From assembly GCA_944373095.1 (NCBI GenBank), contig CALWAK010000005.1, positions 1 to 44,004 on the forward strand: DNA of 44,004 bases, given 5' to 3'. Positions 1 through 44,004 of the stretch are shown here, one piece after another (positions within the stretch are counted from its first letter, which is position 1; every line of letters starts with the position of its first letter). Origin of the DNA: an uncultured Bacilli bacterium. GTDB taxonomy: Bacteria; Bacillota_I; Bacilli_A; RF39; UBA660. Made by a program: the position numbers and the translations under genes. A model generated the notes under the pieces. The model was not told the origin of the DNA. It worked only from the letters and a program-made list of their open reading frames with translations, and searched no databases.

Positions 1-1
1 T

Positions 2-58
2 ATCAATATGCCTATTGATTTAAATATTGCTTATGCCGAATATATTAATCAGTCATAA
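2..58 (+). CDS. 3' end of an unidentified protein-coding gene (partial)
   Basis: An open frame enters from the left edge and ends at TAA 56-58, giving a C-terminus that reads NMPIDLNIAYAEYINQS. The codons look like real coding sequence (GCC, CCT, CAG mixed with AT-rich codons) and there is a 170-base gap before the next gene, as expected for a gene end. Too little is present to name the protein. Confidence 0.4.
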   Translation: MNMPIDLNIAYAEYINQS

Positions 59-134
59 AGTTTAACACAACTTTTTAATAAAAAACATGAAAAATACGTT
101 TATAATAAATAAATTAGAACACTAACAAAAATTT

Positions 135-172
135 TTAAAGCGTTTACATTACTCATATTTAAGTAGTATAAT
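135..172 (+). promoter_or_regulatory. Promoter with overlapping cre-like operator for the gene at 228
   Basis: TTTACA at 143-148 and TATAAT at 167-172, 18 bases apart, form a sigma-A-type promoter. The -35 lies inside 135-148, which on the minus strand reads TGTAAACGCTTTAA and differs from the Bacillus CcpA site consensus TGWAARCGYTWNCW at one position. Binding by CcpA or another LacI-family regulator is inference. A second TATAAT occurs at 191-196. Confidence 0.5.
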
Positions 173-227
173 TATTTATGGGATAAAAAGTATAATTATA
201 TGTTAATATTTAAAACGGGGGATTACT

Positions 228-1247
228 ATGATAAATCAGAAAAAGAGTGAATTTATAAACATTTATAATGAAACTAGTAAAATGTTATCTGAAATTAATA
301 ATAACAAACTTATTTTAGAAGAAGCTATTAATGGAATAAATAAAGCTAAAGAAACTTTTGATGTTTCTAAACTTATGAAATATTTTTCAAAAGTTGAAAA
401 TTTAAAAAATAATGTTGAAAAAATAAAAAATGTAATTAAAACGTATGCCGAAATCTTAAAAATCATTGATGAAACCAATATTGATTTTCTAATGATTGAA
501 TTGATTAATTATAATGATATTATAGAAAAAAATATAACTAAAAAAATTATAGATAATAACCATTTAGAGTTTTTAAATATTGTTAGTGATATATACAATG
601 ATAAAATAAAAACTTATAGAGTTTTTTCAGAGATATTACTTAAATATAAAGAATCACTAACAATGAAAAATAATCAATCTGTGTTAATATCACCAGAATC
701 TGTAATTCCTAAATTTTTAAGTTATACTTATCGTAAAGACTCTACTAAAAGCATAAGTGAAGCATATGAAGAATCAACTTTAAAAATTGTAGTTGATAGT
801 GCTAATAATGTTTTAAATAAAATAAGTAATATAAACTTACTATATAGAAATAGTAATAAAAAAGATTTATTTAAATACAATTCATCAACTTTCGCATTAT
901 ATAAAATGAGTAACATTGTTCAGGATGAAAGTGGTTTCGAAGAACTTATTAATATCCTTTATAAAGGACTATTTGAATCTAGTAATGATGGAGACAATAA
1001 CATAATATTAAAAAATGAAAATTTTTGTCAGAGTCAAATATTAATGATAATAAAAAAATTTCGTCAGTATTATTTTCATAAATACGAAGAAAATAATGAT
1101 AAAGAAGAAGTCATAATTAATTATATAAGTCAAAAAATAGGCAAAAAGTTTCCTAGTAGACCAAAGGATTGGGTAGATTTACAAGCATGCATTTATGAAG
1201 ATATAAATTTAATGATAGATGAAATATTTGATTTTTATAATAAATAG
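228..1247 (+). CDS. Hypothetical protein, helical, function unknown
   Basis: 339 residues. The start is ATG 228, 6 bases after GGGGG (217-221). I do not recognise a family. The protein is rich in Lys, Glu, Asn and Ile and has long predicted helices, notably residues 5-110 with the spacing of a coiled coil. No signal peptide or membrane segment is visible, so it is probably cytoplasmic. The last 80 residues include an aromatic and basic stretch (KKFRQYYFHKYEEN) and a Trp-containing segment (FPSRPKDWVDLQ) that look like a folded end domain. It stands alone: the upstream promoter at 143-172 serves only this gene, and about 215 bases of non-coding DNA follow before a pseudogene. There is no neighbour evidence for function. 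Confidence 0.75.
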   Translation: MINQKKSEFINIYNETSKMLSEINNNKLILEEAINGINKAKETFDVSKLMKYFSKVENLKNNVEKIKNVIKTYAEILKIIDETNIDFLMIELINYNDIIEKNITKKIIDNNHLEFLNIVSDIYNDKIKTYRVFSEILLKYKESLTMKNNQSVLISPESVIPKFLSYTYRKDSTKSISEAYEESTLKIVVDSANNVLNKISNINLLYRNSNKKDLFKYNSSTFALYKMSNIVQDESGFEELINILYKGLFESSNDGDNNIILKNENFCQSQILMIIKKFRQYYFHKYEENNDKEEVIINYISQKIGKKFPSRPKDWVDLQACIYEDINLMIDEIFDFYNK

Positions 1248-1461
1248 AATTATATGTAATTAAGTATAAATTTATTATTATTTGCTAAATAATGGTTTGT
1301 ACATTATTAGAATGTATGTATTAGTTAATTTATAATGTTTAAAATAATATATTAAAGTTAATTATTAAAATAAAAAATAACAATAAATTCTTTTATAAAT
1401 TTGTTAAATATAATGTAAATAAATTAGTAATTTATTTATAAAAAGTCGTAAATGCTAAGTT
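1248..1461. other. AT-rich intergenic stretch
   Basis: About 214 bases of nearly pure A and T after the stop of the previous gene. I see no ORF, no strong hairpin followed by a T run and no RNA gene. It probably contains whatever promoter once served the pseudogene that follows. Confidence 0.4.
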
Positions 1462-1880
1462 ATGGAAGTAAAAGAAGTAAAAATAAAGCAAAAAATAAAA
1501 TATTTATTTAATATAGCAACAAGCTATATATAAAAAGAAATAGATATTAATAAAGGCCGTTGTTTTATTATTGAACAAATATCTTATGAAGATGTAATAG
1601 TTGAATATAAATATCATATATGTTATTCTTTAGGTAGTAATGGAATGATAGATATATATTATATATATTCTTCTAATAGTAATTCATTTCGTATAGATAA
1701 TATTATCTTTTATGTTAGAAATGATAAAGGTATATTAGAAATAATCTATTAGTTACTAGATTATTAGATAATGCTATTAGAGAATTAAGTACTGCTACTA
1801 TTCTAGTAGATTGTATATATCCTATGAAAAAAGATAGTTCTACTAAAAGACTTTGCTTAAGCAGATATCAACAAATTTGA
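1462..1880 (+). pseudogene. Degraded paralogue of the gene at 7554-7979
   Basis: Translation from ATG 1462 gives MEVKEVKIKQKIKYLFNIAT and then an in-frame TAA at 1531-1533. Reading on in the same frame gives a stretch with EYKYHICYSLGSNG and FRIDNIIFYVRND, which aligns with EYKYGNKG and FKINNVVFYLDDN in the protein at 7554-7979. The frame then breaks near 1735-1750 (stop TAG 1750-1752) and similarity resumes one frame over as LLDNAIRELSTATILVDCIYP, matching LLDSAINDLNNAIVLGECRYP, ending at TGA 1878-1880. One nonsense codon plus one frameshift make it a pseudogene. As in its paralogue, the end of the coding sequence lies inside the terminator hairpin. Confidence 0.8.
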
Positions 1881-1892
1881 TATCTGCTTTTT
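1859..1892 (+). terminator. Intrinsic terminator overlapping the pseudogene end
   Basis: A perfect 12-base stem, arms 1859-1870 and 1878-1889, with a 7-base loop and a run of T from 1887. The pseudogene's last codons form the loop and right arm. Confidence 0.8.
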
Positions 1893-1911
1893 AATATGTA
1901 GTAGATAAGTA

Positions 1912-1940
1912 TTGTTTTTTATTAATAATTTTGATATAAT
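1912..1940 (+). promoter_or_regulatory. Promoter for the gene at 1965
   Basis: TTGTTT 1912-1917 and TATAAT 1935-1940 with 17-base spacing, directly after the terminator at 1859-1892. The second gene of the cassette therefore has its own start signal. Confidence 0.65.
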
Positions 1941-1964
1941 AGCTCGCCAAAGAGGGGGAAAATA

Positions 1965-2372
1965 ATGAAACCAAAAAAAATTTTTATAGGTGATATTAAA
2001 AAACGTATAGGACATAACGAAACATTATTTCTTAGTGATAAAATAAATGTTAATAATGAATCCATTACAGCTGATTATTATGGATATTTAGAAAAGCATG
2101 ATATAGTTTATAAAAAAAATGCATTTTTAATTCAAGTAAAAGATAATTATTACTTATATTATGATAATATAAACTCTTTTATAGATTTTCTAAGAATATA
2201 CTATGGAAAACTAGGGAGCAATAAGAATTATAGTGAATTACTTATGACTACATGTCCATCTAGTCAAAATCCATTATTTGTTGACAGAGATTCTTTAAAA
2301 CCATATTTTGGAGATGTTCTAAGATATAGTGAAGAACCAACACCTACATTAAAAAGAGATTTAAGAAGATAA
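1965..2372 (+). CDS. Hypothetical protein, paralogue of 8070-8468
   Basis: 135 residues. ATG 1965 follows a strong AGAGGGGG at 1951-1958. I do not recognise the family. The N-terminus (KKIFIGDIKKR) and the C-terminal block (LFVDRDSLKPYFGD) match the protein encoded at 8070-8468 (NKIFVGDIKRC and LFVDEASLKPYYAD), with a shared YLR[IM]YY centre. The protein is soluble, has no signal peptide, and alternates short strands and helices, suggesting one small globular domain. In both copies it sits just downstream of a gene of the 7554 family, separated by a terminator and a promoter. The upstream partner here is a pseudogene, so this protein persists without it. Confidence 0.8.
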   Translation: MKPKKIFIGDIKKRIGHNETLFLSDKINVNNESITADYYGYLEKHDIVYKKNAFLIQVKDNYYLYYDNINSFIDFLRIYYGKLGSNKNYSELLMTTCPSSQNPLFVDRDSLKPYFGDVLRYSEEPTPTLKRDLRR

Positions 2373-2390
2373 AGTAATTAAATAAACTAA

Positions 2391-2415
2391 AAACACGTTT
2401 AAGAACGTGTTTTTT
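2391..2415. terminator. Bidirectional terminator between convergent genes
   Basis: Stem arms 2391-2399 and 2404-2412 with loop TAAG. A T run follows on the plus strand and an A-rich flank lies on the other side. It ends the gene at 1965-2372 and touches the stop codon (2414-2416) of the minus-strand polyferredoxin gene. Confidence 0.8.
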
Positions 2416-3940
2416 ACTTGTTAGGACGATTATGATGTTGTCCTTTATTATTTAAAGCATCATTAGGATTAGCAAAGGGAATATTTAAAGCATTAGCTAC
2501 TGCATCAATAATACCATTACTACTCATAGTAGCACCACTTACAGTATCTATATCAATAGATTGATTTGCTATAATACTATTTATTATTGTATCTTTAGCT
2601 CTATTCATATATTTAGTATCTTCTTTTGATGATTCAATTGTAATTGAAGTAACTTTTTTATCTTTAACTACTACTGATACTACTATATCACCATTTCTAC
2701 CTGTACCAATACCTTCGTATGTACCATCTTCTAAATTAGTAAAAGTATTATTAGTACTAGGTTGTTCTTCTTCGGTATTATCACTTTCAATATTATCTGT
2801 TAAATCTAAGGCATTAATAACAGCACTTATTATACCTTTACTACTATATGTCGCACCAGATACAGTTGCAACATCTGTACTTTGAGTGGATATTATATTA
2901 TTTATAATAGTACTTTTTGCTTTATTAAAGAATTGTTCATCATCTTTATAAGATTCAATTGTTATAGATGTAATACCTCCTTTTTCTACTATAACTTTTA
3001 CTTTTATTTCTCCTCGATAACCAGTACCAGTTCCATAATATGTCCCATCTTTATATTTTCCCGTAATAATTATTGGTGTAGATGGATTATCACTTGGTAT
3101 ATTATTAGCTAGTAGAGTACCACCATAATATAAACCTGCAATAGCTAAAGCACTAACACTACCGGTTATAGCTTCTTTAGGCTTAGTATATAAAGCATTT
3201 ACTGGACAAGTATTAATACATTTAAAACAATCTATACATTCACTAGATTTAACTTTATTATACTCACTAGTTTCTTTATTAACATCTATATTCATTGGAC
3301 ATTTTTTACTACATATATTACAATTAACACATTTATTTAAGTCTTTCTTAATATTAAATAAACGTAGTTTAGATATAATAGTAAATACTCCTCCTAGAGG
3401 ACAAAAGTATCTACAAAATACCCTTTCTATAAATAAAGAAGATATAATTATTAATAATAATATAAAACCACCAATAGATATAAATGCACTTAAATCTAAC
3501 CATGCTTTATATGAAGAATATATACCAAATATATTCCATGGATTAATAGTATCTAAAGTAATATTTAATATCCATAATATAATTAATAATACTATTATTA
3601 TATATTTAATATATTTTAAAAGTTTATCTAGTTTATAATTAATATTTATTTGTTTTATCTTTAATTTTTTAGCTATATAGTTTAATAATTCTTGCATACT
3701 ACCAAATGCACATAGATATCCACAGAAAAATCTGCCCCATAGCATTGTTATAGGTATTACTGCTACCAATGTTAATATAGGTATTAACATTGTATCTAAT
3801 GTAAAAGTATTATTTATAAGGGCTATAAATAATACTTTTATAGAATTCCAAGTTAAAATAAATAAACCTGGTAATAAGATAAAACTTATTAATTGAATTA
3901 TATATCTTATTATTTGTGTCTTTTTCATTATATTAATCAT
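2414..3940 (-). CDS. Membrane polyferredoxin with two C-terminal covalent-FMN domains (NapH/NosR-like)
   Basis: 508 residues. The N-terminal half has several membrane helices and the NapH/NosR-type motifs CGYLCAFG (from residue 73) and CRYFCPLG (from 176). Two ferredoxin-type [4Fe-4S] motifs follow: C204-207-210-214 and C235-238-241-245. A last helix at about 258-278 leads to two tandem FMN_bind domains (about 297-378 and 404-485), each with the flavinylation motif VSGAT (Thr 364 and 471). In this family FMN is esterified to that Thr by ApbE, whose gene lies just upstream with a 4-base ATGA overlap. By inference, electrons pass through the iron-sulfur clusters and across the membrane to flavins outside the cell. 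The donor and acceptor cannot be told from the window. The tandem FMN domains look like a duplication. Confidence 0.9.
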   Translation of the reverse strand: MINIMKKTQIIRYIIQLISFILLPGLFILTWNSIKVLFIALINNTFTLDTMLIPILTLVAVIPITMLWGRFFCGYLCAFGSMQELLNYIAKKLKIKQININYKLDKLLKYIKYIIIVLLIILWILNITLDTINPWNIFGIYSSYKAWLDLSAFISIGGFILLLIIISSLFIERVFCRYFCPLGGVFTIISKLRLFNIKKDLNKCVNCNICSKKCPMNIDVNKETSEYNKVKSSECIDCFKCINTCPVNALYTKPKEAITGSVSALAIAGLYYGGTLLANNIPSDNPSTPIIITGKYKDGTYYGTGTGYRGEIKVKVIVEKGGITSITIESYKDDEQFFNKAKSTIINNIISTQSTDVATVSGATYSSKGIISAVINALDLTDNIESDNTEEEQPSTNNTFTNLEDGTYEGIGTGRNGDIVVSVVVKDKKVTSITIESSKEDTKYMNRAKDTIINSIIANQSIDIDTVSGATMSSNGIIDAVANALNIPFANPNDALNNKGQHHNRPNK

Positions 3941-4845
3941 TCCTTTATAATATTTACTCTATCTTTTATATTATCTGTTATATATATTTTTCCATTATTT
4001 AATATAAATATAGCATTTATATTATATTTTTTTATTAATTTAATACTTTTATTAAATCCTAATATTATACAACTAGTAGCTAGAGCATCTAATTTAGCCC
4101 CATTATTACCAATTAATGTTACTGATATTAAGTCTGTATCTGCTGGATAACCAGTTTTAGGATCTATTATATGATGATATACTTTATTATTTATTTTATA
4201 ATATTGTTCATATAAACCAGATGTAACTATATCTTCATCTATAGAATTTATTGTAGCAAAATAGTTATTTTTATTAAAAGGATTTCTTATACCAATACTT
4301 CTATATTCTCTAATACTAGATACAGTACCACCTAAATTAATAAGAGCATTATTAAAATTATTATCTTTTAATATATCTTTTATTTTATCTATTATATATC
4401 CTTTAGCAATACCTCCTAAGTCTATTGCTTGTTTATTATTACGTAGTTTTATAGACATATCTTTATTATTTAATAGTATATCTTTATAATTTACTAATTT
4501 TAATATTTTTTTTATTTCTTTATTAGTAGGAATAGTTTTATTTAACCATATATCTTTTAATGGTTTAATAGTTATATCAAATGTATTATTTATTTTACTA
4601 TATTCTTTAGCTAACTTTATTATATTAAAAGTATCACTACTTACTTTTATATATTTATTAGTATTATTTATTAAGCTTATTTCACTAGAACTTTTAAATA
4701 TAGATAATTTATTATCTAAGTCATTAATATATTGTTCTATTGTATTAAGCGTATCATTAGCTTTTATAGTATCTATATCATTTAAATATAAAGTTATAGT
4801 ATTTATTGTTCCTAAACCAGTAAATATTTTTTCTATTTTTTTCAT
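3937..4845 (-). CDS. apbE: FAD:protein FMN transferase (ApbE family)
   Basis: 302 residues, about the usual length of the mature enzyme. ApbE moves FMN from FAD onto a Thr of the [ST]GAT motif in target proteins. Family signatures visible are FTGLGTINT at the N-terminus, DLGGIAKGYIID (about residue 158), NLGGTVSS, HHIIDPKTGYPAD (about 224) and the metal-site region GAKLDALATS near the end. It starts the operon and overlaps the downstream double-FMN polyferredoxin gene by 4 bases, which is its obvious substrate. Oddly, the protein begins directly with the conserved core: there is no signal peptide or lipobox, and an in-frame stop lies just upstream of ATG 4845, so no longer start exists. The flavinylated domains are predicted outside, so where the reaction occurs is unclear. 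Confidence 0.92.
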   Translation of the reverse strand: MKKIEKIFTGLGTINTITLYLNDIDTIKANDTLNTIEQYINDLDNKLSIFKSSSEISLINNTNKYIKVSSDTFNIIKLAKEYSKINNTFDITIKPLKDIWLNKTIPTNKEIKKILKLVNYKDILLNNKDMSIKLRNNKQAIDLGGIAKGYIIDKIKDILKDNNFNNALINLGGTVSSIREYRSIGIRNPFNKNNYFATINSIDEDIVTSGLYEQYYKINNKVYHHIIDPKTGYPADTDLISVTLIGNNGAKLDALATSCIILGFNKSIKLIKKYNINAIFILNNGKIYITDNIKDRVNIIKE

Positions 4846-4871
4846 ATTATATACTTTCTATTATATTAATA

Positions 4872-4877
4872 ATTATA
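4872..4877 (-). promoter_or_regulatory. -10 element of the apbE operon promoter
   Basis: On the minus strand this reads TATAAT preceded by TGT, an extended -10, about 27 bases before the apbE start. No convincing -35 is visible, which fits an extended -10 promoter. Confidence 0.4.
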
Positions 4878-4910
4878 ACATAATATCTAATTATTTACAT
4901 AAAATATAAC

Positions 4911-4955
4911 AAATGTAAACGTTTAGGAGAAAAATCCTCCCAAATGTTTACATTT
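4911..4955. promoter_or_regulatory. 45-bp near-perfect palindrome between divergent apbE and rloA-like genes
   Basis: Arms 4911-4929 and 4937-4955 pair over 19 positions with one mismatch and one G-T, around a 7-base A-rich loop. No T run follows on either strand, so it is not a clear terminator. The right arm carries TTTACA (4947-4952), the -35 of the promoter for the gene at 5000. The left arm carries TGTAAACGTTTAGG, a 12/14 match to the CcpA cre consensus. A repressor operator controlling one or both divergent genes is the simplest reading. Confidence 0.5.
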
Positions 4956-4975
4956 ATGATAATATATGATAATAT
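4947..4975 (+). promoter_or_regulatory. Promoter for the RloA-like gene, with a 10-bp tandem repeat
   Basis: TTTACA 4947-4952 and TAATAT 4970-4975 at 17-base spacing. The spacer and -10 consist of the 10-mer ATGATAATAT repeated in tandem at 4956-4965 and 4966-4975. RBS AAGGTGG at 4986-4992 and ATG at 5000 follow. Confidence 0.5.
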
Positions 4976-4999
4976 ATTATCACGAAAGGTGGCTTATAT

Positions 5000-6196
5000 A
5001 TGCTATTACAATTTAAGTTTAAAAACTATAAATGTTTTTATGAAGAAACAATTTTAGATTTAATGGCAACTCAAGAAAAAAGACATCTAGAAACTACTAC
5101 TGAGATTAATGGTAATCATGTTTTACCAGTAATTGCTATTCATGGTGCTAATGCTGCTGGTAAAAGTAGTGTACTAGAAGCATTAGAATATATGTTTTAT
5201 ATTATTAAGAATTCTAATAGATTTGATGTAAATACACCATTACCAGTAAATCCTTATGCATTTAGTAAATCAGCTCGAAATGAAAATTCTGAGTTTGAAG
5301 TATCAATTTGTTTGGGTAATTATGAATATCGTTATGGATTCTCTTTGAATCAAAATAAAATTGAAGAAGAATGGCTATATACAAAGAGATTTGCTCTAAA
5401 TACTAAAGCCCAACAAAAGATGATTTTTGAAAGAAATGGTGAAGAAGTAGATTTTGGAACTAGTTATAAGAACTACGAAAAAATGTGGAATTTCTTTAAT
5501 AAAGAAATTAATTTAAATACGGATAAATTATTAGTATTATCTACTATTGCCCCAAAAGAAGAAAGCGGAATTTTTAGAGATTTATATAAATATATTATTA
5601 ACTCTGATGTTATTATTGAAAGTTCTTTTAAAAAAGTAACTGTTGATATACTAGATTCTAGTGATCCAAGATTTAATAAATTTCAAGAAATAATTAAGGA
5701 ATACGATCCTTGTATTTTAGATGTTAAAGTAGAAAAACAAGAGGAACAAGAAAATAAATATGATATTAATGTACTACACTTAAATTTAGATGATAAATCT
5801 AATCCAATTGTTTTACCTTTACAAAATGAATCTAATGGTACTATTAAAATTTTTAATATTATTCCTAAAATTTTAAAAAATCTTAAAGTTGGTGGTGTTA
5901 TTTGTATTGATGAATTAGATGTTAAATTACATCCATTATTATTTAGAAAAATAGTAATGTGGTACATGGATAAATCTATTAATACTAATAATGCTCAATT
6001 AATTCTTACAGCTCATTCTACGTATTTATTTAATAGTAATGATTTTAGAAGAGATGAATTATATATTGTAGATAAAGATTTAAATAGTAAATCTAATTTA
6101 TATTCATTATCAGAATTTAGAAATTTACGAGTTGATGCTGATTATGAAAAAAAATATTTATCAGGTCAATTTGGTGGCATTCCATTTAAGCGTTAG
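5000..6196 (+). CDS. RloA/AbiLi-like AAA-family ATPase of a two-gene defence module
   Basis: 398 residues, an ATP-binding protein of the SMC/ABC-like AAA_15 class. The N-terminus FKFKNYKCFYEET is the typical first strand and helix. Walker A is GANAAGKS (residues 49-56) and the Walker B region is VICIDELD (about 297-304). The late motif LILTAHSTYLF (about 335) is the switch His region, and the protein ends with GGIPF, also common in the family. In RloA/RloB and AbiL-type systems this ATPase is paired with a Toprim-like protein, which is exactly the next gene, 8 bases downstream. The probable role is ATP-dependent control of a nuclease partner during phage infection. That function is known for relatives and only inferred here. 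It has its own promoter next to a palindrome. Confidence 0.85.
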   Translation: MLLQFKFKNYKCFYEETILDLMATQEKRHLETTTEINGNHVLPVIAIHGANAAGKSSVLEALEYMFYIIKNSNRFDVNTPLPVNPYAFSKSARNENSEFEVSICLGNYEYRYGFSLNQNKIEEEWLYTKRFALNTKAQQKMIFERNGEEVDFGTSYKNYEKMWNFFNKEINLNTDKLLVLSTIAPKEESGIFRDLYKYIINSDVIIESSFKKVTVDILDSSDPRFNKFQEIIKEYDPCILDVKVEKQEEQENKYDINVLHLNLDDKSNPIVLPLQNESNGTIKIFNIIPKILKNLKVGGVICIDELDVKLHPLLFRKIVMWYMDKSINTNNAQLILTAHSTYLFNSNDFRRDELYIVDKDLNSKSNLYSLSEFRNLRVDADYEKKYLSGQFGGIPFKR

Positions 6197-6204
6197 GAGT
6201 TATT

Positions 6205-6894
6205 ATGGGTAGTGATGAATTATTTAAAAAACATAATATTGAAAGGAAAAAAAGGAAAGAAGCAGGAAGAACTGTATTACCAGCAACTTGGTTAATAGTA
6301 ACTGAAGGTACTGAAACTGAACCAAATTATTTTAATAAAGCAGTAGAAGATTTTAATAAAAATATACCAAAGGAATATAGGCTTAAGTTAGTATCCAAAG
6401 GAATGGGAATGAATACTAAATCATTAGTTAAAGCAACTGATTTACAAGTCAGTATTGATAAATATAAATATAATGATATCCCTTATGGAAAAATTTTTGT
6501 TGTTTTTGATAAAGATGATTTTAAACCTAAAGATTTTAATAAGGCTGTAGAAATGTGCAAAGATAATGGTTATATACCTTTGTGGTCTAACCAAGCAATT
6601 GAATTTTGGTTCTTACTTCATTTTAATTATATAGATTCTAAAATGAGTAGAAAAGATTATGCTAAAAAAATAAATGAATACTTTAAAGTAAAAGGATACA
6701 ATTATAATTATAAAAAGAATGATAAAGATATATATGATTTATTATGTAAATATGGTTCATTAGAAAATGCTAGAAAGTATGCTCAAAAAATTTATAATAG
6801 TCATAAAAATGATAAACCATCTGACTCTGAAAGTTGCACCACTGTTTATGAATTTTTTAATGCCTTAGATGAAAGAAAAGACGAATTGAAATGA
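6205..6894 (+). CDS. RloB/AbiLii-like protein (Toprim-like nuclease candidate)
   Basis: 229 residues, translated from ATG 6205 behind AGGAG (6195-6199), just after the ATPase stop. Family features are LIVTEGTETEPNYF at residues 30-43, whose conserved Glu is typical of the first Toprim strand, VVFDKDD around 102-108, which supplies the paired acidic residues, and QAIEFWFLLHF around 130-140, the RloB hallmark. No membrane segment is present. In RloAB/AbiL pairs this partner is thought to be the effector. The two genes form one operon closed by the terminator at 6904-6932. Composition resembles neighbouring genes, so recent transfer is not obvious. Confidence 0.85.
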   Translation: MGSDELFKKHNIERKKRKEAGRTVLPATWLIVTEGTETEPNYFNKAVEDFNKNIPKEYRLKLVSKGMGMNTKSLVKATDLQVSIDKYKYNDIPYGKIFVVFDKDDFKPKDFNKAVEMCKDNGYIPLWSNQAIEFWFLLHFNYIDSKMSRKDYAKKINEYFKVKGYNYNYKKNDKDIYDLLCKYGSLENARKYAQKIYNSHKNDKPSDSESCTTVYEFFNALDERKDELK

Positions 6895-6903
6895 TATTAA
6901 CAT

Positions 6904-6932
6904 CCACTTTTGAAATAATAAAAGTGGTTTTT
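6904..6932 (+). terminator. Terminator of the RloAB-like operon
   Basis: Perfect 8-base stem (6904-6911 with 6920-6927), 8-base loop, followed by TTTTT. Confidence 0.85.
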
Positions 6933-6954
6933 ATTTATAAAGGAGTATATAGTT

Positions 6955-7479
6955 ATGTTAATATATTTAATAATAATTAATATTTTAGGTTTTATATTAT
7001 GCTATTTAAGAAAGTATAATGTATTAAATATAATATCTATATTAGGTGGTTCATTAGGTATTATAATAGGTATATTATTCTTTGATAGAAACTTAAAAAA
7101 AGATAATATAATGTATAAAGTATTTTCTATATGTATATTTATAATAGAGTTACTTATTTATATTATCTTTAGATATAAATTATTTAATATTAAGTTTTGG
7201 TTATTATTTACTAAGTATAAAGAATTATTAATATATTTTATAAGTATTAATATACTTACTTTTATTATATTTACTTTAGATAAAATAAAAGCTATATATC
7301 ATAAATGGCGTTTTAAAGTAGCTGCTTTATTAATATTATGTTTTATAGGTGGATCACTTGGTGGTTTACTATCTATGTATTTATTTAGACATAAAACTAA
7401 AAAGAATTATTTTACTATTGGTATACCTTTAATAATGATTATTCAAGTACTTATATTAATAATTATAAATAATATATAA
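6955..7479 (+). CDS. DUF1294-family membrane protein with an internal duplication
   Basis: 174 residues, ATG 6955 after AGGAG (6941-6945). The second half carries the DUF1294 pattern: LDKIKAIYHKWRF, then GGSLGGLLSMYLFRHKTKKNYF, then a last helix. The first half repeats the layout in decayed form, with CYLRKYNVLN and then GGSLGIIIGILFFDRNLKKDN. Ordinary DUF1294 proteins are roughly half this length, so this looks like a tandem duplication in which the N-terminal copy has lost the RHKT motif. There are five or six membrane helices and no known function for the family. The gene stands alone between the defence operon's terminator and the small-gene cassette. Confidence 0.8.
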   Translation: MLIYLIIINILGFILCYLRKYNVLNIISILGGSLGIIIGILFFDRNLKKDNIMYKVFSICIFIIELLIYIIFRYKLFNIKFWLLFTKYKELLIYFISINILTFIIFTLDKIKAIYHKWRFKVAALLILCFIGGSLGGLLSMYLFRHKTKKNYFTIGIPLIMIIQVLILIIINNI

Positions 7480-7553
7480 TATTAAACTTTTACTTTTATA
7501 ATTTTAATAAGTATGATATAAATAAACTATATATTTGTAGTAAGGGTTAATTT

Positions 7554-7979
7554 ATGGTAGTAAATGAAGAAGTAAATAAAAAAATAATAATGTTTTTTAA
7601 TATTGCTATTTGTTATGTAGGTAAAGAAATAAAGATAAATAGTAATAATGAATTTGATATTGATGAAGTATGGGATAATCATGATAAAGAAGGGGAATAT
7701 TATTATCATATAGAGTATAAATATGGTAATAAAGGTTTAATAGTATTAGATTACAGTTATGTATCTGAAGGTAATTGCTTTAAAATAAATAATGTAGTAT
7801 TTTATTTAGATGATAATATTGATTTACAACAAAATAATAGTAGAGAATCTATTGAATTATTAGATAGTGCAATTAATGATTTAAATAATGCTATTGTATT
7901 AGGCGAATGTAGATATCCTGTTGAAGAACAAGGCTTTAGTAAAAAAATATCTTTAAATAGGCATTCACATAAAATGTGA
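7554..7979 (+). CDS. Hypothetical protein, first gene of a duplicated two-gene cassette
   Basis: 141 residues, ATG 7554 behind AAGGG. I do not recognise the family. It is soluble and acidic in the middle (EFDIDEVWDNHDKEG), with a central beta-rich part (EYKYGNKGLIVLDYSYV, FKINNVVFYLDDN) and a C-terminal helix (SIELLDSAINDLNNAIVLG). The decayed copy at 1462-1880 conserves the same blocks, which shows which parts matter. The stop codon lies inside the terminator hairpin at 7959-7989. It is followed by the 8070-8468 gene exactly as in the other copy, so the two may act together, but no function can be given. Confidence 0.75.
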   Translation: MVVNEEVNKKIIMFFNIAICYVGKEIKINSNNEFDIDEVWDNHDKEGEYYYHIEYKYGNKGLIVLDYSYVSEGNCFKINNVVFYLDDNIDLQQNNSRESIELLDSAINDLNNAIVLGECRYPVEEQGFSKKISLNRHSHKM

Positions 7980-7989
7980 ATGCCTTTTA
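7959..7989 (+). terminator. Terminator overlapping the end of the 7554 gene
   Basis: Perfect 12-base stem (7959-7970 with 7974-7985) with an AAA loop, then TTTA. The TGA stop (7977-7979) is in the right arm. This is the same arrangement as at 1859-1892. Confidence 0.85.
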
Positions 7990-8069
7990 CTTGACTAATA
8001 ATAATAAATATTATAGATTAGATAACAATCACTTATTATTAGGCTTGTGATTTAGTAAGGAAGTATAAA

Positions 8070-8468
8070 ATGGATTCAAATAAAATATTTGTTGGTGATA
8101 TTAAAAGATGTACAAAATATGATAATATAGTTTTAATATCATCTGTGTTATCTATTGAAGATGCACCTATTAGTATAGAAAAAATTGGTTATATAGATAT
8201 TAATGCTGAACCATATATTGATAATGCAATTTTACTTAAAATAAAAGATGGACGTTATGTTGATATTAATAGACTAAATACTATTAAAGACTATCTAAGA
8301 ATGTATTATGAGTATTTAAGTAAATATATTTATCATAATGGAATTTTAATGCCAACTAGACCTATGGCTAAGGGAACGCTTTTTGTTGATGAAGCATCAT
8401 TAAAACCATATTATGCTGATGAAAAAAGAAATGTATCTATACGCAGTTTGAAAAGAGAAATAAAATAA
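8070..8468 (+). CDS. Hypothetical protein, paralogue of 1965-2372
   Basis: 132 residues. ATG 8070 with AAGGAAG upstream at about 8057. It shares KIFVGDIK at the N-terminus and LFVDEASLKPYYAD near the C-terminus with the 1965 protein, plus a YLRMYYEYLS helix. It is soluble, with no recognised family. TTGACT at 7991-7996 may be the -35 of its own promoter, with TAGATT 17 bases on as a weak -10. An inverted repeat (AATCAC 8027-8032 with GTGATT 8047-8052) lies in the leader. Only this copy of the cassette is fully intact. Confidence 0.78.
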   Translation: MDSNKIFVGDIKRCTKYDNIVLISSVLSIEDAPISIEKIGYIDINAEPYIDNAILLKIKDGRYVDINRLNTIKDYLRMYYEYLSKYIYHNGILMPTRPMAKGTLFVDEASLKPYYADEKRNVSIRSLKREIK

Positions 8469-8500
8469 AAAATTCTTCAATTTAATTTGAAGAATTTTTT
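8468..8500. terminator. Bidirectional terminator between convergent genes
   Basis: A 13-base perfect stem (8468-8480 with 8487-8499), 6-base loop, T run on the plus strand and A run upstream for the minus strand. It includes the last base of the plus gene and the stop of the minus gene. Confidence 0.85.
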
Positions 8501-8688
8501 ACTTTATTAATATTTCTAGCTAATTTAATATCAGGAAATCTTATTTCTAATCTAAATTCTACTGTATCTTTAACTCTAATATTTTGGTTATAAGATATAT
8601 CTTTAGAATCAAAATCTATTAATTCATTATTAACTCTAATTAACCCATATTTACCATTATATTCTTCTACAATACCTATTAATTTCAT
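8482..8688 (-). CDS. Small OB-fold protein resembling cold-shock domains
   Basis: 68 residues, start ATG 8688 behind AAGGAG on the minus strand. The opening KLIGIVEEYNGKYGLIRVNN resembles the first strands of a cold-shock domain (G-x-V-x-x-Y-x-x-x-x-G-x-I). A basic and acidic beta-rich remainder with DTVEFRLEIRF fits a five-stranded OB fold that binds single-stranded nucleic acid. The classical RNP aromatic motif (KGFGFI) is only partly kept, so the family call is tentative. It follows the large 8725-11778 gene by 36 bases on the same strand and may be co-transcribed. An AT-rich hairpin (8700-8724) stands directly before its ribosome binding site. Confidence 0.55.
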   Translation of the reverse strand: MKLIGIVEEYNGKYGLIRVNNELIDFDSKDISYNQNIRVKDTVEFRLEIRFPDIKLARNINKVKNSSN

Positions 8689-8699
8689 ACAGACTCCTT

Positions 8700-8724
8700 A
8701 TATATAGTTTATCATACTATATAT
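8700..8724 (-). promoter_or_regulatory. AT-only leader hairpin before the cold-shock-like gene
   Basis: Arms 8700-8708 and 8716-8724 are perfectly complementary, with a 7-base loop. On the minus strand the hairpin starts right after the stop of the upstream gene and ends against the AAGGAG ribosome binding site. It has no T run. It could be a messenger-stabilising or temperature-sensitive leader. Confidence 0.35.
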
Positions 8725-11700
8725 TTATTTTAAACGTTTTCTATTTAATAATAAAGTCTCTTTTATATAATTTATTTCTTCATAACTTCTAGTATCAGTA
8801 TTAGATAATATAACTATATCTAAAGTATTATCATATTTAATACCTATATACCAATCTTCTCCTAGTATATTAGTTTTATAATTATTTATATCAAAAGAAT
8901 CTAATATACTAGTATTATTATCTATAAGAGATTTTAAAGCTAATAATTTAGTAATATCTTCTTCACTCGGAGTATAATTAATTTTTCTTCTACTTTTAAA
9001 ATACTTAGGAATAACTATATCTTCAAAGTTAATATTAATATTACTATCTTTACAACCTACTAATATAACAGTATTACAAAAATCAGCATGTGGAAATTTA
9101 TCTTCAAAATCATTATTTACTATTAAATTATAATTAGTATAATTATCTACTGATTTACAATTAACAAATATATAATTTATATTATCATCTATACTTTGTC
9201 TTAATATTTCATTTGCTATTAATTTATATAATTCATAAGGATAAGATGTAATATTATTAGTAACCATGTTAATAACATTACCTCTTCTAATTAAAAGTAT
9301 TCTAGATATTAATCTATTATTATTATCTCTAATTAAAATAACATCTCCAGTATCTTTTAATAATACTTCATCATATGTTTTACCACCAGCTGTATTATTT
9401 AATTTTATACAACTATTTATATTAGGTATATGTCCAATTAATAATCTATTAATATCACTATATACTCCTGATTCTAATATATAATCATTAGTAGTTATAT
9501 ATATAGGAGGAATACTACTAGTATATCTATTTAACATCTTTAAATAATAGTTAACATATATATTAATATTTTCTTCTCCTAGTATATTAGTTATATTACT
9601 ACCTAATACTAATGCTTCTATAGTATTATAAGTACTATATAAATTAGCTAAGTTAATTAGATTATATATAGATATATTATTATTTAATTTATCTTTAATT
9701 CTTTTATAATTAATTAATATATTTATATAAGTATTAATATCTAATTCACTTATAATATCTAATAAAGGTATTAAATATCTTATTTCATATAATATATCTT
9801 TATTATCTAATATACTATCTATATTAGTATTATCTAATTCTAATAATAATTTTGCTATATTATTTATATATCTATTTTTATCTAATATTAAATAATTATT
9901 ATAATTTAATTTATTTATATCATTAGTAGATATAATACTAGTATTAATATCTATATTATTAATTAATTTATATTTAATCTTTAAAAAACTATTAACTATA
10001 TATTTAATAACTTTAGAATCAGTAATATCTAATATACTAGATACTATAGTATTATCTATATAACCTAATTCTTTAAATTTATTAATTAATATATCAAGTT
10101 TTATAGAATCTATAACTATATTATGATTCTTAATATATTTATTATTAAGTATATTATATTTAGTATCTATTAATAATTTATTAAATATATCTTCACTAAT
10201 ACCTAAAGTATTATAATCTTTGATACTTATTAAATAAGTTATTCTTTTTAATTTAAAACTATTTATTATATTTAATTCTTTTCTCTTAGATAACTTTAAT
10301 TCTTGTATTATATTATTAATTAATACTTTCTTACCATTACTTATAAATATATTCTTATGTATATTTAATATATAATTACAGAATATATATGTATCATTTA
10401 AAGTTAAAGTATTAGTATTTACATATATATTATAGAATCTTTTTATATTATCTATAATATATTCTTTAGATACTTTATTATTAGTAAATATAAGTATATT
10501 ATTAATAATATTATCTATATTATTAAAAGATTTAATAATATCTTTATGTAATATAACTATATCAGGATATATAAAAGTATTTTTAGACTTAATATATCTA
10601 TAATACATAATATTATCTATTATATTATTTAATATATTATAATATGTTTTTTGTACTTCTATATCTTCTTCATTTATATCTATAATTAAGCAATTAAATA
10701 ATTCTTTTAATTTATTCTTTTGTTTAAAAAAAGGTAACTCTATAACATTACTAGAAAAATTTTTATTTAAATATATACTAATATAATTAATTTTATCTTC
10801 TTTACTTAAATAAGCATTATATAACTTATATTGAGGTAGAAAATGCATTATAGTAGTATTTCTAGTTAAATTAGGATAATTTATTAAATCTTCTTCTCTT
10901 ATATTATAAGTATTTAATACTTCTTTAACTATAAAAGGATTAATATTACAAGTATCACCAATTAATAATATAAAACTAGGATTATATTTTATTGCATATT
11001 CCATAAAAATAGGGGAGTAAGATAATTCAGGATTATTTATTATATCTTTTTTATTTATTATATAACCTCTATTAATAGCACTACTTACTTTATCTAAAGT
11101 TAAATATTTTCTTTTATAAAATATTATTATAGATGGATCTTGTAAAAAAGCTTTATCTAATAATAAAGGATAGTCTTTTAAAGAAGGATTAATAAAAAAA
11201 TCTTCTTTACTAGGAATATAATTATTGCTAATTGCTAAATTAACTAAATCTTCATCTAATTCTTTTATATATATTAGTAAACCACTATTATTTTTAATCG
11301 CATTACTTAAAAGTTTTTTACTACTATTAATTTTCCAGTTAGTTAAATCATCTTTATTAGGTATATAATTAATACTTTCTAAATAAGTTATATCAGTATC
11401 TAATCCTATTTTTAATTTATTTACTGTATTAGGATATATATTAAGTAATCTATTATATAATGATTTATTAGTTAATAACTCTGGATAATTAATTAAATCT
11501 TCTTCTGTAATTAAGATATTACTATTACTTATTTTATCTATACATACTTTATTTAAAGCTATTCTTTTAAAATATCTAAAAGAATATATATTAATATCTA
11601 ACATAAAACTTAATACATCACTATTAGTATTTAAAGTATTATTTAACTTAAATAATTCTAAAGGTAGTTCTATTAAATTTATAATATCATAAAAATCTTC

Positions 11701-11778
11701 TAAAGTAATTTCATCAAAATGTTTATATACATAATCTTTTAACATTGGATTAGGTAATAATTTTAAAACTTTTCTCAT
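8725..11778 (-). CDS. Giant helical-repeat protein of unknown function, paralogue of 11850-14648
   Basis: 1017 residues, start ATG 11778 behind GGGGG. The N-terminal third has repeats of about 35 residues with a pattern like GYIPxKEDxxxNPSLKDYxxLxDKAFxxDPSIxxFY. Clear examples are NYIPSKEDFFINPSLKDYPL and RGYIINKKDIINNPELSYS. Such units usually stack as paired helices. A long helical middle follows. The C-terminal 300 residues form a separate domain with NTAGGKTYDEVLL, GDVILIRDNNNRLISRILLI, RRGNVINM and FPHADFCNTVILV, which is nearly the same in the neighbour. It has an extra N-terminal segment of about 150 residues compared with that neighbour. There is no signal peptide or membrane helix. 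I do not recognise the family. AUA codons are strikingly common. Confidence 0.8.
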   Translation of the reverse strand: MRKVLKLLPNPMLKDYVYKHFDEITLEDFYDIINLIELPLELFKLNNTLNTNSDVLSFMLDINIYSFRYFKRIALNKVCIDKISNSNILITEEDLINYPELLTNKSLYNRLLNIYPNTVNKLKIGLDTDITYLESINYIPNKDDLTNWKINSSKKLLSNAIKNNSGLLIYIKELDEDLVNLAISNNYIPSKEDFFINPSLKDYPLLLDKAFLQDPSIIIFYKRKYLTLDKVSSAINRGYIINKKDIINNPELSYSPIFMEYAIKYNPSFILLIGDTCNINPFIVKEVLNTYNIREEDLINYPNLTRNTTIMHFLPQYKLYNAYLSKEDKINYISIYLNKNFSSNVIELPFFKQKNKLKELFNCLIIDINEEDIEVQKTYYNILNNIIDNIMYYRYIKSKNTFIYPDIVILHKDIIKSFNNIDNIINNILIFTNNKVSKEYIIDNIKRFYNIYVNTNTLTLNDTYIFCNYILNIHKNIFISNGKKVLINNIIQELKLSKRKELNIINSFKLKRITYLISIKDYNTLGISEDIFNKLLIDTKYNILNNKYIKNHNIVIDSIKLDILINKFKELGYIDNTIVSSILDITDSKVIKYIVNSFLKIKYKLINNIDINTSIISTNDINKLNYNNYLILDKNRYINNIAKLLLELDNTNIDSILDNKDILYEIRYLIPLLDIISELDINTYINILINYKRIKDKLNNNISIYNLINLANLYSTYNTIEALVLGSNITNILGEENINIYVNYYLKMLNRYTSSIPPIYITTNDYILESGVYSDINRLLIGHIPNINSCIKLNNTAGGKTYDEVLLKDTGDVILIRDNNNRLISRILLIRRGNVINMVTNNITSYPYELYKLIANEILRQSIDDNINYIFVNCKSVDNYTNYNLIVNNDFEDKFPHADFCNTVILVGCKDSNININFEDIVIPKYFKSRRKINYTPSEEDITKLLALKSLIDNNTSILDSFDINNYKTNILGEDWYIGIKYDNTLDIVILSNTDTRSYEEINYIKETLLLNRKRLK

Positions 11779-11802
11779 ATATCCCCCACAACTTAAGAAT
11801 AG

Positions 11803-11830
11803 ATTATATCACTTATTTTTAAGAATACAA
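11803..11830 (-). promoter_or_regulatory. Promoter for the 8725-11778 gene
   Basis: On the minus strand, TTGTAT (11825-11830) and TATAAT (11803-11808) at 16-base spacing, directly after the terminator of the upstream paralogue. The pair is therefore transcribed as two units. Confidence 0.6.
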
Positions 11831-11859
11831 AAAAAATTAATGTGTTAACTCACATTAAT
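11829..11859 (-). terminator. Terminator of the 11850-14648 gene
   Basis: Perfect 9-base stem (11836-11844 with 11851-11859), followed on the minus strand by a long T run (A run 11829-11836 on plus). The gene's TGA stop lies at the loop and arm junction. Confidence 0.8.
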
Positions 11860-14648
11860 CCTTTACTTTGGCTATTTAATAATGCATTTTTAATATAATC
11901 AACTTCTTCATAAGTTCTAGGATCAGTACTTGGTAATATTACCTCTTCAAGAGTATTATCATATCTTACTAAAATATACCAATCTTCACCTGCTATGGCC
12001 ATATTATATTCTTTTAAATAAACAGGTTCAAATTTTCTTTTCATATATTCTTTTTTTACACTATCTTGTTCCATATATATATTTAATGCTTTTATTCTAG
12101 TTAATTCTTCTTCAGATGGTGAATAATTAATAGGTTTTCTATCTTTATAATATATTCCTTTAGGTTCACAATCAAAATCTAAATTTAATTCGCTATCTAA
12201 AATACCTTTCATCATATTTTTAGATGTTAATAAAATTGCTGTATCTACAAAATCAGGATGAGGAAAATTATCTTTTAATCTAGAATCTTTTACTTTTATA
12301 AAATTATTATTAGCAGTATAAACAGATTTATAATTAACAAAAATATAATCTATATTATCGCCACTATTAATAGCATGTTGCATTATTTGATCGGCTATAT
12401 CTTGATATAACTTTAGTGGGTATGCTTCTATCATACTTGAAATCATGTTTATAGTATTACCTTTTCTAAAGACAAATATTCTAGACATCATTTTTTTATT
12501 TTTATCTTTTACTAGTATAACATTACCATTATTATTTAATAATGCAGTATTATATGTCTTTACACCAGCAGTATTAAGTAAATCAATACAACTGCTTCTA
12601 TAAGGTTTTTTACCTATTGTTAATCTATCAGGATCACTATAAAATCCAGATTCAAAATAATAAGGGTATAGACCTTTAAAAAAGATTTCATCTTCATATT
12701 TTATAGTATAATTATTATCATTAGTTAAAAATACATTAGGTATATTACAACTTTTTCTATTCAACATATTTAAATAAAATTGTAAATATTTATTACTATT
12801 TTCATCTCCAATAGAGTTAACAACATTATTACCTAATGCTGCTAATGTTATATCATCAACAGACGCATATGCATTACCTAAAGTAATTAAATCATCTATT
12901 CTTTTTAATAATAATTCTTTAATATCAATTGTATCTTCATAATTACTTGTTCGATGTAATTTATAATCAATTCTTTCGTAATAGCACATTATATTTATAA
13001 ATGTTTTAATATCAAATTCATCTAATAAATTTAATAATGGTATTAAAAATGCTAAATCTTTTAATAAATCTTTATTTTCTAAAATTTTATTTAATAACTC
13101 ATTATCTAACTTTAATATTATATTAGCCATATTATATAAGTATTTACTTTTATCTAATATTAAATAAGTACTATAATCTAATTTAGGCATATTATCTTCA
13201 CTTATAAAATCTAGTTCACTATATTCCTCTATTTTTACATTTTTAGAAACTAAATATTTAATTTTAACAATTTTATTATATATATAATTAATTACTTCAG
13301 TATTATCTATATTTAATAAAGTTTTAATCATATTTTCATCTACTTCACCAAAGTATAAAAATAGATTAATTAATTTATCTAATGCTAATATATCTATAGT
13401 AATGCCAAGCTTTTTAATATCTTTATTATTAATTATAGAATTTTTAGTATTATTAATTATTTCATCAAACTCTTCTTTACTTATTCCTATGCTTTCAAAT
13501 TTTTTTTCTTTTATTAATTTTCCTACTTTTTCTATTTTTTTACCATTATTAAGAGATAAAATTTTTCTCTTAGATAAATGAATTTTAAATACTATATTAT
13601 TTAATATTTTACTTTTTTCTTTACTCATAAACATACTTCTATTAGTATTTAAAATCTTATTATAAAAATCTTTAGTATCATCAATATCTAGTTTACCATT
13701 TTTAATAAATAGTTCATAATATTTATATAATTCAATAGTTATTTCTTCTTTAGATATTACATTATATGTAAATTCAGCTAAATTTTTAGCTAAATAATCC
13801 ATATAAGTATGATCTTTACTATATATTATCATTTTATATGTTTCTATAACTTTATTATTTAAAGAAACTATATCTGGATATTCTAATCCTTTTTTATTAT
13901 TTAAGTATCTAATATTTAATATACCATCTATAATTTTATCTAATATTAAATAATATTTTTTTTGATACTCTATCGAATCACTTTTTATATCCATTTTTAA
14001 ATAACTAATTAATTCATTTAGTTTGTCTAGTTCGCATTTACCACCAAATTTAGGATTTAAAAATGGTAATTTTGTAACTTCAAGATTATTTTCTAAAGCA
14101 TTAGTTATTTCAAACATTTTAATATTATCACCTAAAAATGAATAATATAATCTAAATTCAGGTAATAAAGAAATAATAGTTAGATTATCTCTTAATGCTT
14201 TATGTTCCAATAAATCTTGTTCTGTTATTTTATATTTAGATAAGGCATTTTTTATACTTTCTATTGGTAGAGTACAATCTTCTTTTAAATATACAATTAA
14301 ACTAGGATTAATTAAAATAGCCTCTTTCATAAAGAAATTATTATGAGATAATTCTGGATACTTTTCTAAATCTTCTTTAGTAGGTATATAACCTCTATTA
14401 AAAGCTGAAAAAATGATATCTTTAGTTAAATCTTTTTTACTATAAAAAAATAGTGCAGAAGGATCATTTTCAAATACTTTATCTACTAATATTTTATAAT
14501 CTTTTAAAGAAGGATTAATATCAAAATCTTCTTTATTAGGTATATATCCATTTAAGATTGCTAGATTTACTATTTCCTCATTTAAATTATTTATATATAC
14601 AATACTCTTAGGATTTATTTTAATTTTATCAGATATTATATTACCCAT
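11850..14648 (-). CDS. Giant helical-repeat protein of unknown function, paralogue of 8725-11778
   Basis: 932 residues from ATG 14648, which has GGGAG 8 bases upstream. The alternative ATG 14663 lacks any ribosome binding site. The helical repeats start immediately: LNGYIPNKEDFDINPSLKDY, RGYIPTKEDLEKYPELSHN and so on, each ending in a P-S-[AIL]-[IL]-[FV]-[FY] segment. The middle is long and helical. The C-terminal domain has NTAGVKTYNTALL, GNVILVKDKNKKMMSRIFVF, RKGNTINM and FPHPDFVDTAILL, matching the neighbour block for block through the final GEDWYI.V.YDNTL and D.R.YEE..YIK elements. It looks cytoplasmic. It is more balanced in Ile codons than its paralogue. Function is unknown. Confidence 0.8.
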   Translation of the reverse strand: MGNIISDKIKINPKSIVYINNLNEEIVNLAILNGYIPNKEDFDINPSLKDYKILVDKVFENDPSALFFYSKKDLTKDIIFSAFNRGYIPTKEDLEKYPELSHNNFFMKEAILINPSLIVYLKEDCTLPIESIKNALSKYKITEQDLLEHKALRDNLTIISLLPEFRLYYSFLGDNIKMFEITNALENNLEVTKLPFLNPKFGGKCELDKLNELISYLKMDIKSDSIEYQKKYYLILDKIIDGILNIRYLNNKKGLEYPDIVSLNNKVIETYKMIIYSKDHTYMDYLAKNLAEFTYNVISKEEITIELYKYYELFIKNGKLDIDDTKDFYNKILNTNRSMFMSKEKSKILNNIVFKIHLSKRKILSLNNGKKIEKVGKLIKEKKFESIGISKEEFDEIINNTKNSIINNKDIKKLGITIDILALDKLINLFLYFGEVDENMIKTLLNIDNTEVINYIYNKIVKIKYLVSKNVKIEEYSELDFISEDNMPKLDYSTYLILDKSKYLYNMANIILKLDNELLNKILENKDLLKDLAFLIPLLNLLDEFDIKTFINIMCYYERIDYKLHRTSNYEDTIDIKELLLKRIDDLITLGNAYASVDDITLAALGNNVVNSIGDENSNKYLQFYLNMLNRKSCNIPNVFLTNDNNYTIKYEDEIFFKGLYPYYFESGFYSDPDRLTIGKKPYRSSCIDLLNTAGVKTYNTALLNNNGNVILVKDKNKKMMSRIFVFRKGNTINMISSMIEAYPLKLYQDIADQIMQHAINSGDNIDYIFVNYKSVYTANNNFIKVKDSRLKDNFPHPDFVDTAILLTSKNMMKGILDSELNLDFDCEPKGIYYKDRKPINYSPSEEELTRIKALNIYMEQDSVKKEYMKRKFEPVYLKEYNMAIAGEDWYILVRYDNTLEEVILPSTDPRTYEEVDYIKNALLNSQSKGLM

Positions 14649-14720
14649 ATTTTCAACTCCCATATATTAAAATTTTAACACATTTATATATAATTTAAAA
14701 GTAATTAAAAATTATTGTCA

Positions 14721-14749
14721 TTGATTATATTTTTATGATATTCTATATT
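14721..14749 (+). promoter_or_regulatory. Promoter for the small HTH gene
   Basis: TTGATT 14721-14726 and TATATT 14744-14749 with 17-base spacing. Transcription would begin near 14756, a few bases before ATG 14759, so the message may be almost leaderless. Confidence 0.45.
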
Positions 14750-14758
14750 AGTGATGAT

Positions 14759-15022
14759 ATGACAAAACAAGTCTTTTGGACTAAAAAGGTTTTAGAGACT
14801 TTTATTGAAGAGGGTAATTTAAACAAACGTCAAGAAATGATTTTAAGAACTAGAGCATCAGGTTATACAATTGCAATGATTGCAGAAGAACTTAATTTAA
14901 GTACTAATCAAATAAATAAAAATATAGCTGAAATCCGAAGAATATATGATGCTACTCAAATACATAGTGAAATACTTCCTAAAAGATTAAAAAATTCTAA
15001 AGAATTATTTGCTAAAAAGTAG
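14759..15022 (+). CDS. Small helix-turn-helix protein
   Basis: 87 residues from ATG 14759. An upstream in-frame ATG (14735) would add MIFYISDD, but it lies within the apparent promoter. Neither start has a ribosome binding site. The protein opens MTKQVFWTKKVLETFIEEGNL, and the core RQEMILRTRASGYTIAMIAE followed by ELNLSTNQINKNIAEIRRIYD is a clear helix-turn-helix of the sigma-70 region 4 or LuxR type, with recognition helix STNQINKNIAEI. Similar small proteins occur widely in gut Firmicutes without a firm role. DNA binding is likely, the target is unknown. It is divergent from the giant paralogue genes and could regulate them or the gene downstream. Confidence 0.75.
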   Translation: MTKQVFWTKKVLETFIEEGNLNKRQEMILRTRASGYTIAMIAEELNLSTNQINKNIAEIRRIYDATQIHSEILPKRLKNSKELFAKK

Positions 15023-15082
15023 TAAACAAGTTGCAGCATTAATAACTATATTATATAATTATAAATAATAAAGGTGATTAAT

Positions 15083-15727
15083 ATGAAGAATAACAAAAAG
15101 AAAAATAGAAAAAAACGTATTGTTATTATAAAAATAATTATAATGTTAATAAGTTTATTTCTAGTAGCAGGTATAACTTTATATTTTTATGGTAGATTAA
15201 ATCGTAAACAAGAACCTGTTAATGTTAGTAAAGTAGAAAATACTATTGAATCTTATGGATTTATTATTAATGATAATGCCTCTAGTTATTATAAACAAGA
15301 ATTTGAAAATCTTAAAAATATGTTAAAACAAGAAACTTGGGAAAAAGAAGAAGAAGCTAAATTAATTGCTAAATTATATACAATAGATTTATTATCATTA
15401 AATAATAAGATTAATAAGTATGAAGTAACTTCATCACAATACTTTTATCCAGATAAAAGAGAAATGCACACTACTAAAATATTAGACACTTTTTATAATT
15501 TATTACAAGATAATGCTTATGATGATCGCAAACAAGAATTACCTGAAGTATCTCAAGTAGAAATAACTAGTATAGAAGAGGATACATATTTTATAGATAA
15601 AGAAGAATATAAGTGTTATGTTATAACTGAAAATATTAACTATGTAAAAGATTTAGACTATCCAACTAGTGCTAAAGTAATTGTAATTGAAGATAATAAC
15701 TACTATTATATAGTGTCATTCGAATAA
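15083..15727 (+). CDS. Single-pass membrane protein, possible NTF2-like outer domain
   Basis: 214 residues from ATG 15083, with AAGGTG at 15071-15076. The longer GTG start at 15074 lies within that ribosome binding site and is rejected. A Lys- and Arg-rich cytoplasmic tail (KNNKKKNRKKR) leads to one membrane helix (about 13-36). The outer part then has helices (SSYYKQEFENLKNMLKQ, KLIAKLYTIDLLSLNNK), the segment VTSSQYFYPDKREMH, and a C-terminal run of strands (VEITSIEED, EEYKCYVITENINYV, SAKVIVIEDNNYYYIVSF). That order of helices then a curved sheet is typical of NTF2-like folds, including VirB8/TcpC proteins of type IV secretion systems, but I see no diagnostic motif. It sits upstream of, and convergent with, the LCP gene. 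Confidence 0.7.
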   Translation: MKNNKKKNRKKRIVIIKIIIMLISLFLVAGITLYFYGRLNRKQEPVNVSKVENTIESYGFIINDNASSYYKQEFENLKNMLKQETWEKEEEAKLIAKLYTIDLLSLNNKINKYEVTSSQYFYPDKREMHTTKILDTFYNLLQDNAYDDRKQELPEVSQVEITSIEEDTYFIDKEEYKCYVITENINYVKDLDYPTSAKVIVIEDNNYYYIVSFE

Positions 15728-15732
15728 AAAGA

Positions 15733-15757
15733 AAACTCAGATGCCTGAGTTTCCTTT
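15733..15757. terminator. Bidirectional terminator
   Basis: Eight-base stem (15733-15740 with 15745-15752), loop ATGC. The minus strand reads into a run of T (A run 15726-15730) and the plus strand into CCTTTTT. It separates the convergent genes ending at 15727 and 15758. Confidence 0.8.
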
Positions 15758-17707
15758 TTAAAATATATCATCTAAAATACCTGGTAATAAACCTTCATTT
15801 TCTTCATTATCTTCTTCTATAATTTCTTCATCGTTTTGTTCGTTATCTTCTATATTAGCTGTAACAGCATTTACATATACAGTTAAATTAGTATTAGTAG
15901 TAATAACAGTATTAACATGAATAGATTGATTTGTTACTACATCAATATTATATAAATAATTAAAATATTCATCTCCAGGATAAGTTTCTACTACACTAAG
16001 GTTAACATTATTATTCTTAGCCCAAGTTCTTACTTCCTCTATAGATTTTCCTATTAAATCTGGCATAGTTTCTACGCTCTTACCAGTTTTTAAGCTTTGC
16101 CCATATAATCTAGTTATATATTCTTCATTAACATCTATACTAAAAGTTTTATTAGGTACTGCTTCTTCTAACTCTAAATTAATTTTCATCATTTTAATAA
16201 TTTCTTCTAAACTAGATTTATAATAACCTAATGCACTAGTAGTAGAGTTTCCTAAATATACAGGTAGTGAATAAGTCTCTAAATAAGTTTTATTAATAGA
16301 TATATTTATATCTTCATTATTTAAAGCTTGCATTAATACAGATTTAGCAACTGAATATAAAGATAATATTTGTTCTGTAGTCATATTAGTATCAATATTT
16401 TTTTGTACTGCATTTAAAATATTTTTAAATTCATCAAAACTATTTAATTTTTTAGCTTCCTCAACAATTGCCGCTACTACATCTTGTTGATGTCTAATTC
16501 TATCTAAATCAGATCCTAAATATTGATGTCTATTTCTTGAATATGCTAATGCTTGTTCACCATTTAATCTTTGAATACCCGGATCCATACATACTATTTT
16601 ATTACCAAATTCACGATCAGAATTTTGTTCACATACTTGACCATGATAATCAATACCATTATTAGTATGAAAGTAAGGTTCTTCAACATTAACTGTTATT
16701 CCACCTAAAGCATCAACTAAATCTACAACCCCTTTAAAATTAATTTTTACGTAGTAATCTATATCTATATCAACTAAATTTTTAACAGTATTAATAACAC
16801 AACTAGTACCATATGCTGCTGATGAATTTATCTTTGCTAATTTATCATTACGACAACTAATTGGAACGTAACTATCTCTTGGAATACTAAACATACTTGC
16901 AGTTAAAGTATTAGGATTAAAAGTTACAAACATTAATGTATCACCATTAAAGGCTTGATTAGCATTTAATCCATCAGATTCTGAATCAACTCCCATAACA
17001 AGAACTGTAAATGGTTCAGTTAATTTTTTATTTGTAAAGCTTACATTATCTTGATTTTCCATTAATTCTTCATAAGTTTTAATAACTTTTGTCTCAGTTT
17101 CTATATTAGCATATTTTTCTTCTCCAGAAAATAATACTATATAATTATTAGAAACAAAACAAGCATCAATTTTACCTTTATATAAATCATCAAGCATTAT
17201 ATAAAAATCTTCATACTGAACAATTTTATTATCCATCTTTTCTTGTTCTAGTAATTTTTTAGCCAATACATTAGCTTCTATATTAGTAGTATCATTAATT
17301 ATACCTATTTTACTATCGCTATTAAATTCAGTGTTGCTTAATGTTATTAAATTAGTTTTATATAATATCATATCTTTACTAATATTTTGAATTTCTGTAT
17401 ATATAACATCTATATAATATGAACCAAAATAAAACATAAATGAAAATAATAATGTAAATATTAATATAACTATAAATGAACCAGTTTTTTTAGTAAATAA
17501 TTTAATTAAACCATACATAATCCAAAAAACAAACCATATTATAAATAATAAAAGTATTATTACTCTAATTAAAGTTTCTATACCAGATAAATGGATAATA
17601 TTAATAAAAAATATTACATAACCAATTAAATATATAATAATCGAAATAACAAATAGGGATAAATATATTTTATTTGTATTTTTTAATTTTTTTATAAATG
17701 ATTTCAT
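15758..17707 (-). CDS. LytR-CpsA-Psr (LCP) family wall-polymer ligase with solute-binding-like and PASTA-like domains
   Basis: 649 residues, longer than typical LCP proteins (300-450). Four N-terminal membrane helices come first. A periplasmic-binding-like segment (about 120-235) follows with IGIINDTTN and LDDLYKGKIDACFVSN. The LCP domain (about 236-480) has FTVLVMGVDSE, GDTLMFVTFNP, SIPRDSYVPI and, late, SDLDRIRHQQDVV with the conserved Arg residues and the ALAYSRNRH stretch. A PASTA-like unit (about 555-625) has MPDLIGKSIEEVRTWA, and the tail is very acidic. LCP enzymes attach undecaprenyl-linked anionic polymers to peptidoglycan outside the membrane. The promoter is TTGTTT (17754-17759) / TATAAT (17731-17736) on the minus strand, and AGAGG precedes the start. 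Confidence 0.92.
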   Translation of the reverse strand: MKSFIKKLKNTNKIYLSLFVISIIIYLIGYVIFFINIIHLSGIETLIRVIILLLFIIWFVFWIMYGLIKLFTKKTGSFIVILIFTLLFSFMFYFGSYYIDVIYTEIQNISKDMILYKTNLITLSNTEFNSDSKIGIINDTTNIEANVLAKKLLEQEKMDNKIVQYEDFYIMLDDLYKGKIDACFVSNNYIVLFSGEEKYANIETETKVIKTYEELMENQDNVSFTNKKLTEPFTVLVMGVDSESDGLNANQAFNGDTLMFVTFNPNTLTASMFSIPRDSYVPISCRNDKLAKINSSAAYGTSCVINTVKNLVDIDIDYYVKINFKGVVDLVDALGGITVNVEEPYFHTNNGIDYHGQVCEQNSDREFGNKIVCMDPGIQRLNGEQALAYSRNRHQYLGSDLDRIRHQQDVVAAIVEEAKKLNSFDEFKNILNAVQKNIDTNMTTEQILSLYSVAKSVLMQALNNEDINISINKTYLETYSLPVYLGNSTTSALGYYKSSLEEIIKMMKINLELEEAVPNKTFSIDVNEEYITRLYGQSLKTGKSVETMPDLIGKSIEEVRTWAKNNNVNLSVVETYPGDEYFNYLYNIDVVTNQSIHVNTVITTNTNLTVYVNAVTANIEDNEQNDEEIIEEDNEENEGLLPGILDDIF

Positions 17708-17730
17708 TTTAACCTCTTTTATTTTCTATA

Positions 17731-17759
17731 ATTATATAATAAATATGCTTGGTAAACAA
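17731..17759 (-). promoter_or_regulatory. Promoter of the LCP gene
   Basis: Minus-strand TTGTTT (17754-17759) and TATAAT (17731-17736) with exact 17-base spacing. Confidence 0.65.
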
Positions 17760-18002
17760 GGCTTTATAATTTTTTATACTATAAAATACTAATAATTAAA
17801 AATATTCGATATTATAGTATGCAACTTGAAGAAAAAAATATGAAAAATATAAATAGATTATTTACAAATTATGTTATTATGTCAAAATATGTTTAATTAC
17901 TATAATTTTCCACTAGAAGAATAAATTTTTATAAAATTAATATTCTATCTTCATAAAATATTAATATATTTTAATAAAATTAATATATGTTAAATTTGGT
18001 AA
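17760..18002. other. Intergenic region between divergent LCP and DUF6273-like genes
   Basis: About 340 bases separate the two genes in total. This central part is AT-rich with loose repeats of AAAATTAATAT type (17935-17995). I see no ORF, RNA gene or strong hairpin in it. The two promoters lie at its edges. Confidence 0.4.
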
Positions 18003-18031
18003 TTGACATAAAAGTTTACATATATTATATT
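18003..18031 (+). promoter_or_regulatory. Consensus promoter for the surface protein gene
   Basis: TTGACA 18003-18008 and TATATT 18026-18031 with 17-base spacing. The RBS AGGAAG at 18038-18043 is very close, so the leader is short. Confidence 0.7.
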
Positions 18032-18048
18032 TATTCTAGGAAGATGGG

Positions 18049-19404
18049 ATGGTAGTGAAGGGGACATATCGCAGAGTTTTAATTTTTTTACTTATCTTAA
18101 TTACATTTACTTTATCTTTACAATTATCATACTCTTTTTGGAAGATAGAAAGTAAAGATAATAATTTAGGTATTTTAGAAGATGACTGCGTAAGTATAAT
18201 ATATAGTGATGATTTAGATTTTAATTTAATAAAACCACAAGCTATAAAAGATGATGATGGTCCTAGAACTAATCCTAAAAGTATTGCTATTACTAATAAT
18301 TGTAGTACTATAAAAACTATTGAAGTAGGATTAAATGTTTTAAGTACTTCTACATTATCTTCAGATAAAATTAAAATATATATAAATGGGGATGTAACTC
18401 ATCAAATAGATTTTGTTAACAATTTTAAATTATTAACCAATAAAGATGATAATGTAAAAGAAAAAAGATTGTTATATAAATTTGATATTGAACCAGGATC
18501 AATTATAAGACTTAATATTCGTATGTGGTTAGATGAGTATGCTACTATTACTAACGATAAAAATTCTTTTTATACTAATTATTATGTTACTGCTAATCCC
18601 ACTATTATAAAACCTACTATCTATGAAAAAATATTTGAAGATAATGGTGGTATTGATTATGTAGATACTAAAATTATAACAGATTTTAGTACTATTAGTA
18701 CTACTAATGAAGGGCTAATAAAATTTAACAATAGTTATTACTTCCGTGGGAATGTAACTAATAATTATATGATGATTAATAATATGTTATTTAGAATACT
18801 AGGTATTAATGAAGATACTTCTTTAAGATTAATATATATTAATGATTCCCTAGAATCAGTATTTAATAAATCACGTAATAAAGAAGAATATGTAGCATTT
18901 AATACTTCAGAAATATATAATTATTTAAATGATTGGTATAACAATAATCTAAGTAATTTAGATAAATATATAGTAGGATACAATTATTGTAGTGATACAA
19001 GTTATGAAAAATATTATAATAAAATAAATTATGGTAGTTACTTAAGAAACTTTGAAGCATATACCCCAAGTTTAGAATGTAGTGAAACTGATAAAACATA
19101 TGGTGGTGTAACTAATAGTAAAGTAGGTTTAATAAGTATGGATGAAGTATCTATTGTAGGTGGTACAGCAAATAGCAATAACACAAGTTATTACTTGTAT
19201 ACAGGATACGATTATTATACTATTAGTCCTAATAATTATTATTATGGTGCTAACATGGGTATAGTTAATAAGTATGGTAAATTAAGTGAATCTAAAGTTA
19301 CTAATAAACTAAAAGTATATCCAGTAATCAATATAGATAGTAATTTAAATGTACTAGGTAGTGGAACAATAGATAATCCTTATACATTAGATTTAGAAGA
19401 TTAA
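18049..19404 (+). CDS. Surface-anchored protein with DUF6273-like C-terminal domain
   Basis: 451 residues, ATG 18049 after AGGAAG. An N-terminal basic stretch and hydrophobic helix (VLIFLLILITFTLSLQLSYS) form a signal or anchor. A beta-rich domain (about 35-180) follows with TNPKSIAITNNCSTIKTIEV, of the general style of bacterial surface pilin-like or TasA-like precursors. The C-terminal domain (about 215-451) matches the DUF6273 layout: YYFRGNVTNNYMMINN, LFRILGINEDTSLRLIYI, YNYLNDWYNNNL, VGLISMDEVSIVGG, VYPVINID and a closing GSGTIDNPYTLD. Such domains occur in secreted proteins of Clostridia and related gut bacteria, with no known activity. It converges on the NagZ-like gene with shared stop bases. 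Confidence 0.75.
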   Translation: MVVKGTYRRVLIFLLILITFTLSLQLSYSFWKIESKDNNLGILEDDCVSIIYSDDLDFNLIKPQAIKDDDGPRTNPKSIAITNNCSTIKTIEVGLNVLSTSTLSSDKIKIYINGDVTHQIDFVNNFKLLTNKDDNVKEKRLLYKFDIEPGSIIRLNIRMWLDEYATITNDKNSFYTNYYVTANPTIIKPTIYEKIFEDNGGIDYVDTKIITDFSTISTTNEGLIKFNNSYYFRGNVTNNYMMINNMLFRILGINEDTSLRLIYINDSLESVFNKSRNKEEYVAFNTSEIYNYLNDWYNNNLSNLDKYIVGYNYCSDTSYEKYYNKINYGSYLRNFEAYTPSLECSETDKTYGGVTNSKVGLISMDEVSIVGGTANSNNTSYYLYTGYDYYTISPNNYYYGANMGIVNKYGKLSESKVTNKLKVYPVINIDSNLNVLGSGTIDNPYTLDLED

Positions 19405-19422
19405 TAATCTTCTAATATTTTT
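19393..19422 (+). terminator. Palindromic terminator containing two stop codons
   Basis: A perfect 23-base palindrome (11-base arms 19393-19403 and 19405-19415) followed by a T run to about 19424. The stop of the plus gene (19402-19404) and that of the minus gene (19401-19403) sit in its centre. Confidence 0.75.
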
Positions 19423-20591
19423 TTATGTTCATCACTATTTAAATAAGAAACACTTAAATATTCATCATAATTATTATATATAGTATTATATTTTAAAGTT
19501 AATATTCTTTTAACAGATTCATTAATTCTATCTAAACTTATTTTATTATTATTTATTGCTTCTTTAATAATTTCTATATCATTAATTGGATCATTAGGCA
19601 TTAAAAGAATATCAACACCTGCATTAATAGCATTAACAATTATTTCTTCTTCTGTATAATTATCAGTTAATGCAGCCATATTTAAGGCATCAGTAATAAC
19701 TACACCGTTATAGTTTAATTCTTGACGAAGTAAATTTGTAACTAACTCATATGATAGTGAAGCAGGAGTATTATCATTAGTTATACTAGGTACTGCTAAA
19801 TGGCCTACCATAATTACACTAGCACCATCATTAATAGCATCCTTAAATGGTATTAAATCATTAGTTAATAATTCTTCTTTACTCTTATTAATAGTAGGTA
19901 ATGTGTCATGTGAATCTTCTAAAACTGCCCCATGATTAGGAAAATGTTTATAAACAGGTATAACTTTATTATCATATAATCCATTAGCTAAACTAATACC
20001 TAAATTACTAACTACATTGTAGTTATTACTAAATGATCTTCGATAATCTAGTCCACTATTAGAACCTATAACAGTATCAATAACTGGAGCAAAATCTAAA
20101 TTAATACCAAATACTCGTAATTCTTCAGCAATAACTTTACCTATATTATAAGCATCATAACTATTCTTTACTTTATACATAAAAGGAATATTACTAACTT
20201 TATAATCTTTTAAATTAGTTAGTCTTTGTACATTACCGCCTTCTTCATCTATACCTACAAATAAAGGTATATCATTAGATTCTTTAATATATTTAATAAA
20301 TTCTAATGTATCTTGATAAGTAGTAATATTTTCACTAAATAATATAAATCCTCCAGGTTTAATAGTATCTAATAATTCTATTAAAGTATCATCTATTCTA
20401 CTACTACGATATTCTATAAAAAATAGTTGACCTATTTTTTCTTCTAAAGACATATTGTTAAGAATATTATCTATAACATCATTTTCTTTTTTAGTATCTT
20501 TAATATTTAAATTGTTATCATTATTTATAAATATATTATATCCCAATAAACAACTAATAACTAAGAATATAATAATAAAAAATTTTTTCAT
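19401..20591 (-). CDS. nagZ: Glycoside hydrolase family 3 beta-N-acetylhexosaminidase (NagZ-like), probable lipoprotein
   Basis: 396 residues. The N-terminus MKKFFIIIFLVISCLLG contains a plausible lipobox (VISC), so the enzyme is likely anchored outside. GH3 features are the first motif MSLEEKIGQLFFIEYRSSR, FVGIDEEGGNVQRL (substrate Asp and Glu region), LDFAPVID, the loop KHFPNHG followed by DSHDTLP carrying the NagZ catalytic His and Asp pair, and VITDALNM with the nucleophile Asp. The usual KHFPGHG is KHFPNHG here. NagZ-type enzymes remove N-acetylglucosamine from wall fragments. The neighbouring LCP gene and the SpoIID/M23 gene support an active cell wall. Confidence 0.9.
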   Translation of the reverse strand: MKKFFIIIFLVISCLLGYNIFINNDNNLNIKDTKKENDVIDNILNNMSLEEKIGQLFFIEYRSSRIDDTLIELLDTIKPGGFILFSENITTYQDTLEFIKYIKESNDIPLFVGIDEEGGNVQRLTNLKDYKVSNIPFMYKVKNSYDAYNIGKVIAEELRVFGINLDFAPVIDTVIGSNSGLDYRRSFSNNYNVVSNLGISLANGLYDNKVIPVYKHFPNHGAVLEDSHDTLPTINKSKEELLTNDLIPFKDAINDGASVIMVGHLAVPSITNDNTPASLSYELVTNLLRQELNYNGVVITDALNMAALTDNYTEEEIIVNAINAGVDILLMPNDPINDIEIIKEAINNNKISLDRINESVKRILTLKYNTIYNNYDEYLSVSYLNSDEHKKILEDY

Positions 20592-20665
20592 AAATACACC
20601 TTATGAATATTATAACAACAATATTGAAAGATAATGTAAAATTTTAATAAATAAATGAATATTAA

Positions 20666-20694
20666 TTGTTTACAAATAAATTATATTATAAAAT
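20666..20694 (+). promoter_or_regulatory. Promoter for the SDR gene
   Basis: TTGTTT 20666-20671 and TAAAAT 20689-20694 with 17-base spacing. RBS AAGGAG at 20704-20709. Confidence 0.55.
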
Positions 20695-20715
20695 ATATAA
20701 TATAAGGAGAATTAA

Positions 20716-21516
20716 ATGAAAACAGTAGTAATTACCGGTAGTGCTAGGGGTTTAGGCCTTGAAATGGCTAAAGTATTTAAAAAGAATAATTTTAATGTAG
20801 TAATAAGTGATTTAATGGCAGACAATTTAGAAAGTGCTAAAAAAATATTAGAAAATATTAAAACTACTAGTAAAGTAATAAGTGTAAATTGTAATGTAAC
20901 TTATAAAGAAGATATTGATAACTTAATTGATATAACCAATAAAACATTTGGAAATATTGATATTTGGATAAATAATGCTGGGGTTAATCAGTCTGATAAA
21001 GCTATCTGGGAACTTACTAAAGAAGAAATAGATTCTGTAATTGATGTTGATTTAAAAGGTACTATTGTAGCTTCTAAATTAATTATGGAATATATGATAA
21101 AACAAGGATATGGACAAATATATAATATTGAAGGTTATGGTAGTAATGATGCAAAAATGTTAGGCTTATCAATTTATGGAACAAGTAAAAGAGCTATAAC
21201 ATATTTTACTGAAAGTTTAGCTAAAGAAGTAGAAGAAAGAAACTTAAATATTCAAGTTGGTAAATTAAGTCCTGGAATTATGATAACAGACTTTATTACT
21301 AATGCCCTAGGAAATAAAGAAAAAATAAATTTACCAGAAAAAACTAAGAAGGTTTATAATATTTTAGGTGATTATCCTGATATAGTTGCTAACTTCTTAG
21401 TAAATAAAATGATTGCAAATACTAAAAATAATGTTAAAATAGATTGGCTTCCAAATTGGAAAGCGTTTATTCGTTTTGCTACATCAGCATTTAATAAAAG
21501 AGATTTTTTTAAATAA
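20716..21516 (+). CDS. Short-chain dehydrogenase/reductase, NYC1/chlorophyll-b-reductase-like subgroup
   Basis: 266 residues, a single Rossmann domain. The cofactor motif is TGSARGLG (7-14), NNAGV (about 89-93) stabilises the sheet, and the active-site YGTSK (about 155-159) supplies Tyr and Lys. The usual NxSS before the active site is replaced by NIEGYGSND, which resembles the NMDGAGS segment of NYC1/NOL-type chlorophyll b reductases. In a bacterium without chlorophyll the substrate must be something else. The C-terminus after ITDF is helical with a Trp-rich, basic end. It has its own promoter and no operon partners, so nothing in context names the substrate. Confidence 0.85.
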   Translation: MKTVVITGSARGLGLEMAKVFKKNNFNVVISDLMADNLESAKKILENIKTTSKVISVNCNVTYKEDIDNLIDITNKTFGNIDIWINNAGVNQSDKAIWELTKEEIDSVIDVDLKGTIVASKLIMEYMIKQGYGQIYNIEGYGSNDAKMLGLSIYGTSKRAITYFTESLAKEVEERNLNIQVGKLSPGIMITDFITNALGNKEKINLPEKTKKVYNILGDYPDIVANFLVNKMIANTKNNVKIDWLPNWKAFIRFATSAFNKRDFFK

Positions 21517-21568
21517 TAACATTGCATTTTTTTATAAAAAATAGTAATATTTAGTTGGTAGAGGAAAT

Positions 21569-22708
21569 ATGAAAAAGAAAGAGAAAGTAGTCAAAAATAA
21601 AAATATGAGTACCAATTCTTCCAATGATATTAATAATCCTCAAAGTGCTGTTAGTGTTATAAATAGTTCAACTGATAACATGTCTAAAAATGATGAAAAG
21701 ATAGTTATTAATGAAACTAAAAAAATAATTGCTCAAAAAAATACAGTTATACTAGCTAGCATAAATAATGGAGAATTAGAGATTAAAGAAGGAATAACAT
21801 TACCTCCACCTGTTGATTTGAATAAAAAGGAAGAACTAGTTAATAAGAAGACTGGCAAAAAAATAAGAGTAGTCACATTTAGAGAAAGGATTATAAACTT
21901 TTTTTTAACTATTATATTATTCGGCGTAATTGGTGGTATTGGGTATGGTACTTATTACTTTATGTATATGAAAAATCCAGCTAATTTTAATGTTAAAAAT
22001 ATTACATTAGAATTAGGCGATAGTATTCCTAATGTTGCTTCATATTATATTGATTTAAAAGATATAAGTGATTTAGATTACGTATTAGATATATCTAAAG
22101 TTGAAAATAAATTAGGTACTTATCAATATTCTGTTAGTTATGGAAAAACTAAAAAGTTTGGTACTATTAATATCATAGATACTAAATATCCAACAATTAT
22201 ATTTAGTGATAATCTTAAATTTAATTTAGGAGATAATATAACAAAAGAAACCTTAGTTAAAGAATGTAATGATCCATCAAATTGTACTTATGATTTAGTT
22301 AATGAAATAGATACAACAAAACCTGGCAAAGTTTCATTTAGTATAAAAGTTACTGATGATTTAGGTAATACTAATATATATACTAATGAACTTGAAATAA
22401 TCGAGGTTACTTATAAATTAGTTTGTACTAAAAATAGTCTTGATGCAAGTTTAAAATTTTTAAATAAAGAAGAATTTATATTAAATTTTGATGGTAATAA
22501 GATGATTGTAAGTAATAATTATAAATATACTAAAACATATTTTAGTGATACTTTATTTAACGAAGAAAAAAATAATGATCCTAATGCAATAATAGATGAA
22601 GAAACTAAGTCTATTATAATTAGTAAAGATTATTTAGATTTTAATGGTATGAAAAACTATGATGTAATAAACTCTTATTTAATAGAAAATGGATATACGT
22701 GCTCCTAG
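21569..22708 (+). CDS. Single-pass membrane protein with Ig-like extracellular domains
   Basis: 379 residues, ATG 21569 behind AGAGG. A cytoplasmic region of about 110 residues, polar and probably disordered, ends in KKTGKKIRVVTFRER, followed by one membrane helix (about 112-133, FFLTIILFGVIGGIGYGTYYF). Outside are bacterial Ig-like or HYR-like units: ITLELGDSIPNVASYY, LGTYQYSVSYGKTKKFGTIN, then DTKYPTIIFSDNLKFNLGDN and KPGKVSFSIKVTDDLGN, the style of DUF5011-type domains. The last 100 residues are a separate domain bounded by two Cys. The phosphoesterase ATG lies 9 bases past its stop, so the two genes are co-transcribed. Function is unknown; a role in the envelope is likely. Confidence 0.75.
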   Translation: MKKKEKVVKNKNMSTNSSNDINNPQSAVSVINSSTDNMSKNDEKIVINETKKIIAQKNTVILASINNGELEIKEGITLPPPVDLNKKEELVNKKTGKKIRVVTFRERIINFFLTIILFGVIGGIGYGTYYFMYMKNPANFNVKNITLELGDSIPNVASYYIDLKDISDLDYVLDISKVENKLGTYQYSVSYGKTKKFGTINIIDTKYPTIIFSDNLKFNLGDNITKETLVKECNDPSNCTYDLVNEIDTTKPGKVSFSIKVTDDLGNTNIYTNELEIIEVTYKLVCTKNSLDASLKFLNKEEFILNFDGNKMIVSNNYKYTKTYFSDTLFNEEKNNDPNAIIDEETKSIIISKDYLDFNGMKNYDVINSYLIENGYTCS

Positions 22709-22716
22709 GTGAAAAA

Positions 22717-23457
22717 ATGAATAATATTATTAATAGTCAATCAAATATTTTAAATAAAAAAGCAGTATTAAAATTAGAAAAAGATATTATTAAGATAATG
22801 GCCATATCTGATACTCATTTAGGGTGTTTACAAGATAGAGTAGATTATTTAAAATATTTTTATAAGTATGCTGAAGAATTTGGTGTTGATATTATTATTC
22901 ATTGTGGCGATTTAACAGATGGTTATTTAAACTATTTAGATCAAATAGAAAATTTAAAATATAAAACTTTCGATGATCAAAAAGAATATGTTATTGACGT
23001 ATATCCCGAAAGTAGTATTCCAACTTTTATTATAGCTGGGAATCATGATTTTAGTTGGCAAAATAAAGAAGGCATGGATATTATTGCGGAAATTGTCAAA
23101 GTTAGAAAAGATTTATATTATCTGGGTGATACAGAGGGAATTATTAAGCTTAGTAATTTAAAAATAGGTTTAATCCATGGCCATAAAAAGATAGCTCAAG
23201 AAATAAGAAAACTAAAGTTAAGTCCTGACATTGTATTTAAAGGACATTCTCATATTTGCATGAAAAGAAGAACTAGATATTATAGTTTGTTACAAGTTCC
23301 TTGTTTAGTCGATTATCGTTATCATCCAGGGATGAGTAATAGAGAAAGTGTTTTAGGAGTCTATATAATTGATATTAATGTAAAATATCAAGAAGTTTTA
23401 GAAGATCAATTAATAAAGTGTAGTAATGATGGAGCAAAAAGAGTATTAAGATTATAA
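22717..23457 (+). CDS. Calcineurin-like metallophosphoesterase
   Basis: 246 residues from ATG 22717, behind AGGTG (22707-22711). The longer GTG start at 22699 would overlap the preceding gene and has no ribosome binding site. All five metal and phosphate motifs are present in order: MAISDTHLG, HCGDLTDG, AGNHDFSW, LIHGHKK and FKGHSHICM. The middle insertion (about 75-110) and a C-terminal VDYRYHPGMSNRESVLGVY segment are not typical of the small YfcE class. The substrate is unknown. It is cytoplasmic, with no signal. The next gene is the first pilin-like gene of the secretion cluster, but that has its own promoter, so a functional link is unproven. Confidence 0.88.
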   Translation: MNNIINSQSNILNKKAVLKLEKDIIKIMAISDTHLGCLQDRVDYLKYFYKYAEEFGVDIIIHCGDLTDGYLNYLDQIENLKYKTFDDQKEYVIDVYPESSIPTFIIAGNHDFSWQNKEGMDIIAEIVKVRKDLYYLGDTEGIIKLSNLKIGLIHGHKKIAQEIRKLKLSPDIVFKGHSHICMKRRTRYYSLLQVPCLVDYRYHPGMSNRESVLGVYIIDINVKYQEVLEDQLIKCSNDGAKRVLRL

Positions 23458-23466
23458 CAAATATTC

Positions 23467-23495
23467 TTGAAGTTAAATAAAAAAAATTATATAAT
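23467..23495 (+). promoter_or_regulatory. Promoter opening the secretion gene cluster
   Basis: TTGAAG 23467-23472 and TATAAT 23490-23495 at 17-base spacing, then a strong GGAGGAG ribosome binding site (23511-23517) before ATG 23525. The strength fits high expression of small pilin-like subunits. Confidence 0.65.
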
Positions 23496-23524
23496 AAAAC
23501 CATACGATAAGGAGGAGATAATTA

Positions 23525-23782
23525 ATGAAGGAAGCAACTGGTGAATTAAATATGACTGTTGTAACAGTAGTTGCTATTGCGGCAATAGGTGCCTTCTTTT
23601 ATGCATTTGTTTGGCCTGCAATTCAAGCAAGTATTAAACAAAGTACAAGATGTTCTAATGCAGTTGGATGTGATTGTAGTGCTGGAGATACTTGCCAATG
23701 TAGTTATTATCTAGATGATGGAACTATTTCTACAGAAAAGATAACTTGTCCAAATCCTAGTTATAATGAAAATGACAAATAA
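23525..23782 (+). CDS. Pilin-like short protein, Cys-rich tail (secretion cluster 1)
   Basis: 85 residues. The N-terminus MKEATGELNMTVVTVVAIAA leads straight into one hydrophobic helix ending FFYAFVWP, then a short outer tail with six Cys in pairs (RCSNAVGCDCSAGDTCQC and later C). The next three proteins begin in the same way (M[KR]Exx G). This layout of short polar leader with Gly, hydrophobic helix and small ectodomain is that of Tad or type IV-like minor pilins. No Glu stands at position +5 after the Gly, so processing by a standard prepilin peptidase is uncertain. It is first in the cluster and closely related to the next gene. Confidence 0.75.
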   Translation: MKEATGELNMTVVTVVAIAAIGAFFYAFVWPAIQASIKQSTRCSNAVGCDCSAGDTCQCSYYLDDGTISTEKITCPNPSYNENDK

Positions 23783-23821
23783 TCTAAGATTTATACTTTA
23801 TGAATTGGAAGGAAAATAAGT

Positions 23822-24055
23822 ATGAAAGAAGCTACTGGGGAATTAAATTCTACTGTTATTGTAGTTATAGCTGTTAGTATCCTAGCGGCTTTTTTCTACA
23901 TGGTAATTTGGCCAATGTTAAAAAAAAATATGGATCAGAATAGTAAGTGTAGTGATGCATGGTGTGAGAAATGTACTGATCCTGCTGGATGTCAAATGGT
24001 TGTATGTCACTATGGAGATAATGATAATACAATTATGTGTCCATGGAAAGGTTAG
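23822..24055 (+). CDS. Pilin-like short protein, Cys-rich tail (secretion cluster 2)
   Basis: 77 residues, a clear paralogue of the preceding protein: MKEATGELNSTVIVVIAVSI, helix ending FFYMVIWP, then a Cys-rich tail (SKCSDAWCEKCTDPAGCQ and two further Cys). GGAAGG precedes ATG 23822. The even number of Cys and their clustering suggest disulfides in an extracytoplasmic domain. The gene is 39 bases after the first and 6 bases before the third, within one operon. Tandem duplication of a pilin-like subunit is the likely origin. Confidence 0.75.
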   Translation: MKEATGELNSTVIVVIAVSILAAFFYMVIWPMLKKNMDQNSKCSDAWCEKCTDPAGCQMVVCHYGDNDNTIMCPWKG

Positions 24056-24061
24056 TAAATT

Positions 24062-24538
24062 ATGAAAGAATCGTTTGGTGCGTTAAGTATAACAACCATA
24101 TTTGTAACATTAATAATTCTTTTTTCTGGATACTTATGTATATCAGTTAATCAAACTAAAGCGTATAGTGTAAAAAATGAATTAGTAAATATTATTCAAA
24201 GGCACAATGGAGTTGATACTACTACTATTGATGAAATTGCAGGGCATTTAACGGAAGTTGGTTATAGATCAGTTGGAAAATGTGATGAAGATGATGGTAT
24301 TGGGTATACTATATCTGGGAGTAAAAGTCAAACTAAAGCTAATTACTGTATAAAATGTGTAAATATCAATATAAATCTTAATGATCCTTATAATCAATTT
24401 CCTAATGCTACTTATTATAAAGTAAAAGTATTCTTTTCACTAGATTTACCTATTGTAAATGATGTATTTAAATTTTATCTTAAGGGAACGACTAAAACTC
24501 TTTATTATCCAGTAAATGGAGGAGGCTGTTCCGTATGA
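24062..24538 (+). CDS. TadE-like/pseudopilin-like protein (secretion cluster 3)
   Basis: 158 residues. MKESFGALSITTIFVTLIIL gives the shared leader and helix, then KAYSVKNELVNIIQRH as the start of the lollipop helix, and an outer domain with GYRSVGKCDE, YCIKCVNINI, KVKVFFSLDLPIVNDVFKFY and a last strand LKGTTKTLYYPV. The segment with LP, a turn and F-x-x-x-G-x-T is like TadE-family minor pilins. It is paralogous to the next protein and overlaps it by 4 bases (ATGA). Confidence 0.72.
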   Translation: MKESFGALSITTIFVTLIILFSGYLCISVNQTKAYSVKNELVNIIQRHNGVDTTTIDEIAGHLTEVGYRSVGKCDEDDGIGYTISGSKSQTKANYCIKCVNININLNDPYNQFPNATYYKVKVFFSLDLPIVNDVFKFYLKGTTKTLYYPVNGGGCSV

Positions 24539-25026
24539 GAGAGACTATTGGAACTACTTGGATTTTTCAACTTGTTATAATATTTATATTAATATTTGCT
24601 TCATATTTAGCAATAATGACTAATTATTCTAAAGCATTTAAATCTAAAAATGAAGTATTAAATATAATTGAAAAATATGAAGGATTAACTAGTGGCAATT
24701 TAAAAGGAATTGGAATAATAAACAATTATTTATCGGCTTCAGGATATAATTCAATGGGTACTTGTGAAGCAGGATATTATGGTGCTGTTAGTTTAAATAA
24801 TTCAAGCACTAGTGCCTTTGAATATGTTGGAAATGGTAGTAATAAAAAATATTATTATTGTGTTCAAAAAGTAACTTTTACTGGTGTTAAAGTAAAAAGT
24901 TATTATAATGTCGTTTTATTCTTTAATCTTAATTTACCTGTTTTAGGAAATTTATTTACATTTAGAGCTAATGGAACTACAACAGAACTTGAAGTTACTT
25001 ATGATCAAGATTTATTTGGAATATAG
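24535..25026 (+). CDS. TadE-like/pseudopilin-like protein (secretion cluster 4)
   Basis: 163 residues, starting in the 4-base overlap with the preceding gene. MRETIGTTWIFQLVIIFILI and KAFKSKNEVLNIIEKYEGL match the previous protein's plan. The outer domain YNSMGTCEAGYYG, YYYCVQKVTF, YYNVVLFFNLNLPVLGNLFTF and NGTTTELEV aligns with its paralogue throughout. Conserved Cys pairs could bond. It is probably a membrane-inserted minor pilin that works with the three proteins before it. Confidence 0.72.
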   Translation: MRETIGTTWIFQLVIIFILIFASYLAIMTNYSKAFKSKNEVLNIIEKYEGLTSGNLKGIGIINNYLSASGYNSMGTCEAGYYGAVSLNNSSTSAFEYVGNGSNKKYYYCVQKVTFTGVKVKSYYNVVLFFNLNLPVLGNLFTFRANGTTTELEVTYDQDLFGI

Positions 25027-25038
25027 AAGGAGGATTTT

Positions 25039-26094
25039 ATGAATGTTATAATATCAAATCGTTATAGTGAAATGCTTACTAATTTAAATATAGATATTAT
25101 AAAAAATGTACGTGGTGAATACGAACCAGAAATCATAATAGCAAACTTTGAAAACTTCTTTTTTAATAAAATGATATTAGATATAACTGCTGTTACTGGG
25201 TATAAAAATATAACTAATATTCAAAAATTAGCATCAGGTTTAGATATGAATAAAGTCATCCTTTTATTAGATGATTCTCCAGAAGTAAATTCACCAAGTT
25301 ATTTATCTGGATTAGTATCTATGGGTATATATAATTTTACTAGAAACATAGATTCAATTGAATATTTAATTAATAATCCGAATACATATAAAGATGTAGC
25401 ACACTTACATATTATTGGTGATAATGGCTCTTCTAGTCAGCCAAATTTAAATATTAATATTAGTGCAGGTAGTGTAAATTCTAACTTTTTTAATGAATCT
25501 ATAAATAGAGTATCAATGGGTTCGAGAGTAATTGCTATTAAAAATGTTACTGAACATGCTGGAGCAACTACATTAATTTATATGTTAAAAAAACAACTTG
25601 AAAGAAATTACAAGGTACTTGCTATTGAAGTAGATAAAAATGATTTTGTTTATTTTAATGATTCTGATTTAAGAACTTGTAATACAGGTGAACTAGATTC
25701 AATTATTAAAAATCCTAATAGTAATTATGATGTTATTTTAGTAGATATTAATGAGTCTCCTAAGATAGCCTCTATTAAAGAAGTAATTCATTTAATTGAA
25801 CCTAGTACAATTAAGTTAAATAAACTTATTAGAAAAGATAGAGCAGTTTTAACTAAAATGAAGAATTATAAAATTGTTTTGAATAAAAGTCTTTTAAGTA
25901 GTAAAGATGTATCAGAGTTTGAATATGAATCACGTTGTTCAATATTTGAGTCTATACCTCCATTAGATGATAAGAAAGAACAAAATCCAATCTTAAATAA
26001 TTTATTAAATAAATTAGGCTTTAATAAACAAGAACCAGTAGGCGGCGTTAAAAAGCCTGTAGGCAAATTATTTGGTATTGTAAAGGATGAGTAA
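25039..26094 (+). CDS. TadZ/CpaE-like MinD-family protein with altered Walker A
   Basis: 351 residues, AGGAGG before ATG 25039. The N-terminal 120 residues have receiver-like alternating strands and helices (IIIANFENFF, KVILLLDDSPEV, LVSMGIYNFTRN). The C-terminal part is a MinD/ParA-like P-loop domain: VIAIKNVTEHAGATTLIYML takes the place of KGGVGKTT, KVLAIEVDKNDF is the switch region and YDVILVDINES the Walker B region. The signature Lys is missing, as in TadZ/CpaE relatives. TadZ proteins localise Tad pilus machines at the cell pole. Placed between the pilin-like genes and the VirB genes, it would fit as a positioning or assembly factor. The C-terminal tail is Lys- and Pro-rich. Confidence 0.7.
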   Translation: MNVIISNRYSEMLTNLNIDIIKNVRGEYEPEIIIANFENFFFNKMILDITAVTGYKNITNIQKLASGLDMNKVILLLDDSPEVNSPSYLSGLVSMGIYNFTRNIDSIEYLINNPNTYKDVAHLHIIGDNGSSSQPNLNINISAGSVNSNFFNESINRVSMGSRVIAIKNVTEHAGATTLIYMLKKQLERNYKVLAIEVDKNDFVYFNDSDLRTCNTGELDSIIKNPNSNYDVILVDINESPKIASIKEVIHLIEPSTIKLNKLIRKDRAVLTKMKNYKIVLNKSLLSSKDVSEFEYESRCSIFESIPPLDDKKEQNPILNNLLNKLGFNKQEPVGGVKKPVGKLFGIVKDE

Positions 26095-26099
26095 ATTCC

Positions 26100-26128
26100 T
26101 TGACAATGCTATTTTTTTTATATAAAAT
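26100..26128 (+). promoter_or_regulatory. Strong internal promoter of the secretion cluster
   Basis: TTGACA 26100-26105 (consensus) and TAAAAT 26123-26128 at 17-base spacing, followed by AGGAG and ATG 26156. Confidence 0.7.
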
Positions 26129-26155
26129 AATGTTAGATGAAGGAGATGTTATTAT

Positions 26156-26488
26156 ATGTTCTTAATGAATTTATCACCTGCTACAGTTTGTACTGAATTA
26201 AAACCTGTTTTAAATCTTATTGGCATGGTAATAACTGCTGTTAAAATTGTTATTCCAATTTTATTAATTTTATTTGGTATGTTGGATGTAGGTAAAAGTG
26301 TAGTAGCTAGTAAACCAGAAGAAATATCAAAAAGTATTAAAAGTTTTGCTTTCCGTGCTATTGCTGCAGTTTTAATTTTCTTTATTCCTGCAATTGTTGG
26401 CTTAATCATGCAAACTGTTGCTGAAACTGGGGATCAAGATGCTAAAGGTTGGGAAACTTGCAAAGATAATTTATATTTAAATTTTTAA
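26156..26488 (+). CDS. VirB2/TrbC-like two-helix membrane protein A
   Basis: 110 residues. Two hydrophobic helices (about 20-44 VITAVKIVIPILLILFGML and about 68-90 AIAAVLIFFIPAIVGLIM) flank a short basic loop (SKPEEISKSIKSFAFR). That is the layout of VirB2/TrbC pilins and related two-helix proteins of Gram-positive secretion systems. The downstream protein at 26553 repeats the same core, including the KPxE loop. Its own consensus promoter and a following terminator (26488-26519) suggest it is made in excess, as expected for a major subunit. The Cys in the N- and C-terminal tails could be outside. Confidence 0.7.
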   Translation: MFLMNLSPATVCTELKPVLNLIGMVITAVKIVIPILLILFGMLDVGKSVVASKPEEISKSIKSFAFRAIAAVLIFFIPAIVGLIMQTVAETGDQDAKGWETCKDNLYLNF

Positions 26489-26519
26489 AGTGATATTTTT
26501 TACAAATATTACTTTTTTT
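26488..26519 (+). terminator. Terminator after the VirB2-like gene
   Basis: An 11-base AT-rich stem with one G-T pair (26488-26498 with 26504-26514), then TTTTT. The following TATAAT (26524-26529) is the -10 of the next unit, so terminator and promoter abut. Confidence 0.6.
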
Positions 26520-26552
26520 ATGCTATAATTTTTTTGATAGAGGTGAAATTAT

Positions 26553-27215
26553 ATGTTTAAAACTTCAAATAAAATTTCGTTAACTTTAATATTTTTTTTA
26601 ATTTCACTATTTTCTTATAGTAACGTTGTATTAGCTGAAGAAATAAAACTTGGATATAATGAAAAAATAACAAAAAGTACCAATGCTGCTGGTTGTACTT
26701 CTAGTAATACTAGTTGTGTTACAACAAAAAGCGGTCAGTATGCAACTTCAACATTTACTTGTGAAGTAACCTCTTTAGCTAAAGATTGTACTGCTACAGT
26801 TAATATCGGTGGTCAAGCTTATGATGTAGTTGTTGGAAAAGGTAGTACTATGGGGGGCGGAACAACTTCTGAAGGCAGTGGAGCTGGTAGAGATGAAGCA
26901 ACTAACGAAAATAATAATAGTGGTACTTTAACTTGTAATTATATATTGGGAGATTATAACGACCCAGAAGATTTGGGATATTACCTTGCTAAGTTGTTAG
27001 AAGTTATAAAAATAGCAGGTCCTGTTTTAGTTATAGTTATGACCATAGTAGATTTAGTAAAGATAATTGCTTTAGGAAAGCCAGATGAGTTAAATAAATT
27101 AGTTGTAAAATCAATAAAAAGAATAATTTATGCAGTATTATTATTCATTATTCCATCATTACTAGATTGGGTATTTAAATTATTTAGCGTTTACGGGGTT
27201 TGTATTCCAAGTTAG
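26553..27215 (+). CDS. VirB2-like two-helix protein B with signal peptide and ectodomain
   Basis: 220 residues, ATG 26553 after AGAGGTG. A signal peptide (ISLTLIFFLISLFSYSNVVLA, AEE cut site about residue 30) is followed by a Thr-, Ser- and Gly-rich outer region with four Cys (CTSSNTSC, FTCEV, DCTATV) and a Gly-rich linker. The last 85 residues repeat the VirB2-like core of the preceding protein: KIAGPVLVIVMTIVDLVKII, GKPDELNKLVVKSIKR, AVLLFIIPSLLDWVF. It can be viewed as a VirB2-type protein with an added extracellular domain. It begins the unit that runs through the VirB6-, VirB3- and VirB4-like genes. Confidence 0.72.
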   Translation: MFKTSNKISLTLIFFLISLFSYSNVVLAEEIKLGYNEKITKSTNAAGCTSSNTSCVTTKSGQYATSTFTCEVTSLAKDCTATVNIGGQAYDVVVGKGSTMGGGTTSEGSGAGRDEATNENNNSGTLTCNYILGDYNDPEDLGYYLAKLLEVIKIAGPVLVIVMTIVDLVKIIALGKPDELNKLVVKSIKRIIYAVLLFIIPSLLDWVFKLFSVYGVCIPS

Positions 27216-27226
27216 GAGGTATTAAA

Positions 27227-29323
27227 ATGTATTTATTATACTCGTTTCAACAAGGATTGTTAGGCAACATAGGAGAATTTTTTCATCGTGTTTTAATATG
27301 GTTGTTTTTATTTATTGATACATTTGTTTATTGGCTAATAAATATTTCTTATCAAACATTTTTAGCAATAAGTCAGATAAGAATTTTTAGTGATGAAGAC
27401 ATATATGATTTATCCCAAAGAATATATATACTAATTGGTGTTTTCGCGTTATTTTTTGTAGCGTATGCATTATTAACGGCAATTGTAAATCCTGATAATA
27501 GTAAAAAGGATGATAAATCGTTAGGAAAAATTGTTCCTAATATTGCAGTAGCAATTATTGGAATAGCTATTGTTCCTGCAGTATTTAATATTATGTATGA
27601 TGTACAACATGCAGTATTATGTGGTAATGTAATTCCAAAGTTAGTTTTAGGTAATTCTTATAATGATGGATTCGATATTGATAATACCAATAGTAATAAA
27701 CTCGGTTCTCAAATGGCTACGTTATTATTTAAATCATTTTTTTATGTTCAAGATGAAAATGGAGATCCTGCTGATTTATCCCAAGCAGATACAATAGCAA
27801 GTACAATTTACGAAAATGATTGTAATGGGAGTGGATGTCTTACTTTATCTCAGGCATATAAAAATGCTGAAAATGGCTCTTCATTTTTTTCGTTTAGGAA
27901 TTTTTCGGATGCTGTTGTTGACGGAAAGGCTGGTTATTTATTCATAGTTTCAACGCTTGCTGGTGGTTTTTGCGTTTATGTTTTAGTATCACTTTGTCTA
28001 GATATGGCTTTAAGAGCGGTAAAATTATCTTATTTGCAAATAATTGCTCCATTACCATTATTAACGACAATAATTCCTGGGCAAAAAAAAGTTCTTACAA
28101 ATTGGATAAAAAAAACAACAAGTTGCTTTATTGAAGTATTTGTTAGATTATTTGTTGTTATTTTTATAGCATATATAATGCGTACTCTAGATCAAGTTTT
28201 AACAAATTTGCGAGGAACAGGAGGTATTTATTGTGGAGATATAAGTACGATTGTTTGGCTATTAGTTAAAGCTGCAACTATAGTTGGCTTATTCTGGTTT
28301 ATTAAAATAGCTCCAAAACTAATTTCTGATATCACTGGTATGGATAGCAAAGGATTTAAACTTGGTATTAAAGATAAACTTGCTGAATCTGGAGCTTTCC
28401 AAGTAGTTGGCGGACTTGGAGCTGGTGCGACAGCTGGTGTAAGAAATTTAACAAAAATTCCTCAGCATTTGATGAATGGTGCTAGCAAGGGAAAAAGTAT
28501 GCCTTGGAAGGTTTTTCGAGGCGGTCTAGGGGCTTTAAGAGGTGTAGGCGGCGTCTTTGCTGGTGCAGGTAGTGGATTTGCTCGAGGAGTAAAATCTAAC
28601 ACTGGAACAAAAGGATATCGAGATTTAGTAGGTAATACATCGAGAGCAGCTCTTGATGCAGAGCAAGCAAGAATTAATAGAGAATTATATGCTAAAGAAC
28701 ATGGTGATAATATAATTGGTATAGCGCAAGGTCATATAAAAGATGCTGCTACATCAACTAAAGATACTCTAACTAGTTGGATATCTGGAAAACCATCAAA
28801 CAACAATGCCAAAGCTGAAAGATTAAATAAAATTGAAACTGCTAGAAAAGCAATTTACGACGCTGTAAAAGATGATAAAAGCGTTAAAGTTATAGATGCG
28901 TTATATGAGGGAGAAATAGAAAAAGTAAAGAATTCAAATCTTTCATTATCAGCAAAAAGAAGTGAAATAACTAGACTTCAAACTGCTTGGGGTGATGAAA
29001 AGGACAAAGCAATTGCAAGTACAATTGCCTCTAGATCTAACAATATTGACATGAAGAGACTTTTAACTAATTATTCAGATATAATTGCAAATGAATTACC
29101 ACTTATTACAGAAACTTTAACTGAAACGGGAAATATTGGCAAATCAAATTATAAAGATTTACTTAATGATCCTAGTAGATTAAGAATGGATATAATGAGT
29201 GGTGCAGCTTTTCAATTTAATGGGAATGATAAAGGCATTGGTTTAATAATTGGTAAGGATTCTGCTAAATATTCTGCTTCATTACGAATTAAACAAGCAC
29301 AAAAAGATAGCGGAAAAAAATAG
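27227..29323 (+). CDS. VirB6/TrbL-like polytopic channel protein
   Basis: 698 residues from ATG 27227, which has AGGAGG 7 bases upstream. An upstream TTG in frame lies before that site. About seven or eight membrane helices span residues 15-370. An outer loop (about 140-215) has paired Cys (NDCNGSGC). The first cytoplasmic-side motif RAVKLSYLQIIAPLPLLTTI and WIKKTTSCFIEVFVRLFVV is typical of Gram-positive VirB6/TrbL proteins. The C-terminal 300 residues are soluble, with a Gly- and Ala-rich part (GGLGAGATAGVRN, RGGLGALRGVGGVFAGAGSG) and then helices. It would form the inner-membrane channel with the PrgI- and VirB4-like proteins encoded next. Confidence 0.85.
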   Translation: MYLLYSFQQGLLGNIGEFFHRVLIWLFLFIDTFVYWLINISYQTFLAISQIRIFSDEDIYDLSQRIYILIGVFALFFVAYALLTAIVNPDNSKKDDKSLGKIVPNIAVAIIGIAIVPAVFNIMYDVQHAVLCGNVIPKLVLGNSYNDGFDIDNTNSNKLGSQMATLLFKSFFYVQDENGDPADLSQADTIASTIYENDCNGSGCLTLSQAYKNAENGSSFFSFRNFSDAVVDGKAGYLFIVSTLAGGFCVYVLVSLCLDMALRAVKLSYLQIIAPLPLLTTIIPGQKKVLTNWIKKTTSCFIEVFVRLFVVIFIAYIMRTLDQVLTNLRGTGGIYCGDISTIVWLLVKAATIVGLFWFIKIAPKLISDITGMDSKGFKLGIKDKLAESGAFQVVGGLGAGATAGVRNLTKIPQHLMNGASKGKSMPWKVFRGGLGALRGVGGVFAGAGSGFARGVKSNTGTKGYRDLVGNTSRAALDAEQARINRELYAKEHGDNIIGIAQGHIKDAATSTKDTLTSWISGKPSNNNAKAERLNKIETARKAIYDAVKDDKSVKVIDALYEGEIEKVKNSNLSLSAKRSEITRLQTAWGDEKDKAIASTIASRSNNIDMKRLLTNYSDIIANELPLITETLTETGNIGKSNYKDLLNDPSRLRMDIMSGAAFQFNGNDKGIGLIIGKDSAKYSASLRIKQAQKDSGKK

Positions 29324-29338
29324 AATAGGGAGGGACTT

Positions 29339-29665
29339 ATGCAAAACTTTTTAATACCAGCGAATAGTAAAAAATCTAAATTAATTTTTGGCTTTTTTAC
29401 TGTTAAAGATTTAATTATATTTGGAGTTGGTGCAATTGTTACAATGTTTATGCTATTAATATTTAATTCTAATAGTATTACACAAGTATTATTAATGTGT
29501 ATGCCTCTTATGATTTCATTATTTCTAGTTATGCCTGTGCCATATTACCATAATGTTATGACTTTAATTGAAAATGTATTAAGTTATTATAGTTCAAATA
29601 ATCCAAGGGAATATACGTGGAAGGGTTGGTGTGTAAAAGATGTCTATGGAAAAAACAGAGAATAA
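29339..29665 (+). CDS. PrgI-family (VirB3-like) membrane protein
   Basis: 108 residues, ATG 29339 after AGGGAGG. The start QNFLIPANSKKSKLIFGFFT, two adjacent helices (about 25-70, VKDLIIFGVGAIVTMFML and VLLMCMPLMISLFLVM) and the tail NPREYTWKGWCVKDVYG are the PrgI pattern. PrgI/VirB3 proteins bind VirB4 at the membrane. The stop overlaps the next ORF by 26 bases, so translation is probably coupled, as is usual for this gene pair. Confidence 0.85.
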   Translation: MQNFLIPANSKKSKLIFGFFTVKDLIIFGVGAIVTMFMLLIFNSNSITQVLLMCMPLMISLFLVMPVPYYHNVMTLIENVLSYYSSNNPREYTWKGWCVKDVYGKNRE

Positions 29666-30203
29666 TAATTATAAATATTGTGAAGATTGGTTACCAGTAA
29701 AAAATATTGCTAACGGAATGATTCAACTAGAAGATGGGAATTTCGTTTGCGGAGTTAAAGTTGAACCTAAAAATATATTTATTTTAGATACAGGATCTCA
29801 AAATAATATAATTACACAACTTAGAAATTTATATAATGCAATAGATTTTGAATTTTGGCTTACAATTGCTGATAGACCAGTTGATATTAATGCTTATCTT
29901 GCTCAATTGCAAATTTTATATCAAAAAACTAACAGTAATATTACTAGAAAATTAATTATGCAAGATATAAATAAAGCTAATTCTTTTATGGGTGCTGAAT
30001 ATAATATAGTTGATACAGAATATTTTATTTTATTTAAAGAAAAAAGAATAGATATAATTCAAAAAAGACTTAGAACTTTAATAACTGGATTAGCAAATTG
30101 TGGTTTAAATTCTATGCAAGTATCAAATACTGATTTAAGAATGATTTTAGATAACTTCTTAAATGGTGGTGTTGCAACAAACTTTGGGACGGTGATGTTT
30201 TAA
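29640..30203 (+). CDS. VirB4 N-terminal domain encoded as a separate ORF
   Basis: 187 residues. Its content (DWLPVKNIANGMIQLEDGNF, VCGVKVEPKNIFIL, FWLTIADRPVDINAYLAQL, YFILFKEK, LRTLITGLANCGLNSMQVS) is that of the N-terminal membrane-contacting part of Gram-positive VirB4/TraE proteins. It has no ATPase motifs. It ends at TAA 30201-30203, whose last A is also the first base of the next ATG (TAATG). The start could also be the ATG at 29646. Either VirB4 was split into two polypeptides that reassemble, or a frameshift joins them; the overlap signal and intact motifs favour a true split. Confidence 0.8.
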   Translation: MSMEKTENNNYKYCEDWLPVKNIANGMIQLEDGNFVCGVKVEPKNIFILDTGSQNNIITQLRNLYNAIDFEFWLTIADRPVDINAYLAQLQILYQKTNSNITRKLIMQDINKANSFMGAEYNIVDTEYFILFKEKRIDIIQKRLRTLITGLANCGLNSMQVSNTDLRMILDNFLNGGVATNFGTVMF

Positions 30204-31990
30204 TGTTAAATATAAAAAGTGAATTAGCCCCTAAAGGGATGAAATTTAATGTAACTGACTTTATTATGAGTGGAAAGTATTGTACTGTATTTACAATTAT
30301 TAGTTATCCTAAATATATTGGTCCTGGATATTTGGCAGATTTAAGTAATATAGCAGGTGTAAAAGTGGTTGCAAAACACATACCAATAGAATTTAGTACA
30401 ATGTCTAAAATGATTAATAAAGAAATTGCGGATTTAAAACAAAGATATCAAAATGAAAATGACCGTACTATTCAAGAAAGAATTAGACAAGATTATGAAT
30501 CTTTAGAACAATTTGTACAAATGTTAGCTGCTACCCAATCTAGAATATTTGATTTTCAACTACATTTATTAATTGTTGGGGATTCAAAAGAAGATTTAGA
30601 AAATAAAAAAATAAATGTTAGAAGTTTTTTAGATGCTATGGGAATGCAAGGTATTCAATTAATGTTTGAACAAGAAAAAGCATTAAAATCTATTTTACCT
30701 ATATTTCCTAAACAAGATTTAGAAGAAAGAATTGGTACACCAATTCCATCACCAACTCTAGCAGCCATGTATCCATTTATTTTTGATAGTGTTAAAGATA
30801 TTGGAAATTCTACATTGCTTGGTGTTGATTATTCTGGTGGTGTAGTATTATTTAATCAATTTTTATATCAAATAAAAAAAGAATATAATAGAAATAATGC
30901 TAATATGATTATATTGGGTACATCAGGTAGTGGTAAATCAACTGCAAGTAAATTACTTTTAAGAAGCCATATAAGAAATGGTTATAAAGTAATAGCCATA
31001 GATCCAGAAGGTGAACTAGAAGAGATGGCTAGATTTCTTGATGGGGACTTCTTAGATATGGGTAAAGGTGGAGAATTCGGTATGATTAATCCATTAGAGA
31101 TAGTTGCTGATGCTGATGAAGAAGAATTAGATAAAGGTCTAGGATATACAATACTTACAAGAGCCTTGCAATCCTTAAAAGCATTCTTAAAATATTATTC
31201 GCCTGATATTGAAGAAGATGTATTAACAATGTTTAGTGAAATAATGCAAGATACATATAAAAGGTTTAGAATAGATTATAATACTGATTTTTCTAAGTTA
31301 ACTAGTATGGATTATCCAACTTTTGATGATGTTTATGCAACTATTAGAGGAAGAATATTATCAATTCCTGATAAAACTAGAGAAAAAGATATTTTAGAAA
31401 GATTAGAACTTAAAATTAGACCTTTTACTAAAGAATTAAGATATTATTTTAATGGTCATACAACTTTAAATATTAATAGTGATTTTGTTGTATTTAATAT
31501 AAAAGATTTAATGAATAGTAATGAAAATATTAGAGATGCAATATTCTTTAATATCTTAAAATATGCCTGGGGATTATGCCTTGATAAGACTGTAACATCA
31601 GTATTAAGTGTTGATGAAGCACATGTATTATTATCTTCTCATAATGAGTTAGGAGCTGAATTTTTAGCACAAATTCAAAGACGTGCTCGTAAATACAATA
31701 GTGGTACTATTATTATTACTCAACAGCCAACTGATTTTGCTGCTCAAAATTTAATCATGCATGGCAAAGCTATTTTTGATAATGCGTCATACTATTTAGT
31801 TATGGGATTAAAAAAACAAGCTGTTGATGATTTATCTATGTTAATAGATTTAAATGAAGCTGAAAAGAATAATATTAAATATTATAATCAGGGACAAGGA
31901 TTATTTATTTGTGGCTCTAGAAGAATGCAAGTATCCATTATTGTTACTAATGAAGAATTAGACTCATTTGGTTCGGGCGGTGGGCTATAA
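30203..31990 (+). CDS. virB4: VirB4-family secretion ATPase (catalytic part)
   Basis: 595 residues. The N-terminal 230 residues continue the VirB4 accessory domain (APKGMKFNVTDFIMSGKYCT, LLIVGDSKEDLENK). Walker A is GTSGSGKST (about 239-247), followed by KVIAIDPEGELEEMARF. Walker B is VLSVDEAHVLL (about 470) and the later TIIITQQPTDF and YYLVMGLKKQAVDDL blocks are typical of the family. VirB4 powers pilus or channel assembly at the inner face of the membrane. Translation probably depends on the preceding ORF through the one-base TAATG overlap. A terminator follows at once (31990-32013), ending this transcription unit. Confidence 0.93.
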   Translation: MLNIKSELAPKGMKFNVTDFIMSGKYCTVFTIISYPKYIGPGYLADLSNIAGVKVVAKHIPIEFSTMSKMINKEIADLKQRYQNENDRTIQERIRQDYESLEQFVQMLAATQSRIFDFQLHLLIVGDSKEDLENKKINVRSFLDAMGMQGIQLMFEQEKALKSILPIFPKQDLEERIGTPIPSPTLAAMYPFIFDSVKDIGNSTLLGVDYSGGVVLFNQFLYQIKKEYNRNNANMIILGTSGSGKSTASKLLLRSHIRNGYKVIAIDPEGELEEMARFLDGDFLDMGKGGEFGMINPLEIVADADEEELDKGLGYTILTRALQSLKAFLKYYSPDIEEDVLTMFSEIMQDTYKRFRIDYNTDFSKLTSMDYPTFDDVYATIRGRILSIPDKTREKDILERLELKIRPFTKELRYYFNGHTTLNINSDFVVFNIKDLMNSNENIRDAIFFNILKYAWGLCLDKTVTSVLSVDEAHVLLSSHNELGAEFLAQIQRRARKYNSGTIIITQQPTDFAAQNLIMHGKAIFDNASYYLVMGLKKQAVDDLSMLIDLNEAEKNNIKYYNQGQGLFICGSRRMQVSIIVTNEELDSFGSGGGL

Positions 31991-32013
31991 AACTGCAATT
32001 TGCAGTTTTTTTT
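31990..32013 (+). terminator. Internal terminator after VirB4
   Basis: Eight-base stem (31990-31997 with 32001-32008), loop ATT, T run to 32013. A -10-like TAAAAT at 32029-32034 then serves the wall-hydrolase gene. Confidence 0.85.
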
Positions 32014-32058
32014 CATGATTAAATATGATAAAATATTTTTGATAAGAGGTGGTTATTT

Positions 32059-34425
32059 ATGAATAATTCTGAAGAAAAAAAAGATCAAAATAAAGTAAAT
32101 ACCACTAATAATACTGGTGTTAATAAACTAGGTGAACAGCAAAAATTAAATAGTAGGCAGCAATATACTAATAATCAAGATAATACTGGAGAAACTTCAT
32201 TTAATAATAGTGGAGTATTGCCTCCTAAAGTTAATTCTTCTCACGTTAATGATTTAGAAAAAGATGATAAAGAACAACCACAAACTTTTAATAAAACTAG
32301 TAGAGTTTCAAATGCTGCTATTGATACTGATGGCAATGGTAGTAGTGTGCCTCAAAAGGGAACTCAAAAAGTTACAGAAAATGCTGGAGAGAAAGCTGGA
32401 AAAGCAGCCGGAGCTTATTTAGGTGGTCCAATTGGAAGTAAGATTGGTGGTTTTTTAGGTAAACAAATTGGAAAAAATATTAATTCTAAAACTATTATAA
32501 AAAATTTAGCGAATACACCTATTTTAATTTCTAAAGTTAATTCTCCTAAACAAAATAAAAACTCTGAAATAACTCAAGAAAATAATGATGTTCAGGAAAA
32601 TAAAGATCCTAAGCAAAATAGTGAGAATTCTAAGCAAAATGATAGCAATTCAACCGAACAAAATAGTCAAGAAGATAATACTTCAAAAAATGATAAACAA
32701 AGTAACCCATTAGCGTTAAAAAAGAAAAGTAAAATTTTTGGTGAAGCAAGTATACCTATAAAATTAGTTGCTTCTAGTTTTATAGGTGTATATATTTTAT
32801 TATTTATTATAGTAATAATAATTGGTTTTATAATGGTAGGTCAAAGTGGCAAATCATTAGATGTTGATGAAAATGGTGTAAATTGTATAAATATTACATC
32901 ATGTGATAGTGTAATTATTCCTAGTGGTCCATCAGCTGGAACTTATGATATTACTGAATATTTAGCAGGAGCGGTAAACTATTATTTTGGTACATATGAT
33001 AATGCTGAAGTGTATAAAGCAATGGGCTTAATTGTTAACACTGATTTAATTACTTATGCAGATATGGATTTTGAAAATAGTACATGTACTTTAAATGATA
33101 AAACTAAATTTAATAATGTAAGTATTATTTCAAATTCTACTGAAGATAATTTTGATGAAAATAATGAGCAAGTAGATTCAAAATATAATTTAGTTTCTTA
33201 TGGAACTTTAAATAGTAAAAATGAAATAATTATAGGTTATTCGCCAACTATTGAACCAAATGTTGCTGCTTTAAATAGTAGTGCAGATTATAAAACTATT
33301 ATTGAAGAATATTTAAGAGCAAAAGAATTAGAAATAGAAAACTTTGGTATATATAAAATTTGTGGTATGAGTGGTTCAGAAAATTTAACTTACGTTGACA
33401 TGAACGTTTGTGATAATGTAACTATAACAAATGGCAAATTTATGGGAACTTATACTTTAGACGATTATGTTGCTGGCGTAATTAACCATGAAGTCGGGGG
33501 ATTTAAAGATGAGGAAACTTTCAAAGTGTTTTCTATAGCAGCTCGTACTTATTTACTTACTAGATCTAAAAATGTTGATGGTGTATGTTATATGATAGAC
33601 AGTAATGATACTCAAAAATTTACACCTACAACTGATTCGTTAATTATAAATGCGGTTGCTCAAACAAGTGGGCAAGTAATGACTGATGGGAATGGAAATT
33701 TAATTTCAACGGAATATGATTCTTTTTGCTATGCTAGTAAAGATCAGAATTATTATTATTTAGCTCAAAAAAATCAAGCCATTCCTATTAGTTGGGCATA
33801 TGCTAATGTTCCAAAATGGAGTGGGACATCGTATTTAGAAAATCCATGCGGTACTGATGGTGATGGCGGTCATGGGCGTGGAATGAGCCAATATGGTGCT
33901 TATTATATGTCTACAGAAGAAAGTAAAAATTATAATGAAATATTAAGTTTCTATTATGATACAGGAACTTTATCGACAACTTTAAAAGTTGACTCAATTA
34001 ATGGAGAAGTAAATTCTTATGGTCTAATGAATCCTTTAGAAACTACTGGTAATTGTTCATCTTTATTTGGTAATAGAATTCATCCAATAACTGGTATCTT
34101 AAAATCTCATGGTGGCGTTGATATAGCGCGTGCAGCAAATACGCCAATATATGCTGCTCAAGATGGCACTGTTACTTTAAATGGTTATGATAAAGATGGA
34201 TATGGATATTATGTTATAATTACAGGTAATAATGGAATTTCAACAGTATACGCACACATGATAAGACCATCAAATTTACAAATTAATCAAACAATTACCG
34301 CTGGAACATTAGTTGGTTATGTTGGTCATACTGGTGCTGCAACAGGCAATCATTTACATTTTGAAGTTCGTGTAAATGGAACAAGAGTAGATCCATTACA
34401 ATATTTACCAGGTTTATGTGGGTGA
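32059..34425 (+). CDS. Membrane-anchored bifunctional wall hydrolase: SpoIID-like lytic transglycosylase plus M23 endopeptidase
   Basis: 788 residues, AGAGGTGG before ATG 32059. Domains in order: an Asn-, Gln- and Lys-rich cytoplasmic tail with a Gly-zipper-like stretch (about 111-145); one membrane helix (about 236-262); a degenerate SpoIID-like segment (about 288-440) that keeps GTYDITEYLAGAV but lacks the active Glu; an intact SpoIID domain (about 455-640) with GTYTLDDYVAGVINHE (Glu 478), AARTYLLTR and HGRGMSQYGA (from 605); and an M23 peptidase (about 660-785) with SHGGVDI (His 684, Asp 688) and HLHFEV (765-770). SpoIID cuts bare glycan strands and M23 cuts peptide bridges. Within the cluster it takes the VirB1 role of opening the wall for the channel. 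Confidence 0.9.
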   Translation: MNNSEEKKDQNKVNTTNNTGVNKLGEQQKLNSRQQYTNNQDNTGETSFNNSGVLPPKVNSSHVNDLEKDDKEQPQTFNKTSRVSNAAIDTDGNGSSVPQKGTQKVTENAGEKAGKAAGAYLGGPIGSKIGGFLGKQIGKNINSKTIIKNLANTPILISKVNSPKQNKNSEITQENNDVQENKDPKQNSENSKQNDSNSTEQNSQEDNTSKNDKQSNPLALKKKSKIFGEASIPIKLVASSFIGVYILLFIIVIIIGFIMVGQSGKSLDVDENGVNCINITSCDSVIIPSGPSAGTYDITEYLAGAVNYYFGTYDNAEVYKAMGLIVNTDLITYADMDFENSTCTLNDKTKFNNVSIISNSTEDNFDENNEQVDSKYNLVSYGTLNSKNEIIIGYSPTIEPNVAALNSSADYKTIIEEYLRAKELEIENFGIYKICGMSGSENLTYVDMNVCDNVTITNGKFMGTYTLDDYVAGVINHEVGGFKDEETFKVFSIAARTYLLTRSKNVDGVCYMIDSNDTQKFTPTTDSLIINAVAQTSGQVMTDGNGNLISTEYDSFCYASKDQNYYYLAQKNQAIPISWAYANVPKWSGTSYLENPCGTDGDGGHGRGMSQYGAYYMSTEESKNYNEILSFYYDTGTLSTTLKVDSINGEVNSYGLMNPLETTGNCSSLFGNRIHPITGILKSHGGVDIARAANTPIYAAQDGTVTLNGYDKDGYGYYVIITGNNGISTVYAHMIRPSNLQINQTITAGTLVGYVGHTGAATGNHLHFEVRVNGTRVDPLQYLPGLCG

Positions 34426-34429
34426 TAAA

Positions 34430-35170
34430 ATGAGAAAGATAAAATTAATAGTAATATTATTTTCTATAATTGTATTAAGTGGATGTACAGTTAATTACAC
34501 TATTAATATAGACGAAGAAAGTTTTAGTGAAAAAATAAGTATTAGCGATTTTATAACTGTTACTAGAACAATTGATGAAATTACAACATCTTATCAAGAG
34601 TATTATCCAACTACTATTGAAGGAGTAGCAGATTTGAATTCGCTAATATGTGAGTCTATTGAAAAGTGTTATAAAAAAAGTTTGGCATTACAAAGCAATA
34701 CTGGATATATATATAATTTAGAAAATAGTAATTTTTTAGATAACTTTGTAAAGACTACAAGTTGGTTATTTTCAAATAATACAAAAAGTTTTTTAAATGA
34801 TGAAAATAATATTATAATATCTACAAGTAATGGATTAAAATATTTTGATTTGATAACTGATTTAACTGAAATAAATATAACTTTAGAAACTGATTTAAAT
34901 GTTGTTAAAAATAATGCTGATATAGTAAATGGTACTTCTTATACTTGGGTGTTTACTAGGGAAAATTATTTAACTAAGAATATATTTATAAATATAGAAA
35001 AGAAAAAAGAAGATAATCAAGATAGTGAAAATAAGGATGAAGATGATAAAGTTAATGAAGAAGAAATAGTTAATGAAAATAAAAATAATAAATATACTAT
35101 TTTTATTATAATAGGTATATTGATAGTTTATTTTATAATAATAAGATTTATAATCAAAAAGAAAAGATAG
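34430..35170 (+). CDS. Lipoprotein with additional C-terminal membrane anchor
   Basis: 246 residues from ATG 34430, preceded by GGGTGA. A GTG start at 34418 would lie inside the previous gene and lacks support. The signal KLIVILFSIIVLSGC has a textbook lipobox (LSGC, Cys 19). The outer domain begins VNYTINIDEESFSEKIS and contains three more Cys; strands and helices alternate with no recognised fold. An acidic and Lys-rich linker (KKKEDNQDSENKDEDDK) precedes a C-terminal helix (YTIFIIIGILIVYFIIIRFI) with a basic end. Being tethered at both ends is unusual. The 4-base-scale spacing to the hydrolase gene implies co-translation and a joint role in the secretion apparatus. Confidence 0.78.
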   Translation: MRKIKLIVILFSIIVLSGCTVNYTINIDEESFSEKISISDFITVTRTIDEITTSYQEYYPTTIEGVADLNSLICESIEKCYKKSLALQSNTGYIYNLENSNFLDNFVKTTSWLFSNNTKSFLNDENNIIISTSNGLKYFDLITDLTEINITLETDLNVVKNNADIVNGTSYTWVFTRENYLTKNIFINIEKKKEDNQDSENKDEDDKVNEEEIVNENKNNKYTIFIIIGILIVYFIIIRFIIKKKR

Positions 35171-35190
35171 ATATTATTATTTACTTATTG

Positions 35191-35196
35191 TATAAT
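35191..35196 (+). promoter_or_regulatory. Possible -10 of a VirD4 gene promoter
   Basis: TATAAT in the 51-base gap before the coupling-protein gene, with no clear -35. Read-through from upstream is equally possible. Confidence 0.3.
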
Positions 35197-35221
35197 GTAA
35201 TATAGAAATTGGGTGTTGTTA

Positions 35222-37822
35222 ATGAAATTTAGAATAACTTCTAAGGATTTATTGATTTTTGTGATATTTTGTATATTTTTACTTTATTTATGTGCTATTG
35301 GTGTATTAAATTTTATTAACTTTGGCGCTGAAGGTAAATTATGGGGGCTAAATCCTTTACCTGCTTTTACAGGTACTTATTTACCTATAACGCTATTACT
35401 ATTTTTCTTAGCACTAATTATGATTTTTTCTTCAGTTTCTTCTTATGTTTTTGAAAGAGAAAAAAAAGGTGTTGGTATAACTGTTAAAGAAAAAGAAGAA
35501 AAGGGTTATTCAAACTGGGCTAAAGATAAAGATATAAAAACAGATAGAGATGTAGAAAAAGTAGTTACAACTGATAAAACTTTAAAAGCAGCTGGTGTAC
35601 CACTTTGTACTGGCAAAAATAATGAAATGTGGGTAGATAATGGTGAGTATCATACACTTGTAATAGGTTCATCTGGTTCAGGTAAATCACGTTGTGTTGT
35701 TAAACCAATGGTTAATTTATTGGCTAAAAAAGGTGAATCAATGATTATTACCGACCCAAAAGGAGAACTTTATATTGCTTCAGCAAATAAATTAAAAGAG
35801 TTAGGATATAAAGTAATAGTATTAAATTTTCGTGACCCTTTAAAAGGAAATGCGTGGAATCCTTTAACTTTACCATATCAATATTATAAAATGGGAAATA
35901 TGGATAAAGCTACTGAATTATTAGATGATGTTGCTTTAAATATTTTATATGATGCAAATAATAAAGGTGAACCTTTCTGGGAAAAATCTGCTGCCGATTA
36001 TTTTTCTGGATTGGCATTAGGATTATTTCAAGATGCTAAAGAAGAAGAAATTAATATTAATTCAATCAGTTTAATGGCTACTATTGGTGAAGAAAGACTA
36101 GGAGCATCAAATTATGCTAAGGAATACTTTTTATTAAAAGGCGAATCTTCTAGTGCTTATACTTTTGCATCTGGAACTATTAATGCTCCTAGTGATACAA
36201 AAGGTGGTATAGTTTCTACTTTTAGACAAAAAATACGTTTATTTGCTTCTCGTGAAAATTTATCAGAAATGTTAGGTCATAGTGACTTTAGTGTATTAGA
36301 TATTGGCCGTGAAAAAACTGCTGTATTTATTGTTGTTCATGATGAAAAAACTACATATCACGCTTTAGCAACAATATTTATCAAACAGTGCTATGAAACT
36401 TTAATAGATGTTGCTCAAGAAAATGGTGGTAAATTACCAATTAGGACTAATTTTATTTTAGATGAGTTTGCTAATATGCCTCCATTAAAAGATGTTGACT
36501 CTATGGTTACAGCAGCCCGTAGTAGACAAATGCGTTTTACTTTTATTATTCAAAACTTTGCCCAATTAAATGATGTATATGGTAAAGAAGTAGCAGAAGT
36601 AATTCGTGGTAACTGTGGTAATACAATATATTTGATCTCTACTGAACTTGCTGCTTTAGAAGAAATTAGTAAAATGTGTGGTGAGGTTAAATCTAAAGAA
36701 AAAGATAAAACTGCTTCAACGCCGTTAGTAACTGTTACAGATTTGCAAAAACTAAAATTAGGTGAAGCAATAATTATGCGTATTAGAAAAAGTCCATTCA
36801 AGACTAAATTGCCATTTAATGATAAAGTCGATTGGGGATATCAAGTTGTTGATGCTGATTTTCCGGTAAGAACTGTCAAACAAGTTGCCTTATTTGATAT
36901 AAAAAACTTTGTTAATGAAAAGAAAAAAGAAAAAAGTTTGGCAAATGGTGGTGCTAACCCATTTGGTGGTTTCTCACCATTTGGCGGAAATCCATTTGCA
37001 GCATCTCCTTTAGGTGGTTCTCCGTTTGGAAATAATAATTTTAATCCAAATCCATTTGGTAATATGGGAAATTCATTAAATAATAATCCTAATCCTTTTG
37101 GCCCAAGCCCATTATCAAATGCTAACACTAATAAAGCTGATAATAATTTATTTGGTAATAATTTTGATTTAGATGCAATGATGCGTGATATAGATAAAAA
37201 GATTGCTGAATTAGACGCTGAAGAGGCAAAGCAAAAAGAAAACTTAAATAAAAATTCAATAACAGAAGATGCTATTAAAACTTTAGAAAGTAATGTTAAA
37301 AAACCTAATATTGATGATTATTTAGGCTTGACTTCTAAAATAGATACTTCAAAAATAAAAGAAGAAGAAAAGAAACCTGATATAATAAGTAATGATAAAA
37401 CAATTGAGGATACAGCGAAAGTTGATGAAGATTTACTTATTGATATTAATATAAATAAAGAAATTAAGACTGATAATGATATATTAAAAAATATTGATAT
37501 AAAGCAGGCAATTGATAATCTATCTACTGAATATTCAAATATTTTAGAAAATAAAAAAGAAAGTATTGATGAATCAAATTATACATTACCTAGTTATGAT
37601 ACTTTAGAAGAAATTCCTATCAAAGAAGAAAAAATAGAAATTAATAATAAAATTGAAGAACCTAAAAATGAAACATTAAGTACAAATGAAAATTTAGTTA
37701 TCGAAAGAAATGAAGAAGATAAACCAAAAATAAATGTTGATGCTGATTCTGTAGTTATTAATAATAATGTTATTTCTGATGATGAATTTTTTGATGATTT
37801 CTTTGGGGATGACGACTTTTAG
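35222..37822 (+). CDS. virD4: VirD4/TraG-family type IV coupling protein
   Basis: 866 residues from ATG 35222 (GGGTG at 35211-35215; the GTG at 35213 lies in that site). Two N-terminal membrane helices (about 8-30 and 53-75) come first. Walker A is GSSGSGKSR (149-157), then MIITDPKGELY and VLNFRDPLKGNAWNPL, Walker B FILDEFANMPP (Asp 414), and AARSRQMRFTFIIQNFAQL. All are VirD4/TraG hallmarks. After residue 570 the protein changes to a disordered NPFG/SPFG-rich stretch, then a long acidic and Lys-rich tail ending in FFDDFFGDDDF. Coupling proteins pick substrates for the channel. With no relaxase in the window the cargo may be protein. Confidence 0.93.
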   Translation: MKFRITSKDLLIFVIFCIFLLYLCAIGVLNFINFGAEGKLWGLNPLPAFTGTYLPITLLLFFLALIMIFSSVSSYVFEREKKGVGITVKEKEEKGYSNWAKDKDIKTDRDVEKVVTTDKTLKAAGVPLCTGKNNEMWVDNGEYHTLVIGSSGSGKSRCVVKPMVNLLAKKGESMIITDPKGELYIASANKLKELGYKVIVLNFRDPLKGNAWNPLTLPYQYYKMGNMDKATELLDDVALNILYDANNKGEPFWEKSAADYFSGLALGLFQDAKEEEININSISLMATIGEERLGASNYAKEYFLLKGESSSAYTFASGTINAPSDTKGGIVSTFRQKIRLFASRENLSEMLGHSDFSVLDIGREKTAVFIVVHDEKTTYHALATIFIKQCYETLIDVAQENGGKLPIRTNFILDEFANMPPLKDVDSMVTAARSRQMRFTFIIQNFAQLNDVYGKEVAEVIRGNCGNTIYLISTELAALEEISKMCGEVKSKEKDKTASTPLVTVTDLQKLKLGEAIIMRIRKSPFKTKLPFNDKVDWGYQVVDADFPVRTVKQVALFDIKNFVNEKKKEKSLANGGANPFGGFSPFGGNPFAASPLGGSPFGNNNFNPNPFGNMGNSLNNNPNPFGPSPLSNANTNKADNNLFGNNFDLDAMMRDIDKKIAELDAEEAKQKENLNKNSITEDAIKTLESNVKKPNIDDYLGLTSKIDTSKIKEEEKKPDIISNDKTIEDTAKVDEDLLIDININKEIKTDNDILKNIDIKQAIDNLSTEYSNILENKKESIDESNYTLPSYDTLEEIPIKEEKIEINNKIEEPKNETLSTNENLVIERNEEDKPKINVDADSVVINNNVISDDEFFDDFFGDDDF
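36945..37115 (+). repeat. NPFG/SPFGG low-complexity repeat inside the VirD4 gene
   Basis: Short imperfect repeats encode variants of N-P-F-G, S-P-F-G-G and F-N-P-N-P-F-G about ten times over some 55 residues. No such stretch occurs in typical VirD4 proteins. Confidence 0.7.
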
Positions 37823-37840
37823 AACCTTATGGTTCTTTTT
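37821..37840 (+). terminator. Terminator closing the secretion cluster
   Basis: Six-base stem AGAACC/GGTTCT (37821-37826, 37831-37836), loop TTAT, then TTTT. The VirD4 stop (37820-37822) touches the left arm. Confidence 0.75.
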
Positions 37841-37888
37841 ATAATGTTCTAAATAATTTTATGTGCATATCTTATTTTAGGAGGCAAT

Positions 37889-38146
37889 ATGAAAAGCATA
37901 AAATTAAGTGAATACACTAATGATGGTATATTAATAGATTTAGAAAATAATGTTACATATAATAACTGGCATGATAGTAGAGCTATTAATATTCCTTATC
38001 AAGATCTAGTATATAATTTTTCAACATTATTAGATAAAAATAAAAAATATTATTTATATTGTCGTTATGGTAATAAAAGTAGAAGAGCTGTAAGTATTTT
38101 AGAAATTTATAATTATGATGTTACCCAAGTTTTACTCGATAATTAA
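37889..38146 (+). CDS. Single-domain rhodanese-like protein
   Basis: 85 residues, GGAGG before ATG 37889. It contains the short rhodanese layout: ILIDLENNVTYNNWHDSRAINIPYQ (the usual D-x-R and G-x-I-x-x-A-x-N-I-P region), then YYLYCRYGNKSRRAV with the catalytic Cys in the loop, and a final helix and strand. Such proteins carry persulfide sulfur on the Cys. The protein is cytoplasmic. The loop CRYGNKS is the same length as in active rhodaneses. The partner and sulfur acceptor are unknown. Confidence 0.85.
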   Translation: MKSIKLSEYTNDGILIDLENNVTYNNWHDSRAINIPYQDLVYNFSTLLDKNKKYYLYCRYGNKSRRAVSILEIYNYDVTQVLLDN

Positions 38147-38183
38147 CTTATACTATGTTATAATTAATTAATCAGGAGATGTA

Positions 38184-38714
38184 ATGAAGAAGGTTTTGTT
38201 TTTATTATTTGCTATATTTATTTTAAGTGGTTGTTCTAAATTTGAAGGAACATGGTGTCAAAAAACAGAGATATTTAGTACATTAGTAATATTAAATGAA
38301 AAATATACTACTAATGAATATAAAAATATTATAAGTAAAATAGAGACATTAGAATCATTGAAAAGTTATGATGTAGTAGATGAGTTAGAAAATGGTAATA
38401 CAACAATAAATATATATTTTAATAACAAAGCTGGTATGAATTCATCTGAAGAGGTATTATCTAATTTAAAAGGGATAAATAAAATAGAAACTAAAAGTTT
38501 TGTAGTAGTAAGTCAAAAATTAAATATTGTTAAAGATGAATATGTTTATGGACTAAATTTAGATAATATTGATGCTGCCATATATAAAGGTAGAATAAAT
38601 AGTGATAAGGATACTTTAATACTTGGTGATTTTAAATTATATTATAAAGATAAACTATTATGTTTGGATCAAGAATGTACTAGTTTTTTAACAAAAAATA
38701 ATGAATGTGAATAG
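38184..38714 (+). CDS. Lipoprotein of unknown function
   Basis: 176 residues, AGGAG before ATG 38184. The signal peptide KVLFLLFAIFILSGC ends in a clear lipobox (Cys 17), so the mature protein is membrane-anchored outside. The folded part has a strand-helix pattern (LVILNEKYTTNEYKNIISK, TTINIYFNNKAGMNSSEEVL, KIETKSFVVVSQK) that resembles a ferredoxin-like fold, and four more Cys, two near the C-terminus (LCLDQEC). No family recognised. Its stop precedes a hairpin (38719-38741) and then yqeG. Confidence 0.7.
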   Translation: MKKVLFLLFAIFILSGCSKFEGTWCQKTEIFSTLVILNEKYTTNEYKNIISKIETLESLKSYDVVDELENGNTTINIYFNNKAGMNSSEEVLSNLKGINKIETKSFVVVSQKLNIVKDEYVYGLNLDNIDAAIYKGRINSDKDTLILGDFKLYYKDKLLCLDQECTSFLTKNNECE

Positions 38715-38718
38715 TATT

Positions 38719-38741
38719 AAAGCAAGAGTAATCTTGCTTTT
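38719..38741 (+). terminator. Hairpin between the lipoprotein gene and yqeG
   Basis: Nine-base perfect stem (38719-38727 with 38732-38740), loop GTAA, with only a short T run. It may act as a partial terminator or attenuator ahead of the yqeG-yqeH-mutL operon. Confidence 0.5.
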
Positions 38742-38760
38742 ATTAGATAGGAGTTGTAAT

Positions 38761-39282
38761 ATGAATCAATTTTTTCCAGATATATATGCTAAGGATATAT
38801 ATAAAATAAATTATAAAAAATTAAAAGAAAATGGTATTAAGTGTTTAATATTTGATTTAGATAATACTTTAGTACCTATTTATGCTACTATACCAACTAG
38901 AAAAATTAAAGAATTATTTGCATATTTAGATGATTTAAATTTTAAAGTAATTATTATGTCTAATAGTGGCAAAAAAAGGGTTTCTCCTTTTAAAGAAACT
39001 TTAAATATTGATTCATCTTATTCTTCTTGTAAACCTTTTAAAAAGAAGTATAAAAAAATATTAAAGATGTTTAATTTTAAAGATACGGAAGTAGCCTGTA
39101 TTGGTGATCAATTATTAACAGATATATGGGGAGCAAATCGTATGAATTTTACATCAATATTTGTTGATAAAATAAGTGAAGAAGATTTTATTTGGACTAA
39201 ATTTAATAGATTTATAGAAAAATTAATATTAAAATCATTTGAAAAAAAAGGAAGTTTTAGTAAAGGAAAATATTATGATTAA
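38761..39282 (+). CDS. yqeG: YqeG-family HAD phosphatase
   Basis: 173 residues from ATG 38761, behind AGGAG. An earlier in-frame ATG at 38701 would read through the hairpin and lacks a ribosome binding site. The HAD motifs are IFDLDNTLVP (motif I), IIMSNSGKKRV (motif II), KPFKKKYKK (motif III Lys) and CIGDQLLTDIWGANRMN (motif IV), the exact YqeG pattern. YqeG is a phosphatase of the same family as mitochondrial PTPMT/GEP4 phosphatidylglycerophosphatases; its bacterial role is poorly known. It overlaps yqeH by 8 bases, matching the yqeG-yqeH pairing of Bacilli. Confidence 0.93.
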   Translation: MNQFFPDIYAKDIYKINYKKLKENGIKCLIFDLDNTLVPIYATIPTRKIKELFAYLDDLNFKVIIMSNSGKKRVSPFKETLNIDSSYSSCKPFKKKYKKILKMFNFKDTEVACIGDQLLTDIWGANRMNFTSIFVDKISEEDFIWTKFNRFIEKLILKSFEKKGSFSKGKYYD

Positions 39283-40246
39283 AAGATGTAATGGTTGTGG
39301 TGCTGTTTTACAAACAGAAAATTCTAATTTAGCTGGGTATGTACCAGATTTAAAATTTAAAATATGTCAAAGATGTCATAAACTAACTAATTATGGAGAA
39401 GTTATATATTCTAAAGTAAATAAAGATAATGATAAATTAATAGATGTAATTAATAAAAATAAAAAACATGTCTTTTTTTTAATAGACTTTTTAAATATTA
39501 ATGATGAAGTAATAAATACTTATAAAAAGATAAATAGTACTAAAAATATAATAATAACTAAAAAAGATATTATTCCTAAGAGTATAAAAGATAATAAAAT
39601 TATTGATTATTTACATAATCATTATTTAATTAAAGAAGATATATATTTAGTTTCATCTAAAAAAAGGATTAATAGTAAAAAAATTATTAATATTATGGAA
39701 CAAAATAATATTTTAGAGTGTTACATAGTAGGTTATACTAATGTAGGTAAAAGTACATTAATTAATAATCTATTAGAAGATAAATTAGTTACTGTAAGTA
39801 ATATGCCAAATACAACAATAGATTTTATAAATATTAAAGTAGATAATAAAGTTATTACTGATACACCAGGTTTTAATTATAAATTAAGTATATTAGATTT
39901 AAAAGATTATTTAATAAAAAAAGTAAATTGTAAGAATGAAATATTACCTAAAACTTATCAAACTAAAGAAAATTTATCTATACTTATTGAAGATGATATT
40001 ATTATTAAAGATTTTGGTGTTAATAGTATTACTACTTATTTTAGTAATGATATAAAAGTAGAGAAGAAATTTAATTTTAATACAGCTGAATCAATGGAAT
40101 TAGAGGTACCTAATAATTCTGATTTGGTAATCAATGGTCTAGGTTTTATAAATATTAAAAAACAATGTAAATTAAAAGTAAATTCTAAGTATTTAGCATT
40201 AATAACAATAAGAAAATCTATCTTTGGGGGAAATAATAATGACTAA
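39275..40246 (+). CDS. yqeH: Circularly permuted ribosome-assembly GTPase YqeH
   Basis: 323 residues from ATG 39275, with AAAGGA upstream. The N-terminal zinc finger is CNGCGAVLQ...CQRCHKL (four Cys). The GTPase motifs run in permuted order: ITKKDI (G4) at about 108, SSKKR (G5), then GYTNVGKST (G1) and DTPGF (G3). YqeH is needed for 30S subunit assembly and replication control in Bacillus. The C-terminal RNA-binding domain is somewhat shorter than in Bacillus (full length about 366 there). It overlaps yqeG at the start and mutL at the end, each by 8 bases. Confidence 0.93.
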   Translation: MIKRCNGCGAVLQTENSNLAGYVPDLKFKICQRCHKLTNYGEVIYSKVNKDNDKLIDVINKNKKHVFFLIDFLNINDEVINTYKKINSTKNIIITKKDIIPKSIKDNKIIDYLHNHYLIKEDIYLVSSKKRINSKKIINIMEQNNILECYIVGYTNVGKSTLINNLLEDKLVTVSNMPNTTIDFINIKVDNKVITDTPGFNYKLSILDLKDYLIKKVNCKNEILPKTYQTKENLSILIEDDIIIKDFGVNSITTYFSNDIKVEKKFNFNTAESMELEVPNNSDLVINGLGFINIKKQCKLKVNSKYLALITIRKSIFGGNNND

Positions 40247-41999
40247 GATATGTGTAATGAGCGAGAACCTAGCTAATAAAATATCAGCAGGCGAAGTTGT
40301 TGAAAAAGTTGCATCAGTTGTTAAAGAATTAGTGGAAAACTCAATTGACGCTTTATCAACAGATATAAAAGTAGCCTTAACTAATGGTGGTTTAAATGGT
40401 ATCATTGTAAGTGATAATGGTTGTGGTATGGATAAGGAAGATGCGCTACTTGCTTTTCAAAGACATGCTACTTCAAAATTGTTAAGAGAAGATGATTTGT
40501 TTTTTATTGATACCTTAGGTTTTCGTGGAGAAGCATTACCTTCAATCGCATCAGTATCAGAAGTTGATTTAACTACATCTACTGGTGGTGTTGGAACACA
40601 TATAAAAATAAAAGGTGGTAAATTAATTATAAATGAAAATTCAGATAGTTTAGTAGGTACTAAAATAGAAGTAAAAAATTTATTTTATAATACACCTGCT
40701 AGATTAAAATATTTAAAATCTGAAGCAACTGAATTAGCAAATTGCGTATCATATATTGAAAAACTTGCTTTAAGTTATCCAAATATAAGTTTTAAATTAA
40801 CTAATAATGACCATATTGTTGTAAAAACTAGTGGTAGTAACAATTTAAAAAAGACTATTCATGAGATATATGGGTTACAAGTATCTTCTAAATTATTAGA
40901 AATTAAAGCTTCTAATGATGATTATGACGTTTATGGATATATATGTAAACCAGAAATATTAAAATCTAATAGATATCATATGACTACTATAGTAAATGGT
41001 CGTGTTGTAAGAAATAATGAATTAAATAAAGCTATTAATGATGCTTATTATACGTATAAACCTGATATTAAATTTCCTATAGTTGTATTAAAAATTAATA
41101 CCGATCCAACTTTAATAGATGTAAATATTCATCCTACAAAACAAGATATTAAATTAAGTAAAATAAGTGGGTTAATAGAGTTACTGACTAGTAGTATCAA
41201 AGATGCGTTATATAAAAATTTATTGGTACCTAGTGCTGTAGAAAGATTAGAAGCAACAACTGATATAATAACTAAACAGGAAATACAAAATATAATAGCA
41301 GAAAAAGAAACTATTAATAATAATGATAACAATACGCAAACAGAATTTAATTTTTTTGTTGAAGAAAAGGAAAAAGAACTTCCTAATATAGTCGAAGAAA
41401 ATAAAGAGATAAAGAAATTAAAATTATATCCAGTTGGAGCTGTTCATGGCACGTACATTATTGCAGAAAATGAAGAAGGTATGTATTTAATTGATCAGCA
41501 TGCTGCCCAAGAAAGAATTAATTATGAAAAGTTTTTTAACGCTTTAAAAGAAAGTGAAGTTTATAAAACAGCAACATTATTTCCTATAACTATTGAATTA
41601 AGCAGTAGTGAAGCATTAATATTAAAAGAACATTTAGAATTTTTAAATAGTATTGGTTTTATTTTAGAAGAGTTTGGTATTAATACATTTAAAGTATTAG
41701 AACATCCAACTTGGTTGTTACAAGGATATGAAGAAGAGAGTATTAGAAGAATTATTGATTTAATAATTAGTTATGGTAATAAGTTTGATCCAATTAAATT
41801 TAGAGAGAATGCCTCAATTACGTTAGCTTGTAAAATGTCTATAAAAGCTAATATGCATATATCACTTGATGCAATGACTATACTTTTAGATGAATTAGTT
41901 AAAACTGATAATCCCTATAATTGTCCACATGGTAGACCTACTATGATTAAATTTACTAATTATGATTTAGAAAGAATGTTTAAAAGAGTAATGAATTAA
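40239..41999 (+). CDS. mutL: DNA mismatch repair protein MutL with endonuclease site
   Basis: 586 residues from ATG 40239, behind GGGGGA; the TTG at 40224 is too far into yqeH. The N-terminal GHKL ATPase has ISAGEVVEKVASVVKELVEN (catalytic Glu), VSDNGCGM and FRGEALPSIASV. The C-terminal domain keeps the metal site DQHAAQERINYEK (about 419-431), ACKMSIKAN and CPHGRPT, so this is the nicking type of MutL used by bacteria without MutH. mutS is not in the window; it often adjoins mutL. The 8-base overlap with yqeH implies one operon. The inter-domain linker is short and acidic. Confidence 0.96.
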   Translation: MTKICVMSENLANKISAGEVVEKVASVVKELVENSIDALSTDIKVALTNGGLNGIIVSDNGCGMDKEDALLAFQRHATSKLLREDDLFFIDTLGFRGEALPSIASVSEVDLTTSTGGVGTHIKIKGGKLIINENSDSLVGTKIEVKNLFYNTPARLKYLKSEATELANCVSYIEKLALSYPNISFKLTNNDHIVVKTSGSNNLKKTIHEIYGLQVSSKLLEIKASNDDYDVYGYICKPEILKSNRYHMTTIVNGRVVRNNELNKAINDAYYTYKPDIKFPIVVLKINTDPTLIDVNIHPTKQDIKLSKISGLIELLTSSIKDALYKNLLVPSAVERLEATTDIITKQEIQNIIAEKETINNNDNNTQTEFNFFVEEKEKELPNIVEENKEIKKLKLYPVGAVHGTYIIAENEEGMYLIDQHAAQERINYEKFFNALKESEVYKTATLFPITIELSSSEALILKEHLEFLNSIGFILEEFGINTFKVLEHPTWLLQGYEEESIRRIIDLIISYGNKFDPIKFRENASITLACKMSIKANMHISLDAMTILLDELVKTDNPYNCPHGRPTMIKFTNYDLERMFKRVMN

Positions 42000-42054
42000 T
42001 AAATAAAATGTAAAATAATTTTAAAGAATTTATATAAATTTATAATTATTTATT

Positions 42055-42084
42055 AAAAAGTAGTATAATAATAACTACTTTTTT
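42055..42084 (+). terminator. Terminator after mutL with a -10 element in its loop
   Basis: Ten-base stem (42055-42064 with 42074-42083), T run to 42084. TATAAT (42064-42069) lies in the loop and the RBS AGGGGG (42085-42090) of the next gene follows at once, so this short stretch may both end mutL transcripts and start the next. Confidence 0.55.
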
Positions 42085-42095
42085 AGGGGGTAATT

Positions 42096-43088
42096 ATGGA
42101 AATATTTGATTATTTAAATAAAAATGAAAATTTATTATTTTCTAAATTATCTAAAAAAGATTTAGAAGAAATAATTTATTATATAAATTTATATTTATTA
42201 GAATATAGAAAAGTACTAAATTTTAATCCTAATGATACATTTGGTATTGAAATTGAAGCAGAAAATATTTTAGAACCAAGTGAACTTTTAAGTAAGTTAT
42301 ATATTTATTTAGATGAAGGATGGGATAAAAAAGAAGATCCAACTATATTAGATGGACTTGAATTTACTTCTCCAGTTTTAAGAGATGATATTGATGCGTG
42401 GAATAGTATACAATCAGTATGTAAAGAAATTAATAAATATGCTACTGTAGAAGAAAATTGTGCTGCTCATGTTCATATTGGAGCCCAAATCTTACCAAAT
42501 AATTATGAATACATGAAACGTTTTTTATTATTGTGGGCAACTTATGAGGATGTTATATTCCGCTTTGCTAATGGGGAATATACTAAAGAAAGATTAGTAA
42601 TTGATGATAATGCACATAGTTGTTATTTTACATATGACTCTTATTATCAAGAACTTACAAAAAATGGAGAACATATTTGGCCTTATATATTAGAAAATTT
42701 AAAAGTTAGCCCAGATTCTGCAGTTAGATTTAAACAATTACAAAAATTAGGTGTTTATAAATTTGATAATACCATAGAGTTTAGAAACCCTAATGGTACT
42801 TTTAATCCTATTATTTGGCAAAATAATATTAATTTCTTTATGAAAATGTTATATTATGTTGTAAGTGATAGGTTTGATTATGATGTTATATTAAGAAGAA
42901 AAAAATTAAATGATATGAACTATAAGTATTTTTCTAATTATGATATGATCCATATGGATAGTGCTTTAGAATTTTGCGATTTAATATTTGATAATAATCA
43001 AGATAAAGTGTACTTTTTAAAACAATATTTAAAAAATAATAATGAAGATACTGAAACTTTTAATAAAGTATTGGGCTTAACGAGGTAA
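42096..43088 (+). CDS. Amidoligase_2-family (ATP-dependent carboxylate-amine ligase fold) protein
   Basis: 330 residues, ATG 42096 behind AGGGGG. The family blocks are clear: TFGIEIEAENI (about 50), ILDGLEFTSPVL (about 88), NCAAHVHIGAQI (about 127), RFANGEYTKERL, and late VYKFDNTIEFRNPNGTFNPIIW. These give the Glu and His residues that bind metal and ATP in the glutamine-synthetase-like fold. Such enzymes join an amine to a side-chain or peptide carboxylate; the substrate is unknown. Family members usually travel with a GGCT- or GAT-type partner, which is not seen here. It is directly followed by miaA at 3 bases, so the two are probably co-transcribed. Confidence 0.85.
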   Translation: MEIFDYLNKNENLLFSKLSKKDLEEIIYYINLYLLEYRKVLNFNPNDTFGIEIEAENILEPSELLSKLYIYLDEGWDKKEDPTILDGLEFTSPVLRDDIDAWNSIQSVCKEINKYATVEENCAAHVHIGAQILPNNYEYMKRFLLLWATYEDVIFRFANGEYTKERLVIDDNAHSCYFTYDSYYQELTKNGEHIWPYILENLKVSPDSAVRFKQLQKLGVYKFDNTIEFRNPNGTFNPIIWQNNINFFMKMLYYVVSDRFDYDVILRRKKLNDMNYKYFSNYDMIHMDSALEFCDLIFDNNQDKVYFLKQYLKNNNEDTETFNKVLGLTR

Positions 43089-43091
43089 TAT

Positions 43092-43946
43092 ATGATTTTA
43101 TGTGTAGTAGGACCAACTGCAGTTGGTAAAACAAAATTATCGATTGAACTTGCAAAAAAATATAATGCTATTATAGTTAATTGTGACGCAATGCAAGTAT
43201 ATAAAGGTCTAGATATAGGTACAGCTAAAGTAACTAATGAAGAGATGGAAGGTATTCCTCATAAACTAATAGATTTTGTTGATATAAATACTAATTATAC
43301 AGTTTTTGATTATCAAAAAGATGCAAGAAATATATTAGATACTTATAAAGATCATAATATTATATTTGTTGGAGGAACGGGGTTATATTTAAAAGCAGCG
43401 TTATACGATTATCGATTTAGTTTAGATGATGATAATAAAACTTATGATGAATACACGAATGAAGAACTATATAATATGTGTTTAAAAAAAGATAAAAATT
43501 GTAATATACATGTAAATAATCGTAAACGTTTAATTCGTTTTTTAAATAAAAAAGATATATCAATTGTGGAACCTACACCATTATATGATTTTAAAATTAT
43601 TGGTTTAACTACTGATAGAGCAACATTATATGAAAAAATAAATAACCGTGTTGATAAAATGATCAAAGATGGTTTAATTGATGAAGTAAAGAAGTTTTAT
43701 AATTTAAATATTCGTAGTAAAGCAATATTAACTGGTATAGGTTATAAAGAGTTATATTCTTATTTAGATGGTAAAATATCTTTAGAAGATGCTACTGAGT
43801 TAATAAAGAAAAATTCTCGTCATTATGCTAAAAGACAATATACTTGGTTTAATAATCAAATGAATGTCAAGTGGTTTGATACTTGTTACGATAATTTTAA
43901 TAAGACTATTTTAGAAGTAGAAGAATATAGGTTCTTTGTCAAATAG
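43092..43946 (+). CDS. miaA: tRNA dimethylallyltransferase MiaA
   Basis: 284 residues, slightly short of the usual 300-315. It transfers the dimethylallyl group to A37 of tRNAs that read UNN codons. The P-loop is GPTAVGKTK (7-15), then DAMQVYKGLDIGTAK, GIPHKLIDF, FVGGTGLYLKA, and the tRNA-binding KRLIRF, LTGIGYKEL and RQYTWFNNQ. All catalytic elements are present. GAGGT precedes the start, 3 bases after the amidoligase gene. A highly AU-rich genome makes heavy use of UNN codons, so the enzyme is expected to matter here. Confidence 0.96.
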   Translation: MILCVVGPTAVGKTKLSIELAKKYNAIIVNCDAMQVYKGLDIGTAKVTNEEMEGIPHKLIDFVDINTNYTVFDYQKDARNILDTYKDHNIIFVGGTGLYLKAALYDYRFSLDDDNKTYDEYTNEELYNMCLKKDKNCNIHVNNRKRLIRFLNKKDISIVEPTPLYDFKIIGLTTDRATLYEKINNRVDKMIKDGLIDEVKKFYNLNIRSKAILTGIGYKELYSYLDGKISLEDATELIKKNSRHYAKRQYTWFNNQMNVKWFDTCYDNFNKTILEVEEYRFFVK

Positions 43947-44004
43947 TGTTGGTGACAATAAATTTGATAAATGAATTAATATAAATGGGTGATTTTAAAT
44001 CACT
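43947..44004. other. Right-edge intergenic sequence with inverted repeat
   Basis: No gene. GTGATTT and AAATCAC at 43989-44003 form a 7-base inverted repeat around a single T. It may be the stem of a terminator for miaA, but the T run would lie outside the window. Confidence 0.3.

Follow-up and report, generated by a model that had tools for sequence, protein, structure and literature searches.

Gene Organization of the Locus

The window, that is, the whole 44,004-nt stretch of DNA analyzed here, contains at positions 23525–37822 a tightly packed run of 14 open reading frames, all on the + strand and separated by intergenic gaps of −26 to +68 bp, in which Tad-type pilus genes are followed by VirB and VirD4 genes of a type IV secretion system (T4SS). 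The sequence-only reading had counted 13 consecutive same-strand genes here; its strand and coordinates are correct, and the count becomes 14. As it had proposed, the flanks are core genes, including those for MutL and IPP transferase. A rhodanese-like protein (37889–38146, +) is the usual neighbor of VirD4 in relatives and is not counted as part of the machine. A window scan places a promoter-like site at 26100–26128, 5′ of virB2a, and a consensus scan finds two weak terminator-like hairpins on the + strand, one with a T-tail 3′ of VirB4 at the boundary of the VirB module (31989–32009) and one 3′ of VirD4 (37821–37836).

The Tad Components

The run begins with PilA1 (23525–23782; 85 aa), a Tad-type pilin-like protein with the N-terminus MKEATGELN, one transmembrane (TM) helix at residues 11–29 and a Cys-rich tail, and with a second pilin-like protein, PilA2 (23822–24055; 77 aa). 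The N-terminal motif of PilA1 and its Gly are common to the family members found; this Gly near the PilA N-terminus is invariant, but there is no Glu at +5 as in the Flp cleavage site G^xxxxE. Two TadE-like pseudopilins follow, PsE1 (24062–24538; 158 aa), whose family and position are kept in relatives, and PsE2 (24535–25026; 163 aa), and then a TadZ-like protein (25039–26094; 351 aa) with an N-terminal receiver-like domain and a ParA/MinD-like domain. TadZ and the pilins have no confident match in Pfam; their assignment comes from conserved operon context, for TadZ also from its co-occurrence with TadA (both present in 77 and both absent in 15 of 98 genomes) and from its predicted fold, which is ParA/MinD-like at modest confidence (TM about 0.46); a sequence search of the PDB with TadZ gave no match.

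TadA, TadB and TadC had been reported as missing, which holds for the window but is wrong for the genome, where these genes and that for CpaB lie on another contig (C1). TadA matches PF00437 (E 8e-28) and fits CpaF and VirB11 structures equally well, and in the tree it is set apart from Gram-negative VirB11 and from TrbB. TadB and TadC are two membrane proteins of the expected position, size and TM pattern without a Pfam match; profile comparison with the C8 T2SSF protein is weak, and the predicted structure of TadB (pLDDT 43) is unusable. The CpaB/RcpC-like gene occupies a conserved slot 5′ of tadA, and its matches (RcpC, E 2.4e-5 and 9e-4; CpaB, 5.6e-5) are all below curated cut-offs. A prepilin peptidase, likewise not visible to the sequence-only reading, was indeed not found in this ~90%-complete MAG, yet 89/98 relatives have one, the congener G040 included.

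With Tad (type IVc) systems the locus has in common a TadA/CpaF-VirB11 ATPase, proteins in the TadB/TadC positions, CpaB/RcpC-like and TadZ-like proteins, small pilins and TadE-like proteins. It differs in that TadB and TadC are very divergent, the pilins have no long leader, TadZ has the P-loop HAGATT without the Walker-A lysine, as it also does in relatives, and the whole gene set is linked to VirB/VirD4 genes.

The VirB/VirD4 Components

Downstream of the Tad genes lies a monoderm (MPF_FATA-like) T4SS set comprising VirB4, VirD4, VirB3, VirB6 and a VirB1-like wall hydrolase. The VirB2-, VirB6-, VirB3-, VirB4- and VirD4-like genes recognized from the letters are supported by Pfam and NCBIfam, with VirB2a and VirB6 below cut-off. 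VirB2a (26156–26488; 110 aa, two TM helices) matches T4SS_pilin at 3e-4, and VirB2b (26553–27215; 220 aa), a longer VirB2-like protein with a signal peptide and a C-terminal TM pair, has a weak Pfam match and a conserved slot. The VirB6-like polytopic membrane protein (27200–29323; 707 aa) has six TM segments and matches Mbov_0396/MMCAP2_0566 at 1e-10 to 1e-11. VirB3 (29339–29665; 108 aa, two TM helices) belongs to the PrgI family over cut-off.

VirB4 is encoded by two genes, a separate N-terminal part in the TrsD-like position (vB4N, 29640–30203; 187 aa) and an ATPase part (vB4C, 30203–31990; 595 aa) with the Walker A motif GTSGSGKS at residue 239. vB4C is a TraG P-loop/VirB4 protein (NCBIfam VirB4_plasma, 1.6e-108) whose nearest solved structure is the VirB4-like 4ag5 (E 2e-61), and vB4N matches VirB4_plasma over the N-terminal part of the model (5.5e-14). 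The split noted earlier is real: the two-gene form (~185–213 plus ~594 aa) recurs in all 34 of the 34 related loci with vB4N beside vB4C, which rules out a sequencing error, and the pair corresponds to the TrsD and VirB4 genes of other monoderm systems.

The cell-wall hydrolase (32059–34425) occupies the VirB1-equivalent slot and carries SpoIID and M23 domains, both over cut-off. The absence of a CHAP/NlpC hydrolase, which had been remarked on, is a feature of this window, but in relatives the same slot holds an NlpC/P60, CHAP or C39 domain. A lipoprotein with the lipobox LSGC and a C-terminal TM helix (34418–35170) precedes the VirD4 coupling ATPase (35213–37822; 869 aa; T4SS-DNA_transf PF02534, E 4e-53; NCBIfam CD1115 over cut-off), which ends in a lineage-specific acidic C-terminal tail (...DDEFFDDFF). 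No protein of the locus has a Pfam match to VirB8-like TcpC; the lipoprotein and the hydrolase N-terminus are candidates. The nucleotide-binding motifs of VirB4, VirD4 and TadA are intact.

Distribution and Vertical Inheritance

The locus is present in 172 of 193 genomes of the order. In a survey sample of 98 genomes, about one per genus, VirB4 was found in 82, TadA in 80 and VirD4 in 86; all three occur together in 70 and none in 7. VirB4 and VirD4 are co-retained (Fisher p 3e-8), as are TadA and VirB4 (p 0.0015), both tests over the 98 genomes ignoring kinship. Within the class, the close form occurs in the host's family apart from one 3-kb contig, which carries a split VirB4 in G560, beyond the order; that MAG has 7% contamination, and the contig was treated as a contaminant. 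VirB4 and RpoB trees have 18 of 25 splits in common (null mean 0.19, maximum 2), their distances correlate (Mantel r 0.74), and VirB4 distances are 0.57 times those of RpoB, i.e., VirB4 evolves more slowly than the RNA polymerase β subunit.

The gene homologies to conjugation systems could suggest an integrative conjugative element (ICE) or a decaying remnant of one. This is very improbable, and we reject it, given the order-wide presence, the congruence with RpoB and the slow evolution, the core flanks, the absence of a tRNA and of long near-identical flanking repeats in the window, and the intact ATPase motifs. Furthermore, the genuine ICE-type machines of these genomes differ, having an unsplit VirB4 of ~770–830 aa and a relaxase. 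The locus is complete and vertically inherited, and is not a mobile element. Two findings had been named as evidence that would count against residency: a relaxase, integrase and att sites just outside the window, or presence in only a few strains with element-like boundaries. Neither holds: the locus showed no relaxase, no integrase and no att-like repeats, and the gene-set and synteny comparison within the order shows the set order-wide. That a resident, non-mobile machine of Tad and VirB/VirD4 parts exists here, as first proposed, is nearly certain in both its residency and its hybrid anatomy.

The prediction that a relaxase is missing is also upheld for the MOBP class, of which a genome-wide search found no member, and no relaxase-like protein is among the 14 encoded at the locus. 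Of the 98 genomes, 24 carry MOBP relaxases, beside separate ICE-type machines and away from this locus, and the presence of these relaxases is not associated with that of VirB4 (p 0.75).

Linkage of the Two Halves

In relatives, TadA/B/C and CpaB lie directly upstream, giving a single Tad-VirB-VirD4 locus of ~25 kb, so the window holds the right half of a larger locus. Of the 72 genomes with both modules, 29 have TadA 8–13 kb upstream of VirB4 and in the same orientation, and 10 of 13 contiguous Tad-VirB loci read in detail continue to VirD4.

The halves are separable, since 10/98 genomes have VirB4 without TadA and 8/98 have TadA without the resident VirB4. These counts speak for a rival reading in which an ordinary Tad adhesion pilus and a minimal T4SS are two separate resident machines that happen to adjoin, their adjacency reflecting common descent or joint regulation without physical cooperation. 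The promoter- and terminator-like sites at the module borders, the breaks of relatives' loci at the same borders, and the different outside sisters of the VirB4 and TadA trees are in line with such an arrangement. Against it, contiguity and gene order have persisted in many genera although the genomes were rearranged, the same pairing occurs on plasmids of unrelated Bacilli and in a different family (G245), and in three loci (L044, L047 and L007) VirD4 immediately follows the Tad genes and hydrolase, and VirB2-B4 are encoded at another site. We consider separate machines rather unlikely, and a functional linkage of the two halves probable. The notion, drawn from L044 and L047, that Tad and VirB replace each other is rejected because their VirB4 is elsewhere in the genome; indeed, 15 of 16 genomes with a VirB-less VirD4 locus still have a split VirB4.

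Comparison with Known Systems

That the combination is peculiar to this lineage is contradicted by pLS20, pEYLC1.2, zrk4 and G245. On the conjugative plasmids pLS20 of Bacillus subtilis (NC_015148.1) and pEYLC1.2 of Exiguobacterium, TadA, TadB, TadC, TadE-like and small pilin-like genes adjoin those for VirD4, VirB6, VirB3 and a two-gene VirB4, as in the resident set; pEYLC1.2 encodes CpaB and a TadZ-like ATPase in addition. Unlike the resident locus, both are plasmid-borne with a MobP relaxase. Upstream of tadA, pLS20 encodes a large surface adhesin with a thioester domain; such a domain was rejected for the resident surface proteins, where the Cys/Gln pattern is not conserved and Pfam gives no support. 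The VirD4 of pLS20 lacks the DDEFFDDFF tail.

Resident TadA groups with pLS20-type TadA (support 95/98), whereas the suggested comparison of VirB4 with conjugative systems sets the resident protein apart from pLS20 VirB4. Descent of the two modules together from one pLS20-like element fits TadA but not VirB4. The nearest outside kin of the resident VirB4 belong to a different element lineage from that of pLS20, so the halves were possibly combined more than once.

The best NCBIfam matches of VirB2a, VirB6 and VirB4 are to the mycoplasma ICE (Mbov_0395-0397), which is mobile, has an unsplit VirB4 and, in the M. hyopneumoniae example, no Tad genes. Patescibacteria have a chromosomal, lineage-wide, mostly relaxase-less T4SS (PMC12102498), essential in Southlakia epibionticum (reviewed in PMC12857230). 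As here, VirB3/VirB4/VirB6/VirD4 of the monoderm kind are accompanied by VirB2-like pilins, and the hosts are bacteria with small genomes and with type IV-type pili. The likeness is one of gene content: the phylum is different, a VirB8-like protein is reported and no Tad genes are mentioned (PMC12102498). A literature search for RF39 and type IV secretion found nothing relevant.

A Proposed Model for the Machine

Together, these observations describe the locus as an order-wide, relaxase-less, vertically inherited relative of hybrid conjugation machines such as that of pLS20. Lacking a gene for transfer of its own DNA, the machine probably delivers something else to neighbors; on the reading we favor, it would pass on non-self cargo upon cell contact, with protein as the leading candidate. 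To this reading as a whole, including the mechanism below, we assign a probability of roughly 0.6. In the proposed mechanism, TadA/TadB/TadC, CpaB and TadZ would build a pilus from PilA1/PilA2, with the TadE-like proteins as minor pilins and with a giant surface protein, and this pilus would reach and hold a neighboring cell. The SpoIID/M23 (or NlpC/CHAP) enzyme would make a local opening in the wall, VirB6/VirB3/VirB2 would form a conduit powered by the two-gene VirB4, and VirD4 would select cargo and feed it in. The cargo delivered to neighboring bacteria, presumably protein because there is no relaxase, may also be another relaxase-independent one; such delivery has been suggested for Patescibacteria, whose chromosomal T4SS is mostly relaxase-less (PMC12102498, PMC12857230). 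No effector signature was found, and we give protein rather than DNA as the main cargo about an even chance. We put forward tentatively that the two halves form one integrated machine with non-DNA cargo, a core organelle of this Gram-positive order, in which the Tad pilus would touch other cells as the outer part of the VirB/VirD4 translocator; equally tentatively, such a machine might deliver that cargo or draw material from neighbors.

Alternatively, the machine could transfer DNA, exporting chromosomal or plasmid DNA with a relaxase in trans or without one, on the model of mycoplasma chromosomal transfer as described, or taking DNA up. In its favor are the similarity of VirB4, VirB6 and VirB2a to mycoplasma ICE families and of VirD4 to the CD1115 conjugation family, the conjugative nature of the closest plasmid machines, and the occurrence in the family of a prepilin peptidase and further pilus-type ATPases. 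This genome, however, has no MOBP relaxase, and relaxases, where present, lie with their own VirB4/VirD4 and are not associated with this machine, so we regard DNA transfer as unlikely. Contact-dependent delivery of non-self cargo is the reading we retain.

These findings make a relaxase-less T4SS part of the core of an order of uncultured gut Bacilli and connect it with pilus genes and an ATPase of the VirB11/TadA family; the order becomes a natural test set for non-conjugative Gram-positive T4SS. They also suggest that Tad-like pilus genes are present on pLS20-type plasmids, for which the literature describes an absence of pili (PMC8092201, PMC11730352); this is directly testable in B. subtilis. 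An integrated machine, if true, would parallel the essential T4SS and pili of Patescibacteria, and, if it serves cell contact, would help to explain the life of auxotrophic, reduced-genome gut lineages among other cells.

Organization of the Tad-VirB Locus

The window corresponds to the whole of contig C5 (44,004 bp; CALWAK010000005.1) in a 1.08-Mb MAG of 72 contigs that is ~90% complete. The sequence-only reading described 13 consecutive genes on one strand between 23525 and 37822; the ORFs named there are all present at their positions on the + strand, closely packed (intergenic distances −26 to +68 bp), although they number 14. Curated models firmly identify VirB3 (PrgI), VirB4, VirD4, SpoIID and M23; VirB2a and VirB6 can be recognised with scores below the cut-off, and the identity of the pilins, TadZ, TadB and TadC rests mainly on gene context, the predicted structure being modest for TadZ (pLDDT 62) and unusable for TadB. 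The nearest NCBIfam families of VirB2a, VirB6 and VirB4 are those of the mycoplasma ICE proteins Mbov_0395, 0396 and 0397, respectively, and that of VirD4 is the CD1115 family. The P-loop and DE motif of VirD4 are intact, as are the P-loops of VirB4 and TadA. Elsewhere in the window, 8725–14663 on the − strand encodes two adjoining large proteins (1017 and 937 aa) with no Pfam match at 1e-10.

The same reading, in which no TadA, TadB or TadC was visible, picked out a sound and interesting locus, but the machine is not an isolated one lacking a Tad engine: contig C1 of this genome (L086) carries all three genes. There, a duplicated set flanks TadABC within 1–15746 on the − strand, comprising one pair each of giant surface proteins (1498 and 1179 aa), C-terminally anchored proteins (237–241 aa), DUF5411 pseudopilin-like proteins (3.6e-50 and 2.5e-51) and CpaB-like proteins, which points to paralogous sets of pilus tip or adhesin proteins. 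In relatives, the genes found here on C1 lie directly upstream of the pilin genes that the window carries. The reconstructed order is surface protein, DUF5411 pseudopilin, CpaB, TadA, TadB, TadC, PilA1, PilA2, two TadE-like proteins and TadZ, followed by two VirB2, VirB6, VirB3, VirB4N, VirB4C, wall hydrolase, lipoprotein, VirD4 and rhodanese. Tad and VirB genes are contiguous in the 13 genomes read, which were selected for TadA near VirB4, and the run extends to VirD4 in 10 of them. Across the whole sample, with its fragmented assemblies, 72 genomes have TadA as well as VirB4, and in 29 of these TadA precedes VirB4 by 8–13 kb in the same orientation. A second, divergent TadZ-TadA-TadB-TadC cluster adjoins a MiaB-like gene on contig C8 (L085, 7506–11142, +); it has no obvious pilin genes, and one of its proteins matches PF00482.

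The two halves are not always found together. Among 16 genomes selected for having no VirB genes upstream of VirD4, 15 carry a split VirB4 elsewhere. L044 and L047 each have a single run of the Tad set, hydrolase, lipoprotein and VirD4, with VirB2–B4 on another contig; for the window it is TadABC that is displaced, and in genome G091 TadA, VirB4 and VirD4 occupy three separate places. The breakpoints thus vary, yet the parts are retained. Promoter- or terminator-like sites in the window (consensus matches only) precede pilA1 and virB2a and follow VirB4 and VirD4, the same module boundaries where the loci of relatives are broken. Without correction for relatedness, co-occurrence is strong for VirB4 and VirD4 (p = 3e-8) and weaker for TadA and VirB4 (p = 0.0015). 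Against tight coupling, 10 genomes have VirB4 without TadA and 8 have TadA without the resident (split) VirB4. TadZ tracks TadA, not VirB4: 77/98 genomes have TadZ and TadA, and 15/98 have neither.

Distribution and Inheritance

Among 98 genomes sampled from the same family at roughly one per genus, resident VirB4 was called in 82, TadA in 80, VirD4 in 86 and TadZ in 80, counting full-length or clearly high-scoring partial matches and excluding ICE-type homologs; these counts depend on single profiles and on incomplete MAGs. TadA, VirB4 and VirD4 occur together in 70/98 and are all missing in 7/98. Order-wide, VirB4 is matched in 172 of 193 genomes (E ≤ 1e-60), though the matches in at least two of them, G077 and G086, are ICE-type. 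In 395 genomes drawn from across the class, the close form was not seen outside this family, save for a single 3-kb contig from a MAG that is 7% contaminated. Relatives with names are uncultured Bacilli/Tenericutes MAGs, Candidatus Caccenecus, Ventrenecus and Coprovivens among them.

The VirB4 and RpoB trees of 28 genomes have 18 of 25 splits in common (500 random relabellings gave a mean of 0.19 and a maximum of 2), and their distances are correlated (r = 0.74). VirB4 changes more slowly than the RNA polymerase β subunit, since its median distance is 0.57 of that of RpoB. The locus is flanked by MutL and IPP transferase genes; the window contains no tRNA, and the locus is not bordered by long near-identical repeats. 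The congruent trees, core flanks and lack of such repeats bear out the earlier proposal of a resident, non-mobile system. A search for MOBP relaxases found none in the source genome; 24/98 genomes carry one, and its presence does not track VirB4 (p = 0.75). Many of these relaxases share a contig with a different, unsplit VirB4 of 770–830 aa and its own VirD4, providing an internal control for how a real conjugative element looks in these genomes. With no MOBP relaxase in this genome, self-transfer of the locus is unlikely.

Variation in VirB4, VirB2 and VirD4

A tail of the form DD[EQ][FY][FY]DDFF is carried by the resident VirD4 proteins that were examined, three of them from genomes lacking resident VirB4, but by none of the ICE and plasmid VirD4 proteins inspected; this acidic-aromatic tail is plausible as a putative docking motif. 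A longer form, KPKINVDADSxxVNxNxI[ST]DDEFFDDFF, is conserved between the window (37700–37822) and the VirD4 C termini of L005–L084. A shorter VirD4-like protein (~410 aa) is encoded on contig C4 of the source genome (L198; VirD4-like match at 12702–13652) with no recognised VirB4 nearby, and several relatives have similar homologs of ~350 aa. In L190 (G094 C18, 50000–69999), an unsplit 778-aa VirB4 sits between resident VirB6 and VirB3, just before the split VirB4, and forms a long branch inside the supported clade holding the resident VirB4s. L189 (G107 C19, 8000–27999) has six long VirB2b-like paralogs (202–419 aa) and VirB2a before VirB6, an array that resembles the multiple VirB2 pilins reported in Patescibacteria.

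Relation to Conjugative Plasmids

The best plasmid matches are to conjugative plasmids with the same Tad and VirB/VirD4 combination. Bacillus subtilis pLS20 encodes a DUF5411-like protein, TadA, TadB, TadC, small tandem pilin-like genes and an adhesin, as well as a VirB2-like gene, VirD4, VirB6, VirB3 and a two-gene VirB4, and unlike the locus it carries a MobP2 relaxase. The weakest links (TadB and TadE-like) are profile matches at E 0.004–0.01, backed by position. In pLS20 (L243), TadA/TadB/TadC-like genes and tandem pilin-like genes of 47–57 aa occupy 9839–14265 within the conjugation region. Exiguobacterium pEYLC1.2 further encodes an annotated RcpC/CpaB and a TadZ-like ATPase, and has a MobP3 relaxase upstream of its VirD4. 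The combination also occurs in a 98-kb Mycoplasmatota plasmid and in G245, a genome of another family.

In the TadA tree, whose deeper part is uncertain through long branches, the resident proteins form a group (95/98) with their counterparts from pLS20, Peribacillus, Listeria plasmid pFV4 and G245, separate from VirB11, TrbB and CpaF. In the VirB4 tree, the resident clade joins VirB4s of element type from other Bacilli and stays apart from pLS20. The partnership is thus real and recurrent, although recombination of its parts is possible. Publications on pLS20 use the names virB11 and virD4 and portray Gram-positive conjugation as lacking pili (PMC11730352, PMC8092201); our literature search found no paper that calls the pLS20 genes Tad genes. 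The Tad-like genes of pLS20 run counter to the general view that VirB11 and pili are lacking in Gram-positive systems.

A Model for the Resident Machine

The Tad half and giant surface protein would form a short pilus or pseudopilus for contact, and the hydrolase, whose catalytic domain is M23 in the window and NlpC/P60, CHAP or C39-like in relatives, would clear the wall locally. VirB2, VirB3, VirB6 and the two-gene VirB4 would constitute the conduit, with VirD4 presumably choosing the cargo. The nearest functional precedent is the chromosomal T4SS of Patescibacteria, which is mostly relaxase-less and essential in one epibiont (PMC12102498, PMC12857230). Protein delivery is our first choice for the cargo, at about even odds; the machine may instead handle DNA, through chromosomal DNA transfer or DNA uptake. 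As judged from sequence comparisons, the locus is one part of a machine that is related to hybrid conjugation machines but relaxase-less, inherited and present order-wide.

Follow-up and report, generated by a model that had tools for sequence, protein, structure and literature searches.

A predicted wall hydrolase joining half a SpoIID, an intact SpoIID and an M23 peptidase in the VirB1 position of a type IV secretion locus of RF39 Bacilli

CwlT of Tn916, which serves in the VirB1 role, joins one glycan-cutting and one peptide-cutting domain. TraG of pIP501 likewise carries a glycan-cutting and a peptide-cutting domain on one protein of VirB1 role, and PrgK of pCF10, also encoded with its type IV secretion system (T4SS), combines a cytoplasmic N-terminal part and one transmembrane (TM) helix with several outside wall-hydrolase domains, namely a degenerate LytM, a muramidase and a CHAP domain (available text of PMC11323569). 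In the SpoIID-SpoIIP-SpoIIM engulfment machine, a glycan-cutting SpoIID acts beside a peptide-cutting partner. SpoIID is also used outside sporulation in Waddlia, where the enzyme is septal, lies outside any T4SS locus and is active on ShyA-treated sacculi, with no fusion mentioned in the available part of the source (PMC6635528), and SpoIID domains are known in polyvalent proteins of phages and conjugative elements (PMC5512222, in part). The Patescibacteria, finally, possess a monoderm T4SS that is conserved, mostly lacks a relaxase and has VirB2-like pilins, with hydrolases encoded near virB4, those just downstream of it being reported essential for epibiotic growth; SpoIID goes unmentioned in the accessible text of that source (PMC12102498).

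Here we describe a fused hydrolase encoded in a 44,004-nucleotide stretch of DNA (hereafter the window; contig CALWAK010000005.1) from an uncultured Bacilli bacterium of order RF39, family UBA660. Its ORF lies immediately 3' of VirB4 and ahead of VirD4, a placement conserved over the family, in a locus with the parts of a conjugative T4SS (VirB4, VirD4, VirB6 and PrgI/VirB3):

23525..25026, forward strand: four small pilin-like genes (85, 77, 158 and 163 aa), our own label, with no firm family match
25039..26094, forward strand: 351-aa protein matching only AAA_31 (E=0.081), which we take to be TadZ-like
26156..27215, forward strand: two VirB2-like pilin genes, weakly T4SS_pilin/Mbov_0395-like
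27200..29323, forward strand: VirB6-like gene resembling the Mbov_0396 family, its VirB6 match (NF045889) below the curated cut-off
29339..29665, forward strand: PrgI/VirB3-like gene
29640..31990, forward strand: VirB4 ATPase, as two genes (187 and 595 aa)
32059..34425, forward strand: fused hydrolase ORF, ATG start, 788 aa, in the VirB1 position
34418..35170, forward strand: 250-aa lipoprotein-like partner with a C-terminal helix (by reading)
35213..37822, forward strand: VirD4 coupling protein of the CD1115 family, over cut-off

In nearly all of the listed loci the VirB4 region (29339-31990 in the window) is divided among three genes, for PrgI, the N-terminal part and the C-terminal ATPase, and the Mycoplasma ICE VirB4 model NF045975 covers PrgI and both VirB4 genes as one protein. 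The 250-aa lipoprotein-like gene (34418-35170) lies 3' of the hydrolase in many relatives and belongs to no firm family. The hydrolase itself is laid out as follows:

32059..32751, forward strand: N-terminal part, residues 1-231, rich in Asn, Lys, Ser and Gln, predicted cytoplasmic
32752..32859, forward strand: single TM helix, residues 232-267
32899..33339, forward strand: SpoIID-like repeat, degenerate, residues 281-427, matching just the N-terminal half, with Tyr in place of Glu
33406..33963, forward strand: intact SpoIID domain, residues 450-635, by Pfam, motifs and structure match
33490..33492, forward strand: predicted catalytic Glu478
33871..33900, forward strand: HGRGMSQYGA motif, residues 605-614
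34105..34395, forward strand: M23 peptidase domain, residues 683-779, ligands H684, D688, H765 and H767

The initial annotation had proposed a degenerate SpoIID, an intact SpoIID and an M23 peptidase with all its ligands on one polypeptide, anchored by a single helix, and Pfam, motif and profile comparisons bear this out. SpoIID (PF08486) matches residues 464-542 (E=1.3e-9, 39 bits against a gathering score of 23), Peptidase_M23 matches residues 683-779 (E=1.2e-27, 96 bits), and the M23 ligands are all there, in an HxxxD motif from residue 684 and an HxH motif from residue 765. The only hydrophobic segment is that at 232-267; the 20 residues before it hold five basic and two acidic residues and the 20 after it none and four, a bias that fits the predicted N-in, C-out orientation. 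A DDHD match at residues 138-224 (17 bits against a cut-off of 28.3) falls in low-complexity sequence and was taken as chance. In a joint AlphaFold2 model (519 residues, pLDDT 72.6, pTM 0.44, 11 rows) the intact SpoIID, model residues 180-373, matches SpoIID of C. difficile (5i1t; Z 15.4, 3.3 A over 166 residues) and of B. anthracis (4rwr; Z 14.4, 2.6 A over 151), and the M23 part best matches StM23 (Z 19.5), DipM (19.0) and ShyA (18.9). The 50 Foldseek matches listed for this model were M23-type only, besides phage- or chaperone-like entries with M23 domains.

The layout is VirB1-like, in that a multi-domain wall hydrolase with one N-terminal TM helix is encoded in a T4SS cluster adjoining VirB4. 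Pfam finds no SLT/muramidase, CHAP or NlpC/P60 domain in the window's hydrolase, and since an SLT or muramidase domain with CHAP or NlpC/P60 is lacking, we regard the protein as VirB1-like in its working and do not file it in the VirB1 family. It shares with PrgK the cytoplasmic N-terminal part, the single TM helix and the presence of one degenerate domain among several outside the membrane, but its M23 domain is intact, its dead domain is half a SpoIID and the SLT/muramidase domain is absent. CwlT and TraG use other enzyme folds, with no SpoIID, and relative to the engulfment machine an M23 peptidase replaces the SpoIIP amidase/endopeptidase, on one chain and in a secretion locus. The best reading of the protein is a bifunctional, CwlT/PrgK-like hydrolase built from different enzymes.

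We consider it probable that the fused hydrolase opens peptidoglycan, in the manner of VirB1, CwlT or PrgK, as part of a chromosomal T4SS locus, with cooperating domains and the dead half as a module. The motifs of both enzymes are intact, the structure matches are good and the gene sits between VirB4 and VirD4, where the initial annotation had placed a predicted glycan- and peptide-cutting protein in the VirB1 position; counting against this reading, the score for TIGR02669 (SpoIID/LytB) is 74.2, below the cut-off of 83.3. In the mechanism we propose, one helix would anchor the protein and place its ectodomain in the wall, the M23 domain would cut stem-peptide crosslinks and the intact SpoIID domain would cut the loosened glycan strands, leaving the VirB2/VirB6 channel a local gap in the wall of the cell itself; the half-SpoIID in front, which has lost its catalytic residue, may be a glycan-binding, spacer or restraining module.

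Cooperation of this kind is plausible by analogy. In the available text of PMC6635528, the Waddlia SpoIID, and similarly that of B. subtilis, acts on sacculi that ShyA, an M23-type D,D-endopeptidase, has already digested and frees anhydro-muropeptides from them; models of ShyA and ShyC are among the matches of the window's M23 domain. The window's protein combines these same two kinds of enzyme, and the result suggests that strands denuded by an amidase need not be the only substrate of SpoIID, which weakens the objection that an amidase is required. The C. difficile SpoIID, however, is described in the accessible part of PMC6221140 as inactive on peptidoglycan without SpoIIP, and an M23 endopeptidase leaves glycans undenuded, so the window's SpoIID domain could be weak alone.

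The segment preceding the intact domain had been read as a second SpoIID-like copy that lost its Glu. Homology and loss of the residue both hold, Tyr replacing Glu in all three congeneric proteins, but the segment amounts to only half a SpoIID and was seen in a single genus (3 of the 126 ORFs surveyed below). Against a profile built from other genera only, the first segments of these three proteins score 19.8, 23.6 and 26.0 bits (with the search space set to 1000, E 3.6e-5 to 4.6e-7), no shuffle out of 1500 exceeding 11.1 bits, and the active SpoIID domain as a BLASTP query retrieves all three (E 4e-8 to 1e-10). These comparisons show homology to SpoIID at the level of sequence. Alignment is restricted to profile positions 1-106/128 of 204; as aligned, the segment corresponds to the N-terminal half of SpoIID and lacks the half that bears HGxGMSQ.

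Structure prediction had also been suggested, to see whether both halves adopt the SpoIID fold, and this check is half answered. For the active half the structure matches agree, and the dead half shares with it, in the joint model, the order of strands and helices at a distance of 169 residues (E15-18, E25-28, H29-41, H47-64, E65-68 and E73-76 in the degenerate half; E184-187, E194-197, H198-210, H216-233, E235-237 and E240-242 in the active half), which suggests a SpoIID-like fold. Modelled by itself from three rows, the degenerate segment gives a poor model with a pLDDT of 31.9, and no structure match of the joint model is confined to it, which is uninformative either way. By analogy, the dead half would most likely be a glycan binder, spacer or restraint; the degenerate LytM of PrgK, which lowers the activity of its neighbouring domain in the available text of PMC11323569, is a precedent in a protein of the same role. 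The half-domain offers a natural experiment on how enzymes of this type are restrained.

To place the fusion among its relatives, we surveyed the wall-hydrolase slot in 126 ORFs, namely that of the window, that of a congener and 124 found 3' of VirB4C with a length of 320 aa or more, ORFs below 320 aa and those both cut at the 3' end and below 450 aa having been dropped. These come from 112 relatives with VirB4C, of 166 VirB4-bearing family genomes including the window's, a sample that favours closer relatives. Pfam, run on 125 ORFs (the cut ORF L107 being left out), finds SpoIID in 50, M23 in 45, CHAP in 20, NlpC/P60 in 15 and C39_2 in 15, with lysozymes, glucosaminidase, M15, GH25 and amidase in fewer; some slot ORFs are not hydrolases but a tRNA synthetase, ThiI and others. 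Local profiles, seeded from the slot proteins themselves and prone to miss divergent domains, detect at least one wall-hydrolase domain in 111 of the 126 ORFs and the SpoIID-M23 pair in 14, plus one in genome G101. Exactly one TM helix, N-terminal to the first domain, is present in 81 of the 87 slot ORFs with SpoIID or M23. The slot ORFs thus share a common layout and differ in their enzymes, and if our reading is right, what defines the VirB1 role is where the gene sits and how the protein is laid out, and not the family of the enzyme.

Among 20 slot proteins chosen for Pfam analysis, the partners of SpoIID include M23, NlpC/P60 with amidase, glucosaminidase, M15/VanY, CHAP, and M23 with C39 or tail lysozyme; in one protein M23 lies N-terminal to SpoIID, four (L035, L037, L059 and L068) have no SpoIID partner domain, and two (L048 and L069) have M23 but no SpoIID. 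On a VirB4C tree (FastTree; 113 tips, of which 11 without an assigned architecture were not counted), a minimum of 61 changes of slot architecture is required across the 102 scored tips, and nine of the SpoIID-M23 state, both counts being inflated by domains that the local profiles missed. The slot is a swappable, fast-changing wall-hydrolase cassette, in which SpoIID-M23 is one of many pairings.

We have seen SpoIID-M23 fusions only in this VirB4-downstream slot, and the idea that they might occur mostly outside secretion loci did not hold. Among the matches listed for 98 relatives, at least five besides the window's span SpoIID and M23 (G001, G002, G050, G045 and G033); the fusions of four of these lie directly downstream of VirB4C, and the G001 contig starts inside the fusion gene, with the 250-aa gene and VirD4 downstream. 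Across 296 genomes of the class, the spanning matches listed are those of the window and G101, the latter again downstream of VirB4C. None of 22 SpoIID ORFs sampled outside the slot, mostly best matches, has M23. No record among 72,556 plasmids and 50,697 phages covers 80% of the SpoIID-M23 pair, and a SpoIID-only query finds nothing in the plasmid records; the SpoIID of slot ORF L044 as query gives two weak matches, one annotated as an ordinary spoIID. A genome-contig scan returned three congeneric or near relatives and one deltaproteobacterial M23, and a viral-contig scan SpoIID relatives, none with M23 by local profiles. No title in our literature search concerned a SpoIID-M23 fusion. Separately, genome G032 encodes a second SpoIID protein (L039, 10294-12305; 431 aa) with a CHAP-like end by eye, outside the T4SS locus and accompanied by its own copy of the 250-aa gene.

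The locus around the slot, by contrast, is conserved. VirB4C is present in 166 of 193 family genomes, with VirB4 identity mostly 65-91% among the matches listed, and of 117 loci scanned, 113 have VirB4C and largely preserve the order of the genes. Sampling across the class finds VirB4C in 34 of the 38 genomes from the family (62-100% identity) and in 8 of the 258 from outside it, at 34% identity or less. A TadA/VirB11-family ATPase cluster, whose other parts are presumably TadB/TadC-like though with no firm family match, lies just upstream of the T4SS in one relative (L041, 12072-15819) and elsewhere than the T4SS locus in the window's genome; it is tied to the locus in some genera, a difference from the Patescibacterial T4SS, which also belongs to another phylum. 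The locus has the look of a family core, conserved and for the most part without a relaxase, more than that of a conjugative element. Tentatively, and as a possibility we would not yet favour, we propose, for this whole family of Bacilli with small genomes and sporulation genes, a mostly relaxase-less core machine composed of a monoderm T4SS and pilin genes, joined in some genera by the TadA/VirB11-type cluster, whose slot is repeatedly re-assembled from the hydrolase modules named above to suit the walls of attached cells; the window's protein would be one such tip, with SpoIID newly recruited to secretion. The slot and the conserved machine hold more interest than the fusion alone, and the machine may be the larger novelty; no title in our literature search joined RF39 with a T4SS.

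A related reading, which we judge rather unlikely yet worth testing, is that the hydrolase acts mainly on the wall of a neighbouring target cell, the locus being a contact-dependent delivery or uptake machine whose slot is retooled to partner walls. The locus core is conserved while slot architecture changes as often as counted above, domains named after phage tail lysozymes occur in the slot, few family members have a PF03432 relaxase, and there is a likeness to the Patescibacterial T4SS, itself mostly without relaxases, as presented in the available text of PMC12102498; fast domain exchange, relaxase scarcity and this parallel are what make the reading worth testing. Its anchor, however, sits in the producer's own membrane, and no partner organism for such contact is known. 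Wide variation between elements is, moreover, also a feature of the hydrolases of ordinary conjugative elements. The conserved locus gives a way into the question of how gut-type Bacilli with tiny genomes affect the cells around them.

A second alternative concerns the intact SpoIID, which could be a LytB-type enhancer or glycan binder, leaving M23 as the only working enzyme. Glu is kept in 55 of 63 slot SpoIID stretches, together with HGxGMSQ in 15 (the window's intact domain included) and without it in 40, and is missing in eight; slot SpoIIDs with Glu and without HGxGMSQ (L043, L090, L122 and others) suggest a second SpoIID-like type, and, with 40 stretches lacking the motif, many relatives may do without catalysis. 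Both Glu and HGRGMSQ are nevertheless kept in the window and its near relatives, which a mere binder would not need, and the degenerate copy next to the intact domain is an example of such loss. For the window's protein we accordingly consider this alternative unlikely and retain two predicted enzymes acting in a VirB1-type role.

It is more doubtful still that the locus is an ordinary integrative conjugative element with the hydrolase as its VirB1, despite the likeness of its proteins to Mbov_0396/0397 and CD1115 element proteins. PF03432, the relaxase class searched, is absent from the window's genome (a MAG about 90% complete) and passes its cut-off in no more than 10 of the 58 family genomes, VirB4 is near-confined to the family as given above, and the flanks are housekeeping genes (mutL, yqeH and miaA, by reading) that are also kept in one congener. 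A mobile-element identity is thus disfavoured. These findings, with the partner exchange and the half-domain, leave the initial interpretation as a whole partly supported, the peptidoglycan-opening component of a chromosomal T4SS locus being the reading we carry forward.

The window's genome encodes a separate SpoIID (277 bits against the TIGR02870 cut-off of 234.75) and a SpoIIP (160 bits against 123.15), with SpoIIQ-, SpoIIR- and YqfD-like proteins all below their cut-offs, and SpoIIP is present in 47 of 58 family genomes. This agrees with the prediction, in the available text of PMC10868615, that order RF39 is able to form spores. Twenty-one ordinary SpoIIDs form one clade (support 100/99) that excludes all 59 slot SpoIIDs. 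The genome's own SpoIID and SpoIIP and this separate clade together mark the slot SpoIID as a dedicated secretion paralogue and, with a normal spoIID, spoIIP and spoIIQ-like gene elsewhere in the genome, nothing was borrowed in place of sporulation; if true, an engulfment enzyme has been reused to serve a T4SS. That the fused hydrolase is instead an engulfment protein lying by chance near T4SS genes, as its SpoIID domain and the genome's sporulation set might suggest, is very improbable, and we reject an ordinary sporulation protein on its clade position, on its score of 48.2 for the sporulation SpoIID equivalog model TIGR02870 and on the genome's sporulation proteins, its own SpoIID among them, being separate genes while the slot is tied to VirB4 and VirD4 over the family.

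SpoIID, SpoIIP and SpoIIQ/SpoIIR-like genes (L166, 8180-9746 and 14245-14751; L172, 8265-9137) are kept in a genome of about 1.08 Mb, so a very small genome may still sporulate. Elsewhere in the window, two neighbouring large proteins, at 8725-11778 (1017 aa) and 11850-14663 (937 aa), look like paralogues.
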